Below are positions 1 through 53,927 of a DNA stretch of 53,927 nucleotides, piece by piece (position 1 is the stretch's first letter; the number at the start of each line of letters is the position of its first letter). Both the position numbers and the translations under genes were made by a program. Under the pieces are notes generated by a model that saw only the letters and a list, made by a program, of their open reading frames with translations, was not told the origin of the DNA and made no database searches. The stretch is from positions 1 through 53,927 of the forward strand of contig JABAQZ010000009.1 of assembly GCA_019187405.1 (NCBI GenBank), written 5' to 3'. This DNA comes from Ignavibacteria bacterium (GTDB taxonomy: Bacteria; Bacteroidota; Ignavibacteria; Tepidaquicellales; Tepidaquicellaceae).

Positions 1-100
1 ACCTGATCCATAGGTAAATTTTTTTCTTTTTAAAAAATCATAATATAAACCATTCAATATCTCAAAACGAAAACATCTCGAAGAGTTTTGAGACACTCTC
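1..100 (-). mobile_element. Insertion-sequence end, left copy (partial)
   Basis: Positions 4-100 are the exact reverse complement of 53802-53898. The outer tip reads GAGAGTGTCTCAAAAC on the strand pointing outward, which resembles IS terminal repeats; TCTCAAAAC and GTTTTGAGA form a subterminal hairpin with a 16-nt loop. Past the tip an A+T-rich leader runs to an ATG at 11-9 (minus strand), followed by codons for M-D-Q, taken as the first codons of a transposase that continues outside the window. The only internal difference from the right copy is CAG against CAA at the Gln codon, a silent change as expected between two real IS copies. The IS family is not determined. Confidence 0.6.
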
Positions 101-103
101 TTT

Positions 104-198
104 TGGGGAGGGATTTAGGGAGGGGTGCAATTCAGTACAGTCCAACTCCAATCAAAGTCCCTCCCCATTTTTTTTGATGATGGATTTAGGGAGGGGTG
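104..198. repeat. GGGAGGG-rich short direct and inverted repeats
   Basis: The 17-mer GGATTTAGGGAGGGGTG occurs at 111-127 and again at 182-198. TGGGGAGGGA (104-113) is the inverse of TCCCTCCCCA (158-167), so the stretch could fold into a hairpin. The CCCCTCCC motif also appears inside the intergenic element at about 580. No reading frame is evident between 100 and 310; it looks like scattered intergenic repeat DNA. Confidence 0.55.
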
Positions 199-309
199 TA
201 AGCGAAGAATGAAGTATAATCATCGTTCACACTCGGCTGAATGAAAACGAGAGGAACGAGGAGAAGATTCTGAAATTATTATGACGTTGCAAAACAATCA
301 TAAAATAAA

Positions 310-341
310 AAAACCTCTGAAGTTTAATTTCAGAGGTTTTT
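310..341 (-). terminator. Terminator downstream of tRNA-Met
   Basis: AAACCTCTGAA and TTCAGAGGTTT form an 11-bp stem with a loop of about 9 nt. On the minus strand the stem is followed by a run of T, immediately after the tRNA 3' end. Confidence 0.8.
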
Positions 342-347
342 GATTTG

Positions 348-420
<73 letters not shown>

Positions 421-508
421 ATTTGAACAAATATAATTTCTTTAATTACAATATACAATCCATTTGTAAAAGTGCTTTATATAAAGAGAACTTATCAGAC
501 CAAAAAAA

Positions 509-706
509 TTTGAATTTGAATTATTAAGTAAAAGTTTAAAGCATTAAATTATTATAAAAGATAATTATTCATTATAGAACCCCTCCCAACTCTCACCTTG
601 CAAAAAGAAAAGCAAAGATGGTATAGTTTGAAGATTAGAGAAATTTTTTTGACAATCATTTCTTAAAATAAGTGTTTATTGAATTGAAAAAATGTTTTAC
701 AGATTA
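509..706 (+). repeat. Conserved intergenic element, copy A (upstream of etfB)
   Basis: Within the 415-bp gap between tRNA-Met and etfB lies a degenerate element shared with 6775-6945 and, in reverse, 48750-48903 and 51481-51628. The best-kept blocks are GAGAAATTTT, then TGACAATCATTTCTTAAA, then TTTATTGAATTGAAAAAATG; an upstream block contains ATAATTATTC and a C-rich ACCCCTCCC. It ends about 130 bp before etfB and has the same orientation relative to its gene as the other copies. It may be a promoter or leader region, or a miniature repeat. Nothing else is evident in 421-835. Confidence 0.6.
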
Positions 707-835
707 ATATAAAAGAGTATTAAAAATTTGAAATTGATTTTAGGAATTAATAAAATTATTTTGTGTAAAATTTGAGTGTTTTTAAGACAATACGTTATTC
801 TTTTTAAATTTTTCAACAAAATTCCATAAATAATA

Positions 836-1585
836 ATGAAAATTGCAGTATGTGTGTCACTTGTGCCTGACAGCACAACTAAGGTAAAAATATCGGAAAA
901 TGGTAAAACAATTGATGAAAACGGTGTAAGTTTTATAATTAATCCTTACGACGAATTTGCAGTCGAAGAAGCTTTAAGGATAAAAGAAAAAAACGGCGGT
1001 GATGTTACAGCAGTAGCATTTGGAACAGAAAAAGCAAAGGAAGTCATTAAAAAAGCATTTCAGATGGGAGCAGATAAAGGAGTTTTGATAAAATCCGAAA
1101 CTGCTGATTTTGATTCATATACTGTTGCAAAAAATTTATCCGAGTATCTTAAATCTGAAAATCCTGATTTGATTTTTTTCGGAAAGCAGTCAATAGATTT
1201 TGACGGTTTGTTAATACCATCAATGGTATCTGAATTGATGAACATTCCTTCAGTCAGCGTAGTGGTGAAGCTTGAGATAAACGGCAAAAAGATATCAGCT
1301 GAAAGAGAAATCGAAGGCGGCAAAGAAATCGTAGAATCAGAACTGCCGGTAATCATCGGCGCTCAGAAAGGGTTAAATGAACCAAGATATCCCAATCTTA
1401 AAAGCATTATGGCGGCTAAATCAAAACCAATACAAGAAATCCCGGCATATTATAAAGGTAAAAAAACAGAAATTACCGGAATGAAACTGCCTCCGTCAAA
1501 ATCAAGCGGTAAAATTTTTACAAACGGTCCTAGTGACATACCTGAACTCGTGAGGTTATTAAGAGAAGAAGCAAAAGTAATTTAA
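836..1585 (+). CDS. etfB: Electron transfer flavoprotein, beta subunit
   Basis: Small subunit of the soluble ETF heterodimer, which takes electrons from acyl-CoA and other flavin dehydrogenases and passes them to ETF-quinone oxidoreductase or a bifurcating partner; this subunit binds AMP, or FAD in bifurcating types. The 249-aa length is normal. The N-terminus MKIAVCVSLVPD, the GKQSID block at 116-121 and the conserved tail NEPRYPNLKSIMAAKSKPI at 181-199 are typical. It starts at an ATG about 130 bp after a conserved intergenic element and lies 13 bp before etfA. The partner dehydrogenase is not in the window, so bifurcating and ordinary ETF cannot be told apart here. Confidence 0.95.
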   Translation: MKIAVCVSLVPDSTTKVKISENGKTIDENGVSFIINPYDEFAVEEALRIKEKNGGDVTAVAFGTEKAKEVIKKAFQMGADKGVLIKSETADFDSYTVAKNLSEYLKSENPDLIFFGKQSIDFDGLLIPSMVSELMNIPSVSVVVKLEINGKKISAEREIEGGKEIVESELPVIIGAQKGLNEPRYPNLKSIMAAKSKPIQEIPAYYKGKKTEITGMKLPPSKSSGKIFTNGPSDIPELVRLLREEAKVI

Positions 1586-1598
1586 ACAGAAATCAATC

Positions 1599-2612
1599 AT
1601 GCCAAAAAGTATATTAGCATTTATAGAAAACAAAGACGGAAAGTTTAAGAATTCGGCGTTTGAAGTCGTAAGCGTGGCAAACAAGACCGCAAAAGAAACC
1701 GGTAAAGAATTAGTTTTGCTCGCAATCGGGAACGACCTGGAAAAAGAAGCTGAATCTCTCAGGAAATACGGTGCAGTGAAATTAATCTGCGCAGAGCTGA
1801 ATTCACTTAATTCATACAGTCCGGATAATTCCATTAAATATTCAGCATCATCATTTGCAAAAGTTATCAGTGAATGTGCAGTTCAGCATGATGCCGATGT
1901 AATAATTTTATCAGCTACTTCACTTGGCAAAGATCTTGCCGGAAGGATAGCCATAAAAACTGACTCTGCTGTTTTTAATGACTGCATTGATGTCAAAACC
2001 GAAAGCGGAAAAATTACCGCATCCAGGCCAGTCTTCGCCGGTAAAAGCATTACCGACATAGCCTCCGATTCTGAGAAAATAGTAATTTCAATCAGACCGA
2101 ATGTATTTAAACCTGAACTTAATGAATCTCCCGTAGTTAACTGTGAAAAAGCCGATTTATCAAAAATGAATCTTAGTGAAAACGATTTCAAAGCTGTTGT
2201 AAAAGAAATTTCAGTCAGCAGTGAAAAATTGGATGTCGCTGAAGCAGACAGGATTGTTTCAGGAGGCAGAGGGTTGCGAGAGCCTGAAAACTTTAAGCTC
2301 ATAGAAAACCTTGCTGCTGCAATCGGAGCTGCAACCGGGGCTTCAAGAGCTGTTGTAGATGCCGGCTGGAGACCTCATTCAGAACAAGTAGGTCAAACAG
2401 GCAAGACCGTTTCTCCAAGTCTTTACATAGCATGCGGAATCAGCGGAGCAATTCAGCACCTTGCAGGAATGTCTTCTTCGAAATGCATTGTTGCCATAAA
2501 TAAAGACAAAGATGCGCCAATATTTCAAATTGCTAATTATGGAATTATCGGCGATGTTTTTGAGATTATTCCTGCGTTGACTGATGAGTTTAAAAAAGTT
2601 TTATCTAATTAA
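1599..2612 (+). CDS. etfA: Electron transfer flavoprotein, alpha subunit
   Basis: Large, FAD-carrying subunit of ETF and partner of the upstream etfB product. The 337-aa protein has the N-terminal ETF domain and a clear C-terminal FAD-binding domain: SGGRG at 221-225, GASRAVVDAGW at 247-257, QVGQTGKTV at 263-271, GISGAIQHLAGM at 280-291, NKDKDAPIF at 301-309 and ANYGIIGD at 312-319. All residues expected around the FAD isoalloxazine and phosphates appear present. Translation is probably coupled to etfB across the 13-bp gap. It is followed after about 80 bp by a DUF151 gene on the same strand. Confidence 0.96.
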   Translation: MPKSILAFIENKDGKFKNSAFEVVSVANKTAKETGKELVLLAIGNDLEKEAESLRKYGAVKLICAELNSLNSYSPDNSIKYSASSFAKVISECAVQHDADVIILSATSLGKDLAGRIAIKTDSAVFNDCIDVKTESGKITASRPVFAGKSITDIASDSEKIVISIRPNVFKPELNESPVVNCEKADLSKMNLSENDFKAVVKEISVSSEKLDVAEADRIVSGGRGLREPENFKLIENLAAAIGAATGASRAVVDAGWRPHSEQVGQTGKTVSPSLYIACGISGAIQHLAGMSSSKCIVAINKDKDAPIFQIANYGIIGDVFEIIPALTDEFKKVLSN

Positions 2613-2695
2613 ATCGGAACTGTTTAAATATTTTATCTTGACACTATGAAACTTTTAAATTAGCTTAAATGTAAATTAGTTAAAGAAAAATTATT

Positions 2696-3355
2696 ATGGA
2701 GAATCCACAGGACAATATTCAGGTTGATATTTTCGGACTATCTTTAACACCTTCAATCAGCGGAGGCGGTTATGCTGTTATTTTAAAAGAAATTTCCGGC
2801 AGCAGAAGGTTGCCTATTATTATCGGGCAATATGAAGCTCAGTCAATTGCTTTAGAACTCGAAGGCATAAAACCTCCCAGACCGCTTACACATGATCTCT
2901 TAAAAGAAATTGTTGAAACTTTCGGATACAGCGTCAATTATATTCTCATTAACGAACTAAAAGATTCCACTTTTTACGCAAAGATAAAATTCGATTCAAC
3001 CAATCTTGAAGAAATTGATGCAAGACCTTCGGATGCAATAGCAATTGCACTGAAGTTTTCGGCTCCGATATATGTTAACTCTGAAATTATGGATGAAGTT
3101 GGATTTGTTCCGGATTATGACGAACAGGTTTTACCTAAGCAGGAAGATGAAGTCGAACCTGAAGAAGTAACGGATGAAAGCTTTCAGGAAAAAACTTCAT
3201 CCAAGAAATTAGATTCAAAAAATCTCTCGGGTAAGGAAAAGAAACTGATGCAGCTGAAAAGCGAACTTGAAGAAGCCATTACAAAAGAAGATTATGAAAA
3301 AGCTGCACATCTGAGAGATGAAATTAAGAAAATGGAAATATCAAATCTAAACTGA
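2696..3355 (+). CDS. Bifunctional nuclease (DUF151) protein with C-terminal UVR motif
   Basis: The N-terminal part (about residues 8-140) is a DUF151/BFN domain, with IIIGQYEAQSIALELEG near 41-57 and the signature RPSDAIAIA at 110-118. Members have been reported to have RNase/DNase activity or to act as stress regulators. An acidic linker (140-178) leads to a UVR motif at about 183-214, LEEAITKEDYEKAAHLRDEI, the short helical hairpin found in UvrB/UvrC and ClpC-type proteins. The BFN-UVR combination is common in Bacteroidota and relatives. The length of 219 aa is normal, and the protein is cytoplasmic with no signal peptide. The cellular role is not shown by context. Confidence 0.85.
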   Translation: MENPQDNIQVDIFGLSLTPSISGGGYAVILKEISGSRRLPIIIGQYEAQSIALELEGIKPPRPLTHDLLKEIVETFGYSVNYILINELKDSTFYAKIKFDSTNLEEIDARPSDAIAIALKFSAPIYVNSEIMDEVGFVPDYDEQVLPKQEDEVEPEEVTDESFQEKTSSKKLDSKNLSGKEKKLMQLKSELEEAITKEDYEKAAHLRDEIKKMEISNLN

Positions 3356-3384
3356 ATACCATTTATTAAATAAAATATTCCTAA

Positions 3385-3948
3385 TTGAAAAAAGTAAAAG
3401 TTATTTTATACGTCCTTTTATTTTTCATTTCCAACTCCGTTATTGCACAAAATATTCCCGAATTAAAATCATTAAATCAATTTTCAAAAAACTCCGGATT
3501 AAAATCTGAAATTACGGCAAGTCCTATTCCTACTTCCGGAGGCAGCATGGGATTTAATACCGGATTAGCTATTATCGAAGGTAATGTCGGATTTGCTATC
3601 GGAGCATTTGCAGAAATAAAAGCAGGAACCGTTTCATTCGTCCCTCAAGCAAATTACTGGAATGCATCAGAGCAGAACAATTTCGAGCTTGCCGGTCTTG
3701 CGAGATTTTATTTATCAAAATCAGATTTTCAACCGTATCTTGACGGAGGACTTGGAGTTAATTTTTTCAACCAGCAGAGTTCAAACGTTACAAAACTAAG
3801 CATCGATATCGGAGGAGGTGTAGATATTCAGCAGTTTGGCGATTCCTTCACACTGCTTTTTGACGGGAAATATAAGCTCATTATAAGAGACCCCGGCAAT
3901 GTATCCTGTTTTATTTTTACGGCAGGCATGAGATTTCCTTTTAAATAG
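3385..3948 (+). CDS. Small outer-membrane beta-barrel protein
   Basis: A 187-aa protein starting at TTG; residues 1-22 form a signal peptide ending in VIAQ. The mature part has alternating short hydrophobic strands rich in Gly and aromatics (GLARFYLSKSDFQPYLDGGL near 110-130) and ends in a strand finishing with Phe-Pro-Phe-Lys, as in small eight-stranded outer-membrane barrels (OmpW/OmpA-like). It lies 29 bp after the DUF151 gene and is closed by a strong terminator. No specific substrate can be inferred. Confidence 0.65.
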   Translation: MKKVKVILYVLLFFISNSVIAQNIPELKSLNQFSKNSGLKSEITASPIPTSGGSMGFNTGLAIIEGNVGFAIGAFAEIKAGTVSFVPQANYWNASEQNNFELAGLARFYLSKSDFQPYLDGGLGVNFFNQQSSNVTKLSIDIGGGVDIQQFGDSFTLLFDGKYKLIIRDPGNVSCFIFTAGMRFPFK

Positions 3949-3966
3949 AAATTTTATTTTTTAATC

Positions 3967-4004
3967 AAAACCGCGTAAAGGAAATTTTCTTTTACGCGTT
4001 TTTT
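3967..4004 (+). terminator. Terminator after the outer-membrane protein gene
   Basis: CGCGTAAA and TTTACGCG pair around a short AT loop and are followed by a run of six T on the plus strand. It separates the etf-DUF151-barrel group from the coaX group. Confidence 0.8.
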
Positions 4005-4053
4005 GTTGGAGTATAATTAATATTTTATATCATTAAAATTTTTTTTAACACAA

Positions 4054-4791
4054 TTGAGATACCTGTTAATTGATATAGGAAATTCTGAAGTCAAAGCTGC
4101 ATTAGGATTTAGCAATAGAACAAACGTAAAGCTGCTCAAACGATTTTCCCATTCCAAAAGTAATTTTGAAAAAGAATTCATTAAAAATCTTAAGCAATTT
4201 CGGCATTTGAATTTTGATTCAGCCGGAGTTTCTGTTCAGGATTTTAAAAAAAGAACCCTAATCAAAAAACTCTGCAAAAAGATTTTCAATATATCCCCGG
4301 TTTTTGTAGAAAGAAAAATGGTTAAGAATATTAAAATAGATTATTCCGAAAGCCTGGGAATTGACAGAATATGCAATGTTGTCGCAGCCGTTGCTGCATA
4401 CGGATCAAAAAATCTGCTTGTGATTGATTTCGGTACTGCAACTACTTTTACGATTGCATCAAACAAGGAGTTAAAAGGAGGATTGATTTGTCCAGGATTG
4501 ATAACTGCTCTGAAAGCATTATCCGCAAATGCAAAACTCCCCAAAGTGAAAATTAATAAACCGGATAAATTGTATTTTAACGATACTGTCAACAACATTA
4601 CAGCCGGAGGATTTTATCAGACATTGTTTTCTGTTAAAGGAATTATGAATGAGTTTAGAAAACAATTTAAGAATCTGAAAATAATTACTACTGGAGGATT
4701 GTCGAATTATTTCACTACTGAATTACCGAGATCTGTTTTAAATGACATGCAGCTTACTTTAAAAGGAATAAAATTAATCATTGAGAGATGA
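4054..4791 (+). CDS. coaX: Type III pantothenate kinase
   Basis: Catalyses ATP-dependent phosphorylation of pantothenate, the first step of coenzyme A synthesis, in the cytoplasm. The 245-aa protein shows the ASKHA-fold signature of CoaX: IDIGNSEVK at 6-14 (phosphate-binding loop), GIDRI at 102-106 (pantothenate side), DFGTATT at 125-131 and GGLICPG at 142-148. The start is TTG at 4054; the DIGNS motif lies at the expected distance from it. Its last codons overlap the ATG of the next gene (ATGA, 4788-4791), which points to translational coupling. Confidence 0.92.
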   Translation: MRYLLIDIGNSEVKAALGFSNRTNVKLLKRFSHSKSNFEKEFIKNLKQFRHLNFDSAGVSVQDFKKRTLIKKLCKKIFNISPVFVERKMVKNIKIDYSESLGIDRICNVVAAVAAYGSKNLLVIDFGTATTFTIASNKELKGGLICPGLITALKALSANAKLPKVKINKPDKLYFNDTVNNITAGGFYQTLFSVKGIMNEFRKQFKNLKIITTGGLSNYFTTELPRSVLNDMQLTLKGIKLIIER

Positions 4792-5207
4792 AAATAATTA
4801 CTAAAGAAATTACAATCCCTACGGCAGGCGACTGCGATATTAAAAATATCACTGATAAAGTCACAGATATTCTTTTCAATTCCAAATTAAAAGAAGGATC
4901 GTGCTGCATATTTTCAATCGGCTCAACTGCTTCTGTAACCACAATCGAATATGAACCGGGATTAATAAAAGACATTCCAAAAGTTTTGGATAAACTAATA
5001 CCAACTTTTGCAAAGTACCATCACAATGAAACCTGGGGTGATAACAACGGACATGCACACATCAGATCTTCAATATTCGGAACATCATTGAACATACCTT
5101 TTCTAAATGGTGAATTGATACTCGGCACATGGCAGCAGATAGTACTAATAGATTTCGACAACAGGAAGAGAACTAGAAGAATTGTTGTACAGCTAACCGG
5201 AGAGTAA
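4788..5207 (+). CDS. yjbQ: YjbQ/UPF0047 family protein
   Basis: A 139-aa single-domain protein of the YjbQ family, often annotated as secondary thiamine-phosphate synthase because some members weakly complement thiE mutants; the physiological role is not settled. It has the conserved metal-site pattern: His78/His79 followed by WGDNNGHAH (83-91) and GTWQQIVLIDFD (113-124). It overlaps coaX by 4 bp and is followed 6 bp later by a glycosyltransferase, so these three are probably one transcript. The link with coaX is positional only. Confidence 0.88.
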   Translation: MKIITKEITIPTAGDCDIKNITDKVTDILFNSKLKEGSCCIFSIGSTASVTTIEYEPGLIKDIPKVLDKLIPTFAKYHHNETWGDNNGHAHIRSSIFGTSLNIPFLNGELILGTWQQIVLIDFDNRKRTRRIVVQLTGE

Positions 5208-5213
5208 ACTAAG

Positions 5214-6677
5214 GTGAAAAGAGCATTACCATTATTTATTATTCTCATAATATTCACCGGCTTAAGAATATATAAAATAGATTCAAAAAATCTTTGGTTC
5301 GATGAAATATATTCTTGGAACATTTCACAAGGATCTGAAATACAAATCATATCTGAAACATCGGGAGATATACACCCGCCTCTGTTTTATACAGCACTAA
5401 AGTACTGGAATTATCTTTTCAACGATAGTATAATTTCCATGAGACTTCTCAGCGTTATATTTGCTCTGGGAGGATTATTCTTCTTTTACCGCATTCTCAA
5501 ACTGTTTAAAATAAATAATCTTACAATTGTAATAACGCTGCTTTTATTTTCAGTTTCACCGCTTAACATTTATTATTCGCAGGAAGTAAGGATGTTAAAC
5601 CTTAACATGTTTCTTTGCCTCGGATCGGTTTATTATTTTTACGCTTTGCTATTTCTGAAAGAAAGGTATTCCGGCTTAAAATATTTTCTATTTACGATAT
5701 TGGCTTTTTACACTCATTACTTTTCAATTCTGATTTTCATTTCTCAGATCGCAGCAGCATTTATTTTCTACATGACACATAATGCAGCTAAACAGGAATT
5801 TAAAAAATTTATTTTCTATTCCGCAGGAGCATTTGTAATGTTCATTCCATGGCTCCCCGTATTCTTGAGACAAATTACAAAAGGACAGCCATGGAGAACT
5901 CAGTTGACTTTATTTGATGCAGGTAAAAATATTCTTGAATATTTTAAAGATGTTTTCCTTAGTCCTTATTATACTTATGAAACAATGACAACCGGCTATT
6001 TTACCGGCTTTATATCTGTGCTTACCGCAATTTTGATATTCTATGCAATAATAAGACTTTGGAATTCAGGCAAGCTTTTTTCAGTGAAAGAATTTTCGAT
6101 TGTAACTTTTGTCATTATTCCCATAACTGCTGCATATTTCATTTCTTTAAATCAAAGTATTATCCTGTCGAGATACTTGAGCATAATAGTTCCTTATTTG
6201 CTGGCTTCAATTGTCCTGCTTTCTTTTCAAGTACTTAACAAAAGAATTGCTGCTGCAGTCTGCATACTGTACTTTATTTCAAGCATTGCCGGTGTAAGAA
6301 TTTATTTCAGTAATAATTTTAAGAATAATGATTACAGGAAAATAATTTCATACATAGAGGAAAATTATAATCCGGGAGACAGAATAATTACTGAGCCGCA
6401 TTTCATGGGCTGGAGTATTAAATATCATGTCTTGCATGAAAAATCGCAATTAAGCAAACCGGAGATACTCGGCTGGAATATGAAAATGCAAGTTGATTCC
6501 CTGTCTGAAAGAAATGATCTGGATAAAATCTGGTTTATTACAGATTACAGTTCACTGGATAAGTCAGGATACGATTCTTTAAAATCGGAAATGCATCGCA
6601 TTGGATATAAATATAAAATGAGTAAAACATTTTATGTTGTACCATCAAAAGTAAGAGTAGATTATTTTGTAAAATAA
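5214..6677 (+). CDS. Multi-pass membrane glycosyltransferase (GT-C/ArnT-PMT type)
   Basis: A 487-aa integral membrane protein that starts at GTG with AAG just upstream. It has roughly ten hydrophobic segments up to about residue 370 and a soluble C-terminal part. The first periplasmic loop carries WFDEIYS (28-34) and, shortly after, HPPLFY (54-59), the acidic pair and HPP block typical of GT-C enzymes (GT39/GT83-like) that take sugars from polyprenyl-phosphate donors. The likely role is sugar transfer to lipid or protein on the periplasmic face; acceptor and sugar are unknown. It ends the coaX-yjbQ group. Confidence 0.8.
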   Translation: MKRALPLFIILIIFTGLRIYKIDSKNLWFDEIYSWNISQGSEIQIISETSGDIHPPLFYTALKYWNYLFNDSIISMRLLSVIFALGGLFFFYRILKLFKINNLTIVITLLLFSVSPLNIYYSQEVRMLNLNMFLCLGSVYYFYALLFLKERYSGLKYFLFTILAFYTHYFSILIFISQIAAAFIFYMTHNAAKQEFKKFIFYSAGAFVMFIPWLPVFLRQITKGQPWRTQLTLFDAGKNILEYFKDVFLSPYYTYETMTTGYFTGFISVLTAILIFYAIIRLWNSGKLFSVKEFSIVTFVIIPITAAYFISLNQSIILSRYLSIIVPYLLASIVLLSFQVLNKRIAAAVCILYFISSIAGVRIYFSNNFKNNDYRKIISYIEENYNPGDRIITEPHFMGWSIKYHVLHEKSQLSKPEILGWNMKMQVDSLSERNDLDKIWFITDYSSLDKSGYDSLKSEMHRIGYKYKMSKTFYVVPSKVRVDYFVK

Positions 6678-6774
6678 TTTGTTAAAATCTTCATTATAAA
6701 CTGATGTTTAGTTTTATGGAATCTCAAATAATAAATAAATCAATTGCTCATAAATTTATCACGTCCGGCCATAA

Positions 6775-6945
6775 CAATTTGAAGTTGTAAGTTTAACCAA
6801 AAGTTTTAAGCTTTTAAATTATTTGAAAACATAATTATTCTTCATAAAACCCATCCCAAAACAGGGTAGTTTTAAGATTAGAGAAATTTTAGTGACAATT
6901 ATTTTTTAAATTAAGTTTTTATTAAATTGAAAAATGTATTGGAAA
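6775..6945 (+). repeat. Conserved intergenic element, copy B
   Basis: In the 411-bp gap before the secreted protein at 7089. It contains GAGAAATTTT, GTGACAATTATTTTTTAAA, TTTTTATTAAATTGAAAAAT and GTATTGGAA, and upstream TTGAAGTTGTAA, ATTTGAAAACATAATTATTC and ACCCATCCC, matching copies A, C and D block by block. It ends about 144 bp before the ATG. No ORF or other signal is evident in 6678-7088. Confidence 0.62.
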
Positions 6946-7088
6946 GTAATGTAAAATATTATCTTTTTATCAATTTCTTTATCTTTTTTTTTAGATGTAA
7001 ATATCATAATTTTCAGGCATTAAATCCAAAAGAAAATATTAATTAATTTTAATGATAATTATTTATCACTGCCCCAAAAAGGACAACC

Positions 7089-9170
7089 ATGATTCATAAA
7101 AGAGCTGTATTTGCGCTATCAAGTTCTGCTTTAATTTTATTGTTAATGTCTTTTCTGATACCAGGGGATATTCAGGATGATGTCAATAATAAATTTACTT
7201 CAGTAGGTAATATAGGATTAACTGTTACTAACTACGGAACTATAGGAAACGGATTTTTGAGTTTTCCTTATCAGCCATCCTGCCAGTATCCGAAAAACTC
7301 CGGCATAGAGAATTTATTTGTAGGAGGTCTATGGATTGGCGGTTCAAAAAACGGTGCAATAAAAGTTACCACTGCTGCAGTTGATGTTTCAACTGCAAAC
7401 AGAACAGAGGGTTTTGAGTTTACAAATGCTGATGGATCGTTGATACTTGAAAGATCTTCTTTGCAGAATTCGCCAAATTACCGACCTGATGCCGTGTCAC
7501 ATCAGGATTTTGTCTGTGAATTTTTTGATACAAATTTAACTTCGGGCGGGACAGTAATTCAGAATCATACGCCGTTGGGCGTAAAAGTTCTACTCGAAAC
7601 TTATTGTTATGATTTCAATTTTGCAAATAACTGGGTCATACTTAATTACAAAATTCTAAACATAGGATACAGAAATGATACTGCGGCAATAGACAGTATC
7701 TATCTGGGATTATGGTGTGACGGCGTTGTCAGAAATACCAACCTTACTCCTCCGGCAGGAACTTCATTTTACAATAAAGGTGCAGATGGCTATGACAGTA
7801 CATTGAGGATGGCTTATGAATATGATTACAACGGCGATCCGGGATTTACGGATACTTATATTGGTTTTAAACTGCTCGGCATTAATCCAAGACCAAAAAA
7901 TCAAAACATCAATGACAGGACAAAGTTTACCATCTGGCAGTTCAGGAATACAACCGATCCATTGTATTTCTCGCCTACGGTTGACAATGATCCGAGCCAA
8001 AACGGCGGAAAGTATCAGAAGCTTCACGGTTATCTTACAATTAATCCTGCTCCGGACTCGATAAACAATCCTTCGATTAGTCCTCCCAGAATTGATGTAT
8101 TAAGACATACGCCGAATAACAGATCAACACTTCTTTCATACGGACCGATTAGAAATGAAAAAGCAGAAAGTTATTCTCTCAGATATATTCAGGATACAAT
8201 TAATATTGTTTATGCAGTTGTATGCGCGAAAAAATATGGTACCGATCCAACAACTTGGGATTCTTCATTTCAAAGAACAAACCTTAATGTTTCTGCTAAC
8301 TGGGCGCAAAGAGCTTATGATAACGGATACAAACTCCCTTCTCCTCCGGATCAGCCGAAATTAAAAGCCATCATAAAAGATAAGAATGTTACGCTTTATT
8401 GGGCTGCAAATTCCGAAAGATCTGTTGACCCTATTTCAAACTTAGAAGATTTTGAAGGATACAGAATTTACAGGACAAATCCGGGTTCCGATCTCACGCT
8501 TAATCAGGATTTGCTCAGTCAGCTTAAGATTGTTGGAGAGTTTGACAGTGCGCACAACAATATTTATAATAATACAGGATTTAATTTCATAAAACTCAAT
8601 GAGCCGTTTTACTTTGACGGCGATACTACACCTTACTTATATAAATTTGATTTTCCAAATCAGTTGAATGGATTTCAGTATGTATATTCGGTAACTGCTT
8701 TTGATAAAGGCGATGTGGTTCAGAATCTCGAATCACTGGAAAGCAGTATTTTGGGAAATTCACAAAGAATAATTGTCGGAACTCCTGCAAACAATAATCC
8801 TGATGCAGAAATCGGCGTTTATCCGAATCCTTATTACGGCAGCGCACTTTGGGACGGTGAAGGAAATAAAAAGGAACTGTTAAGGAAAATTTATTTTTTC
8901 AATCTTCCTTCTAAGTGTGAAATTTCCATCTGGACAATTTCAGGTGATCTTGTTGACAGATTCGAGCATGATGCTTCTACGTACAACGGAAGCGATATTG
9001 AGTGGTTTACTACATATTCAGACGGCACGCAGAAGTTTGCCGGCGGAGAGCATGCTTGGGATCTTATCACACAAAATGAACAGGCGATTGCTACCGGCTT
9101 GTATGTTTTTACTGTCAAAGATCTGAATTCAGGCGAGATTAAAAAAGGTAAGTTTGTAATAGTCAAATAA
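7089..9170 (+). CDS. Large secreted protein with T9SS-type C-terminal region
   Basis: A 693-aa protein. The first 26 residues are a hydrophobic export signal (ALSSSALILLLMSFLIPG). The body is beta-rich, with the block NLFVGGLWIGG near residue 77 and an Asp/Asn-rich central region; a fibronectin-like stretch (EGYRIYR near 455) follows. From residue 578 (YPNPYYG) to the end is a region like the T9SS sorting domain, with VYVFTVKD-type strands and a basic C-terminus GKFVIVK, although it lacks the usual NYPNPFNP. It is probably carried through the outer membrane and surface-attached or released. The function of the body is not recognised. It lies 46 bp before another T9SS cargo gene. Confidence 0.65.
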   Translation: MIHKRAVFALSSSALILLLMSFLIPGDIQDDVNNKFTSVGNIGLTVTNYGTIGNGFLSFPYQPSCQYPKNSGIENLFVGGLWIGGSKNGAIKVTTAAVDVSTANRTEGFEFTNADGSLILERSSLQNSPNYRPDAVSHQDFVCEFFDTNLTSGGTVIQNHTPLGVKVLLETYCYDFNFANNWVILNYKILNIGYRNDTAAIDSIYLGLWCDGVVRNTNLTPPAGTSFYNKGADGYDSTLRMAYEYDYNGDPGFTDTYIGFKLLGINPRPKNQNINDRTKFTIWQFRNTTDPLYFSPTVDNDPSQNGGKYQKLHGYLTINPAPDSINNPSISPPRIDVLRHTPNNRSTLLSYGPIRNEKAESYSLRYIQDTINIVYAVVCAKKYGTDPTTWDSSFQRTNLNVSANWAQRAYDNGYKLPSPPDQPKLKAIIKDKNVTLYWAANSERSVDPISNLEDFEGYRIYRTNPGSDLTLNQDLLSQLKIVGEFDSAHNNIYNNTGFNFIKLNEPFYFDGDTTPYLYKFDFPNQLNGFQYVYSVTAFDKGDVVQNLESLESSILGNSQRIIVGTPANNNPDAEIGVYPNPYYGSALWDGEGNKKELLRKIYFFNLPSKCEISIWTISGDLVDRFEHDASTYNGSDIEWFTTYSDGTQKFAGGEHAWDLITQNEQAIATGLYVFTVKDLNSGEIKKGKFVIVK

Positions 9171-9216
9171 AATATTAACTTAAAAAAATAATTCTTAAAA
9201 ATATTAAATTATAATA

Positions 9217-11511
9217 ATGAAAAAATTAAAATACATTCCATTATATCTGCTGAGCGCTTACATTTTATATGCATTTGGATTCAACATAATGAATGCAGCA
9301 TTTACTTTTGTTACACTACAGCAGGTACAGACAAAATCACCTGACTCGCTTGCTCTCGGTAGAGACAAATCCGATCTTGAAGGAGATTCCGTCGAGTTTA
9401 TTGCAAGAATTGTAGCTCCGCCAAAAGTTTCGGTTGCAAACAACGACTTCAGAACGCTTCTCAGAGGGACAAGCAGCTGGACATGTTATCTGCAAGATAC
9501 TGCAAACGGATTATTTGGAGGAATAGTAATCAGACAGGGAACCAGAGGTCCTGCAACCGGACTTGACCTTATGGATACAGGTCAGATTATTAAAGTAAGA
9601 GGAGTGATTCAGGAATTTGGCGCAACTTCCGGAAATAATTTTGCCAATTGCCTTACGCAGCTTTCCATAGATACGGCAGTCGGATATACTGTTACTCCAA
9701 TTGGAACGGCAACAAAAAGACCTGCTCCGATACCAGTTAATGTGTCTGAATTTGCAAACGGCGATTATCCGAATGGCGGTACGATAAATTATGTTCAGGG
9801 TGAAAAATATGAAGGTATGTATGTTGAGTTAAGAAACTTAACAGTTGCTGCCGGCATAGGTAACAGACAGCCATGGAGTGTCATTGATGATCAAGGGAAT
9901 AAGCTGTATATGAGAGATTTTTCGAATTTCTATTCTACATCGCCAAATGAAACTTTAAGAGTATGGACGCATCCATCAATAGGTACTTATGTCAATTACA
10001 TAAGAGGTGTAATAATAAACGCAAACAATGAAGGCGCTTTTGGGAATCAGCTTCCTTATGCGATTGTGCCTATTTATCCAAACGACTTAAGCCTCGGTAA
10101 TGCGCCTCCTACACTTTCAAATCCGACAAGAAGTCCCGGTGTGCCAACCCCACCGGATAGTGTAACCGTAAGTGTAACTGCTGTTGATCCGGGATTAAAT
10201 TCGGCAACGATAACCGACATGAAAGTTTTCTGGAGATATAACAGAGGAGCTTACAGTTCAAAATCTATGCCGCTTGTTACAGGAAATATATATTCTACAA
10301 AAATGCCTCCTGCTCCTATCGGAACACTTGTCGAATATATTTTCCGTGCAGAAGACAATCAGGGCGGAGTTAAACTGTTACCCTCAGATACATTAAGATC
10401 AAAGCTTTTTTACATTGTCAGACAAAATGATTCCATGTCAATTCAGGATATTCAATACTGTCCAAATAACGGTGGAAGATCCGCTTATGAAGGATATGAC
10501 GTAAGAGGAGTCGAGGGTATTGTTACATGCGATACATCCGACATTCCGGCATTTTCTTATACAAGCAGCGGAGGAACACAAACTTCTCCAAGAAGAGTTT
10601 ACATTCAAAACGGTCAGGGCAAAGGCAGCGGAATCTGGTTATCCGGTAATCCTACCGATATACTCAGAAGAGGCGACAGGGTAAGAGTCATGGGAACAGT
10701 GGAAGAAAACTTCAGCGTAACAAGAATAAATATTGTATCAACTTCAGGTATAAATGTTTTGTCAACCGGTAATCCCCTACCTACACCTGAAATACTTACG
10801 ACCGGACAGATTCCCAACTCAACGATTGACGGTGATACTCTTGTGGAACCTTGGGAAAGCGTGCTGATTAGATTTAACACCTCGGTTGAAATTAACTGCA
10901 TAAACGCAGGAATCGGAATTGCCTGCACCACGCAAGAGCCTTTGCAAGATACTACTTTCAGAAGAAACTTTGGCGAGATACTTGTAAAAGATGCTTCTAA
11001 TGTTTTATCGAGAATTGAACTTCAGGACGGCAATCATAAATTTACAAATAACTGGGATGGCACTCAGAATCCGCCTCAGCCCGGATATACATTGCTCACA
11101 AAAAATGATCTGATATCGTATGTTGAAGGCGTATTGTTCTTCGCTTTCAGCAATTACAAACTCACTCCGAGAAAGGATCCGGATTTCGGAACAGTTACGC
11201 CAGTCGGAGTTTCAAATAATGCAGTGAATCTGAATGATTACCAGCTCTTCCAGAATTATCCAAATCCTTTTAACCCCGTTACTACTATCAAGTTCAATCT
11301 GCCAAATTCGGGAATTGTATCCTTAAAGGTTTACGATATGCTTGGAAGAGAAATAAAAACTCTGATGAACGGATTTACTTCTCCGGGAATTCATTCCGTG
11401 AATTTTGATGCTGCCGGATATTCAAGCGGTGTTTATTTTTATAAGCTTGAGATTAATGGAAATGACGGGAATAAATTTGTAATTACTAAGAGGATGATAC
11501 TTCTTAAGTAA
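9217..11511 (+). CDS. Secreted protein with two OB-fold-like domains and T9SS sorting domain
   Basis: A 764-aa protein. After an N-terminal hydrophobic segment (residues 7-35) come an OB-fold-like region (about 50-290, with VRGVIQEFG), a beta-sandwich/Ig-like domain (about 300-400, starting PPTLSNPTRSPGVP) and a second OB-like region (about 405-640, with YDVRGVEGIVTC and GDRVRVMGTVEEN). Such domains accompany extracellular nucleases, but no endonuclease/exonuclease/phosphatase catalytic domain is visible. Residues 679-764 are a textbook T9SS type A sorting domain (QNYPNPFNP, YDMLGREIKTL, SSGVYFYKLE, KRMILLK). It may bind nucleic acid or another polymer at the surface; this is inference. Confidence 0.75.
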   Translation: MKKLKYIPLYLLSAYILYAFGFNIMNAAFTFVTLQQVQTKSPDSLALGRDKSDLEGDSVEFIARIVAPPKVSVANNDFRTLLRGTSSWTCYLQDTANGLFGGIVIRQGTRGPATGLDLMDTGQIIKVRGVIQEFGATSGNNFANCLTQLSIDTAVGYTVTPIGTATKRPAPIPVNVSEFANGDYPNGGTINYVQGEKYEGMYVELRNLTVAAGIGNRQPWSVIDDQGNKLYMRDFSNFYSTSPNETLRVWTHPSIGTYVNYIRGVIINANNEGAFGNQLPYAIVPIYPNDLSLGNAPPTLSNPTRSPGVPTPPDSVTVSVTAVDPGLNSATITDMKVFWRYNRGAYSSKSMPLVTGNIYSTKMPPAPIGTLVEYIFRAEDNQGGVKLLPSDTLRSKLFYIVRQNDSMSIQDIQYCPNNGGRSAYEGYDVRGVEGIVTCDTSDIPAFSYTSSGGTQTSPRRVYIQNGQGKGSGIWLSGNPTDILRRGDRVRVMGTVEENFSVTRINIVSTSGINVLSTGNPLPTPEILTTGQIPNSTIDGDTLVEPWESVLIRFNTSVEINCINAGIGIACTTQEPLQDTTFRRNFGEILVKDASNVLSRIELQDGNHKFTNNWDGTQNPPQPGYTLLTKNDLISYVEGVLFFAFSNYKLTPRKDPDFGTVTPVGVSNNAVNLNDYQLFQNYPNPFNPVTTIKFNLPNSGIVSLKVYDMLGREIKTLMNGFTSPGIHSVNFDAAGYSSGVYFYKLEINGNDGNKFVITKRMILLK

Positions 11512-11650
11512 TGTGCAATCTTCAATGTGCAATGAGCAATGAATAATGTGCAATGTTCAATGAATAATGTGCAATGTTCAATGAGTAATGTGCAATGTTC
11601 AATGAGTAATGTGCAATGTTAATGTGCAATGAGCAATGATTAATATGCAA
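11512..11650. repeat. 22-bp tandem repeat array
   Basis: Directly after the stop codon, the unit AATGTGCAATGTTCAATGAGTA, with AATA as a variant ending, is repeated head to tail about four times, flanked by degenerate pieces of the same AATGTGCAATGAGCAATG theme. Copies abut with no unique spacers, so it is a simple tandem array and not a CRISPR. It is likely variable in copy number between strains. Confidence 0.85.
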
Positions 11651-11685
11651 TCCGCCGAGGAGGAGTTGTTTGCCGAGGCGGATTG
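11648..11685. repeat. Inverted repeat at the end of the tandem array
   Basis: CAATCCGCC (11648-11656) and GGCGGATTG (11677-11685) form a 9-bp stem with a 20-nt loop; GCCGAGG occurs twice inside. There is no T-run, so it is not a clear terminator. It is GC-rich compared with its surroundings and could be a small REP-like unit. Confidence 0.5.
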
Positions 11686-12230
11686 TAAATTGAAAAATTG
11701 TTTTGCCTCGATGGATTGAACATTGATATTTAAAAAAAGTGTGTTGAGCTTCTCTTTATCTTTAATTCTGCAAGATTTACATCACTACCTTTGCTTACTT
11801 CAATAAAAACTTTGATGAATACAGTTTGAAACAATGTATTTCATCAACCAAAATTTAAAATGAAATTTTTTAAATTAATAATGAGTGATATAATTTTTTA
11901 TCTAAAGAGAATATCTGCGGTTTTAAAATCAGAGATACATACAAAATTTCTACAGTCATTTTTCGCTACACTCAAAAGAGAACATAATTTTTAATTCAGT
12001 TTCAGGAAAATCACGGTACAAATTGTTTCTTGTGAATGAGTTTTGACAAATACAATAAGCAATGGGAAAATAAGAAAATTTATTTTGAAAATTGTATATT
12101 TGTTTTAATAAAAAAGGCACAAATCAGTTGAGTGAAAATTCTGAGCTAAATGGATTATTTTACTTTATTTTATAGAACGAAATTATACTTGAAATTGTTA
12201 GCTTATTTAAATTTATTAGCATAAATAATA
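11686..12230. other. Long AT-rich intergenic region before the 1102-aa protein gene
   Basis: About 545 bp without a convincing reading frame. TATATTTG at 12095-12102 fits the Bacteroidota -7 consensus TAnnTTTG and lies about 129 bp upstream of the next ATG, but I see no well-placed -33 TTTG. No terminator was found for the upstream gene apart from the hairpin at 11648-11685. Confidence 0.4.
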
Positions 12231-15200
12231 ATGTCAGGTATGAATTTTCATAAATATCCGAAACCCTCTTTTTTAACAATTGTTTTTATATTTCTATTTT
12301 TATTTTCCGGTACGGCTTTTTCACAATTTGGACAGAATAAAGTTCAGTATAAAGTATTTGACTGGAAATATCTTCAGACAAAACATTTCGATATATATTT
12401 CAGCCAAGGAGGTAAATATTTGGCAGAGTTTACGGCATACGAAGCGGAAAAAGCATTAAAAAATCTTTCGGATAACATTGATTACAGAATATCCAACAGA
12501 ATTCCGATTATAGTTTACAATTCGCACAATGATTTTCAGCAAAACAACGTAATTGATGAATACATGACTGAAGGAGTTGGCGGTGTAACGGAATTATTTA
12601 AAAACAGGATTAATGTTCCTTTTGAAGGAGATTATGAAAAATTCAGACATGTTATACATCACGAGCTGGTGCATGCATATATGAATGATATGTATTACGG
12701 AGGTTCGATTCAGAATATCATTTCGAGAAATATTTCGCTTCAGTTTCCCCTTTGGTTTTCAGAAGGTATGGCGGAGGTGCAGAGCAATTACGGACTGAAT
12801 GAGCAGACTGACATGTTTATGAGAGATGCGGCTATTAATAATTACGTTCCCGATCTGGACTATATGGGAGGATATTTTGCATACAGAGGCGGTCAGAGTT
12901 TCTTCTCATTTCTAGCAGATGTTTATGGTGAAGATAAAATCGGAATTTTAATGAACAACATCAGAGCTTTCAGCGACGTGGAGCAGGGATTTGCAGAAAC
13001 TTACAAAATGAATTTAAGCCAGCTAAATGAAAAATGGCACAGTTATCTGAAAAAAACATATTGGCCTGATTTAAAAATAAGGGAAGATGTAAGAGATTTT
13101 GCTAAGCAGCTTACAGATCATGAAAGAGACGGAGGATCATACAACGTTGCGCCTGCTATTTCGCCGGACGGTTCTTTATTTGCATACATTTCAAACAGAG
13201 ACGATTTGTTTGATGTTTTTATAGCCAAAACCCGTAACGGGGAAATTGTAAAAAAACTTATTGAGGGAAATAATTCTTCAGATTTCGAAGAACTGCACAT
13301 ACTTACTCCCGGTCTTTCATGGTCGCCAAATGGCAGACAGATTGCCATTAGTGTTAAGTCAGGCGATCATGATGCAATTTATGTTATAGACGTTAATTCC
13401 GAAGACAAAGTCGAATTACCCGTAAGCTTTGATGCAATAAATTTTCTCAGTTGGTCGCCGGTTGGAAATAAAATAGCTTTTGTTGGAAATACTAGAGAAA
13501 GATCCGATTTATTTTATTATGATTTGACAAAGAAAAAACTTGTACGCTTAACAGATGATATCTTTTCAGACCTTAATCCTGCATGGACTCTTGATGGAAA
13601 AAGCATTGCATTCACTTCAGACAGAGGTGCTTATGTGAATCCTGCCGAGATACCAACTGATTTAAAAATGTGGGAATATGATTATTCAAACAGCGATTAT
13701 TACAGAATTAATATTGAAACAAGAGAAATTACACGTTTGAGTGATTCAAGAGATTCAAAAGAAAGTTATGCGCAGGTTAGCCAAGACGGGAAGAAAGTAC
13801 TTTATGTTTCGGATAAAAACGGTATTAACAATATTTACATGAGAGAGACTGATTCTGCGGGCAACAGAACCGACAGACCAATTACTAACTCAATGAATCC
13901 GATTGACCAGATTACAATGTCTCGCGACGGCAGTAAGCTTCTTTTTATTGCTTTAAACAAGGGAGGTTATGATATTTTTTCAATGGATAATCCTCTTGAA
14001 AAAAAACTTGAAGAAAAAGAACTCGTTCTTACCGATTACAAAAAAAAGAAAAATGAATATGAAAGTAAATTCGGCTGGACAATAAATTCACCCAAGAAAG
14101 ATACATCAGCATTAAGCGTTGACAGCTTGATCAAAAAAGATAAAGAAGTCAATGAAAACTTAACAGAGAGCGATTCTACTAAAGCCGGAAGCAATTCCGT
14201 ACCGGATACGATTGATACAAGTTTAAATGATACTCTGAGCTTATCAGAAGAACAATCAATTTCAGGATTGAATGAGAGCAACGAAGATACAGCAAAGTAT
14301 TACGGTGATGATGTAAAAATCAGTTTTGATTTGCCTGAATTAAAATTAAAACCTGATAAAGATTCAAGTTATGACTTTAATGAAAATTTCTCTCTTGCTG
14401 GAAATACAAATCCGGACGGCTCATACAAGATTAATAAATATAAAATTAAATTTACGCCGGATCTTGTTTACGGGAATGCGAGTTATCAGTCATTTTACGG
14501 GCTGCAGGGAGTTGCGCAAATTGTATTGAGTGACATGCTCGGGGATCACAGAATTTACATTCAGACATCACTTGTAATAGATTTAAAAAACAGCGATTAT
14601 TCGGTATCATATTTTTATCTTCCTAAAAGAATCGATTACGGTTTTCAGCTGTATCACACAGCAAGATTTCTTACTTACGGGTACAGATTTCAGGAATATT
14701 TGTATAGATACAGGACAATTGGCGGGAACATATCTGCATCTTATCCTATTTCAAGATTCAAAAGAATAGACGGCAATATTTCCATTCAGCATATTTCCAG
14801 GGAAAATCTTGATCTTGCCGCCGAGCCGATTACCAGAAAGACTTTGCTTGTTCCTTCATTTAGTCTGATACATGATAATACGATTTTCGGATACACAGCT
14901 CCTATATCAGGAACAAGATATTATCTCACTTTTATGGGTTCTCCTAAATTACATGATGAAGGCATTGGATTTGCATCTATACTGACTGATTTCAGACATT
15001 ACATCAAGCTCGGTGATGATTATACTTTTGTTACAAGATTTGCCGGCGGAGGAAGCATTGGACCGAATCCGCAAAGATTTTTCATTGGAGGTACAGAGAA
15101 TTGGATTAACAGGGAATATGAAAATTATAATATTCCCATTTCAAACATTGAGGAATATGCTTTCTCATTTCCCGGTTTTCCGCTTAGAGGATATAATTAT

Positions 15201-15539
15201 GACAGAATGTCTGGTTCGAAATACGGTATCCTTAATCTTGAAATGAGATTTCCGCTATTCAAATATCTTATACTCGGAGCATTACCTTTAGGATTTGCAA
15301 ATATCGAAGGTGTAACATTTCTCGATGCTGGAACTGCATGGTCGGATAACGAGGCTTTAAAGTTCATTCACAAGGATGAAAACGGAAACGTTACGACTAA
15401 CGATCTGTTGCTTGGCACTGGATTTGGAGCAAGGACAAATTTCCTTGGTTTTCCGATAATGTTTGACATTGCATGGAGATACAATCTGGATAAATTTTCA
15501 GAGCCAAAATATTATATTTCTTTCGGTTACGATTTCTGA
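12231..15539 (+). CDS. Surface protein: metallopeptidase-like domain, TolB-type propeller and outer-membrane barrel
   Basis: An 1102-aa protein with a signal peptide (residues 14-32, ending FSQ). Residues 40-285 form a peptidase-MA/gluzincin-like domain with the zinc motif HELVH (144-148) and a downstream WFSEGMAE (175-182) that can give the third ligand Glu. Residues about 290-600 hold TolB/PD40 propeller repeats (ISPDGSLFAYISNRD, LSWSPNGRQIAIS, WTLDGKSIAFTSDRG). An Asp/Ser/Lys-rich linker (610-735) precedes a BamA/Omp85-like C-terminal barrel ending in YYISFGYDF, whose terminal Phe is usual for BAM substrates. The likely role is a barrel-anchored protease or substrate-binding device; the substrate is unknown. 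It is alone on its strand and closed by a terminator. Confidence 0.8.
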   Translation: MSGMNFHKYPKPSFLTIVFIFLFLFSGTAFSQFGQNKVQYKVFDWKYLQTKHFDIYFSQGGKYLAEFTAYEAEKALKNLSDNIDYRISNRIPIIVYNSHNDFQQNNVIDEYMTEGVGGVTELFKNRINVPFEGDYEKFRHVIHHELVHAYMNDMYYGGSIQNIISRNISLQFPLWFSEGMAEVQSNYGLNEQTDMFMRDAAINNYVPDLDYMGGYFAYRGGQSFFSFLADVYGEDKIGILMNNIRAFSDVEQGFAETYKMNLSQLNEKWHSYLKKTYWPDLKIREDVRDFAKQLTDHERDGGSYNVAPAISPDGSLFAYISNRDDLFDVFIAKTRNGEIVKKLIEGNNSSDFEELHILTPGLSWSPNGRQIAISVKSGDHDAIYVIDVNSEDKVELPVSFDAINFLSWSPVGNKIAFVGNTRERSDLFYYDLTKKKLVRLTDDIFSDLNPAWTLDGKSIAFTSDRGAYVNPAEIPTDLKMWEYDYSNSDYYRINIETREITRLSDSRDSKESYAQVSQDGKKVLYVSDKNGINNIYMRETDSAGNRTDRPITNSMNPIDQITMSRDGSKLLFIALNKGGYDIFSMDNPLEKKLEEKELVLTDYKKKKNEYESKFGWTINSPKKDTSALSVDSLIKKDKEVNENLTESDSTKAGSNSVPDTIDTSLNDTLSLSEEQSISGLNESNEDTAKYYGDDVKISFDLPELKLKPDKDSSYDFNENFSLAGNTNPDGSYKINKYKIKFTPDLVYGNASYQSFYGLQGVAQIVLSDMLGDHRIYIQTSLVIDLKNSDYSVSYFYLPKRIDYGFQLYHTARFLTYGYRFQEYLYRYRTIGGNISASYPISRFKRIDGNISIQHISRENLDLAAEPITRKTLLVPSFSLIHDNTIFGYTAPISGTRYYLTFMGSPKLHDEGIGFASILTDFRHYIKLGDDYTFVTRFAGGGSIGPNPQRFFIGGTENWINREYENYNIPISNIEEYAFSFPGFPLRGYNYDRMSGSKYGILNLEMRFPLFKYLILGALPLGFANIEGVTFLDAGTAWSDNEALKFIHKDENGNVTTNDLLLGTGFGARTNFLGFPIMFDIAWRYNLDKFSEPKYYISFGYDF

Positions 15540-15560
15540 TTAGAATTTTGTACCAAAATA

Positions 15561-15592
15561 AAAAACCGTAAACAAAGTTTACGGTTTTTTTA
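15561..15592. terminator. Bidirectional terminator between the 1102-aa gene and rplI
   Basis: AAAAACCGTAAAC and GTTTACGGTTTTT pair around a very short loop, with A/T runs on both sides, so the hairpin can serve both converging genes. Confidence 0.85.
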
Positions 15593-15628
15593 ATTTTATA
15601 GAGTACTTAAAATAAAAAAGTCGATGCC

Positions 15629-16144
15629 TTATTCAGATTTTACTTCAGAATCCTGCAACGCATTTTCATTTATTTCATTACTAACTTCATTTTTTGCATT
15701 TTCATCCAAAACATTCACCTTAATTTGAGCTATTACAGACTGATGAAGTTTAACATCGACAAAATGCTGACCTAAAGTTTTTATTGCTTCTTTAAGAAGA
15801 ATTTTCTTTTTTTCAATTGTCGTAAATCCTTTATTGTGAAGCGCTTCAAAAATCATTTGTGATGTTACAGAACCGAAAATCCTGTCATCTTCGCCTGTCT
15901 TTACAAAAATATCTACTTCCACATCAGTCAGATCACCTGCTATCTTTTTCGCTTCTTCGGCAAGCTTCTGAATTTTTCTGCTTCTTTGTCTTCTGATTTC
16001 CTCAAAAGAAGTCAGATTGGATTTTGTTGCCGATGCTGCTATACCATTTGGAATAAGATAATTTCTGGCGTATCCTTTCTTAACTTCCACTATCTGTCCT
16101 TCATCGCCTAACAATTCATGATCCTGATTTAATATTACTTTCAT
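15629..16144 (-). CDS. rplI: 50S ribosomal protein L9
   Basis: L9 of the large ribosomal subunit. The N-terminal rRNA-binding domain is clear (MKVILNQDHELLGDEGQIV, then GYARNYLIPNGIA near 25-37), followed by the long connecting helix (residues 45-75) and the C-terminal domain (DRIFGSVTSQMI near 87-98). It is 171 aa against a usual 148-150; the extra residues are an Asn/Glu-rich tail. It lies downstream of ssb in the rpsF-ssb-rplI cluster. Confidence 0.96.
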   Translation of the reverse strand: MKVILNQDHELLGDEGQIVEVKKGYARNYLIPNGIAASATKSNLTSFEEIRRQRSRKIQKLAEEAKKIAGDLTDVEVDIFVKTGEDDRIFGSVTSQMIFEALHNKGFTTIEKKKILLKEAIKTLGQHFVDVKLHQSVIAQIKVNVLDENAKNEVSNEINENALQDSEVKSE

Positions 16145-16220
16145 TTGTTGTTATTGTATTTAAAAAATGAATACTTAATCAGCAAAGTAATTAAGTATTA
16201 TATATTATCTAAAAATTATG

Positions 16221-16676
16221 TTATTGTTTCGGGTTATTTAAAAGATCTGAATCTTCAGGAGAAAGCAAAGAATCAAATGAATCATCGGTAAAAGAAGAAA
16301 TATCTTCGTCTTTTTCATTTAAATTAGCTCCCTTCTTATTTAAAAACTGAATTCTTCTGGCTTTTATTTCCACAATAGTCCGGTTCATACCATCTTCAGT
16401 CTTAAAAGTTCTGCTCTGAAGTTCACCGTCAACCAAAACAGCATTCCCCTTTTTTAATCTGTCTTTGCAGCTGTCTGCGAGCCTGTTCCAAGCAACAATC
16501 CCCACATAGCATACATCCTCTTTCCATTCATCATTTTTGTCTTTGAATCTTCTGTTGCTGGCAATAGAAAAATTTACCACTGGTGTTCCTGAAGTTGTTT
16601 GTCTGAAAATCGGATCTTTAGTTAGATTTCCGGCAATAACTACGGAATTTAATTCGGGCATCTTAAAATCAGCCAT
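16221..16676 (-). CDS. ssb: Single-stranded DNA-binding protein
   Basis: A 151-aa protein with an N-terminal OB-fold (residues 8-115: NSVVIAGNLTKDP, VNFSIASNRRFKD, VGIVAWNRLAD, LVDGELQSRTF). Binds single-stranded DNA, probably as a tetramer. The short acidic tail ends DSDLLNNPKQ and lacks the conserved DDDIPF-type tip that recruits repair and replication partners. It sits between rpsF and rplI, the usual position. The missing tip could mean a divergent partner interface or a second SSB elsewhere in the genome. Confidence 0.93.
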   Translation of the reverse strand: MADFKMPELNSVVIAGNLTKDPIFRQTTSGTPVVNFSIASNRRFKDKNDEWKEDVCYVGIVAWNRLADSCKDRLKKGNAVLVDGELQSRTFKTEDGMNRTIVEIKARRIQFLNKKGANLNEKDEDISSFTDDSFDSLLSPEDSDLLNNPKQ

Positions 16677-16709
16677 GATATTCCTCCAAAATATTAAGAT
16701 TTAAGTTTT

Positions 16710-17168
16710 TTATTGTTGATTATTTGTTTCTGTCACTTCTGTTTTTTCGGAAACCGTTTCGTTTTGCAGCAACGACTCGGCTTTGGATTGTTCGTACTTA
16801 GACTGAAGTATTGCTTTATTTTTCAAATGATCTTCTTTTTCTCTAATAGTCTTTGATGACATATAAATTGTCAAATACCTTAAAATATTTTCATCAAGAA
16901 TGTATGTTCTTTCAAGCTTGGATAATAAATTTGAAGGAGAGTTTATTTCAAAGCAGACATAATAACCGTTAACTCTTTTCTTAATGGGATAAGCTAATCT
17001 TCTTCTGCCAATTTTATCAATATTGTTGATTTCAATTTCATTTTTTTTAAAAAGGTTTTCATACTTTTTAATTATTTCATCAACAGCATTATCATCAAGA
17101 TTACCGTCTATGATGATATATGATTCGTAATACTTTTTTCCCAATTTAAAATTTATTTGTTTTTGCAA
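16710..17168 (-). CDS. rpsF: 30S ribosomal protein S6
   Basis: S6 of the small subunit, 152 aa with a low-complexity Ser/Thr/Glu/Asn C-terminal tail, longer than the roughly 95-130 aa common in the family. The core shows KKYYESYIIIDGNL, GRRRLAYPIKKRVNGYYV and the ILRYLT strand. No ATG is available: an in-frame TAA directly precedes TTG at 17168. A second TTG at 17144 would give MGKKYYESYII, closer to the family N-terminus, so the true start may be 17144. It is the first gene of a cluster that normally includes rpsR, which here is 10 kb away. Confidence 0.93.
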   Translation of the reverse strand: MQKQINFKLGKKYYESYIIIDGNLDDNAVDEIIKKYENLFKKNEIEINNIDKIGRRRLAYPIKKRVNGYYVCFEINSPSNLLSKLERTYILDENILRYLTIYMSSKTIREKEDHLKNKAILQSKYEQSKAESLLQNETVSEKTEVTETNNQQ

Positions 17169-17238
17169 TTAAAGCATTAAATATATTTCAATTATCAAAG
17201 AAAATCAAGATAATTGATATTACCTATCACACAAATTG

Positions 17239-17322
17239 TGCGAGAAGAGGGACTTGAACCCTCACGCCGTTTCCAGCGCCACCCCCTCAAGATGGTGCGT
17301 ATACCAATTCCGCCATTCTCGC
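17239..17322 (-). tRNA. tRNA-Leu (GAG)
   Basis: An 84-nt class II tRNA on the minus strand. The acceptor stem GCGAGAA pairs with TTCTCGC; the anticodon stem CCATC/GGTGG (one G:T) encloses the loop TTGAGGG, giving anticodon GAG. A long variable arm (GGCGCTGGAAACGGCGT region) and the T arm GAGGGTTCAAGTCCCTC follow. The 3' CCA is not encoded. Confidence 0.95.
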
Positions 17323-17459
17323 TTTTAATTAAAGATAATTAATATTTTTTAATGATTAAATCTATTTTTTATAGACAAATTCACAGTAAAACCAAATATA
17401 TAGTTATAAAACAAATAAATGCAAATGATTCTTTAAACACAGTATTTGTATATTCTTGT

Positions 17460-18035
17460 TCAGGTAACACTTGCTCCCTTTTTTCTATTCAAAATTGCAA
17501 ATTTTATAATGAGATAAACAATAATTATAATAAAAATTACCGATAACCACGGATTGTATATCGCTATTATTGTGACAATTATTGAAGAAACTAACTCAAT
17601 CGTTGAAAACACTGTATTTCCATACCCGGATCTGAATGTTGAAGCAAGAGCTCTTCCTTTCACCGACATTAAATGAATGTTAAGCGATGTTCCTCCTCCT
17701 ATTATAACTGAAATCAGCCATTTAATAACAGGATTTACATTATCCATGAAAATACTCATCATGAAAATTCCTGCAGCAAGTGATAAAGGAGTAGTGATTA
17801 AATCCAGCATATTGTCTATCCATGGATTGTAATATCCGGCAATCTCCAGCAATGATAAAATCATTAAGACAATAAATAATGTAAATGAAATAAAACCTTC
17901 CGCAAGGAATACGGGTACTCCATATATATCAGAGAAAATGCTTAGTATTACAAATGGCAGAAAAATTCTAAATCCAACGGCAGAACAAAGACAAATTCCC
18001 GTTATTAATCCTGTTATGAATATTGTATCTGACAT
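17460..18035 (-). CDS. DUF4126 family membrane protein
   Basis: A 191-aa protein with about five or six hydrophobic helices. The family pattern is visible: an N-terminal GLITGICLCSAVGFRIFLPF, the NPWIDNMLD block near 70-78, a GGGTSLNIHLMSVKGRA segment near 113-129, and a final helix. DUF4126 proteins are inner-membrane proteins of unknown function. Its neighbours are tRNA-Leu downstream and a divergent MerC-like gene, neither of which suggests a job. Confidence 0.8.
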   Translation of the reverse strand: MSDTIFITGLITGICLCSAVGFRIFLPFVILSIFSDIYGVPVFLAEGFISFTLFIVLMILSLLEIAGYYNPWIDNMLDLITTPLSLAAGIFMMSIFMDNVNPVIKWLISVIIGGGTSLNIHLMSVKGRALASTFRSGYGNTVFSTIELVSSIIVTIIAIYNPWLSVIFIIIIVYLIIKFAILNRKKGASVT

Positions 18036-18147
18036 TTTATGTTTACGAATCTATTAATAATAAATTTTCAGATACATTGAAATTAATCTCCTTAATAATT
18101 AATTTGCAAATGAGTTGCAATTAAATTATCTGTAACCCACAATTGAT

Positions 18148-18603
18148 ATGTTAAGTAAAACCAAGCACAATCTGGCATTGAATCTCGATTTGATAGGGTT
18201 TTCCGCATCGACTTTATGTGCGATACATTGTGCTTTAATGCCATTTGTGTTTTTAATTTTACCCCTTATTGGGCTTGGATTTGTAAAGAATTCTTTATTT
18301 GAATTTTCTTTCATACTGATCAGCCTTGTCATCGGTTTATATACTTTCAGGCATGGTTACTTAAGACATCATAAGAAACTTTATCCGGTATTTATGTTCA
18401 TTACGGGATTGTCACTCATCATAATAAGTCATTTCTTTTCTTCAGATCATTATCACCATCATGAAACCGAAACCATAAATGAATATGTCAAATCTGATTA
18501 TTTATGGATATTGGCTCCTATTGGCGCTTTACTGATAGCAGTTTCACATTTCATTAACAGAAAGCTATCCAAATCTTTTAATAAAATGAAATGTTCCTGC
18601 TGA
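18148..18603 (+). CDS. MerC-like small membrane protein
   Basis: A 151-aa protein with four hydrophobic segments. The N-terminus has FSASTLCAIHCALMPF (about residues 14-29), the Cys-x-x-x-His-Cys arrangement of MerC-domain proteins, which in mercury-resistance operons move Hg(II) across the inner membrane. A His-rich loop (DHYHHHET near 108-115) and a C-terminal Cys-Ser-Cys could bind metal. There is no merR, merA or merP nearby, so transport of another metal is as likely as mercury. It is divergent from the DUF4126 gene. Confidence 0.75.
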   Translation: MLSKTKHNLALNLDLIGFSASTLCAIHCALMPFVFLILPLIGLGFVKNSLFEFSFILISLVIGLYTFRHGYLRHHKKLYPVFMFITGLSLIIISHFFSSDHYHHHETETINEYVKSDYLWILAPIGALLIAVSHFINRKLSKSFNKMKCSC

Positions 18604-18640
18604 AATATAAAGATGAATATAATTTATTTCAGGAATTAAA

Positions 18641-20005
18641 TTATTTCCTGTAAGAAATCTTCTTGGGAACAGTAAATTGTCTCATTCCCTCAATACAGCC
18701 GATATATCCGAATCCGCTTTGTTTAATGCCAACCCAGGGAGTTCCCGAAACGCCGCCGATGCCCTGATTTAAGCCAACCATTCCTGACTCAATGCTTTCT
18801 GCAATTTTTTTGCCTCTGGCAAAATTCTTTGTCCAGACAGTAGCGCCTAATCCGTATGTTGAATTATTAGCTTTCTCAAGAGCTTCTTCATAATTTCGAA
18901 CTCTCTGTATGCAGATTACCGGACCGAATGTTTCTTCATTCATTAAATCATGTTTCTCATTCAGATTGGTTATCACAGTCGGTTCAAGGAAAAATCCTTC
19001 TTTTTCAATTTTGTTCCCGCCGTAAAGAATCTTTGCGCCTTTTCTCTTTGCATCTTCAATCTGATTCATCACATGATTTCTCTGATGTTCATTGACCATG
19101 GGACCCATGCTGACATTTTCAAATCCGTTTCCTACGGTATAATTTTTCACTTCCTCTAAGACCATTTTTTCAAATTTGCCGGCAATTTTATCTTCAACAT
19201 AAATCCGTTCAACCGATACGCAAACTTGTCCGGTATTCCTTAATGAACCGTTGACAGCATAAGAAACGGCTTTTTTCAAATCGGCATCTTTCAGTACAAT
19301 CATAGGATCTTTGCCGCCAAGTTCGAGTACAAGCCTCTTCAGATTTTTTGAACAGGCTTCCATAATTTTTTTGCCGACTGCCTGAGAACCAACAAATGCT
19401 GTCATGTCAATGTCAGAATTTACAAGCATCTCACCTACTTCTTCTGCTCCTTGAACAAGATTAATGACACCTTTTGGAAGATATTTGTTGCATATTTCAT
19501 AAAATGCTTTTCCGGTCAGAGGAGTATTTTCCGAAGGTTTAAAAACAACAGTGTTGCCCATCAGTAAAGCGGGTGTGATCAGAGATTCAGGCATCCCAAT
19601 CGGAAAATTCCATGGAGATATTACTGCAACAACACCAAAAGGAATTCTGTGAACTTCTGTTATAAGATTGTTCTCTTTATAAATTTCAGTTGTCGCTGCC
19701 TTTTCGGCTAATTTAATATTTTCTTCAATTGCATAAGCAGTGCCTTCACATTCACCTACAGCTGATTTGTAAACTTTACCCATTTCTCTTGTAATGAGCT
19801 TTCCGATACTCTTCTTTTCCTTTATTAAATCTCTTGCAATGTTTTTGAAAAGAGAAATCCTTTTCTTTAATGGAACCCTGCTCCATGTTTTAAACGCTTT
19901 TCGGGCTAACTTTACTCCCGAAGCTACTTCTCCGGGTGATGAACATTTTATCTTTTCAATTATTTCCCCGTTTGAAGGATCAATATCAAGAATAAATTTT
20001 CTCAT
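18641..20005 (-). CDS. NAD(P)-dependent aldehyde dehydrogenase, succinate-semialdehyde type
   Basis: A 454-aa cytoplasmic enzyme oxidising an aldehyde to its acid. All catalytic parts are present: PWNFP (131-135), FKPSENTPLTG (155-165), FVGSQAVGKKI (204-214, the Rossmann GS..VG), LELGGKDP with general base Glu228, nucleophile Cys262 in NTGQVCVSVERIYV, and NEETFGPVICI. The Cys context and the 454-aa length match the short succinate-semialdehyde dehydrogenase group (GabD/Sad-like); substrate choice is inferred from similarity only. It is the last gene of a minus-strand run starting at anmK, 15 bp after the epimerase gene. Confidence 0.88.
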   Translation of the reverse strand: MRKFILDIDPSNGEIIEKIKCSSPGEVASGVKLARKAFKTWSRVPLKKRISLFKNIARDLIKEKKSIGKLITREMGKVYKSAVGECEGTAYAIEENIKLAEKAATTEIYKENNLITEVHRIPFGVVAVISPWNFPIGMPESLITPALLMGNTVVFKPSENTPLTGKAFYEICNKYLPKGVINLVQGAEEVGEMLVNSDIDMTAFVGSQAVGKKIMEACSKNLKRLVLELGGKDPMIVLKDADLKKAVSYAVNGSLRNTGQVCVSVERIYVEDKIAGKFEKMVLEEVKNYTVGNGFENVSMGPMVNEHQRNHVMNQIEDAKRKGAKILYGGNKIEKEGFFLEPTVITNLNEKHDLMNEETFGPVICIQRVRNYEEALEKANNSTYGLGATVWTKNFARGKKIAESIESGMVGLNQGIGGVSGTPWVGIKQSGFGYIGCIEGMRQFTVPKKISYRK

Positions 20006-20020
20006 AATGAAAAAAAAATT

Positions 20021-21064
20021 TTATAAAAATTTTTTAAAAAAAGCTAAGACTCCCTGCTTCCAGGCAATCCTGTGAGTAACTCCAGTCCCCTGCTGAATTG
20101 TATGTTTGTTATCCAGATACCATTGATATGACCTTATAAGCGCTTCTGAATTGGAGTACTTTGGATCCCACCCAAGTTTTTTCTGAGCTTTTTCGATCGA
20201 TACAAATGAGTCTGTATCTGCCGTACCATAAATCCATTTATACAATGGAGATATGTTAAGTATTTCAAAGAATCTCAACACAGGTTTCACAAGCCATGAA
20301 GGAGTTGACATAACTCTTGCTCCAGTACCTGCATACTCACACATTGCGCCTACATCTTCATTGACTGTTTTGAATACTTTTGCTCCCACATTAAAAGTAT
20401 CATTGATGTTTTCAATGGGCAGCGTTGAAGCAAGCAAAATTGCATCTGCAAGGTCTTCCACTTCAAAAAGCTGATATCTGTTTTTACCGTTTCCTATAAT
20501 TGGGATTTTCACTCCCGATTCTACCCAATCATAAAGAATCTGAAAAACTCCGAGTCTTGCCGTTCCTATGAAACTTTTTGGTCTTAATATACAGATCGGC
20601 AGTCCTTTACTTCTGAATTCCTCGCATATTTCTTCCGCTTTAACCTTGCTTTCGCCGTAAGGTCCGACGCCGTGCCTCGGGTGAGTTTCATACAAAGGAT
20701 GAACATCAGGTACGCCATAAACAGCAGTTGACGATATATGAATAAATCTGTTGACTTTATTTTTGAGTGAACTTTCAAGGACGATTCTGGTTCCGTCAAT
20801 GTTTGTTTCAAAAATATCTTTCTTCTTCCAAAGAGGGAGCGCAGCTGCGCAATGAATTACCACTTGTGCATCTTTAAGAATTTCATCCATCTGCTCTTTA
20901 ACCCGGACATCACCATAAATGCAACTGATATCAGGATTGTAATCTTCCCTTACAAATGGTGCAATGTCAAAGAATACGCAGTCTTTAAAATCCGCAATGC
21001 GGTTGATTTTCTGAGCAATATGATATCCGAGAAATCCTGCTCCGCCTGTTACTACAATTTTCAT
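20021..21064 (-). CDS. NAD-dependent epimerase/dehydratase (extended SDR)
   Basis: A 347-aa protein with a Rossmann start VVTGGAGFLG (4-13) and the catalytic Tyr136-x-x-x-Lys140 in GPYGESK, preceded by ISSTAVYG (110-117), which provides the Ser/Thr. The middle part LRPKSFIGTARLG is typical of the extended SDR family that acts on nucleotide sugars or sterol-like substrates. The exact substrate cannot be fixed. It lies 18 bp after the SDR gene at 21083, same strand; the ATG is at 21064. Confidence 0.85.
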   Translation of the reverse strand: MKIVVTGGAGFLGYHIAQKINRIADFKDCVFFDIAPFVREDYNPDISCIYGDVRVKEQMDEILKDAQVVIHCAAALPLWKKKDIFETNIDGTRIVLESSLKNKVNRFIHISSTAVYGVPDVHPLYETHPRHGVGPYGESKVKAEEICEEFRSKGLPICILRPKSFIGTARLGVFQILYDWVESGVKIPIIGNGKNRYQLFEVEDLADAILLASTLPIENINDTFNVGAKVFKTVNEDVGAMCEYAGTGARVMSTPSWLVKPVLRFFEILNISPLYKWIYGTADTDSFVSIEKAQKKLGWDPKYSNSEALIRSYQWYLDNKHTIQQGTGVTHRIAWKQGVLAFFKKFL

Positions 21065-21082
21065 CTTTTTATAATAAGCTGA

Positions 21083-21811
21083 TTAATATGATCCGTAAAT
21101 TTTAATATTAGAACTTCTAACTCCGGAAAATTTTTCAGACACAAGTTCACAGATAATACCGGAAATTTCATCTGTTGTAACCCACTTCTTAATGTCTTCT
21201 TCACTTCCCCATTCTCTGTTTGCAGGAGTATCTATAACAGATGGTATAACCGTATTACACCTGATGTTATATTGCTTCATCTCCTCGCTGATTGTCTCCA
21301 TCAGTCTGATTACGCCTGATTTTGAAAAAGAATAATCGAATCTGCCAGGGACACATTCGAGCCCTGCAATTGCTCCGATGGATATTATTCTTCCGTAATT
21401 ATTCTTTTTCATAATTTTCAATACTTCTCTCGAGAAATAAAAAGCCGACATGAAATTCAGATTGATCATTTTTATTAATGAATCAGTTGAAAGATCCGTT
21501 ATTTCAGAAACGGGATTTATACCGCCGACTGTGTTGACCAGATAATCAATCTTTCCTTTTTCGAGAACAGAAACTTTGTCAACAAATTCTATAACGGAAT
21601 TTTCATTTACTGCATCGCATTCAAAAGAATATATTTTTCTCAGACTGAAATTCAGACTTTCAGGATCAGAGGAAGTGTCAAAGATTTTCTTAAATTCATC
21701 CATGCTGACTACGGGTATGTAAACTTTAATACCTTGCATGGAAAATTTTTCAGCAATTTTTCTTCCCAGAAACCCTGTCCCGCCGGATATTACAGCTATT
21801 CTCTCAGACAT
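21083..21811 (-). CDS. Short-chain dehydrogenase/reductase with altered catalytic serine
   Basis: A 242-aa classical-type SDR. The cofactor motif ISGGTGFLG (8-16) and the NAG-equivalent NTVGG (93-97) are present, as is Tyr160-x-x-x-Lys164 (YSFSK). In the segment RIISIGAIAG (141-150), the position that holds the catalytic Ser in FabG-type enzymes (RIITIGSVVG) is Ala147. Either Ser144 takes over or activity is changed. Its ATG is 3 bp from the anmK stop codon, so the two are co-translated. The substrate is unknown. Confidence 0.82.
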   Translation of the reverse strand: MSERIAVISGGTGFLGRKIAEKFSMQGIKVYIPVVSMDEFKKIFDTSSDPESLNFSLRKIYSFECDAVNENSVIEFVDKVSVLEKGKIDYLVNTVGGINPVSEITDLSTDSLIKMINLNFMSAFYFSREVLKIMKKNNYGRIISIGAIAGLECVPGRFDYSFSKSGVIRLMETISEEMKQYNIRCNTVIPSVIDTPANREWGSEEDIKKWVTTDEISGIICELVSEKFSGVRSSNIKIYGSY

Positions 21812-21814
21812 AAT

Positions 21815-22984
21815 TTATACAGGACAGATTTTACCAAGATAAACATTCTTTGAAGCTCCAGTTACGGACATCAAATTTGTTTTTATTCCGCTAATCAGTT
21901 CACTTGCAAGCACTGCAAATAATACAGCTTCTTTATTATCCGGATTTATGCCGCCGATATTTAATTCTCTCACCGGAATATCACCTGTATATTCATTTAA
22001 ATAATTCATTAATGCTTTATTTCTCACACCACCACCGCTTATCAAAATTTCATCCGCTTTAAATTTTCTTATGTTATAATAAATCGTATAAGCAGTAAAT
22101 TTAGTAATAGTCGTAATAATATCTTCCCTCGATGCAGTTTTAAAATTTTTTAAAATATTTTTAAGATAAACCTCTCCGTAATATTCCCTACCCGTGGATT
22201 TGGGAAAAGCTTTTTTGAAATACTTGTCTGAGTAAATTAAAAATTCAAACAATTTAAAATTAACTTTACCCTTAAAAGCAGTTTTCCCGTCTGTGTCAAA
22301 TTTTTTGTTAAACAAAATCATCATTGCAGAATCAATCAGCATATTACCTGGTCCCGTATCAAAAGCAATCACATCTTCTTTTCTGCAAGATTTTTTTAGA
22401 TACGTGCAGTTTGATATACCACCGATATTAATTAGAATTCTATTTTTGTTATTACTGCTGAATAGAATATAATCCAGATATGGAACAAGCGGTGCGCCGT
22501 CACCACCGACAGCAACATCAGCAGTTCTGAAATCTCCTACCGTAGTAATGCCGGTTTTATTGGCAATTACCGAAGGGTCGCCGATCTGCAGAGTAGATTT
22601 AGAATTTTCTCCGAAATAACGCTTATTACTTGGATAATGATAAATTGTCTGACCGTGTGATCCTATCAAATCTATGTCTTTAGATAAGAGTTTATTCCTT
22701 TTAATTAATTTTAAAATACATGAGGAAAACAGATTGCCTATTACAAAATTCAATCTGCAAATGTCTTCCGTACTTGTCTTTTTATCCGAAGAACAATCAA
22801 GAATTTTTCTCTTCAGCTCACTTCTAATTGGAAACGTTTCAAAATCAATTACATTCAGTTTCATCGATTTTCCTTTACCTATTATTGTTAAAAGTACGGT
22901 ATCCACCCCGTCTGCTGAGGTTCCGGATAAAATACCTGCAACAATTCTTTGATTTTTGGCTGATAAAATCCGTAATTCGTTCAT
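21815..22984 (-). CDS. anmK: Anhydro-N-acetylmuramic acid kinase
   Basis: Phosphorylates and opens 1,6-anhydro-MurNAc to MurNAc-6-phosphate during cell-wall recycling, in the cytoplasm. The 389-aa length is normal. Signatures are ILSGTSADGVD (18-28, ATP phosphate binding), DLIGSHGQTIYHYP (near 106-119), GDFRTADVAVGGDGAPLVPY (near 152-171), FDTGPGNMLID (near 210-220) and a C-terminal SGGGVRNKALM. It is the first gene of a four-gene minus-strand run. No other recycling genes (murQ, nagZ, ampG) are nearby. Confidence 0.93.
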   Translation of the reverse strand: MNELRILSAKNQRIVAGILSGTSADGVDTVLLTIIGKGKSMKLNVIDFETFPIRSELKRKILDCSSDKKTSTEDICRLNFVIGNLFSSCILKLIKRNKLLSKDIDLIGSHGQTIYHYPSNKRYFGENSKSTLQIGDPSVIANKTGITTVGDFRTADVAVGGDGAPLVPYLDYILFSSNNKNRILINIGGISNCTYLKKSCRKEDVIAFDTGPGNMLIDSAMMILFNKKFDTDGKTAFKGKVNFKLFEFLIYSDKYFKKAFPKSTGREYYGEVYLKNILKNFKTASREDIITTITKFTAYTIYYNIRKFKADEILISGGGVRNKALMNYLNEYTGDIPVRELNIGGINPDNKEAVLFAVLASELISGIKTNLMSVTGASKNVYLGKICPV

Positions 22985-23234
22985 CTAACGCAACAAATAT
23001 AGATTAATTACGAATTATATTCTATGAAATTTCAGATGACTTAATTGTATACACGTTTTTGCTCTTGTTTTTTGTCCATACAATTAAATTTCTGACATTT
23101 AATTATAAAAACAAATAACTCTTAACTTTTTCCGGTAAAACAGATTTGAAGTATAATTTTCTTAAAATTCAAATAATACCATTTATTTTATTATTAAATT
23201 TTAAGATTTTAGCTTAAAAATATAAAAGCAGATA

Positions 23235-23579
23235 ATGGAAGATTTTTCAATAAAAAACAGGGAGTTGCAGGGAATTGATATTCTTTATCTCGACGGATTC
23301 CTTGATGCTCACACATCGGTCGAACTGGAAAAAGCTCTCGACAATTTAATTTCAAACGATAAATATAAAATTGTAGTTAATTTTGAAAACTTAACATACA
23401 TAAGCAGCGCGGGACTTGGAGTTTTTATGGCTTTTATAGAAACTGCAAGAAATAATTCAGGAGATATTAAGCTCTGCTCGATGAGCGAGAAAATTTATAA
23501 TATTTTTGATATGCTTGGATTTCCGATATTGTTTGAAATTTACAAAGAGGAAAATTCGGCTATTGAAAAATTCAGCTGA
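23235..23579 (+). CDS. Anti-sigma factor antagonist (STAS domain)
   Basis: A 114-aa single STAS domain, the RsbV/SpoIIAA type. ILYLDGFLDAHTSVELEKAL (16-35) is the first strand-helix unit, and YISSAGLGVFM (55-65) carries the phosphorylatable Ser (Ser57 or Ser58) followed by the GLG turn. Unphosphorylated, such a protein frees the sigma factor or another client from the kinase; phosphorylated, it is inactive. It is followed 10 bp later by the kinase gene and then the phosphatase gene, a complete partner-switching set. Confidence 0.9.
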   Translation: MEDFSIKNRELQGIDILYLDGFLDAHTSVELEKALDNLISNDKYKIVVNFENLTYISSAGLGVFMAFIETARNNSGDIKLCSMSEKIYNIFDMLGFPILFEIYKEENSAIEKFS

Positions 23580-23589
23580 TTGCGTATAC

Positions 23590-24006
23590 ATGGAAAAGAT
23601 AAATAAAATACGAGTAAGCAGTTCGACAAAAAATCTTGCCAAGCTGAGAAATTTTATAGAAAAGAATGCCATAGATTCTGGTATAGATGACAGCACTATT
23701 AATCAGATTATCATGTCCGTGGACGAAGCTTGCACAAATATCATAAAGCATGCCCATAAGTTTAATGAAAATGAAACTATAGATGTGGAAACAAAATCCG
23801 ATAAGGGACAATTTAAAATCATACTGATGTATAAAGGAAAAGGTTTTGATCCGAATGACTTAAGTAGTCCTGACATGAAAGAATATTTCAACAATTTTAA
23901 GGTAGGAGGACTCGGAGTTCCGATTATGAAAAAATTCATGAATAAAATTGAATATGTCAGATTAAACTCCGATAAGAATTTTCTCACTCTCATTAAGTAT
24001 TTATAA
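23590..24006 (+). CDS. Anti-sigma regulatory factor, RsbW-like serine kinase
   Basis: A 138-aa GHKL/HATPase_c protein. The start is set at ATG 23590; the frame is open further upstream, but that would overlap the STAS gene. IIMSVDEACTNIIKHAHK (near 41-58) is the N-box, KGKGFDP (near 83-89) corresponds to the D-x-G box region (the usual Asp is replaced by Lys), and GGLGVPIMKK (near 108-117) is the ATP-lid glycine box. It is expected to bind and phosphorylate the upstream STAS protein and to hold a sigma factor or other client. No sigma factor gene is adjacent. Confidence 0.88.
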   Translation: MEKINKIRVSSSTKNLAKLRNFIEKNAIDSGIDDSTINQIIMSVDEACTNIIKHAHKFNENETIDVETKSDKGQFKIILMYKGKGFDPNDLSSPDMKEYFNNFKVGGLGVPIMKKFMNKIEYVRLNSDKNFLTLIKYL

Positions 24007-24032
24007 TAAAATTCCTTCATTTAACCTAAAAG

Positions 24033-25772
24033 ATGGAATACAATACTTCCCACAAACAACTTGAGCTGGATTCTCTGATTGAATTTTCCCAGTTAATCTC
24101 AAGCAAACTAGATTTAAAACATATTTTAAATAACATTCTGTTAAGCATTATGGGCAAAATGCTAATTTCCAAAGGCATGGTGCTTTTGAGATGTGATGAA
24201 AAGAATGAAAATATATACTGTATCGAATCCGCCAAGGGAATTAATATTAACAATGTAAGCAGTATTGTAGAGATAGAATTTCCCCGGATTCCTGTATTTA
24301 CCGCCGGTGAAATAAATGTAAAGAGCGATTTCCTTGAGCATTTCGGTTTTAAAGTTTTTTTCAAAATTTATTTTCAAAATAAATATCTCGGTATTCTATG
24401 CCTCGGGAACAAACTTAATAACACCGAATTCTCCAAGAATGAAATCGTATTTATCGAGACAATGCTTAACATTTCATCTTCAGCAATCGAGAATACCATA
24501 AAATTCAATGAAGTAAAAAATCTGAATTCCAATCTTAACAATAAAATTCGACAGCTTAAATCATTATTTGAGCTGGGAAAGGAATTCAATATGAATTTTA
24601 CTAACAAAGAAAACATAATCAAGCTATTGAACTTTACGCTGCTCGGAAATTTTGGTATTACCGATTTTGTAATTCTATCAAAAGATGGATTAAACAAATT
24701 TACAGTACAGAAAGACAGCAAAAAATTTCACGGCAAAGGATTTGATATTAATGAATATTTTAATAAAAACGGAATTGCTGATGTGTTTCTAAAAACACAA
24801 AAAGTAACCTTGGAGTCAGAAAATCCCGTGTTTAAATTTCTCGCTGAATCCGGATTTGAGCTTTATATCCCGACAATCATAAAGAATGAACTTGAATACA
24901 TAATCTGTCTTGGCAAAAAACTCAACAAGTCAGATTACTCCGATTCAGACAAGGAATTTCTGGAATCCCTTCTCAATCTGTCATTAATTTCAGTTCAGAA
25001 TTCTAATCTATTTCAGGAATTTCTTGATAAGCAAAAAATAGAAAATGAGTTGAAGATTGCCAGGGAAATTCAGATTGCGATGCTTCCTTCTGAGATTCCT
25101 TCGTTTGCAGGTTATGACATCGCAGGTCTAAATCTTCCCGCGCTTCATGTCGGCGGTGATTATTTCGATGTGATCAAGCTTTCCTGTACAAAAGCTGCTA
25201 TTGTCATTGCCGATGTTTCCGGAAAAGGAACGCCTGCATCTTTATTGATGGCAAACATTCAGTCGGCTGTACATTCTTATTTAAAACTTTATGACGAAGA
25301 GACATTTATGCTTGACAAAGTAACCGAAAAAATTAATGAGCTTATTTTTGAAAATACTTCCTCCGATAAATTCATTACTTTTTTCTGGGGAATACTCGAT
25401 ACGGAAAAGAATGAGTTTGATTACATTAATGCAGGACACAATCCTCCCTTTTTACTGAAAGGCAACGACATAAAACATCTTTCTGAAGGAGGATTTATTA
25501 TCGGTATTTTGGATTCGGGAATAAATTATGACATAGGTAAAGCCGAGCTTTCTGAAAATGATGTTATCGTATTTTATACTGACGGTGTAACAGAAGCAAT
25601 GAACATTGCCGGTGAAGAATACGGAGAGGAAAGGCTTGAAAGTGTATTAAGGAGTAACAAAGATTATCCTTCGAATGTCATTTTGGAAAAGATTAAGAAA
25701 TCAATTCTCGAATTTTCGGAAGGTACAAAGCAATATGACGATATTACTTTGATTGTACTTAAAAAAAACTGA
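24033..25772 (+). CDS. GAF-domain PP2C phosphatase (SpoIIE/RsbU-like)
   Basis: A 579-aa protein. Residues about 8-155 form a GAF domain, a second GAF-like region spans 180-325, and a short coiled coil (330-348) links to a PP2C/SpoIIE phosphatase domain. Its metal-binding motifs are GGDYFDVI, VIADVSGKGTPASLLMA, AGHNPPFLL, VIVFYTDGVTEAMN and YDDITLIVLK. It dephosphorylates the STAS protein in response to a signal sensed by the GAF part. No transmembrane helices, so the signal is probably cytoplasmic. It ends the partner-switching cassette, convergent with the thermonuclease gene 2 bp away. Confidence 0.92.
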   Translation: MEYNTSHKQLELDSLIEFSQLISSKLDLKHILNNILLSIMGKMLISKGMVLLRCDEKNENIYCIESAKGININNVSSIVEIEFPRIPVFTAGEINVKSDFLEHFGFKVFFKIYFQNKYLGILCLGNKLNNTEFSKNEIVFIETMLNISSSAIENTIKFNEVKNLNSNLNNKIRQLKSLFELGKEFNMNFTNKENIIKLLNFTLLGNFGITDFVILSKDGLNKFTVQKDSKKFHGKGFDINEYFNKNGIADVFLKTQKVTLESENPVFKFLAESGFELYIPTIIKNELEYIICLGKKLNKSDYSDSDKEFLESLLNLSLISVQNSNLFQEFLDKQKIENELKIAREIQIAMLPSEIPSFAGYDIAGLNLPALHVGGDYFDVIKLSCTKAAIVIADVSGKGTPASLLMANIQSAVHSYLKLYDEETFMLDKVTEKINELIFENTSSDKFITFFWGILDTEKNEFDYINAGHNPPFLLKGNDIKHLSEGGFIIGILDSGINYDIGKAELSENDVIVFYTDGVTEAMNIAGEEYGEERLESVLRSNKDYPSNVILEKIKKSILEFSEGTKQYDDITLIVLKKN

Positions 25773-25774
25773 TA

Positions 25775-26767
25775 TCACTCCATTCTGATTTGAGATTTAT
25801 CTTTTAAATTAATCTGATACCTGTCTTTATATTTTTCCAAAGTTCCGCTAATGTAAACGTAATAGTTTTTTAATTCTTCCAAATCCAGCTCTTTCAGGAT
25901 ATCCTGATTTTCCTCAAAGACAATAATTTCAAATACTTTCTCTTTGTCGTGAGGAATTCTCAATATGTAGGGAAACTTTTTGGTTAATACATCGCTGATG
26001 CTGCCGAATACAGTAATTTCTTTTCCAATAAAATTTTCCAAACGAGAAAAGTCATAATCTTCAGAGAGATTAAAATAGTTTTCATTACCGGAAAATTCTG
26101 TTCCATAGCGTTCAATCTGCCCGGCTCGCTTATTCCACCATTGAATTCTTTCTTCATAATCCGGATAATGTTTACCTGCGGGATCCCAAATGCCGAGATT
26201 ATTTATCCGTGCATATTCCTGTGCATCAGTAAATTCTTTGTGAAATCTTTTACTGTTGCCATATTTATTGAAATAAGGACTGTAACCTTGTCTTACGCAT
26301 TCCACATTGTAGTTTATTTCTTTGCCGTCTTTAACAGCGAAAAGATATACAAGATATCTTCCATAAATGTCAATTGTTCTTGAAGTATCTTCTATTTCGA
26401 GACGCGCAGTATTAATGTCCTTAAAGAACTCTTCAGTCCATTTTTTTGTCTCAAATCCAAAAGGTGAATCTGATTTAACGGGAAATCTGCTTTCACCTTT
26501 TTCGTTTAAGTAATAATTTTCCCAGTTCAAGGCAATCTCATTTGATTTCTGTTCGGCATCGTTCGATTTAAATGTTTCTTCAGTATCTATCCCGAGAAGT
26601 CTTGTAGAATTATCGAGCCCTTCAAATCTGAATGTATCTCCATCAATAACTTTTGTAATCCTGAATTCACCTACAATTAAATTATTTTCCTTATTCTGCG
26701 CGCAGCTGCCAGTTGAAATCAGAAGAAATAATAAAATGTAAATGCTGTTTGCTTTGTTATACTTCAT
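25775..26767 (-). CDS. Thermonuclease-family lipoprotein
   Basis: A 330-aa protein. The N-terminus ends in LLISTGSC with Cys about residue 22, a likely lipobox, so it is probably membrane-anchored outside the cytoplasm. Residues about 32-205 are a staphylococcal nuclease-like domain: KVIDGDTFRF, the catalytic-Arg region TRLLGIDTEE and IYGRYLVYLF with the second Arg. A roughly 45-residue insert separates the GIDTEE and FETKKW segments. Residues 240-330 form a second small beta-rich domain (GKEITVFGSISDV, YYVYISGTLEKY) of OB-like character. It may degrade extracellular or periplasmic nucleic acid. Confidence 0.82.
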   Translation of the reverse strand: MKYNKANSIYILLFLLISTGSCAQNKENNLIVGEFRITKVIDGDTFRFEGLDNSTRLLGIDTEETFKSNDAEQKSNEIALNWENYYLNEKGESRFPVKSDSPFGFETKKWTEEFFKDINTARLEIEDTSRTIDIYGRYLVYLFAVKDGKEINYNVECVRQGYSPYFNKYGNSKRFHKEFTDAQEYARINNLGIWDPAGKHYPDYEERIQWWNKRAGQIERYGTEFSGNENYFNLSEDYDFSRLENFIGKEITVFGSISDVLTKKFPYILRIPHDKEKVFEIIVFEENQDILKELDLEELKNYYVYISGTLEKYKDRYQINLKDKSQIRME

Positions 26768-26786
26768 ATTAAAAAAATGTTATAAA

Positions 26787-26816
26787 AAAACTCTTATGCT
26801 GTTTGCATAAGAGTTT
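26787..26816 (-). terminator. Terminator after rpsR
   Basis: ACTCTTATGC and GCATAAGAGT pair around TGTTT; on the minus strand a run of seven T follows. Confidence 0.85.
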
Positions 26817-26843
26817 AAATTATTAAACCAGTAAAACTACAAA

Positions 26844-27137
26844 TTAATATCTTGTACCTTCGCTGACAAATGGAATTACTGCAAGATGTCTAGCACGTTT
26901 TATGGCAGTATTTAATTTTCTCTGCATTTTTGAAGTTGCGCCGGTTATTCTAGCCGGAAGAAGTTTTCCTTGTTCATTAAGAAATCTTGTCATGAGTTTT
27001 GTATCAAGAAAATCTATATAATCTTTGACACCTCTTTCTTTAAACGGGTCACGTTTTTTCGCCTGATTTTTTTTTGCAGTTATTTGCTGTGTTAGCTTAT
27101 AATTCGAGTCTTTACTGTTTTTTAATGGTTTTTTCAT
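26844..27137 (-). CDS. rpsR: 30S ribosomal protein S18
   Basis: S18 binds S6 on the platform of the small subunit. The 97-aa protein has a basic N-terminal extension of about 35 residues and the family core DYIDFLDTKLMTRFLNEQGK and the segment RRHL-like RARHLAVIPF near the C-terminus. The family usually sits between ssb and rplI; here it is a single gene, divergent from alaS and with its own terminator, about 10 kb from rpsF-ssb-rplI. Confidence 0.94.
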   Translation of the reverse strand: MKKPLKNSKDSNYKLTQQITAKKNQAKKRDPFKERGVKDYIDFLDTKLMTRFLNEQGKLLPARITGATSKMQRKLNTAIKRARHLAVIPFVSEGTRY

Positions 27138-27402
27138 TAATAAAAGGACTTTGTTAATATTTTGGATGCAATTTATTCAAATTATAGTTGAATTTCAATT
27201 CCTTATTTGAAGGAAAACTTGTTAGAAATTCACCTCCGTCGAATACAATTTCAATAAATATTTTACATGTTCATAAAGCTTCTTCAAAAACGGATAGAAA
27301 AAAAATATAAGTTTAAAACCTTTTTAAGAAAATTAGTGCAACTATAACTTAGAATTTACCGGGATACCTTGTGATAGTAAATAAATATCATTTAATATAT
27401 CA

Positions 27403-30147
27403 ATGATTAAACGTATTTTGCATAATTATAAATTAAAAGCATTGAATTCAAAAGAAATAAGACAATCTTTTCTTGATTTTTTTCGGGAAAAAGATCATAA
27501 AATTGTGCCTTCTTCTTCAGTTGTGCCGTTTAATGATCCCACTTTATTATTTACAAATGCAGGAATGAATCAGTTTAAGGATGTATTTCTCGGAGCAGGA
27601 ACAAGAGAATATAAAAGAGCTGCCGACACACAGAAATGCATCAGAGCAGGAGGAAAGCACAATGATCTTGAAGAAGTCGGCATGGACGGATTTCATCATA
27701 CTTTCTTTGAAATGCTTGGAAACTGGTCATTCGGTGATTATTATAAAAAGGAAGCAATTGTCTGGGCTTGGGAGCTGTTGACTGACCGGTGGAAACTTCC
27801 AAAGAATAAACTTTGGGTAACAGTTTTTGAAACAGACGAAGAATCATTTGAAATATGGGAAAAAGAAACAGACATCGATAAATCTCACATACTTAGGTTC
27901 GGTGAAAAAGATAATTTTTGGGAAATGGGTGAAACAGGTCCGTGCGGTCCTTGCTCGGAGATACATTTTGATTTCACGGAAAAAGGATGCAGACCGGAAG
28001 ACATTAACGCAGGACTTGAGCAGGTAATCGAAATCTGGAATCTGGTTTTCATACAATATAACAGAAAAACTGACGGAGAGCTTGAATTGCTTCCAAAGAA
28101 GCATGTTGATACGGGTATGGGATTTGAGAGAATCGTCCGCGTTTTACAAAATAAAAAATCTAATTATGATACTGATATTTTCAGTCCGATAATTTCTGAA
28201 ATCTGCAGAATCACAGGCAGGAAATATGAAAAAGAAAACGTACCTCCCATAAGCGCAATTGCAGATCACATCAGAGCATTGACATTTGCAATCAGCGATG
28301 GAGCAATCCCTTCTAATGAAGGAAGAGGTTATGTGTTGAGAAGAATATTGAGAAGGGCGTCAAGACTTGCAAGGAAGCTTGATTATCACAAGCCGGTTTT
28401 ATTTGAACTGGTAGATACTGTCGCTGATAATTTTTCATATATTTTTCCCGAGTTGAATGAGAAAAGGAAATTTGCCGGCGAAGTCATAAAAGCGGAAGAA
28501 GAAAGTTTTAACGAAACACTTGACAGGGGAATAAAATTGTTTAATGAAGTAGCATCATCTCTAAAAGGCACAAAGATATTTCCGGGAGAGCAGGCTTTTA
28601 AGTTGTATGATACATACGGATTTCCTCTCGATTTGACTGAGGTTATGGCGCGTGAAAACGGGTTAAAGGTTGATTTACTTAAGTTTGACGAAGAAATGGA
28701 AAAACAGAAAGAGAGGGCAAAGAGTGCAAGAAAAAGTGAAACATTGGAAACGGCAAAGGAAGCCGATGAGTTTATACATAATTTGGATACAAAGTATAAT
28801 CCTTACAAAGTTGACGAATCGGGAATAAATACTATTGCATACATTCCCGAAAATAAAAAAAATATAATAGTATTATCTGAAAATCCTTTTTATTCCGAAT
28901 CGGGAGGACAGATAAGCGATACGGGAATTTTACTAACCGGGCAGGGACAGGAAATTAAAGTTACGGATTCGAAGAAGAATTTTATTATTGTTGACAGATC
29001 GGATGTATTTAAAGACTCGCAAACAAATGTTAAAGCTGTAATTGACGTTGAAAGAAGAAAGGCAATTGAGAGGAATCATTCGGCAACGCATCTTTTGCAT
29101 GAAGCATTGAGAAGGGTGCTCGGAAGTCATGTCAAGCAGCTTGGATCGCTTGTTCACAATGAATATCTTCGATTTGATTTTCCACATTTTCATAAAACGG
29201 ATGATAAACAGCTAAATGAAATAGAGGAAATGGTAAATTCAAAAATTAAAGAGAATATAGATGTTTACACTGATGAAGATATATCCATTGAAAAAGCAAA
29301 TAGAATTCCCAACGTAAAAAAATTTTTCGGAGAGAAATACGGCGACAGGGTAAGAGTTGTTCATATTGACGATAACTTCAGCATAGAGTTTTGCGGGGGA
29401 ACGCATGTAAAAAATACCTCAGACATCGGATTGTTTAAGATTACAAAGGAGGAGAGCATAGCTTCAGGAACGAGGAGAGTATTTGCAAGAACCGGCAGAG
29501 GAATACTGGATTATCTTAATGAGAAAATCAGAGAAGCAGATACATTTGTCAATGAACTGCCTGATAAATTTACGACAATGCAAAGGCAGAAACTCACTGA
29601 AATAAGCGGACTGATTGCCGGTGCAGATTACAGAAATGCGATGCTCCTGAAAAAATTTCTAAACGACCGGGATGCTGTTTTTGAATCCATTGTTGAGTTA
29701 AAGGAAAAATATTTATCGGAAAAAAAGGAAACAGAAAAACAAATGATGAAAGAGAATCTTTCGAAGGTATTTGAAACCATTGATGAATTTGTCAAAAACT
29801 CTTTTAAGGAAAACGGATTTGAGATTGTATCGAAAAAAATAGAACTAAACAGCATCGAGGAGTTTAAAGAAACAGGCGAACATTTGAGGAAGAAGCTGAA
29901 GAATGGCATTGGATTATTGGCTTATGTTTCGGGAGAGAAAATAAATCTTGTCTGTACAGTAAGCGACAATTTAGTTAAAGATAAGAATCTCAATGCAGGG
30001 AAGATTATTTCGGTAATTTCAAAAGAACTGGGAGGAGGCGGAGGCGGGAGACCTAATCTCGCAACAGCCGGAGCAAAGGACATAGCAAAACTTGATGAAA
30101 TACTGAAAGGATTTCCTTTACGAATTAAAAACATGATTTCAAATTAA
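27403..30147 (+). CDS. alaS: Alanyl-tRNA synthetase
   Basis: Charges tRNA-Ala. The 914-aa protein has the class II catalytic domain (FTNAGMNQFKDVFLG, FFEMLGNWSFGDYYK, GPCGPCSEIHFD, VDTGMGFERI), the tRNA-recognition domain, the editing domain with zinc ligands in NHSATHLLHEAL (His559, His563) and CGGTH (664-668), and the C-Ala domain with GGGGGGRPNLATAGA. The ATG at 27403 gives about 14 extra residues before the usual start (NSKEIRQSFLDFF); TTG at 27442 would give a more standard N-terminus. Divergent from rpsR. Confidence 0.97.
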   Translation: MIKRILHNYKLKALNSKEIRQSFLDFFREKDHKIVPSSSVVPFNDPTLLFTNAGMNQFKDVFLGAGTREYKRAADTQKCIRAGGKHNDLEEVGMDGFHHTFFEMLGNWSFGDYYKKEAIVWAWELLTDRWKLPKNKLWVTVFETDEESFEIWEKETDIDKSHILRFGEKDNFWEMGETGPCGPCSEIHFDFTEKGCRPEDINAGLEQVIEIWNLVFIQYNRKTDGELELLPKKHVDTGMGFERIVRVLQNKKSNYDTDIFSPIISEICRITGRKYEKENVPPISAIADHIRALTFAISDGAIPSNEGRGYVLRRILRRASRLARKLDYHKPVLFELVDTVADNFSYIFPELNEKRKFAGEVIKAEEESFNETLDRGIKLFNEVASSLKGTKIFPGEQAFKLYDTYGFPLDLTEVMARENGLKVDLLKFDEEMEKQKERAKSARKSETLETAKEADEFIHNLDTKYNPYKVDESGINTIAYIPENKKNIIVLSENPFYSESGGQISDTGILLTGQGQEIKVTDSKKNFIIVDRSDVFKDSQTNVKAVIDVERRKAIERNHSATHLLHEALRRVLGSHVKQLGSLVHNEYLRFDFPHFHKTDDKQLNEIEEMVNSKIKENIDVYTDEDISIEKANRIPNVKKFFGEKYGDRVRVVHIDDNFSIEFCGGTHVKNTSDIGLFKITKEESIASGTRRVFARTGRGILDYLNEKIREADTFVNELPDKFTTMQRQKLTEISGLIAGADYRNAMLLKKFLNDRDAVFESIVELKEKYLSEKKETEKQMMKENLSKVFETIDEFVKNSFKENGFEIVSKKIELNSIEEFKETGEHLRKKLKNGIGLLAYVSGEKINLVCTVSDNLVKDKNLNAGKIISVISKELGGGGGGRPNLATAGAKDIAKLDEILKGFPLRIKNMISN

Positions 30148-30174
30148 TCAATTTAGAATTACACAGTTAAGAAA

Positions 30175-31167
30175 ATGAAAGTAATAATACCGGTAGCAGG
30201 ATTTGGGAAAAGATTAAGACCTCACACATTGACTAATCCGAAAGTTATGCTGAATGTCGGAGGCAAACCGATGATACATTACATTATCGAGCAACTGATA
30301 AATGATAATATAGCTTCATCAATTATTCTGATCACAGGATTTCTCGGAGAGAAAATCAAAGACTATCTAAACTCTGCTTTTAATTTTAAATTTACTTTTG
30401 TAGAACAGGACGAGGCAAAAGGATTGGGACATGCTGTGCATTGTGCAGAAGATTCATTCAATAATAAGAACGATGAAGCTTTGATAATACTTGGCGATAC
30501 GCTGTTTGACGTTGATTTAAAAAAGATGATAAGCAACGAACATTCCGTAATTGGAGTAAAGACTGTTGATGATCCAAAGAGATTCGGTGTCGTGGAGAAA
30601 GACGAGCGTGGATACATAAGAAAATTTATTGAAAAACCTGCCTCTAAGGAGGTATCTCCATCAAACGAAGCTATTGTTGGTCTTTATTATCTGAAGAATT
30701 CACTTCAGTTGTTTGATTCTCTTAAATACATTATGGAAAATAACATCACAGTAAAGGATGAATTTCAGCTGACCGATGCTCTCGAAAACATGATAAGCAA
30801 AGGCGAAAAGATGGTAACTTTTTATGTTGACGGCTGGCTCGACTGCGGAAAACCAGAGACCTTGCTTGAGACCAACAGATATTTGCTGAATAAACATCAA
30901 AAGAAAAACAGAAATTCATTTAAAAATACTTTGATAACAGAGCCTGTTTATATCGGAGATAACTGTCAGATAGAAAACAGTATAATCGGACCTTTTGCCA
31001 CAATTAACAGCAGCTGCATCATCAAGAACAGTATCATAAGCAACAGTATCATTGAAAATAATTCCATAATCGAAAACGTAATTTTGGAGTCTTCAATTAT
31101 AGGGGAAGCAGCTATAGTTAAAAAAAATTCATTACAAATTAATTTAGGAAGTTTTTCAGAAATATAA
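30175..31167 (+). CDS. Sugar-phosphate nucleotidyltransferase
   Basis: A 330-aa protein with an N-terminal nucleotidyltransferase domain: IIPVAGFGKRLRPHT (3-17) is the dinucleotide/Mg-binding loop, NPKVML the adjacent Lys motif, and LGDTLFD the metal Asp; EKP (near 155) and a DCGKPET motif follow. Residues 245-320 are hexapeptide-like (ITEPVYIGDNCQIENSIIG), a left-handed beta-helix tail as in GlmU- or RmlA-long-type enzymes. It makes an NDP-sugar; which one cannot be read from sequence. It is followed 5 bp later by the DUF885 gene. Confidence 0.88.
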   Translation: MKVIIPVAGFGKRLRPHTLTNPKVMLNVGGKPMIHYIIEQLINDNIASSIILITGFLGEKIKDYLNSAFNFKFTFVEQDEAKGLGHAVHCAEDSFNNKNDEALIILGDTLFDVDLKKMISNEHSVIGVKTVDDPKRFGVVEKDERGYIRKFIEKPASKEVSPSNEAIVGLYYLKNSLQLFDSLKYIMENNITVKDEFQLTDALENMISKGEKMVTFYVDGWLDCGKPETLLETNRYLLNKHQKKNRNSFKNTLITEPVYIGDNCQIENSIIGPFATINSSCIIKNSIISNSIIENNSIIENVILESSIIGEAAIVKKNSLQINLGSFSEI

Positions 31168-31172
31168 ATTTT

Positions 31173-32798
31173 ATGAAAGATCAAGATAAGCAGTTTACTG
31201 ATTTTGCCGAAAAAATAACCCGGAAGTTTTTTGAGTTTTATCCAATGTCTGCAAGTTCATTAGGAATACATGAATATGACGGAATCGTAAACGAAGTATC
31301 GGAAGAGAGTATTCGGAAACAGATTGAAGAGTTTGGTAGATTGCTTGAAGAATTAAAGAAGATTGAATTTGGCAGTTTGTCTGTGAAAAACAAGTTTGAA
31401 TATGAAATTGCGAAATGGGGAATAGAGTCGACATTATTTGAATTAACAGAGAATAATTCATACAGAAAAAATCCGATGACTTATGCTTTTATGTTCGGAG
31501 ACCTTCATTATTACATCAGCAGAAATTATGCGCCATTTGAAGAGAGGATTAAATCCGTTGTTAAGATTATTGATAAAATTCCATCGATATTAAAAAGTGC
31601 TGAAACACTTCTTGACAAAAAACTTCCGGAAATATTTTGCAGGTATGCAAAAAGTTTTTCGATGGGTTATGAAGATTTTTTTAAATCCGAGCTGCTTAAC
31701 GTAATTAAAGAAAATGTTAATAACATATCGTTGATAGATGATTACATAGAGAAAAGCGACAAAGCGGTCAAAGCATTTGAAAAATTCGTGGAATTTGTTG
31801 AAAAAGCTTCGGATATAAAAAATGAAGACTACAGAACAGGTAAAGACTATTTTGAAAAAATGCTAAGAATAAAGGAGCATGTTTATATTCCGGCAGATGA
31901 GCTGAAAAAGCTTGGCGAGTCAGAGCTTTCAAGGCTTCAGTCGGAGATGGATAAGATATTGAGAGAAAATGATTTTGAAGGTAAGATTGAAACACTCGAG
32001 CATAATCATCCTTCTGAAGAAACTTTAATTGAGGATACCAATGCTACGTTGAATGAGCTGACTGATTTCATAAGACAAAACAACATTGTAAACTTACCCG
32101 ATAAACTAAATTGCATTGTTACCGAAATGCCCAGATACATGAATTTCGGATTTGCAGCAATGGGGAGTGCAGGACCTTATGAAAAATCCGATGAATCATT
32201 TTATTATGTTAATTTTCCTGATAAAACCTGGGATGACGGAAAGCGCGAACAGTGGATGACGCAGTTTAATTATCCGACACTGAAATTAATTTCAATTCAC
32301 GAAGCATATCCAGGACATTATACACATTTTCTCAACAGCAATGAAAAATCTTCAAAGCTTTCAAATCTATTCATGAGTTATTCATACGTTGAGGGCTGGG
32401 CTCATTATACTGAAGAGATGATGATAGAAAAGGGTTATGATAAAGAAAATTTTAAGACCAAAATCGGACAGTTGCTTGAAGCTCTAATCAGATGCTGCAG
32501 GTATATTGTTTCAATCGGAATACATTGTGAAAACATGACAATAGAAGAAGCAAAAAATTTTTTCATGAAGAATGCTCACATGGCAGAGATTACTGCGCTT
32601 CAGGAAGCAGAAAGAGGAGCATTTGATCCGGGATATCTGAATTATACACTCGGCAAGATTTTTTTAAAAAAGCTGAAGGATAAATATATAAGCAAGTTCG
32701 ATGGAATTAAAACAGAAAAAGATTTTCATGATAAAGTTGTTTCTCTGGGATCGCCTACTTATGGAATCGCAGAAAAGTACATTCTTGAAGAAATCTGA
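31173..32798 (+). CDS. DUF885 family metallopeptidase-like protein
   Basis: A 541-aa protein. The family hallmark is HEAYPGH at 376-382 (HE..PGH zinc-site motif), with EGWAHYTEEMM about 30 residues later giving a further Glu, and the C-terminal FDPGYLNYTLGK block. DUF885 proteins are thought to be zinc carboxypeptidases or oligopeptidases. No signal peptide, so probably cytoplasmic. It is co-oriented with and close to the nucleotidyltransferase gene; a functional link is not evident. Confidence 0.85.
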   Translation: MKDQDKQFTDFAEKITRKFFEFYPMSASSLGIHEYDGIVNEVSEESIRKQIEEFGRLLEELKKIEFGSLSVKNKFEYEIAKWGIESTLFELTENNSYRKNPMTYAFMFGDLHYYISRNYAPFEERIKSVVKIIDKIPSILKSAETLLDKKLPEIFCRYAKSFSMGYEDFFKSELLNVIKENVNNISLIDDYIEKSDKAVKAFEKFVEFVEKASDIKNEDYRTGKDYFEKMLRIKEHVYIPADELKKLGESELSRLQSEMDKILRENDFEGKIETLEHNHPSEETLIEDTNATLNELTDFIRQNNIVNLPDKLNCIVTEMPRYMNFGFAAMGSAGPYEKSDESFYYVNFPDKTWDDGKREQWMTQFNYPTLKLISIHEAYPGHYTHFLNSNEKSSKLSNLFMSYSYVEGWAHYTEEMMIEKGYDKENFKTKIGQLLEALIRCCRYIVSIGIHCENMTIEEAKNFFMKNAHMAEITALQEAERGAFDPGYLNYTLGKIFLKKLKDKYISKFDGIKTEKDFHDKVVSLGSPTYGIAEKYILEEI

Positions 32799-32802
32799 GA
32801 TA

Positions 32803-33957
32803 TTATTTTGTGATGATCAGCTTTCCATTAAAAATGAAAACATTCCCCGAATTTTCGGCGGTAAATCTGTATATATAAACACCGCTTGATAGTCCGTCAG
32901 AATTTAATTTCACGGAATGAAAACCTGCCGGCATATTTCTACTAAGGATATTCTTTACATTCTTTCCAGACATATCATACAATTTAATTTCAACCAAATT
33001 ATTTGACGGTAAACTGAAATCAATATTAGATTCCGGATTGAATGGGTTGGGATAATTTTGTGAAACATAAAAATTTTCAGGTATAGTAATTTCAACTAAC
33101 GATTCAAGATAATGGTAGAAATAGTTTCCATTAAAATCAATTTGCTTAAGTCTGTAATTATAAATACCGGGAGATAAATTCTTATCGAGAAAAGAATAAG
33201 TTACAGTCTGGTTTGAAAAACCTGCACCTGTTACAAATCCTCTTTTCTGCCATTCGCTATCGACTGATTTTCTTTCTATTTCAAATCCTCTGTTATTTAT
33301 TTCGGAATTAGTTGACCAGATAAGATTTACATTATTCTTTGAAACAAAATGCACAAATGAATTCATTTGAACGGGCAGTGGATGGTCGAGAGAATCAATC
33401 AGATGATTTGAAGGGTTTGATATTTCGGTATAGATTTCATCAACATAAGAATAAATTTTTGTATAAGGATTTGACGGACCGTTTCTCCATCTCAGACGGA
33501 AATATTGTTCACTGAAAGCTTTTGAGGTTGTCTGGAGTTTCATTCTGACAATTTTTGTGCCGGGTGATATAGCAGATATAATAAACCCCTGACCAGGAGA
33601 TGGTAAGGCATTTGCGGATAACCTTAACTGCATTGCACCTCCGACAAGATAAACCTGCGGATTCCTCGGCTGAAGAGCTTCGGGAAGATCAGAGTTGACA
33701 ATTGAATAAGTAAATGAACCCCCGTTTGCAATGAGACTGTTAAAATCAAAATAAAACTGACCTGTTGCATATTCAAACACAGACGAATCCGGATTTGTAT
33801 GAAGAAGATAAATATCAAACTCAAGCTCGTTAGGCATGGTTTGAATAACATTAGTAACTTTTAGGACATAAGCCGGGGTCTGGGAAAGAATAAGAGAAGT
33901 TTGAAGACATGATATTGAAACAAGTAACCCAAAAAAGAATTTAGTATAAGGAGTCAA
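32803..33957 (-). CDS. Cohesin-like domain protein with T9SS sorting domain (1)
   Basis: A 384-aa secreted protein with a signal peptide ending near residue 25 (SLILSQ). Residues about 27-190 form a compact beta-rich domain beginning PAYVLKVTNVIQ, with NELEFDIYLLHTNPDS and FEYATGQFYFDFN, shared with the genes at 35510 and 36871. Its strand order resembles cohesin modules; this is inference. Residues about 195-290 are an FN3-like module (LIWSTNSEINNRGFEIERK, YNYRLKQIDFNG), and the last about 85 residues are a T9SS type A sorting domain (QNYPNPFNPES, YDMSGKNVKNI, SSGVYIYRF, KLIITK). It converges with the DUF885 gene 4 bp away. Confidence 0.8.
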   Translation of the reverse strand: MTPYTKFFFGLLVSISCLQTSLILSQTPAYVLKVTNVIQTMPNELEFDIYLLHTNPDSSVFEYATGQFYFDFNSLIANGGSFTYSIVNSDLPEALQPRNPQVYLVGGAMQLRLSANALPSPGQGFIISAISPGTKIVRMKLQTTSKAFSEQYFRLRWRNGPSNPYTKIYSYVDEIYTEISNPSNHLIDSLDHPLPVQMNSFVHFVSKNNVNLIWSTNSEINNRGFEIERKSVDSEWQKRGFVTGAGFSNQTVTYSFLDKNLSPGIYNYRLKQIDFNGNYFYHYLESLVEITIPENFYVSQNYPNPFNPESNIDFSLPSNNLVEIKLYDMSGKNVKNILSRNMPAGFHSVKLNSDGLSSGVYIYRFTAENSGNVFIFNGKLIITK

Positions 33958-33982
33958 TGTCTTTAAATTATATAGAAAAAGC

Positions 33983-34014
33983 GAAGTGAGTTTTTAAAAT
34001 TAAAACTCACTTCA
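33983..34014 (-). terminator. Terminator after the dockerin protein gene at 34042
   Basis: GAAGTGAGTTTT and AAAACTCACTTC form a 12-bp stem with a 7-nt AT loop, followed on the minus strand by GCTTTTTC. Confidence 0.75.
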
Positions 34015-34041
34015 CAAAAATATAATTTGATTAATTTTGCA

Positions 34042-35337
34042 TCAAGGAATAATCGCATTTACAAAGTTTGAGGCATTATTGTCAACAATCGCTGCATCAG
34101 AACCATCGATAATATCATTACCATCAAGGTCAGTATCGAGATAACCGGCTTCGAAATTGGAAGCATCATTGTCAATTTCAGCTCCGTCTCCCCCGTCAAC
34201 AACATCATCCTGATTTGTATCACCATTATAGGCAGATATTGTAGATCCGACCATTATCTGATTGCTGCCATAAGCCTGTCCCAGAGAAGTAGTGAAATTA
34301 AAACTACCTCCGTTGTAAGGAGCAATTGCAACCGGAGTACCGCTCCATGTTTGAACTCCATTTCTAAATTCTGAAGAATTTCTAAAATTAACATCGAGAT
34401 AATAATTATCGGGAGAAATTGAATTTGGCAGTCCGAGATCAGCAATATTCATCACACCGTTAACGATAGATACTGCCTTATAATTTGAAACAACGATTCC
34501 ATAAGGTGAAGACGCGCTTCTTACATTTACCAAAGCAGTGTCCGTTATAGTTGCGTTTCCCTGAACAAGACCCTGGACAGCCATGACAATGTCAATATCG
34601 GTTGAGAACCAGGAAGTAGCAACTCTAATGCCGTCAACCACACAGTTAGGAGCTTTTGTAGTAGTACCTTGTCTTAAAGCAACTCTACCGATTGAAGTTG
34701 CATCTTGCGAAGAATAAGTAATCGGACCAACAGTCGGTGCAGGTTCTGTTAATGGAAGACTTGTATCAAAAACAAACAAGCTTACCTGATCGTTTGTATT
34801 TGAACCTGTGACAAATGTATATTTCAATACAAGCAGATAAGTTACTCCTTTTGAATAAGAGTGAGGTGTCCAGATACCGGCAACCAATGTGTCGGAGCTT
34901 GCATTACCTTTTGTTATACCAAAGGCAATATTTCCTGAACCGTCAATTGATCTAACCTGAACTCTTCCTTCATAAAATGAAGTAGAGCCAGTCTGTAGAA
35001 GTGCAAGGAAATAATCGGCAGTTCTGGCAGTATCTACTCTTACTAAAAACGAGCAGTAAACGGAACCTGAACTATCACTTCCGTTTAATAATTTATATTG
35101 ATCCTGCCCTGTATTGGCTAATGTAGCCGCGTTTCCGATCCCGAGAAGATATCCGGGAAATGTTAATCCGGGTGATGTTACAAGAATTCTATTGGTTGCG
35201 CCGCCTGTATTCCAGTTCCATCCATGCGCTCCAATTGAATCTCCTACTGGATAATCAAAATCTTCATCGAGCCTAAGCTGAGCATAAGATGCGGCAGATA
35301 TGAATGAGATAATTAATAATAAGAAAAATGTTTTCAT
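34042..35337 (-). CDS. Secreted dockerin-type protein (1)
   Basis: A 431-aa protein with a signal peptide (1-19, ending ASYAQ). Residues 20-220 resemble a LamG-like jelly roll (LRLDEDFDYPVGDSIG). Residues about 230-370 are the module that also precedes the dockerin loops in the genes at 38168 and 48999, diverged here. Residues 373-384 (DTNQDDVVDGGD) and 403-414 (DLDGNDIIDGSD) are two dockerin-type calcium loops, each followed by IDNDASNF or VDNNASNF instead of the usual long helix. There is no T9SS sorting domain; the protein ends VNAIIP. Probably exported and held by a surface partner. Confidence 0.8.
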   Translation of the reverse strand: MKTFFLLLIISFISAASYAQLRLDEDFDYPVGDSIGAHGWNWNTGGATNRILVTSPGLTFPGYLLGIGNAATLANTGQDQYKLLNGSDSSGSVYCSFLVRVDTARTADYFLALLQTGSTSFYEGRVQVRSIDGSGNIAFGITKGNASSDTLVAGIWTPHSYSKGVTYLLVLKYTFVTGSNTNDQVSLFVFDTSLPLTEPAPTVGPITYSSQDATSIGRVALRQGTTTKAPNCVVDGIRVATSWFSTDIDIVMAVQGLVQGNATITDTALVNVRSASSPYGIVVSNYKAVSIVNGVMNIADLGLPNSISPDNYYLDVNFRNSSEFRNGVQTWSGTPVAIAPYNGGSFNFTTSLGQAYGSNQIMVGSTISAYNGDTNQDDVVDGGDGAEIDNDASNFEAGYLDTDLDGNDIIDGSDAAIVDNNASNFVNAIIP

Positions 35338-35432
35338 TTTGAAGTTAAATTAAATTAATTAAGAATTTTTGTTTATGCAAAATTAATGTAATTGCTTTAA
35401 TAATACAATAATCTAATCCAAATTTATTATTA

Positions 35433-35457
35433 AAAAAGCAGGCTTAAGCCTGCTTTA
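35433..35457 (-). terminator. Terminator after the gene at 35510
   Basis: AAAGCAGGC-TTAA-GCCTGCTTT, a perfect palindromic hairpin with a T-run on the minus strand. Confidence 0.8.
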
Positions 35458-35509
35458 AAGTAAAATTATAGAATGAAAGTGATTTATTTTAGTAATACGA
35501 CATTTGCCG

Positions 35510-36712
35510 TTACTTGATCAGCACCATCTTCTTCGTTGATACGAAGTCTCCTGCTGAAATTCTGTAGAAATACATTCCGCTTGAAAGATTTGAAGCATTA
35601 AACTGAACGGTGTAATAACCTGCATGTTTTACTTCGTTTACAAGCTTTGCAATTTCTCTTCCTGAAATGTCATACAATGCTATGGTTACTTTTCCGTCAA
35701 CAGGAATATCATAGTTGATCTTTGTTGATGGATTGAAAGGATTCGGATAGTTTTGTGACATGTCGAATTTATCGGGAATTCCTACGTTTACTTCGCTTGA
35801 AAGATTGAAGTATTCGAAGTTTCCGTTGAAATCTACTTGTTTCAGTCTGTAATTGTAGTTGCCTGTGGTTACTCTATCACTAAATGTATAGTTATGTGTT
35901 TCGTTGGTCGTTCCGTTTCCGGCTACGTTTCCAACTCTTGTCCATTCATTAGTAGTGGTAAGCTTTCTTTCTACATCAAAGCCTGAGTTGTTTATCTCTT
36001 TGGCAGTTGACCAGTTAAGCGTTACATTGTTTCGGTTTGTTGCAGCCGCAAAGCTTGCAAGTTCGACCGGCAACGGATTGTTTAAGTAATCAATGATATG
36101 AGTTTCAGGTGTTGTAACATCAATGAGTGCTGTTCCAATATACGCAATGATCTTTGTTGCAAAAGTTAAGATCGGAGGATTTCTCCAAGCCGGATTAAGC
36201 TGAGCAAAATTGAATGTACCTGTTTTATTCCACAGCCTGTATCTGCAGATTTTTGTTCCGGGAAAATCCGGTGAAACATTAATGCCAAAGCCTGGAGCAG
36301 GTAATATATTTATTGCTCCTCGCATTATATCAGCAGTAGGGGTAGCTGCAGTCCATAAAGAATTATTTCTCGGAATCAAGTTTATCGGTAAATCCGAACC
36401 TACAATTTTAATAGATATTTCTGAAGTATCAGCATTAGCTGATGTTCCGCCGTTTAATGAAGGTGGGAAAGTTGTACCGGGTGTAAAAACGTTTCTGTTA
36501 AACGAGAAAAAAAGCTGAGAGCCTGCAAACTCAAAATTGGGGACGGAATCAGGATTTGTCCATTGTATGTAAACATCAAAATATAAAGCATCATCGGGGA
36601 AATTAATCGATCCTAGAGTAAAGTTCTTTGCAGACAATGTGTACTCGGGAATCTGTGCATTAATATGATTGAATGCAATTATGGAAATCAGCAGATAAAC
36701 AAACTTATACAT
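35510..36712 (-). CDS. Cohesin-like domain protein with T9SS sorting domain (2)
   Basis: A 400-aa secreted protein; signal peptide 1-19 (FNHINAQ). Residues 21-205 form the cohesin-like domain (PEYTLSAKNFTLG, DDALYFDVYIQWTNPDS, FEFAGSQLFFSFN). A module LPVELASFAAATNRNNVTLN leads the FN3-like part, and the T9SS domain (QNYPNPFNPSTK, YDISGREIAKLVNE, SSGMYFYRIS, KKMVLIK) closes it. The C-terminal 186 codons are almost identical in DNA to those of the neighbouring gene at 36871, while the N-terminal domains have diverged. Confidence 0.82.
   Translation of the reverse strand: MYKFVYLLISIIAFNHINAQIPEYTLSAKNFTLGSINFPDDALYFDVYIQWTNPDSVPNFEFAGSQLFFSFNRNVFTPGTTFPPSLNGGTSANADTSEISIKIVGSDLPINLIPRNNSLWTAATPTADIMRGAINILPAPGFGINVSPDFPGTKICRYRLWNKTGTFNFAQLNPAWRNPPILTFATKIIAYIGTALIDVTTPETHIIDYLNNPLPVELASFAAATNRNNVTLNWSTAKEINNSGFDVERKLTTTNEWTRVGNVAGNGTTNETHNYTFSDRVTTGNYNYRLKQVDFNGNFEYFNLSSEVNVGIPDKFDMSQNYPNPFNPSTKINYDIPVDGKVTIALYDISGREIAKLVNEVKHAGYYTVQFNASNLSSGMYFYRISAGDFVSTKKMVLIK
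35520..36078. repeat. 559-bp direct repeat, copy 1 (C-terminal half of gene 35510)
   Basis: Matches 36881-37439 over 559 bp without gaps and with about seven substitutions seen by eye. Both edges are sharp: the match begins at the penultimate codons and stops abruptly inside the linker to the N-terminal domain. This suggests recent duplication or gene conversion of the FN3-T9SS part. Confidence 0.9.
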
Positions 36713-36820
36713 AATAATTTTTTTATGCAGTTATCAGATAAATTCTATATTAAGTGATTATATTAGTATTCCACTATAAATTAAAACACAAATAATTCTT
36801 ACAAGATAAGTTCTTTGAAT

Positions 36821-36851
36821 AAAAAGGGTTGGTTAAATCCAACCCTTTTTA
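36821..36851 (-). terminator. Terminator after the gene at 36871
   Basis: AAAAAGGGTTGG and CCAACCCTTTTT form a 12-bp stem around TTAAAT, followed by T on the minus strand. Confidence 0.88.
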
Positions 36852-36870
36852 ATTTTGAATAATTACTAGA

Positions 36871-38085
36871 TTATTTTATAAGCACCATCTTCTTCGTTGA
36901 TACGAAGTCTCCTGCTGAAATTCTATAGAAATACATTCCGCTTGAAAGATTTGAAGCATTAAACTGAACGGTGTAATAACCTGCAGGTTTTACTTCGTTT
37001 ACAAGCTTTGCAATTTCTCTTCCTGAAATGTCATACAATGCTATGGTTACTTTTCCGTCAACAGGGATATCATAGTTAATCTTTGTTGATGGATTGAAAG
37101 GATTCGGATAGTTTTGTGACATGTCGAATTTATCGGGAATTCCTACGTTTACTTCGCTTGAAAGATTGAAGTATTCGAAGTTTCCGTTGAAATCTACTTG
37201 TTTCAGTCTGTAATTGTAGTTGCCTGTGGTTACTCTATCACTAAATGTATAGTTATGTGTTTCGTTGGTCGTTCCGTTTCCGGCTACGTTTCCAACTCTT
37301 GTCCATTCATTAGTAGTGGTAAGCTTTCTTTCTACATCAAAGCCTGAGTTGTTTATCTCTTTGGCAGTTGACCAGTTAAGCATTACATTGTTTCGGTTTG
37401 TTGCAGCCGCAAAACTTGCAAGTTCGACCGGCAATGGATCGTTGGTATATTCAACTGTGTGCGTATTAGGTGTAGTAATTTCAGTATTTAAAGTACCTAC
37501 ATACGCGAATACCTTTGTTGCAAAAAATACGATCGGTTTATTTCTCCATGCTATATCAAGAGAAGAAGCATTAAATGTTCCCAATTTGTTCCACAGTCTC
37601 ATTCTTACTACTTTTATACCGGGGAATACTGCCGGAACGTTGAAGCCGTTTCCGAATCCAGGGAAAGTATTGACAGCAAGTCTCATTATATCAGCTGTCG
37701 GTGAAGTTGCTGTCCATACTGAGGGATTTCTCGGGATGAGAGTGGAATTAGTAATTTCTGATCCAACTATTTTGAATGAAAACTCAGACGTATCTGGAAT
37801 AGCAGAAGTTCCACCATTTAAAGTAGGCGGGAAAGTTGTTCCAGTAAGTACGTTTCTATTGAATGACCAGTAAAGCTGAACGCCGGCATATTCATAATTC
37901 GGTACTGAACCGCTGTTTGTCCACTGAAGATAAACGTCGAAGTAAAGAGCGTCGTCAGGGTTGGTTATAGTACCAAAAGAGAAATTTTTTGCCACGAGGT
38001 TGTAAGTAGGATTTTGAGCCATACTTGAATTGACGACAAATGCAAGAACGAATAAAATTGCAATAAATCTTAGTGATTGTTTCAT
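36871..38085 (-). CDS. Cohesin-like domain protein with T9SS sorting domain (3)
   Basis: A 404-aa secreted protein, tandem paralogue of the gene at 35510. Signal peptide 1-23 (VNSSMAQ). Residues 25-205 form the cohesin-like domain: PTYNLVAKNFSFG, DDALYFDVYLQWTN, YEYAGVQLYWSFNRN, FPGIKVVRMRLWN. The FN3-like module and T9SS sorting domain (QNYPNPFNPSTK, YDISGREIAKLVNE, KKMVLIK) follow. It is a separate transcription unit, with terminators on both sides. A long plus-strand frame at 37265-37873 is only its antisense shadow. Confidence 0.82.
   Translation of the reverse strand: MKQSLRFIAILFVLAFVVNSSMAQNPTYNLVAKNFSFGTITNPDDALYFDVYLQWTNSGSVPNYEYAGVQLYWSFNRNVLTGTTFPPTLNGGTSAIPDTSEFSFKIVGSEITNSTLIPRNPSVWTATSPTADIMRLAVNTFPGFGNGFNVPAVFPGIKVVRMRLWNKLGTFNASSLDIAWRNKPIVFFATKVFAYVGTLNTEITTPNTHTVEYTNDPLPVELASFAAATNRNNVMLNWSTAKEINNSGFDVERKLTTTNEWTRVGNVAGNGTTNETHNYTFSDRVTTGNYNYRLKQVDFNGNFEYFNLSSEVNVGIPDKFDMSQNYPNPFNPSTKINYDIPVDGKVTIALYDISGREIAKLVNEVKPAGYYTVQFNASNLSSGMYFYRISAGDFVSTKKMVLIK
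36881..37439. repeat. 559-bp direct repeat, copy 2 (C-terminal half of gene 36871)
   Basis: Partner of 35520-36078. Visible differences include Thr/Met in NNVTLN/NNVMLN and His/Pro in VKHAGYY/VKPAGYY. Confidence 0.9.
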
Positions 38086-38121
38086 ATTAGTTTGTAATTA
38101 AAATTAAAGAATAATATTTTT

Positions 38122-38150
38122 TTAGTGGGGTGAATATTAATCACCCCACA
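38122..38150 (-). terminator. Terminator after the dockerin protein gene at 38168
   Basis: GTGGGGTGA and TCACCCCAC form a 9-bp stem around an ATATTAA-type loop; on the minus strand TAAAAAAATAT follows, so the T-run is imperfect. Confidence 0.7.
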
Positions 38151-38167
38151 AACGAAATACTAAAATA

Positions 38168-40348
38168 TTACGGTGAAGGAATTGCCGCTGCAATAAAATT
38201 AGATGAATTATTATCGCAATATGCTAAATCCAAACCATCAACGACCTCGTCTCCATTAACATCCGTTACAAGATATCCGCTGGCAAAATTAGACGCATCA
38301 TTATCAATATCTGAACAATCAGCGCCGTCAACGACATCATCCTGATTGACATCACTTGTATAGAATCCATATCCGCCTGCACCGGAATTGTCTGCAGTTA
38401 TGAAAATCATATTATTTCCATAAGCAGAAGTTATATTGCTCTGGAAGTTATAATTCTTACCACAGATGTCAATCATTTCACATGCTTGATGGCTCCATGT
38501 TTGAATATGATTTCTATGCCTTAACTGATAAATGTAACAAGAATCATTGTTCAGTTTGCAGAAATCAAAATTACCGATTCCAGTTGAACCCACATAAGCT
38601 ATTGCCGTATCGATCGGTTCAAGTGTGGAAAGGCTTCTGGCTATTGCTTTTATAGTATCACCAGCCATTGAAGTTCCGTTAAAGAATCCTTCAAGCCACA
38701 TAGAAATTTGCAGCTGTAATGTAGTATGAGGAATTATCTTAACATTAAAGGCATTTGTTGGCACCGAGCTGAATTCAGTCCATAATGTTCCATTCCAGAA
38801 ATAATATACATTCTGACGTATTGGACTTTCGCCATAATAAGCGAATCCTGGATTTGTCGCTGATGTCTGAACCATTGATACATAATAATCACCTGCAGGT
38901 ATTGTAACAGGTGAAGTCAGGTAATGAATTGTATCTTTTTCGACTGCAGGACTTACATTTGGACCTGATAAAAGCGGAGGTGAGGTGTATACTAAGTTAC
39001 CTGATCCGTTACCTCCGGAATATATCTTAATTTGATAAGGAACATTTGAAGTAGCCGATAGGAAACCATGCTGAACTGCGCATAACTTTATCGGACATGA
39101 AGTTTGGAACCGGGCAGCTATCTCACCGTTTAATCCCGGTCCGACTCCTCCGAATGCAAATAAATTAATATTGTCAAAATATGAGACAGTATTAAGTGTA
39201 GAATATTTTAGAGTATATGCTGCATTGTTATAAAGTACATTTTCACCGAGAATTGTGTCAATTGTTACGACTATCGAATCAACTTTTTTTGTATCTCCGT
39301 CTTTTAAATAATTATGATATAAATAGTAATTTCTTACTGAATCGTTTGTAATTATCATGTCATTCCATTCTTCTTTTACAGCACCGCCATTTAGATTCAA
39401 TACTCTTGTATTAACAAACAATGTGTCAATCACTCCGAATCTCAAATGATCAACTACAACAGAGAGTTTATTTGTATCGGGACAAGGACAAATTAGGGAT
39501 TGATTAGGAAGATAAATACCGGCAACATTCGCTACATCCACGAATACATCAGCCGGCGATCCTTTTCCGAGATAAGTTACCGGTCTGAAAGATGAAGCTC
39601 CCATTGTTGCAGCATGTGAAATTTGTGATTGACCGGTTAAACATCCGGAGACTAACCCTTGATAATTACAAGTTATATTTGCGGAAGATGTAAGAGCAGC
39701 AATTCTCCCCGGAGCATTATTCGTATATTCAAAAGCTACATACAATCCGTTACCTGCAGCAGAAGTAAATGGCGAGGTTCCGGTTCCGCCTAAGTTTACC
39801 GTACCAAACTGACCAAATTCTCCAGATGGTAATACATAATTTCCATTATAAACCAAAGTCATTCCGGTTACTGCAGTAGCCCATGATGTGGACTTTGTAT
39901 TGGTAACATCAGTTGTGTTTTGGAACCATATTTTAAGACTATCACATTTTGTAGGTATATTTTGTCCAAAATTTAAATTATTGGTTAAATATTCCCATGC
40001 AATATGAGTAATGAGGTCTCCACCTGTTCCAAAAGCAGCCATTTCAGATGGTTTTATTAGATAAACTGTTCTGATGAATCTCCTTCCTCCCATTGGAGCT
40101 CTACCATTTTGTGAAGAGCCACCGTCATTTGGAATCGCTGCTATAAGGGAAGTTGCATCAGTATTGGGAAGATGCATGTTGTTCCTTGAAGCAGGGATAT
40201 TACTTGTGTTCTTAATAAAGTCTTTTGTTTCAAGTTGAGATTTACTTTTCTCTTTTCTTGATAAATCCAGGTCAATGTTATCCTGGGAATACAAAGCAGA
40301 TGATGAAACAAAAAGAATCAAAAATGAAAACATGAAAAGTTTTTTCAT
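38168..40348 (-). CDS. Secreted dockerin-type protein (2)
   Basis: A 726-aa protein if started at ATG 40348 (MKKLFMFSFLILF), which gives a good signal peptide ending LYSQ; an ATG at 40402 would add 18 residues with no signal character. The body is a series of beta-rich regions (FIRTVYLIKPSEMAAFG, then a domain with YNLYIK-like strands such as VPYQIKIYSGG) of unknown function. A module of about 110 residues (MWLEGFFNGTSM through HRNHIQTWS) precedes two dockerin calcium loops, DVNQDDVVDGAD (from about 666) and DVNGDEVVDGLD, each followed by DNDASNF or DNNSSNF. No T9SS sorting domain is present. Confidence 0.8.
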   Translation of the reverse strand: MKKLFMFSFLILFVSSSALYSQDNIDLDLSRKEKSKSQLETKDFIKNTSNIPASRNNMHLPNTDATSLIAAIPNDGGSSQNGRAPMGGRRFIRTVYLIKPSEMAAFGTGGDLITHIAWEYLTNNLNFGQNIPTKCDSLKIWFQNTTDVTNTKSTSWATAVTGMTLVYNGNYVLPSGEFGQFGTVNLGGTGTSPFTSAAGNGLYVAFEYTNNAPGRIAALTSSANITCNYQGLVSGCLTGQSQISHAATMGASSFRPVTYLGKGSPADVFVDVANVAGIYLPNQSLICPCPDTNKLSVVVDHLRFGVIDTLFVNTRVLNLNGGAVKEEWNDMIITNDSVRNYYLYHNYLKDGDTKKVDSIVVTIDTILGENVLYNNAAYTLKYSTLNTVSYFDNINLFAFGGVGPGLNGEIAARFQTSCPIKLCAVQHGFLSATSNVPYQIKIYSGGNGSGNLVYTSPPLLSGPNVSPAVEKDTIHYLTSPVTIPAGDYYVSMVQTSATNPGFAYYGESPIRQNVYYFWNGTLWTEFSSVPTNAFNVKIIPHTTLQLQISMWLEGFFNGTSMAGDTIKAIARSLSTLEPIDTAIAYVGSTGIGNFDFCKLNNDSCYIYQLRHRNHIQTWSHQACEMIDICGKNYNFQSNITSAYGNNMIFITADNSGAGGYGFYTSDVNQDDVVDGADCSDIDNDASNFASGYLVTDVNGDEVVDGLDLAYCDNNSSNFIAAAIPSP

Positions 40349-40620
40349 TGATTTTTTTTTAAAAGTTAATAAAGATTTTGTGAATTGTAAATTAAAAACC
40401 ATTTTCTTGCATAGTCAATCTTAGTATTTTGTTTAATATAAGATAAACCCTTACTTTTGATTTCTCATTAAAGTCCTCCTTCTTCTTCAATGAGATCTAA
40501 ATTTTAAAAAGATTTTTTAAAACAACCTTCTCCGGGAAGTTTTCCTGGATAATATAACCTCTGTCTTGATTTTTTTTAAATTAAAAAATATAATTTATTA
40601 AATAAATAGTATTTGAGATT

Positions 40621-42282
40621 TTATTTTAACAAAATCATTGACTTTTCAATAATTTCTGTACTGCTTTCAAATTTACTGATCATTCTGTAAAAATAAATTC
40701 CCGAGGCCAATCCGTTTGCGTCGAATTCAATTTCATGAAATCCTGCCAAAAAATTTCCTGATGCGATCTGTCTAATCAGTTTCCCTGTAACATCAAATAC
40801 ATCTATTCTTATATTTGCATTATCCGGAAGACTAAAAGATATTTTTGTTATGGGATTAAATGGATTCGGATAATTCTGATGAAGTTCAAATTTCTTTGGG
40901 ATATTTATTACAACTTCATTTTCAAGATAAAAAAATTCGTGATTACCGTTGTAATCAATTTGTTTAAGTCTGTATTCATACTTCCCGGAGCATAAATTTT
41001 TATCTTCATAAAAATACTGAACTTGACCTGTTGAACTTCCTTTCCCTTTTACAAAACCTGTTTTAATCCACTCTTCATTTAAATGTTTTCTTTCTATTTC
41101 AAATCCGGAATTATTAATTTCGCTCTGTGTTTCCCATCTGAGCATGACATTTCCGCCATTTACTTCAGAATGAAATGATATAAGCTCTACAGGAAGCGGA
41201 TTTATTATGCTGTCCGATGCAATGGCAAAATCTGAAAATGTAGTCAGATTATCTGCATTTAGTCTCGTACCGTTTCTTGATGTATTAAGACATATCCAGC
41301 TGCCTGTCATATCGGCTCTCTTTACAATATAGAGTTTGTCCGGATTATAAATCCCGCTAATAGATGATATGTCAATACTGATACCGTAATTCGAAAAACC
41401 TCTGATGTCATTACCTGAATAGGAAATGGTAAACCACTTATCGGGTGAAATTTTATTCGGAGTAAAAACAGACCCGTCACCGCATACGGCAGCTGCATTG
41501 ACTGCAATCTTCGGATTTGCAACGGAAGGTACCGGATTTTGATTTCTGTATTCGACAAAGGTCATCATGCCGCCGCCCGGATTGTCATTTTGATTTTTAA
41601 AATTGACTTCTCCTATTGAAGTGAATGTAACATCAATAATACCGAATGAATATGTTCCTGCAGTATTAACGTTTACCAGATGGATGCTGTCTGCATCATT
41701 TACGATAAAATTATCAATCCATAAGTTATTCCCGTAATCACAAACTCCTCTTAAGCCGAACATAATATTGTTCATTCCCGCATAAGCAGTCATGTTAATT
41801 GTTTCATGCCTCCACTGATTCATAGCCGAAGGAATATACTGCGTATGCTGTGTGGGAACGGTTGCAAGCGAGGGACTTGAATTGAACGATCTTCTGAATG
41901 GAACAGGTACATTCACAAAAGTAACTCCATTATCCGTTGACACAAGAAACTGCAATGAGTCGTTTTGTAAATCATAAGAAGTATATGCAGTATAAAAATT
42001 AACTACCGGATTTGTAAGCGCAGTAAAATTAAACAGCGGTGAAGTTACAATTCCTACCGGACCTGCAGCATAAGCAAAAAAATTGCACACCACTCCTGCA
42101 TCGTTTGTCTTTCCGGCAGGATTCATTAATGATGTGCCGAAATTCCAGATTGGAGTTGTCTGAATTACATTCCAGCCGACAGGAAACTCACCGGTCTCAA
42201 TATAAGGATAAACATTAATCTGCGAATAAGAAACCGGAGTGAATATTAAAAAAATTATTACAGGCAGTAAATATTTTTTCAT
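40621..42282 (-). CDS. T9SS-secreted adhesin-like protein (MAM/jelly-roll type) 1
   Basis: A 553-aa protein with a signal peptide ending VSYSQ (about residue 20). Residues 25-200 are a choice-of-anchor/MAM-like jelly roll (SPLFNFTALTNPVVNFYTAY, WRHETINMTAYAGMNNIMFG, YGNNLWIDNFIV). Residues 225-365 form a beta domain shared with the two genes upstream (FTISYSGNDIRGFSNYGISI, LYIVKRADMTGSWICLNTS, TTFSDFAIASDS). FN3-like and T9SS sorting domains (QNYPNPFNPITK, IEKSMILLK) end the protein. It likely binds polysaccharide or protein at the cell surface; no catalytic motif was seen. No clear terminator follows. Confidence 0.78.
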   Translation of the reverse strand: MKKYLLPVIIFLIFTPVSYSQINVYPYIETGEFPVGWNVIQTTPIWNFGTSLMNPAGKTNDAGVVCNFFAYAAGPVGIVTSPLFNFTALTNPVVNFYTAYTSYDLQNDSLQFLVSTDNGVTFVNVPVPFRRSFNSSPSLATVPTQHTQYIPSAMNQWRHETINMTAYAGMNNIMFGLRGVCDYGNNLWIDNFIVNDADSIHLVNVNTAGTYSFGIIDVTFTSIGEVNFKNQNDNPGGGMMTFVEYRNQNPVPSVANPKIAVNAAAVCGDGSVFTPNKISPDKWFTISYSGNDIRGFSNYGISIDISSISGIYNPDKLYIVKRADMTGSWICLNTSRNGTRLNADNLTTFSDFAIASDSIINPLPVELISFHSEVNGGNVMLRWETQSEINNSGFEIERKHLNEEWIKTGFVKGKGSSTGQVQYFYEDKNLCSGKYEYRLKQIDYNGNHEFFYLENEVVINIPKKFELHQNYPNPFNPITKISFSLPDNANIRIDVFDVTGKLIRQIASGNFLAGFHEIEFDANGLASGIYFYRMISKFESSTEIIEKSMILLK

Positions 42283-42330
42283 AAAATCTTTTATGTTAAA
42301 ATATTTTAGACATAATTCATAAGCAATATT

Positions 42331-42362
42331 AAAAAACCGGAAGAGCAGTCTCCTCCGGTTTA
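42331..42362 (-). terminator. Terminator after the gene at 42419
   Basis: AACCGGA and TCCGGTT pair, with GAG/CTC-type extension, around a loop; on the minus strand TTTTTTAA follows. Confidence 0.7.
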
Positions 42363-42418
42363 TAAAATAATTCTGATTACATACTTCAGATTTTTGTTAA
42401 AGTACTTTAAGCATTAAT

Positions 42419-44200
42419 TTACTTTATCAATATCATCTTCTTTGTTGCTCTATAATTACTTCCGCTTCCGTCAGCATAGATGTTATAAAAATACACACCG
42501 CTCGAAAGTCCGCCTGTAACGGATGAAGCATTAAGCGTAATAGTATAATAACCTGCAGTCTGGTATTCATTAACGAGCGTCATTACTTCTTTTCCGGATA
42601 TATCAAATACTTTTATCGTTACTTTTGAGTCATAAGGAATATCATAATTTATCTGAGTTGACGGATTAAATGGATTCGGATAATTTTGTGCAAGATCAAA
42701 TTTTAAAGGAACTCCTATGTTGACATCAGAGCTCAAATTGAAATATTCAAAATTACCGTTAAAGTCTGTCTGTTTCAATCTGTAATTATACAAACCTGAA
42801 TTTAAGCCTCTGTCAGTAAATGAATAATAATTCATATTCGAGCTTGTTCCATTGCCAGTTACATTACCAACTTTCACCCAGCTATGTCCGTCATTTGATC
42901 TTTCGATGTCAAAACCGCTGTTGTTAAGCTCCGAAGAAGTTGCCCAGTTAAGAGTAACATTTCTATGATTAATTGTTGCCGTAAAAGATGCAAGTTCTAC
43001 TGGCAGCGGCTGAAGAATCGAATCTCCTGCCAAAGCAAAATCTGAGAATGTCGTAAGTCCGCTTGACACAAGATTGTTACCGACTTCTGATGTATTCAGA
43101 CAAACCCATGGAGCCGTCATGTCGGCGCGTTTTACAATATAAAGACTGCTTCTGTTTGTGAAATAAGTAACATCGATCGAAATATCGTAGTTGGCATAAC
43201 CAAATCTGTCATTGCCTGTATATGTTACCGTAAACCAGTAATCATGGTAAATGACATTTGGATTGGTAATAGTGCCGCCTGCATTAAATGCAGTCGTATT
43301 AATCTCAATTACTGGTGAAGAATTTGATGGCGGATTCTGGTTTGAATGTTCGGTTACGGAAAGAACCCCGCCGCTGGGATTTTCTAACGAGTATTGATTA
43401 ACAGAATATTTTTCCCTTATTTTTCCACCGTTATAAACGGGAAGCAAAGAAGCAATTGATGTGTTGTTTTTTATATCTCTTGACTCTTCATTATTAATTT
43501 CTGTTTCATAATTTCCCGGTGCAGGTCTTCCTACGGTATTCATGTCAACTTCGGTTTTTGCATTACACATATAAACTCCCGGAGAAGAAACCGTGTTTGT
43601 ACAATACTGATCAGCATTTGCAATTATAAAGTTATCAACCCAGAGATCATTTCCGTAATCGCTGACACCTTTGAATGCAATTCTTACATTATTCATACCG
43701 GCATAAGCCGTAAGGTCAATTGTCTCATGTCTCCAATGATTTGGCGAAGATGGATTAAACTGTTGTACCTGCGGAGGCAGTGTTGATAGAGAAGGCGTCG
43801 AATTAAAAGCTCTTGCATATAAAATGCTTGAATAAGTCGAACCCCCGTCTGTTGAAATCAGCAAATATAAAGAATCATTTTCGGCAGCGTGTGATTTATG
43901 CGCAAGATAAAAGTTTAGCATTGGTTTTGTTAGTGAAGAAAAATCAAAAACAGGTGAAATTACCATGCCGTTAACTCCGGAAGTATGAGCATAAAAATTA
44001 CATACCAAAGCAAAATCATTTGATACATTGGCAGGGTTTTTACCTGAATTTCCGAGATACCAAAGCAAAACAGATTGGTTTACACTCCAACCGGAAATGT
44101 TGTCGCCTGTTTGTACATAAGGATAACTGGTAATCTGTGATTTTAAATCTGCTGAAATCACAAATAGAACCAAAGTAAATAATGTAATTACTTTTTTCAT
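42419..44200 (-). CDS. T9SS-secreted adhesin-like protein (MAM/jelly-roll type) 2
   Basis: A 593-aa paralogue of the gene at 40621. Signal peptide 1-21 (SADLKSQ). The MAM-like jelly roll shows FDFSSLTKPMLNFYLAH, WRHETIDLTAYAGMNNVRIA and YGNDLWVDNFII. An extra stretch of about 40 residues (220-260, NNEESRDIKNN) follows. The shared domain has YWFTVTYTGNDRFGYANYDI and LYIVKRADMTAPWVCLNTS. The FN3-like and T9SS domains (QNYPNPFNPSTQ, FDISGKEVMTLVNE, KKMILIK) end it. Its own terminator lies downstream and a long intergenic region upstream. Function is inferred only as surface binding. Confidence 0.78.
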   Translation of the reverse strand: MKKVITLFTLVLFVISADLKSQITSYPYVQTGDNISGWSVNQSVLLWYLGNSGKNPANVSNDFALVCNFYAHTSGVNGMVISPVFDFSSLTKPMLNFYLAHKSHAAENDSLYLLISTDGGSTYSSILYARAFNSTPSLSTLPPQVQQFNPSSPNHWRHETIDLTAYAGMNNVRIAFKGVSDYGNDLWVDNFIIANADQYCTNTVSSPGVYMCNAKTEVDMNTVGRPAPGNYETEINNEESRDIKNNTSIASLLPVYNGGKIREKYSVNQYSLENPSGGVLSVTEHSNQNPPSNSSPVIEINTTAFNAGGTITNPNVIYHDYWFTVTYTGNDRFGYANYDISIDVTYFTNRSSLYIVKRADMTAPWVCLNTSEVGNNLVSSGLTTFSDFALAGDSILQPLPVELASFTATINHRNVTLNWATSSELNNSGFDIERSNDGHSWVKVGNVTGNGTSSNMNYYSFTDRGLNSGLYNYRLKQTDFNGNFEYFNLSSDVNIGVPLKFDLAQNYPNPFNPSTQINYDIPYDSKVTIKVFDISGKEVMTLVNEYQTAGYYTITLNASSVTGGLSSGVYFYNIYADGSGSNYRATKKMILIK

Positions 44201-44764
44201 GTTGTTATGATTTAGATTATTAAAAGAATAAACTTGTGTTTAATATTTATTAAAAAATATTTTGGGGTATAAATTTTGATCATAGAATATCAGCTTTGAT
44301 GAATATTTATGGGGTAAAAATAATATTCAGGTCAGCTATGAAGAAATAAAATTAAAACTATATGACTCCTTTCAGAAAAATTATTAGGTTTATGTTAAAC
44401 TTCATATAAAAGCAAATAACCTTATTGTTTTTTTACAAATTAATATTTCTAATTATAAAATCCTAATTATTTTTTTTTGTAAGTTGAATTTTTATTTTAA
44501 TAAAAAATAGTTTTGGGAATATTTTAGAATAAACTTAAAAATTTTAAAGAGAAAAAAATCTGCTGTTCATATTGAATTATTAAAGTATGATAAATTAATT
44601 TAACCAAAATGAATATGATGAATTATTGCATAGTGCAGAAAGAAAAATAAATCTTTGTTTACTGCAATTTAGCAGAACAAAATAGCTTCGATTTTCAGAA
44701 GCGCTGAAACAAATAAATAATAATAATGCAATTATAGTTTCTAATTTACGTATTTTTTAAAATA
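44201..44764. other. AT-rich intergenic region with no recognised gene
   Basis: About 560 bp, strongly A+T-rich, with many stops in all frames. It must hold the promoter of the minus-strand gene at 42419. The four-copy intergenic element is not present here, and I see no tRNA, riboswitch-like fold or sizeable repeat. Confidence 0.5.
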
Positions 44765-44800
44765 AAAAAACTGCGGGCTTATTCAGTCCGCAGTTTTTTG
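44765..44800 (-). terminator. Terminator after the 1226-aa protein gene
   Basis: AAAACTGCGG and CCGCAGTTTT pair around GCTTATTCAGT; a run of seven T follows on the minus strand. Confidence 0.88.
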
Positions 44801-44827
44801 TAAATCTGAAAATTCAGATGAATGAAA

Positions 44828-47800
44828 TTACTTGACGAGCATCATTTTCTTCGTTACGGTAAAGTCTCCGGCATTAAGTCTGTAGAAATATACGCCGCTC
44901 GATAAATTAGAAGCATTAAAGCTTATGGTATAATAACCGGCAGTTTTTACTTCGTTAACAAGCGTTGCAACTTCTCTTCCCGACATATCAAACAGTTTTA
45001 AGCTTACCTTTCCGTCCACCGGCAGATCGAAATTGATCTTTGTAGAAGGATTGAAAGGATTCGGATAATTCTGTGATAGGTCATACTTTGTTGGAATTCC
45101 GACGTTTACTTCATTGCTTAAATTGAAATATTCGTAGTTTCCGTTGAAGTCAATTTGTTTAAGTCTGTAATTATACTGACCTGAGTTTAGATTTTTGTCG
45201 GTATAAGTATAGCTATGAGGTGTATTCACTGTTCCGTTTCCGGCAACATTTCCAATCTTTGTCCATGAACCTTCTGAATTTGATCTTTCAATATCAAATC
45301 CGGAATTGTTTGATTCGGTTGCTGTTGTCCAGTTAAGCGTTACATCTCGTCTGTTTACGCTTGCGGTGAATGAAGACAGCTCTACCGGCAGAGGTGCATC
45401 GCCTGCGATTGCAAAATCACTGAAATCTGTTAGACCTGATACTTTCAGCTTATTGCCGATGATTGTCGTGTTTTGACATACCCATGTTCCAAGTCTGTCT
45501 GATCTCTTTACAATATACAAATCATTTGGATCGGGGAATACAAGTCCGTCAAGGTCAATTAAAATATCATAAGTAGCATATCCTGTCAAATCATTTCCAG
45601 TGTATGTAACGGTAAACCAGTAGTCATGATAAATATTGCTTGGCGTAAATATCAGACCGGAAGGTGTCGTTGCCGTGGTGTTTGTAGCAACTGTCTGACC
45701 CGGATCGAGTCCGACAAAATTTGAGACATGAACTACGCCGCCTCCGGGATTATCCGTCTGATTTCCTGCTGTAACATTTGCTTTTGCTGTTGAAGTAATA
45801 AATGCATTCTCGATAATTCCGTCTTTGCTTTCTTTCTTCACTGAAGATGAAGAATTTAAATCAGGAGTATAAACAAAGCCCGGCGCGGGTGTAGCTGTAA
45901 TATCAAGCCTAACAAAAGGATGACAATTATATATTCCAGGACCTGTTACATTATCAGTGCATAATCCGTTAACATCAGAAACAATAACATTGTCAACCCA
46001 TTGTCTGTTTCCAAAAGCGGAGATTGATCTGAAACCAATCACTACATTTGCATTTCCGGCAACATTGGCAAGACTAATGGACTCATGTCTCCAATGAATT
46101 TCAGATGACGGAAAAAATGATGCTGATGCTGGAGGAAGTGTTGCGAGTGAAGGCTGGGATAAATTACCCTTATCATATATAGTTGTTGCCGGGAAGAAAT
46201 TAAGACCTCCGTTTGTAGATAAAACAACCATCATTGAATCACTTTCACCGGAGTATGATCTATAAGCAACATAAAAATTTAAAACGGGATTAGTCATACC
46301 GGTTAAATCCATCTCAGGAGACCTCAAAATTTCTACTCTCCCCACTGAACCATTGTAACAGTTGGATGTCGCTGCTGTATCATTTGAAATTCCCTCAGGA
46401 TTTGTACACAAGCCGAGTCCCCACAACTGTGTTGTACCAACTACATTCTCAAATAAAATTGTCCAATTTGTGGGAGTACCAAATGTCTCTGTATGCGGGA
46501 ACGTCGTTATTTTGTCAAAAACATTAATTATGAAACTTAAAGTATCATTTGCATAAGGATGCTGATCTGATCCCAACAGAGTCCAAACTCTTACAGTGTG
46601 AATTCCGGGCACCAGTGATGAAAAAGCAAAACCTCCGTTGAATACAACATTTTCAGTTCCGTTTTGAGGAATAGGTCCAACTGTATTTACCGGACCTACA
46701 GCCGATCCGCCGTCAACATCATAATATACCGGCACGACAGTCTGTGTATTAACGCCGAAATTTTTCACTGTAGCCGTCAAGTCATATCCTTTACCGACAG
46801 AAATGATTTGTCCGAGAGCTCCAATAGAAGCTGCTGTAATACCTACATCATCGGTTATAGGAGCAACTGTATTTTCATAAGCTCCGATTGTCGGATTTAA
46901 TCCGCTTCTCGGATTACCTTCAATGTCAGTTGTTATAGGTGATTTTGGAGCGCCTGCACCTACTAAAGGAGAACCAGTTAGCGGTTTAAGTGATGGAATT
47001 GAAGCAAACATTGGATCTGCCTGAATTGAAGCTCCATCTTGAGGACCGGGTGAAGTATAAACTCCCTGCCATAAAGCAAGTGAAACATAAGAAATTGTTC
47101 CTGTGCCGGCAATTCCGGTTACATGACCGTCAGTACCTAAAATCGGTGAATAGTAATCGTTATTGTTTAATCCGCCGGTACCCCACAGATATGTCGATAC
47201 AGGTCCACCGATACATGTTTTCAAGAGTGTAACAGTGTTTGAACTAATATCAACAAAGATTGCATTGTCTGAAATAAGCACTGCCGTATCAGCTCCAGAA
47301 GCTGCGGAATGTTTTCTGATTCCAGAAGCAACCGGCGAAGTTGAAGCAGATCCGGTACCAGCAGGATCAACATCACCTGTCAAAGAAACCGAATTGAAAA
47401 TTACTTTATCGCCCGGACCTCCTATATGGAGAATTCCAAAAGTAGCATCACCACCGGTTCCATTTCCTCTAACATTAAAAATTACATTGTTAGCAATAAG
47501 ATTTTGAGTTTTCGGACCTGACATTGTTGTACCAATCACAATCCCTGCAGCAGAATAAGTTCTTTCCTCAATAATATCATGAATTACGTTTCCTGTTACT
47601 GTATTGTTGTTATTTGTAGTTACACCTGTAGTTGAATTTGTAACTCCAACATTACCAAGATTAATGCCAATTCTGTCCGCTCCGCCGATAGTATTTGCAA
47701 AATTTCCGCCTACAAATCTGACTTCATTATTGGTTATTAAACACCTATTCTGAAATTGAACGGATATTCCATAAAAACCGATTTCATCAGGACCAAACGC

Positions 47801-48508
47801 AGCCGGACCAATCAAATTTCCAGAAATTTCGTTATCATCATTTAAATTAGCTGAACTTCCACCGTTTATCATAACACCATATCTTGCTTTTACAATATAA
47901 TTCTCTAAAACTTTATTTCTATCATTATTCCTTCCGTTTACACCTCTATTATGACCGGAAAAAATAACTCCGTAAGTAACAGTGGATGCAGTATTCTGAG
48001 TTACGCCTGCGCTAATGTTGCAGTTTCTAATAACATTATCCTGTGCGCCGGTAGAATCACCTAAAGCTGTTGTTCCGTTACCATGACTAAGCCATATTGC
48101 TCCGGAGTTAGTGGTTAAATTCGTTCCGATGATTGAGATGAATCTTCCCGAACCGCCGAATCTTCCGTCAATAATTACGTTTCTCGTTCCCATAAGCGCT
48201 ATTACTAAAGAATCGCTTCCGGTAACTGTTACTCCGGATGCGTTTGAAGTAGATACATTTACTGAAGTGTAGTTTGCAAGTCCAATACCGCTGGCATTGA
48301 GTCTTGCTCTAACAGGTTCAGTTGTGCTGTTTACAATGTCAACTATAACAGCGCCGGTATGCGTACCTGCATTAATTGCATCAAATGCATCTTTTAATGT
48401 GGGGTATGATCCCGCACCAGGATTTACGGTAACATTTTGTGCAAAGACATTTACAGAAGACAATGTCAGACAAACAGCTAACACAAACAAGAGATAAAAT
48501 TTCTTCAT
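44828..48508 (-). CDS. Large T9SS-secreted beta-helix/adhesin-like protein
   Basis: 1226 aa if started at ATG 48508 (MKKFYLLFVLAVC), which gives a clean signal peptide ending NVFAQ; an in-frame ATG at 48580 would add 24 residues. Residues about 25-490 look like a right-handed parallel beta-helix (NVIIDGRFGGSGRFISIIG, DNVIRNCNISAG, NNEVRFVGGN), a fold of polysaccharide-binding or -cleaving surface proteins. A CARDB-like domain (about 555-660), a MAM-like jelly roll (WRHESISLANVAGNANVVIG), the domain with LYIVKRSDRLGTWVCQNTT, an FN3-like part and a T9SS sorting domain (QNYPNPFNPSTK, KKMMLVK) follow. No lyase active site is recognised. Confidence 0.8.
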   Translation of the reverse strand: MKKFYLLFVLAVCLTLSSVNVFAQNVTVNPGAGSYPTLKDAFDAINAGTHTGAVIVDIVNSTTEPVRARLNASGIGLANYTSVNVSTSNASGVTVTGSDSLVIALMGTRNVIIDGRFGGSGRFISIIGTNLTTNSGAIWLSHGNGTTALGDSTGAQDNVIRNCNISAGVTQNTASTVTYGVIFSGHNRGVNGRNNDRNKVLENYIVKARYGVMINGGSSANLNDDNEISGNLIGPAAFGPDEIGFYGISVQFQNRCLITNNEVRFVGGNFANTIGGADRIGINLGNVGVTNSTTGVTTNNNNTVTGNVIHDIIEERTYSAAGIVIGTTMSGPKTQNLIANNVIFNVRGNGTGGDATFGILHIGGPGDKVIFNSVSLTGDVDPAGTGSASTSPVASGIRKHSAASGADTAVLISDNAIFVDISSNTVTLLKTCIGGPVSTYLWGTGGLNNNDYYSPILGTDGHVTGIAGTGTISYVSLALWQGVYTSPGPQDGASIQADPMFASIPSLKPLTGSPLVGAGAPKSPITTDIEGNPRSGLNPTIGAYENTVAPITDDVGITAASIGALGQIISVGKGYDLTATVKNFGVNTQTVVPVYYDVDGGSAVGPVNTVGPIPQNGTENVVFNGGFAFSSLVPGIHTVRVWTLLGSDQHPYANDTLSFIINVFDKITTFPHTETFGTPTNWTILFENVVGTTQLWGLGLCTNPEGISNDTAATSNCYNGSVGRVEILRSPEMDLTGMTNPVLNFYVAYRSYSGESDSMMVVLSTNGGLNFFPATTIYDKGNLSQPSLATLPPASASFFPSSEIHWRHESISLANVAGNANVVIGFRSISAFGNRQWVDNVIVSDVNGLCTDNVTGPGIYNCHPFVRLDITATPAPGFVYTPDLNSSSSVKKESKDGIIENAFITSTAKANVTAGNQTDNPGGGVVHVSNFVGLDPGQTVATNTTATTPSGLIFTPSNIYHDYWFTVTYTGNDLTGYATYDILIDLDGLVFPDPNDLYIVKRSDRLGTWVCQNTTIIGNKLKVSGLTDFSDFAIAGDAPLPVELSSFTASVNRRDVTLNWTTATESNNSGFDIERSNSEGSWTKIGNVAGNGTVNTPHSYTYTDKNLNSGQYNYRLKQIDFNGNYEYFNLSNEVNVGIPTKYDLSQNYPNPFNPSTKINFDLPVDGKVSLKLFDMSGREVATLVNEVKTAGYYTISFNASNLSSGVYFYRLNAGDFTVTKKMMLVK

Positions 48509-48749
48509 GACATTTAATTTTAAATTTTTAAAAAAAATAATAACTGAAGGCTTAATGAAATTGATTTTAATAAATATCAAAAACAGCCTCCGGATTTTCT
48601 GATATTTATTTTTGATAGAAAGAGTCCGATTAGAATTTTGAGGTTTATCTCCTTTCTTTATTTATTTGTAAAAATTTGGGTTTGATTAAATTTATACATT
48701 CTAAAATTAAAAAAAAATGTATACACTTTTAAATTTTTTTAAATTTAAC

Positions 48750-48903
48750 AATAGTATCCAATACATTTTTTCAATTTGATAAAAACTTTTTTATGAAATG
48801 ATGGTCAACAAAATTTCTCTATTCTACAGATAACCCCACCCTCGTTTATGTTTTCATATAATTTAAAAGTCTAAAACATTTGCTTAACTTTACAGCTTGA
48901 AAT
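48750..48903 (-). repeat. Conserved intergenic element, copy C
   Basis: Read on the minus strand: GAGAAATTTTGTTGACCATC, TTTTTATCAAATTGAAAAAA, TGTATTGGA, and upstream CTTTTAAATTATATGAAAAC followed by a GGGTGGGG stretch replacing the C-rich block. It lies about 240 bp before the ATG of the gene at 44828-48508, in the same relative orientation as copies A, B and D. No ORF is seen in 48509-48941. Confidence 0.6.
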
Positions 48904-48941
48904 TGGATTGAACTGATATAAAATTTTAATTTAAGAAATGT

Positions 48942-48971
48942 AAAAAAAGAGCCGGCATTTACCGGCTCTAA
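48942..48971 (-). terminator. Terminator after the dockerin protein gene at 48999
   Basis: AGAGCCGG and CCGGCTCT pair around CATTTA/TAAATG; a run of T follows on the minus strand. Confidence 0.88.
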
Positions 48972-48998
48972 GATTAAAAATAATATTTAACTTAAACT

Positions 48999-51374
48999 TT
49001 ATGGAGCAATCTCGCCTATAAAGTTTGAAGAATTATTGTCTGTATAAGTAGCATCAGCTCCGTCAACGACTGTATCCCAGTTCAGATCTGATAATACATA
49101 AGGACCTGAAACGAAATTGGAAGCATCATTATCAACAAATGCACCGTCCGCACCGTCAACGACTCCGTCTTTTGTAATATCACCGGTATATATACACCAC
49201 CTGCCTGCTTTTAGTGTAAGGTTGTTACCGAAAGCCATTGTCTGAGCGCTTGTGAAATCATAAGACAGCTTCTGACCAGTCCACTGAACAAGTTGACTCC
49301 ATGTCCTGACTGTGTTTCTATGATTTACCACAATGTAATAATTAGTATTATTATTTATTCCAACATCAATTGCTGCAAATCCCGAAGCGTCGTTAGTAAC
49401 TTTATGTGTTTCTAAAAGCGCGAATGGTGATACACCAGATCTTATTTCTACGGTGATTGTATCTCCGAGATAAGTAGTACCGTCCCAGTATGCTTCAAAC
49501 ATAGAAGTAAGATTAAGTTCTTTGCAGTGTCCTCCGAGATTATTATCATTAGGACCAAATGCAACTGATACTCCTGCTCCAAGTGTATCAAACAAGGTAC
49601 CGAGCGTAGTAACACTTCCGCCATAGAAAGCATATTGAAGCCATTCTGAACCGGTTGCATTTTGTATGCCGGCTAAAATCGGAAGGTTAATGGCTGTTGA
49701 TAAATTTGACCAGCTAATTACAATATTTGAATTAGGCGCGCCTGCCGTATCAGCCTGTAATGCAATGCAGACCTGGAATGATACCCAGTCAGATGATGCA
49801 CCGCCAAACAATGGAGCTCTGTCGTAAGTGATTATAAGATTATTTTTATAATTGTCAATTTTATAACTTAATCTGTTAATTGGTTGAGAAGCATTACCCC
49901 AGTTCATATCATTCCATAAAGGATAAATTGCTGGTCTTGAAAGACCTCCGGAACCTTCACCGGGTAATCCATTTGCAGGTGGATACCAGTTACCGCTGCC
50001 TGGTACAAAATTAACGAATCCTAAGATTCCGTTTGTACCGATATAAATTGAATCATAAGTTACACCCATGAATTTTATTTTTCTTGGAGTTCCAAGAAGT
50101 ATTCCCCAATGTCCATCGTCGAGAGTTCCGTTTGTTAAAGCTACTGCGGCAGCGCTGTTAACAGCTAAAGAAGTGCTTCCTGTTGTATCTATCCAGCAAT
50201 AACCAGGTTGTGAAGGAGCTAATGATGCATCTGGAGTTGAATTAGCAAAGTAATATGAACTTGCATTGAATACGCCGGCTCCGCCATAGTGTGGATTATA
50301 TGCTGAGTATGTTGTCTGAACGGTATCGTTTAATCTGTTTCCGTCTGAAGCTAGTTGTGAATAGACTCTTACAGTCTTAACTCCTGCAGAAGGCGAATGA
50401 GAAGCAAAATCTACATTAATAGATGCGCCTGCTCCGAGCGAGGTAACTGTTTGTGTACTTGAATATCCGCCCGGATTTATTGTCATCGTTACGTTAAAAC
50501 TTTGTGGACTTGTACCGAAGTTTTTTATGACTGCCGTAGGTGTAACAGCTGCAGTTGGTAAAACTATTGTCCCTGTTGGATCAGTTATTGATTCAACACC
50601 GACATCTGCTGCAATCGGAGGTGCTTCAATTGTTAAAGCATCAAAACCTGTATAATTGCTGTTTAATCCGGAAGGTCCACCGTCTACAACAGCATATCTG
50701 ATAGCAAATCTTGCATTAGTACCTGCTGTTGGCGCTGCGAAACCGTATTTCTGCCAGACACCGTTTACATTTGCTTCAAATCTACCAAGTTCAACCCATG
50801 TAGCTGCTTCAGGAGTTGAATCACCTACAGTAGAGTACATTACTCTGATTGAATCAGGCCATGTTGGAGGAGGTCCTGTATCTTCACCACCTCTGTTATA
50901 AAAGAACAAAGAATCGCCTACTGAAACATTTTGTTTTGGTAATACAAGCCAGCTGTCAATATCGTTTGCTCCTGTTACAACCTGAAAATTTGCAGCTACA
51001 TATCCGGTAGCAGGACCGTTGTATGCAGCAAATACTCCGGAATTACCTTGGAACCATGTTGCAGCAGCGCCTTGTGTTCCGCCGCCTCTATAATATACCA
51101 AGTATCCTCTGGCTTTTAAAGATGTTGTATCATTTGCACCATCAAAATTATCTGTATAATAAGGTGTACCGTGTGTTTGATATGAGATCCCCGGTCCATC
51201 AGACTGAGTATTTTTATTTAAATCAGTTGTTTTAACCGGATGAGAAATCTCATTTCCGCTTTTTGTTAATTTTGGGCTTTTATCAGCGAGTTTATCAGAA
51301 ATATTCGAAAAACCAAGGTATATTCCTACGGACAAAAGAACGACCAAAGTAAAAGCAGTTTTTACTTTTTTCAT
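48999..51374 (-). CDS. Secreted dockerin-type protein (3)
   Basis: A 791-aa protein with an N-terminal signal/anchor segment (residues 8-24). Residues about 70-240 form a choice-of-anchor J-like jelly roll (TDNFDGANDTTSLKARGYLV, NSNYTGFDALTIEAPP), followed by a CARDB-like domain (240-345, PTAVIKNFGTSPQSFNVTM) and a beta-rich domain (345-600, GTNGILGFVNF). The pre-dockerin module (about 610-725, MFEAYWDGTTYLGDTITVE, HRNTVRTWSQLV) precedes dockerin loops DITKDGVVDGAD (from 732) and DLNWDTVVDGAD, with DNDASNF/DNNSSNF after each. No T9SS domain. It has a separate promoter region and terminator. Confidence 0.8.
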   Translation of the reverse strand: MKKVKTAFTLVVLLSVGIYLGFSNISDKLADKSPKLTKSGNEISHPVKTTDLNKNTQSDGPGISYQTHGTPYYTDNFDGANDTTSLKARGYLVYYRGGGTQGAAATWFQGNSGVFAAYNGPATGYVAANFQVVTGANDIDSWLVLPKQNVSVGDSLFFYNRGGEDTGPPPTWPDSIRVMYSTVGDSTPEAATWVELGRFEANVNGVWQKYGFAAPTAGTNARFAIRYAVVDGGPSGLNSNYTGFDALTIEAPPIAADVGVESITDPTGTIVLPTAAVTPTAVIKNFGTSPQSFNVTMTINPGGYSSTQTVTSLGAGASINVDFASHSPSAGVKTVRVYSQLASDGNRLNDTVQTTYSAYNPHYGGAGVFNASSYYFANSTPDASLAPSQPGYCWIDTTGSTSLAVNSAAAVALTNGTLDDGHWGILLGTPRKIKFMGVTYDSIYIGTNGILGFVNFVPGSGNWYPPANGLPGEGSGGLSRPAIYPLWNDMNWGNASQPINRLSYKIDNYKNNLIITYDRAPLFGGASSDWVSFQVCIALQADTAGAPNSNIVISWSNLSTAINLPILAGIQNATGSEWLQYAFYGGSVTTLGTLFDTLGAGVSVAFGPNDNNLGGHCKELNLTSMFEAYWDGTTYLGDTITVEIRSGVSPFALLETHKVTNDASGFAAIDVGINNNTNYYIVVNHRNTVRTWSQLVQWTGQKLSYDFTSAQTMAFGNNLTLKAGRWCIYTGDITKDGVVDGADGAFVDNDASNFVSGPYVLSDLNWDTVVDGADATYTDNNSSNFIGEIAP

Positions 51375-51480
51375 TTTTTCCTTTTTAAATTAATAAATAT
51401 TTTTTAGGTAAGCCAATGTAAACTTTAAATCATTTAATTACAATTTATTATATTTTCACTTTTAATATTTATTTCATTAG

Positions 51481-51628
51481 TATGCAAACCATTTTTTCAA
51501 TTCAATAAATACTTTATTTAAGAAATGATTATCAACAAAATTTCTATTGGGAGTGGTTTTATAAAGAATAATTATTTTGTCTAATAATCTATAAGCCGGA
51601 ACTTTTTGTTTAAATTTACAACTTCAAT
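51481..51628 (-). repeat. Conserved intergenic element, copy D
   Basis: Minus strand: TTGAAGTTGTAAATTTAAAC, ATAATTATTC, AACCACTCCC, TAGAAATTTTGTTGATAATC, TTTATTGAATTGAAAAAATG. It is the closest in overall order to copy B. It ends about 107 bp before the ATG at 51374. The rest of the 383-bp gap 51375-51757 shows no gene. Confidence 0.62.
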
Positions 51629-51757
51629 TTGTTTTGAAAGGATGTGATTATTTTGTGAAAGCTTATAATAATATTGTCTCTATTACAAGTACAACTTAAT
51701 TTTTCAAAGAGTGATTTTTGGATTCATTAGTTCGGTTCCGATAATAATACCGGGAAA

Positions 51758-52585
51758 TTATTTCCGATTTAATCTCTGACTTACAACATCCGGAATGGTT
51801 TTTAATATTAATTTTACAGCTTCATCAGGAGAGTTAATTCTTCTTGCAAAACCAATCTCATCAATTCCAATAGCTCCTTCTGCAAGTTGATGCTTTGTAA
51901 GTTCGGTAACATTTTTCCAAAATTTCTTATTCATCAGCAGTACAGGGAAAGGACCGATTTTTTTACATTGAATAAGAGTCGCAGCTTCATAGAGTTCATC
52001 CAATGTCCCGAGACCTCCCGGCATTATGACAAATCCGCAAGAATACTTTACGAGCATTACTTTCCTTATGAAGAAATACCTGAACTCAATGCTTTCCTGA
52101 ACATATGGATTCGGCTTTTGCTCGTGTGGAAGTTTAATGTTTAATCCATAACTTTTTCCTCCTGCTTCAAACGCTCCTCTGTTTGCAGCTTCCATTAATC
52201 CGGGTCCTCCACCTGTAAGCACTGCAAATCCGGCTTCAGCTAGTTTTTTCCCGAGGTCAACAGTCATTTTATAATAAGGATGATTCTCCTTGTATCTGGC
52301 AGAACCGAATACAGTAACTGCAGGTCCAATATTGAAAAGTTTTGTAAAAGAATTCTGAAACTCCTGATTGATTCTCTGTAGTCTTTCCATTTCTTTATCC
52401 GGAGTACGGGTTTCAAAAAGAAAATTTCTTTCCTCATTAACCGCATCAGATTCTACATTTGGTAATTCATATGAAGTATGATCTGCATTTTTCCAGTACT
52501 TATCCCATGTTTTATCCCAGTCTTTTTCCCTCTTTTTTAAAGTTCTTTGAATCTTCTTTTTTTTATTTTCTGAATTATTATTCAT
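51758..52585 (-). CDS. LOG-family nucleoside 5'-monophosphate phosphoribohydrolase
   Basis: A 275-aa cytoplasmic protein; a lysine-rich N-terminal extension (about 85 residues) precedes the Rossmann-like LOG domain (TVFGSARYKENHPYY, 91-105). The family signatures are GGGPGLMEAA (125-134) and PGGLGTLDE (189-197), with the conserved Arg174-Lys175 pair. Proteins of this type hydrolyse cytokinin riboside 5'-monophosphate or AMP/purine nucleotides to base and ribose 5-phosphate; many were mis-annotated as lysine decarboxylases. The N-terminal extension is seen in the larger bacterial LOG subgroup. It lies 43 bp after the nuclease fragment gene. Confidence 0.9.
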   Translation of the reverse strand: MNNNSENKKKKIQRTLKKREKDWDKTWDKYWKNADHTSYELPNVESDAVNEERNFLFETRTPDKEMERLQRINQEFQNSFTKLFNIGPAVTVFGSARYKENHPYYKMTVDLGKKLAEAGFAVLTGGGPGLMEAANRGAFEAGGKSYGLNIKLPHEQKPNPYVQESIEFRYFFIRKVMLVKYSCGFVIMPGGLGTLDELYEAATLIQCKKIGPFPVLLMNKKFWKNVTELTKHQLAEGAIGIDEIGFARRINSPDEAVKLILKTIPDVVSQRLNRK

Positions 52586-52628
52586 GATTTATAAATTTGT
52601 TATCTTTTTATTTGTAAAATTTAATTAT

Positions 52629-53801
52629 TTAAATTTTTATAGTTTCGGAATATTTTGGAAGAATTGCTTCTATTCCGAATTTCTTTTTTATTAATTTTGC
52701 AAGAGGTTTTCTTCCTCTGTCTTCACCGTGAGAAAGGACAAGCTTAGGTTTCGATTTGGCAATCGCGCCAAACCATTTTATTAAACCGCTCTGATCGGCA
52801 TGTGCGCTTAATCCTCCCATGGATGCAATATTTGCCTTTACCGCGATTTCCTCTCCATAAATTTTTACTTTGTTTTCTCCATCGAGAAGTTTTCTGCCGA
52901 GAGAACCTTGTCCTTGATATCCGACAATCATGACAGTTGTCTGAGGTTTCCAAAGATTATGCTTCAAGTGATGTAGTATCCTTCCAGCATTGCACATACC
53001 CGCACCAGCAATAATCATGCATGGTCCCGATACCTCATTCAGCTGCATTGATTCCTCGGCTGTCTTTGATATATGCATCTGTGTGAAATCACCTTTTAAT
53101 ACACCTTGCCTGAAAAGTTCAGCTGCTTCGTCATCATAAAGTTCTTTATGCTTAACATAAATTTTAGTTGCTTCAATTGCCATCGGACTGTCAAGATAAA
53201 TTGGTATCATCGGAAGATTACCTCTGTGAACAGCCCTTGCTATGTAATACAATAACTGCTGAGTCCTTCCCACCGCAAAAGCAGGTACAAGTATCTTCCC
53301 TTTCTCGTTAAATGCTTTCTCGATGATGTTTTTACCTTCCATCAGTGTATCCTGTAATGACTTGTGATCATGATCTCCGTATGTTGATTCCATAAATACG
53401 AGATCAGCATCTGAAAAAGGTTCGGGATCTTTTATTATCGCCATATCATCCGGTCCGATATCTCCGGAAAATACTACAACTTTACTCTTACCGTCTTCTT
53501 TTACCGTTAGTTCGATGGAAGCTGAGCCGAGTATGTGACCGGATTCTCTCCACCTTGCAGAGATATCGTTTGACACATCGACTTGTGTATTATAAGGAAC
53601 AGCCTTCATTAACCCGAGTATATTCTGAACATCATCTTCTGTATAGACCGGTTTCAAAAGAGATTTACCCATTCTTTCTCTTTTCCTGTTTTTTCTTTTG
53701 ATTTCATAGTTTTGAACTTTTACTGAATCCAGAAGTATAAGCCGTGTGATATCGATAGTTGCATCGGTTGCATATATAGGTCCTCTCCATCCTCCTTTTA
53801 C
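52629..53801 (-). pseudogene. Beta-CASP metallo-beta-lactamase RNase-like gene, 5' end removed at an IS boundary
   Basis: The frame is open from the IS edge at 53801 to the stop at 52629. Its first ATG is at 53672 (347 aa), but the 43 codons above it also match the family (VKGGWRGPIYAT, ITRLILLDS). Present are GHILGSASIEL, FSGDIGP, FMESTYGDHDH, the beta-CASP part (VPAFAVGRTQQLLYYI, AGAGMCNAGRILHH) and the C-terminal GLSAHADQ and LSHGEDRGRKPL motifs. Missing is the N-terminal part, about 90-95 residues in full-length members, with the HxHxDH metal site. An in-frame TGA inside the IS (53813-53811) closes the frame upstream. Intact relatives are RNA-specific exonuclease/endonucleases; this copy cannot bind metals normally if the junction is real. 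Confidence 0.85.
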
Positions 53802-53927
53802 GAGAGTGTCTCAAAACTCTTCGAGATGTTTTCGTTTTGAGATATTGAATGGTTTATATTATGATTTTTTAAAAAGAAAAAAATTTACCTATGGATCAAG
53901 TAAATTTTAGTTCTTTATTAACCCATA
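53802..53927 (+). mobile_element. Insertion-sequence end, right copy (partial), with start of a transposase frame
   Basis: The exact inverse of 4-100 over 97 bp. The IS tip starts GAGAGTGTCTCAAAAC at 53802, directly abutting the truncated nuclease frame. After an AT-rich leader, ATG at 53891 opens a frame reading MDQVNFSSLLTH to the window end, the expected position of a transposase start. The single difference from the left copy within the shared codons is silent (CAA against CAG). The IS reads away from the nuclease gene. The family cannot be assigned from 12 codons. Confidence 0.6.

Follow-up and report, generated by a model that had tools for sequence, protein, structure and literature searches.

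Which task at the cell envelope could be served by a single protein joining a peptidase-like domain, a β-propeller and a C-terminal barrel, as encoded by an Ignavibacteria bacterium (assembly GCA_019187405.1, contig JABAQZ010000009.1)? The DNA analysed, hereafter the window, comprises 53,927 nucleotides, and the gene is an ATG-started ORF with no ORF of ≥100 aa on the opposite strand beneath it (Table 1). An earlier note had claimed such a three-module protein from the sequence, and profile matches and predicted folds bore this out, the sequence features listed there being real and, by the domain-profile matches, above chance. By eye, the signal peptide carries no lipobox Cys, and the motif behind it has F33, G34, N36, K37 and Y40 invariant in an alignment of 33 relatives, all 33 of which were matched by both Peptidase_MA_2 and PD40.

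Table 1. Features of the window protein, with positions in the window
Feature	Residues	Position	Strand	Basis or remark
Whole ORF: signal peptide, gluzincin peptidase, propeller, linker, Omp85-type barrel	1102 aa	12231..15539	+	profile searches, predicted models
Probable signal peptide, cleavage near AFS/Q	1-32	12231..12326	+	by eye
Conserved motif FGQNKVQY, directly after signal peptide		12327..12350	+	33-row alignment
Peptidase_MA_2 domain	72-274	12444..13052	+	predicted gluzincin fold, resembling M9 collagenase and the M30 and M1 peptidases
HELVH, with catalytic Glu145 between two expected zinc His	144-148	12660..12674	+	conservation in 93 homologues
Glu178 of WFSEGMAE, expected third zinc ligand	178	12762..12764	+	E in 92/93, G179 in 93/93
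Tyr218, candidate transition-state Tyr (inferred)	218	12882..12884	+	91/93
TolB-like propeller	~300-590	13128..14000	+	Pfam and propeller-model matches
Low-complexity linker	~599-736	14025..14438	+	poorly conserved in 33-row alignment consensus
16-stranded Omp85-type barrel, C-terminal Phe	~742-1102	14454..15536	+	predicted model, fold comparison, profile search
RGY	986-988	15186..15194	+	R986 in 93/93, G987 in 89/93
FLDAG	1030-1034	15318..15332	+	D1032 in 93/93, G1034 in 92/93

The zinc-type metallopeptidase proposed earlier, on the grounds of HELVH with WFSEGMAE downstream, was recovered with both motifs in place (residues 144-148 and 175-182), and Peptidase_MA_2 exceeded its cut-off (45.3 bits versus 32.4). 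The AlphaFold2 model of the domain (pLDDT 87.4) adopted a gluzincin fold, with Z scores of 17.6 to collagenase 8jt1, 16.1 to the M30 lugdulysin and ∼14 to M1 aminopeptidases; among solved structures, a sequence search using the peptidase profile found nothing convincing, and fold comparison alone yielded these relatives. The putative zinc residues were placed on two helices of this fold, which would agree with their anticipated clustering. H144, E145 and H148 are each kept in 91 of 93 homologues, L063 and L064 being the only exceptions in the zinc site, and the zinc residues are kept in both paralogues of the window's genome as well. The two exceptions belong to families f23, f34, f35 and f36, where HExxH was lost in all 11 readable copies. 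With HExxH and a downstream Glu ligand in the right predicted fold, the window protein belongs among the gluzincins (Peptidase MA), and the domain would probably be an active protease.

The PD40-type repeats were likewise found, with ISPDGSLFAYISNRD at residues 310-324 and matches to PD40 (E = 1.2e-19), DPPIV_N (E = 2.6e-11) and a TolB propeller model (E = 1e-33, below that model's equivalog cut-off). Of the linker described as disordered and acidic, the acidic excess was real and merely mild, with 27 acidic versus 18 basic residues over 599-736.

The expected C-terminal barrel ending in Phe was predicted with 16 long strands on the DSSP line (AlphaFold2 pLDDT 87.5), and Phe1102 is the last residue, F or W being last in 92 of 93 homologues. 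In VIA-align comparisons, it resembled BamA of D. radiodurans (Z 26.3, 3.7 Å over 314) and of F. johnsoniae (Z 25.5), and TamA 8us1 and 4c00 (Z 23.5 and 22.6), while its profile matched Fusobacterium BamA 9ccg at 1.6e-12. We take RGY and FLDAG to be the Omp85 loop-6 motif RG[YF] and the FxDxG motif, respectively. Omp85_fam (NF047779) matched residues 985-1102 with E = 9.4e-7, at 28.6 bits versus a cut-off of 200; PF01103 (Omp85) matched 13 of the 33 aligned relatives and paralogue p2 of the window's genome, the latter above cut-off, and did not match the window protein itself, so it is by fold, motifs and profile search that the barrel is identified. No POTRA domain was matched in the window protein or among the families listed for the 33 aligned members. 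The 16-stranded BamA/TamA-like fold of the model, the motifs and the C-terminal aromatic residue place the protein in the Omp85 superfamily, its predicted barrel being of the BamA/TamA kind. Thus, the barrel that was thought to anchor a protease-propeller head does exist; it is of an assembly or translocation kind rather than a plain anchor. The head had been assigned to the periplasmic or the outer side. The N-terminal part of BamA and TamA lies in the periplasm, and by analogy the head is probably periplasmic, not outside.

The comparative evidence of a tamB-like–rnr–gene cluster is new here. In 46 of 92 scored neighbourhoods, the homologue's gene stood third in a same-strand cluster behind a tamB-like gene and rnr (RNase R), comprising families f10 (13/13), f13 (2/2), f16 (2/2), f18 (2/2), f19 (4/4), f29 (4/4), f30 (18/18) and f4 (1/3, the other two showing rnr–gene at a contig end); every testable sampled member of these eight families has this order. 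The rnr-to-gene gap had a median of 18 bp (49 loci), RNase R identity was given by TIGR02063 on two rnr copies, and of the 64 family-positive genomes for which a TamB position was listed, 12 had a same-strand PF04357 match 2.2-2.6 kb upstream. All 46 cluster loci retain the zinc site, because L063 and L064 are the only exceptions. Three f30 genomes carry two TamB genes: the first adjoins an ORF of 641-662 aa, which is a POTRA-Omp85 where scanned (L174; PF01103 matches in G141 and G133), and the second, TamB-like, is a member of the cluster. TamB being a known partner of the Omp85 proteins TamA and TamL, the cluster in many relatives suggests a putative membrane-protein assembly device carrying its own protease.

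Other neighbours were found at 42 of the 92 loci, including those of f1 (to which the window protein belongs), f2 and f14; in six of seven named f2-like loci, a gene of one TonB-dependent-receptor family lies immediately upstream (by Pfam on one). The window's genome carries hldE1–hldE2–tamB–rnr on another contig, without the third gene, and with the cluster split any TamB partnership in this organism would be in trans. This genome also has seven PF01103 matches, of which one is p2 and none the window protein, so its TamB may have another Omp85 partner. Partial clusters, either tamB–rnr without the gene (L171, L184, L187) or rnr–gene without tamB (L070), and the position of rnr in between mean that the link could be to rnr or could reflect an old gene order. 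The TamB-like ORFs of the window's class are divergent, with PF04357 above cut-off in two of five scanned and AsmA/DUF748 or weak TamB-model matches in the others; no TamB model in NCBIfam matched the L102 ORF and no Pfam model the truncated L072 ORF, and there the TamB-like label comes from an HMM built from four cluster ORFs and circular for those four.

The earlier suggestion that the protein processes or checks type IX secretion system (T9SS) substrates can be weighed against the same loci. The idea of a T9SS accessory factor, acting either in the assembly or checking of T9SS barrels (SprA, PorV) or in cargo processing, has genomic links in some relatives. All 16 f1 loci having ∼1.4 kb or more of flank, the window's genome among them (gap 180 bp), show paralogue p3 and sprA head-to-head, and the gene lies 2.5-3.6 kb from porU in all five sampled f35/f36 genomes, in two of which it is also 4.9 kb from sprA; these distances are among the matches listed, and near pairs may be missed. 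SprA is present in 100 of 101 genomes with the family (homologues of the window protein), and a T9SS sorting domain was matched in the window neighbour at 9217-11511. In the window's own group, the linkage is instead to tamB-like and rnr, the commonest conserved neighbours (46/92 loci), and p3 was beside sprA in none of eight informative f2 loci; p3, L057 and L054 are long branches of unsure placement in a tree of 42 hand-picked rows. The zinc site is lost in those five genomes, so whatever the porU link maintains there is not the cutting of T9SS cargo; one further copy, 7.6 kb from porU (G126), retains the site. No PorU exceeded the cut-off in 13 of 101 family-positive genomes, a pattern shown by five f20 genomes. 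PorU occurred in 15 of the 47 genomes that lack the family, and both PorU and SprA are present without it in at least 12 f28 and two f25 genomes; 30 of 32 genomes lacking both family and PorU come from a single lineage (f24), and co-occurrence therefore cannot count as independent evidence. By co-occurrence and distance, the linkage is real for the paralogue and one divergent clade and not for the window's group, and T9SS was set aside as the main explanation; an accessory role there appears unlikely.

A protease whose Omp85 barrel does no more than anchor or export the head, and which digests external or periplasmic peptides with no part in assembly, is about equally improbable. It has a precedent in the patatin protein PlpD, said in a passage of PMC4104836 to bring its enzyme domain to the surface, and the predicted peptidase fold is nearest to secreted collagenases. 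The tamB-like/rnr cluster points to outer-membrane biogenesis, however, as do the sprA, porU and TonB-dependent-receptor linkages, and one clade retains the protein after loss of the zinc site, which a pure protease would not explain. The same loss would suit a scaffold whose peptidase fold binds without cutting, the conserved residues merely holding a structural zinc; outside that clade, conservation is no looser for the catalytic Glu145 than for the ligands, and we consider this improbable, more so than either preceding alternative.

We give about an even chance to the preferred reading, an Omp85-type outer-membrane assembly or translocation factor of the WD40-Omp85 kind, with a gluzincin zinc peptidase in its periplasmic head and working with TamB; the TamB partnership and the quality-control role are what we infer. 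The signal peptide would deliver the protein to the periplasm, and the barrel, embedded in the outer membrane, would have a lateral seam like that of BamA/TamA. Docking of substrate or partners would fall to the propeller, much as BamB serves BamA. A TamB-like bridge would reach from the inner membrane and hand outer-membrane cargo or lipid to the barrel, and the peptidase would remove cargo stalled or misfolded there, as BepA does at the BAM complex. More tentatively, and rather doubtful as a whole, the family could form a third type of translocation-and-assembly module, in which a TamB-type bridge serves an Omp85 insertase whose propeller and editing protease replace POTRA, uniting insertion and proteolytic quality control on one polypeptide, with sister copies for giant barrels like SprA and one clade as a pseudo-enzyme scaffold, partly beside T9SS genes.

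The recurrent tamB–rnr–gene order thus offers a candidate partner for WD40-Omp85 proteins, previously with a guessed function only, and allows the role of the fusion to be addressed directly by pull-down and deletion. An assembly barrel with its own protease, if true, would be a single-chain model for the BAM–BepA quality-control step, and the zinc-less clade is a natural experiment for telling apart what in the function does and does not depend on catalysis.

Compared with known systems, PF00149, presumably the metallophosphoesterase family, has to be kept apart from the gluzincin of the window protein. It defines the separate 'Metallo' Omp85 subfamily, called metalloprotease in a passage of PMC4104836. 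The propeller-barrel fusion was published in 2014 by Heinz and Lithgow as WD40-Omp85, a TolB-like propeller with an Omp85 barrel and no POTRA, likened to a BamA-BamB fusion with its function only guessed at (PMC4104836, in part). By definition alone, the predicted N-terminal TolB-like propeller and Omp85 barrel without POTRA put the window protein there, with the same order and a gluzincin added. The word 'peptidase' occurs 0 times in the main text of PMC4104836, where no gluzincin is named for WD40-Omp85, and its section 10 gives no tamB/rnr context; among the matches listed in a literature search mostly outside subscription journals, no paper had the tamB–rnr–WD40-Omp85 gene order or a gluzincin in WD40-Omp85.

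With TamA/TamL and TamB, the window protein shares the Omp85 barrel (Z ∼23), and in many relatives the gene lies in a cluster with a TamB-like gene. It differs in having a propeller and a peptidase instead of POTRA, in the RNase R gene between tamB and the gene, and in the missing linkage in the window's genome. TamL copurifies with TamB in F. johnsoniae, and in Bacteroidota, apart from tamB2–tamL2, the tamL and tamB genes do not share an operon (PMC12045153, in part); the passages of PMC4494059 and PMC12045153 concerned do not mention WD40-Omp85 as a TamB partner. BamP of the F. johnsoniae BAM complex (9n2e) was set aside, as its loop enters the BamA barrel according to a passage of PMC12611786, in whose main text 'propeller', 'WD40' and 'peptidase' occur 0 times.

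Like BamA with BamB, the window protein combines an Omp85 barrel (Z up to 26) with a β-propeller, yet in one chain, with no POTRA, an extra peptidase and a TolB model, no BamB model being among the matches. BepA is a separate periplasmic M48 protein with TPRs, and Pfam matched neither M48 nor TPR in the window protein, so that the resemblance is one of proposed role: an HExxH zinc peptidase that would act on an assembling outer-membrane protein, for which BepA at the BAM complex is the precedent (PMC8423444, in part). With the gluzincins (M1, M9, M30), the window protein shares the predicted fold, HExxH and the downstream Glu in WFxEGxA, here fused to a propeller and an Omp85-type barrel, and it is best read, by analogy, as a counterpart of BamB, BepA and Omp85 in one chain.

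Domain scans of the 1102-aa protein placed Peptidase_MA_2 at residues 72-274 and a PD40/TolB-like propeller from about residue 300 to 590, and matched Omp85 weakly at the C-terminal end. AlphaFold2 modelling of residues 30-300 from a 67-row alignment gave a pLDDT of 87.4 for the peptidase domain, with HELVH lying in model helix 106-127 and Glu178 in model helix 145-157. By Foldseek and VIA-align, this model matched best with collagenases (Z 17.6 to 8jt1, 4.1 Å over 230), with Z scores of 16.1 to the M30 lugdulysin and ∼14 to M1 aminopeptidases; by predicted fold, the domain is a gluzincin, and the metallopeptidase proposed in the earlier note was borne out as to predicted fold. The C-terminal barrel that it had also proposed was recovered as 16 strands in the AlphaFold2 model of residues 700-1102 (67-row alignment, pLDDT 87.5), with Z scores of 26.3 to BamA 8xnb, 25.5 to F. 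johnsoniae BamA, 23.5 to TamA 8us1 and 22.6 to TamA 4c00. As BamA dominated the best 50 fold matches with TamA a few Z units away, the fold does not discriminate between the two. Barrel identity by sequence is weak: the Pfam scan did not find PF01103 in the window protein and found it in 13 of 33 relatives, and the 67-row barrel profile hit 9ccg (Fusobacterium BamA, 1.6e-12) and BamA 4k3b (0.0025) among solved structures.

Among 93 full-length homologues (the window protein plus 92 loci), H144, E145, H148 and Y218 were each retained in 91 and E178 in 92, the two zinc-site exceptions being L063 and L064 of genome family f35, while R986 (RG[YF] loop) and D1032 (FxDxG motif) were invariant (93/93). 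The own genome (3.78 Mb, 38 contigs) carries two paralogues, p2 (contig C13, 963 aa) and p3 (contig C18, 1036 aa), both with HExxH and the downstream Glu, p2 scoring 26.3 for Peptidase_MA_2, under the cut-off of 32.4; a pattern search found the motif pair in 28 of 30 p3 loci. Of the more distant copies, HExxH was absent in all 11 readable genomes of f35, f36, f34 and f23 (a count that leaves out G072 of f23), and HExxH and Glu were intact in all others examined. Given this loss, and with the propeller still matched by the family profile in 10 of these 11 (G178 is not among the matches listed) and both barrel motifs were retained in all seven copies where they were read, one clade is, as judged from sequence, a pseudo-peptidase.

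Coordinates and loci of the features (L, locus with flanks; G, genome, G000 being the own genome; C, contig; f, family of genomes, f1 being the window's)
Feature	Position or locus	Strand	Remark
Window protein ORF, 1102 aa	12231-15539	+	translation of window
Dockerin-like-ended proteins	34042-35337, 38168-40402, 48999-51374	-	by eye
hldE kinase - hldE adenylyltransferase - tamB - rnr	L171 (G000:C11:123000-142000) 5527-13836	+	own genome
p3	L173 (G000:C18:14000-33500) 3293-6403	-	divergent from sprA
sprA	L173 (G000:C18:14000-33500) 6583-13179	+	head-to-head with p3, 180 bp between
Cluster in every sampled member	f10 13, f13 2, f16 2, f18 2, f19 4, f29 4, f30 18		
Cluster in f4	1/3		other 2 rnr-gene, cut off by contig end
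HExxH-less copies	f35: G101, G128, G163, G197; f36: G124; f34: G097; f23: G064, G086, G143, G167, G178		
Zinc-less copies near porU	L063, L064; G163:C8; G128:C3; G124:C21		
f2-like orthologue directly after TonB-dependent-receptor gene	L038, L039, L040, L043, L044, L046		

Neighbourhoods were scored at 92 of 94 flanked loci (L131 and L168 had no scorable ORF under the HMM rule), and 46 showed the order tamB-like - rnr - gene on one strand, all 46 with an intact zinc site; besides the two f4 loci cut off by a contig end, the other scored loci comprised one rnr-gene pair without tamB (f22), 42 with different neighbours and one uninformative. The rnr-to-gene gap had a median of 18 bp (-4 to 338; 49 loci, starts assigned mechanically), and TIGR02063 matched two rnr copies as RNase R. 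PF04357 passed its cut-off in three of six scanned cluster ORFs (L099, L100, L128), the remaining three giving AsmA/DUF748 or weak TamB-model matches. Of the 64 genomes that have the family and for which a TamB position was listed, at least 12 carried PF04357 on the gene's own strand, 2.2-2.6 kb upstream of it; in G177 (4.2 kb) and G110 (31.6 kb) it lay farther off on the opposite strand. The sole PF04357 gene of the own genome is on C11 in the order hldE1 - hldE2 - tamB - rnr, with no family gene behind it there; many cluster loci likewise have two genes sized like hldE1/hldE2 (∼330 and ∼160 aa) before tamB. We read this as an old three-gene cluster that has been broken up in the lineage of the window; the midpoint-rooted tree, with cluster-linked families on several branches near that of the window protein, fits but does not prove this.

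Other neighbours were recurrent as well, and the linked partners are all outer-membrane proteins or their assembly factors. In three f30 genomes (L174, L175, L176), an ORF of 641-662 aa adjoins the first TamB copy, that of L174 being a POTRA-Omp85 (PF01103 + PF07244) and PF01103 falling at matching places in G141 and G133; the second TamB-like gene of these genomes is the one preceding the family gene. p3 adjoins sprA in 16 of 16 f1 loci with at least ∼1.4 kb of flank, own locus counted (three f1 loci without flank left out), and in none of eight informative f2 loci. The zinc-less f35/f36 copies are divergent from porU at 2.5-3.6 kb in five of five genomes, two of which have sprA 4.9 kb from the family gene; three genes (∼355, ∼215 and ∼240 aa) intervene before porU in L063 and L064. 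G126 has a second copy, zinc site intact, at 7.6 kb from porU. In six of seven named f2-like loci (six of the seven being f2 and L039 assigned by likeness), the gene directly upstream encodes a TonB-dependent receptor of a single family (identified by Pfam on L038).

The family was present in all 59 relatives' genomes searched and in 101 of 148 genomes of the phylum sample, own genome counted in both, where PorU exceeded its cut-off in 103 and SprA in 117. Family and PorU were both present in 88, family alone in 13, PorU alone in 15 and neither in 32; for SprA the figures were 100, 1, 17 and 30. Because one lineage, f24, supplies 30 of the 32 and all 30 double absences, co-occurrence gives no independent support for a link with T9SS. 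In the window itself, the T9SS tail was profile-confirmed in the protein at 9217-11511, and the profile found no match in that at 7089-9170. By eye, several proteins within 32803-48580 (minus strand) share a C-terminal T9SS-type tail, QNYPNPFNPxTxI..., and three secreted-looking proteins end instead in a dockerin-like repeat, GDxNxDxVVDGxD...IDNDASNF.

The propeller-Omp85 fusion is already known, and its description guesses a resemblance to a BamA-BamB fusion (PMC4104836). A gluzincin domain in WD40-Omp85 proteins, tamB-rnr linkage of their genes and zinc-site loss in one clade were not seen in print among the papers listed by our searches, which covered the minority of subscription journals and, for some queries, the top entries. 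Weighing these findings together, we favour, at even odds, the window protein being an Omp85-type assembly or translocation factor, whose head would be periplasmic, judging from BamA and TamA topology, whose propeller would serve docking, whose gluzincin would clear stalled barrels by proteolysis, and to which a TamB-like protein would bridge from the inner membrane. By analogy, the closest working precedent is BepA, a zinc peptidase described as promoting or degrading LptD, probably on the BAM complex (PMC8423444); because BepA doubles as helper and protease, a zinc-less clade would be understandable. With no POTRA match, the window protein falls outside TamA/TamL, and it does not belong to BepA's family either; our claim is that it may work like both without belonging to either.
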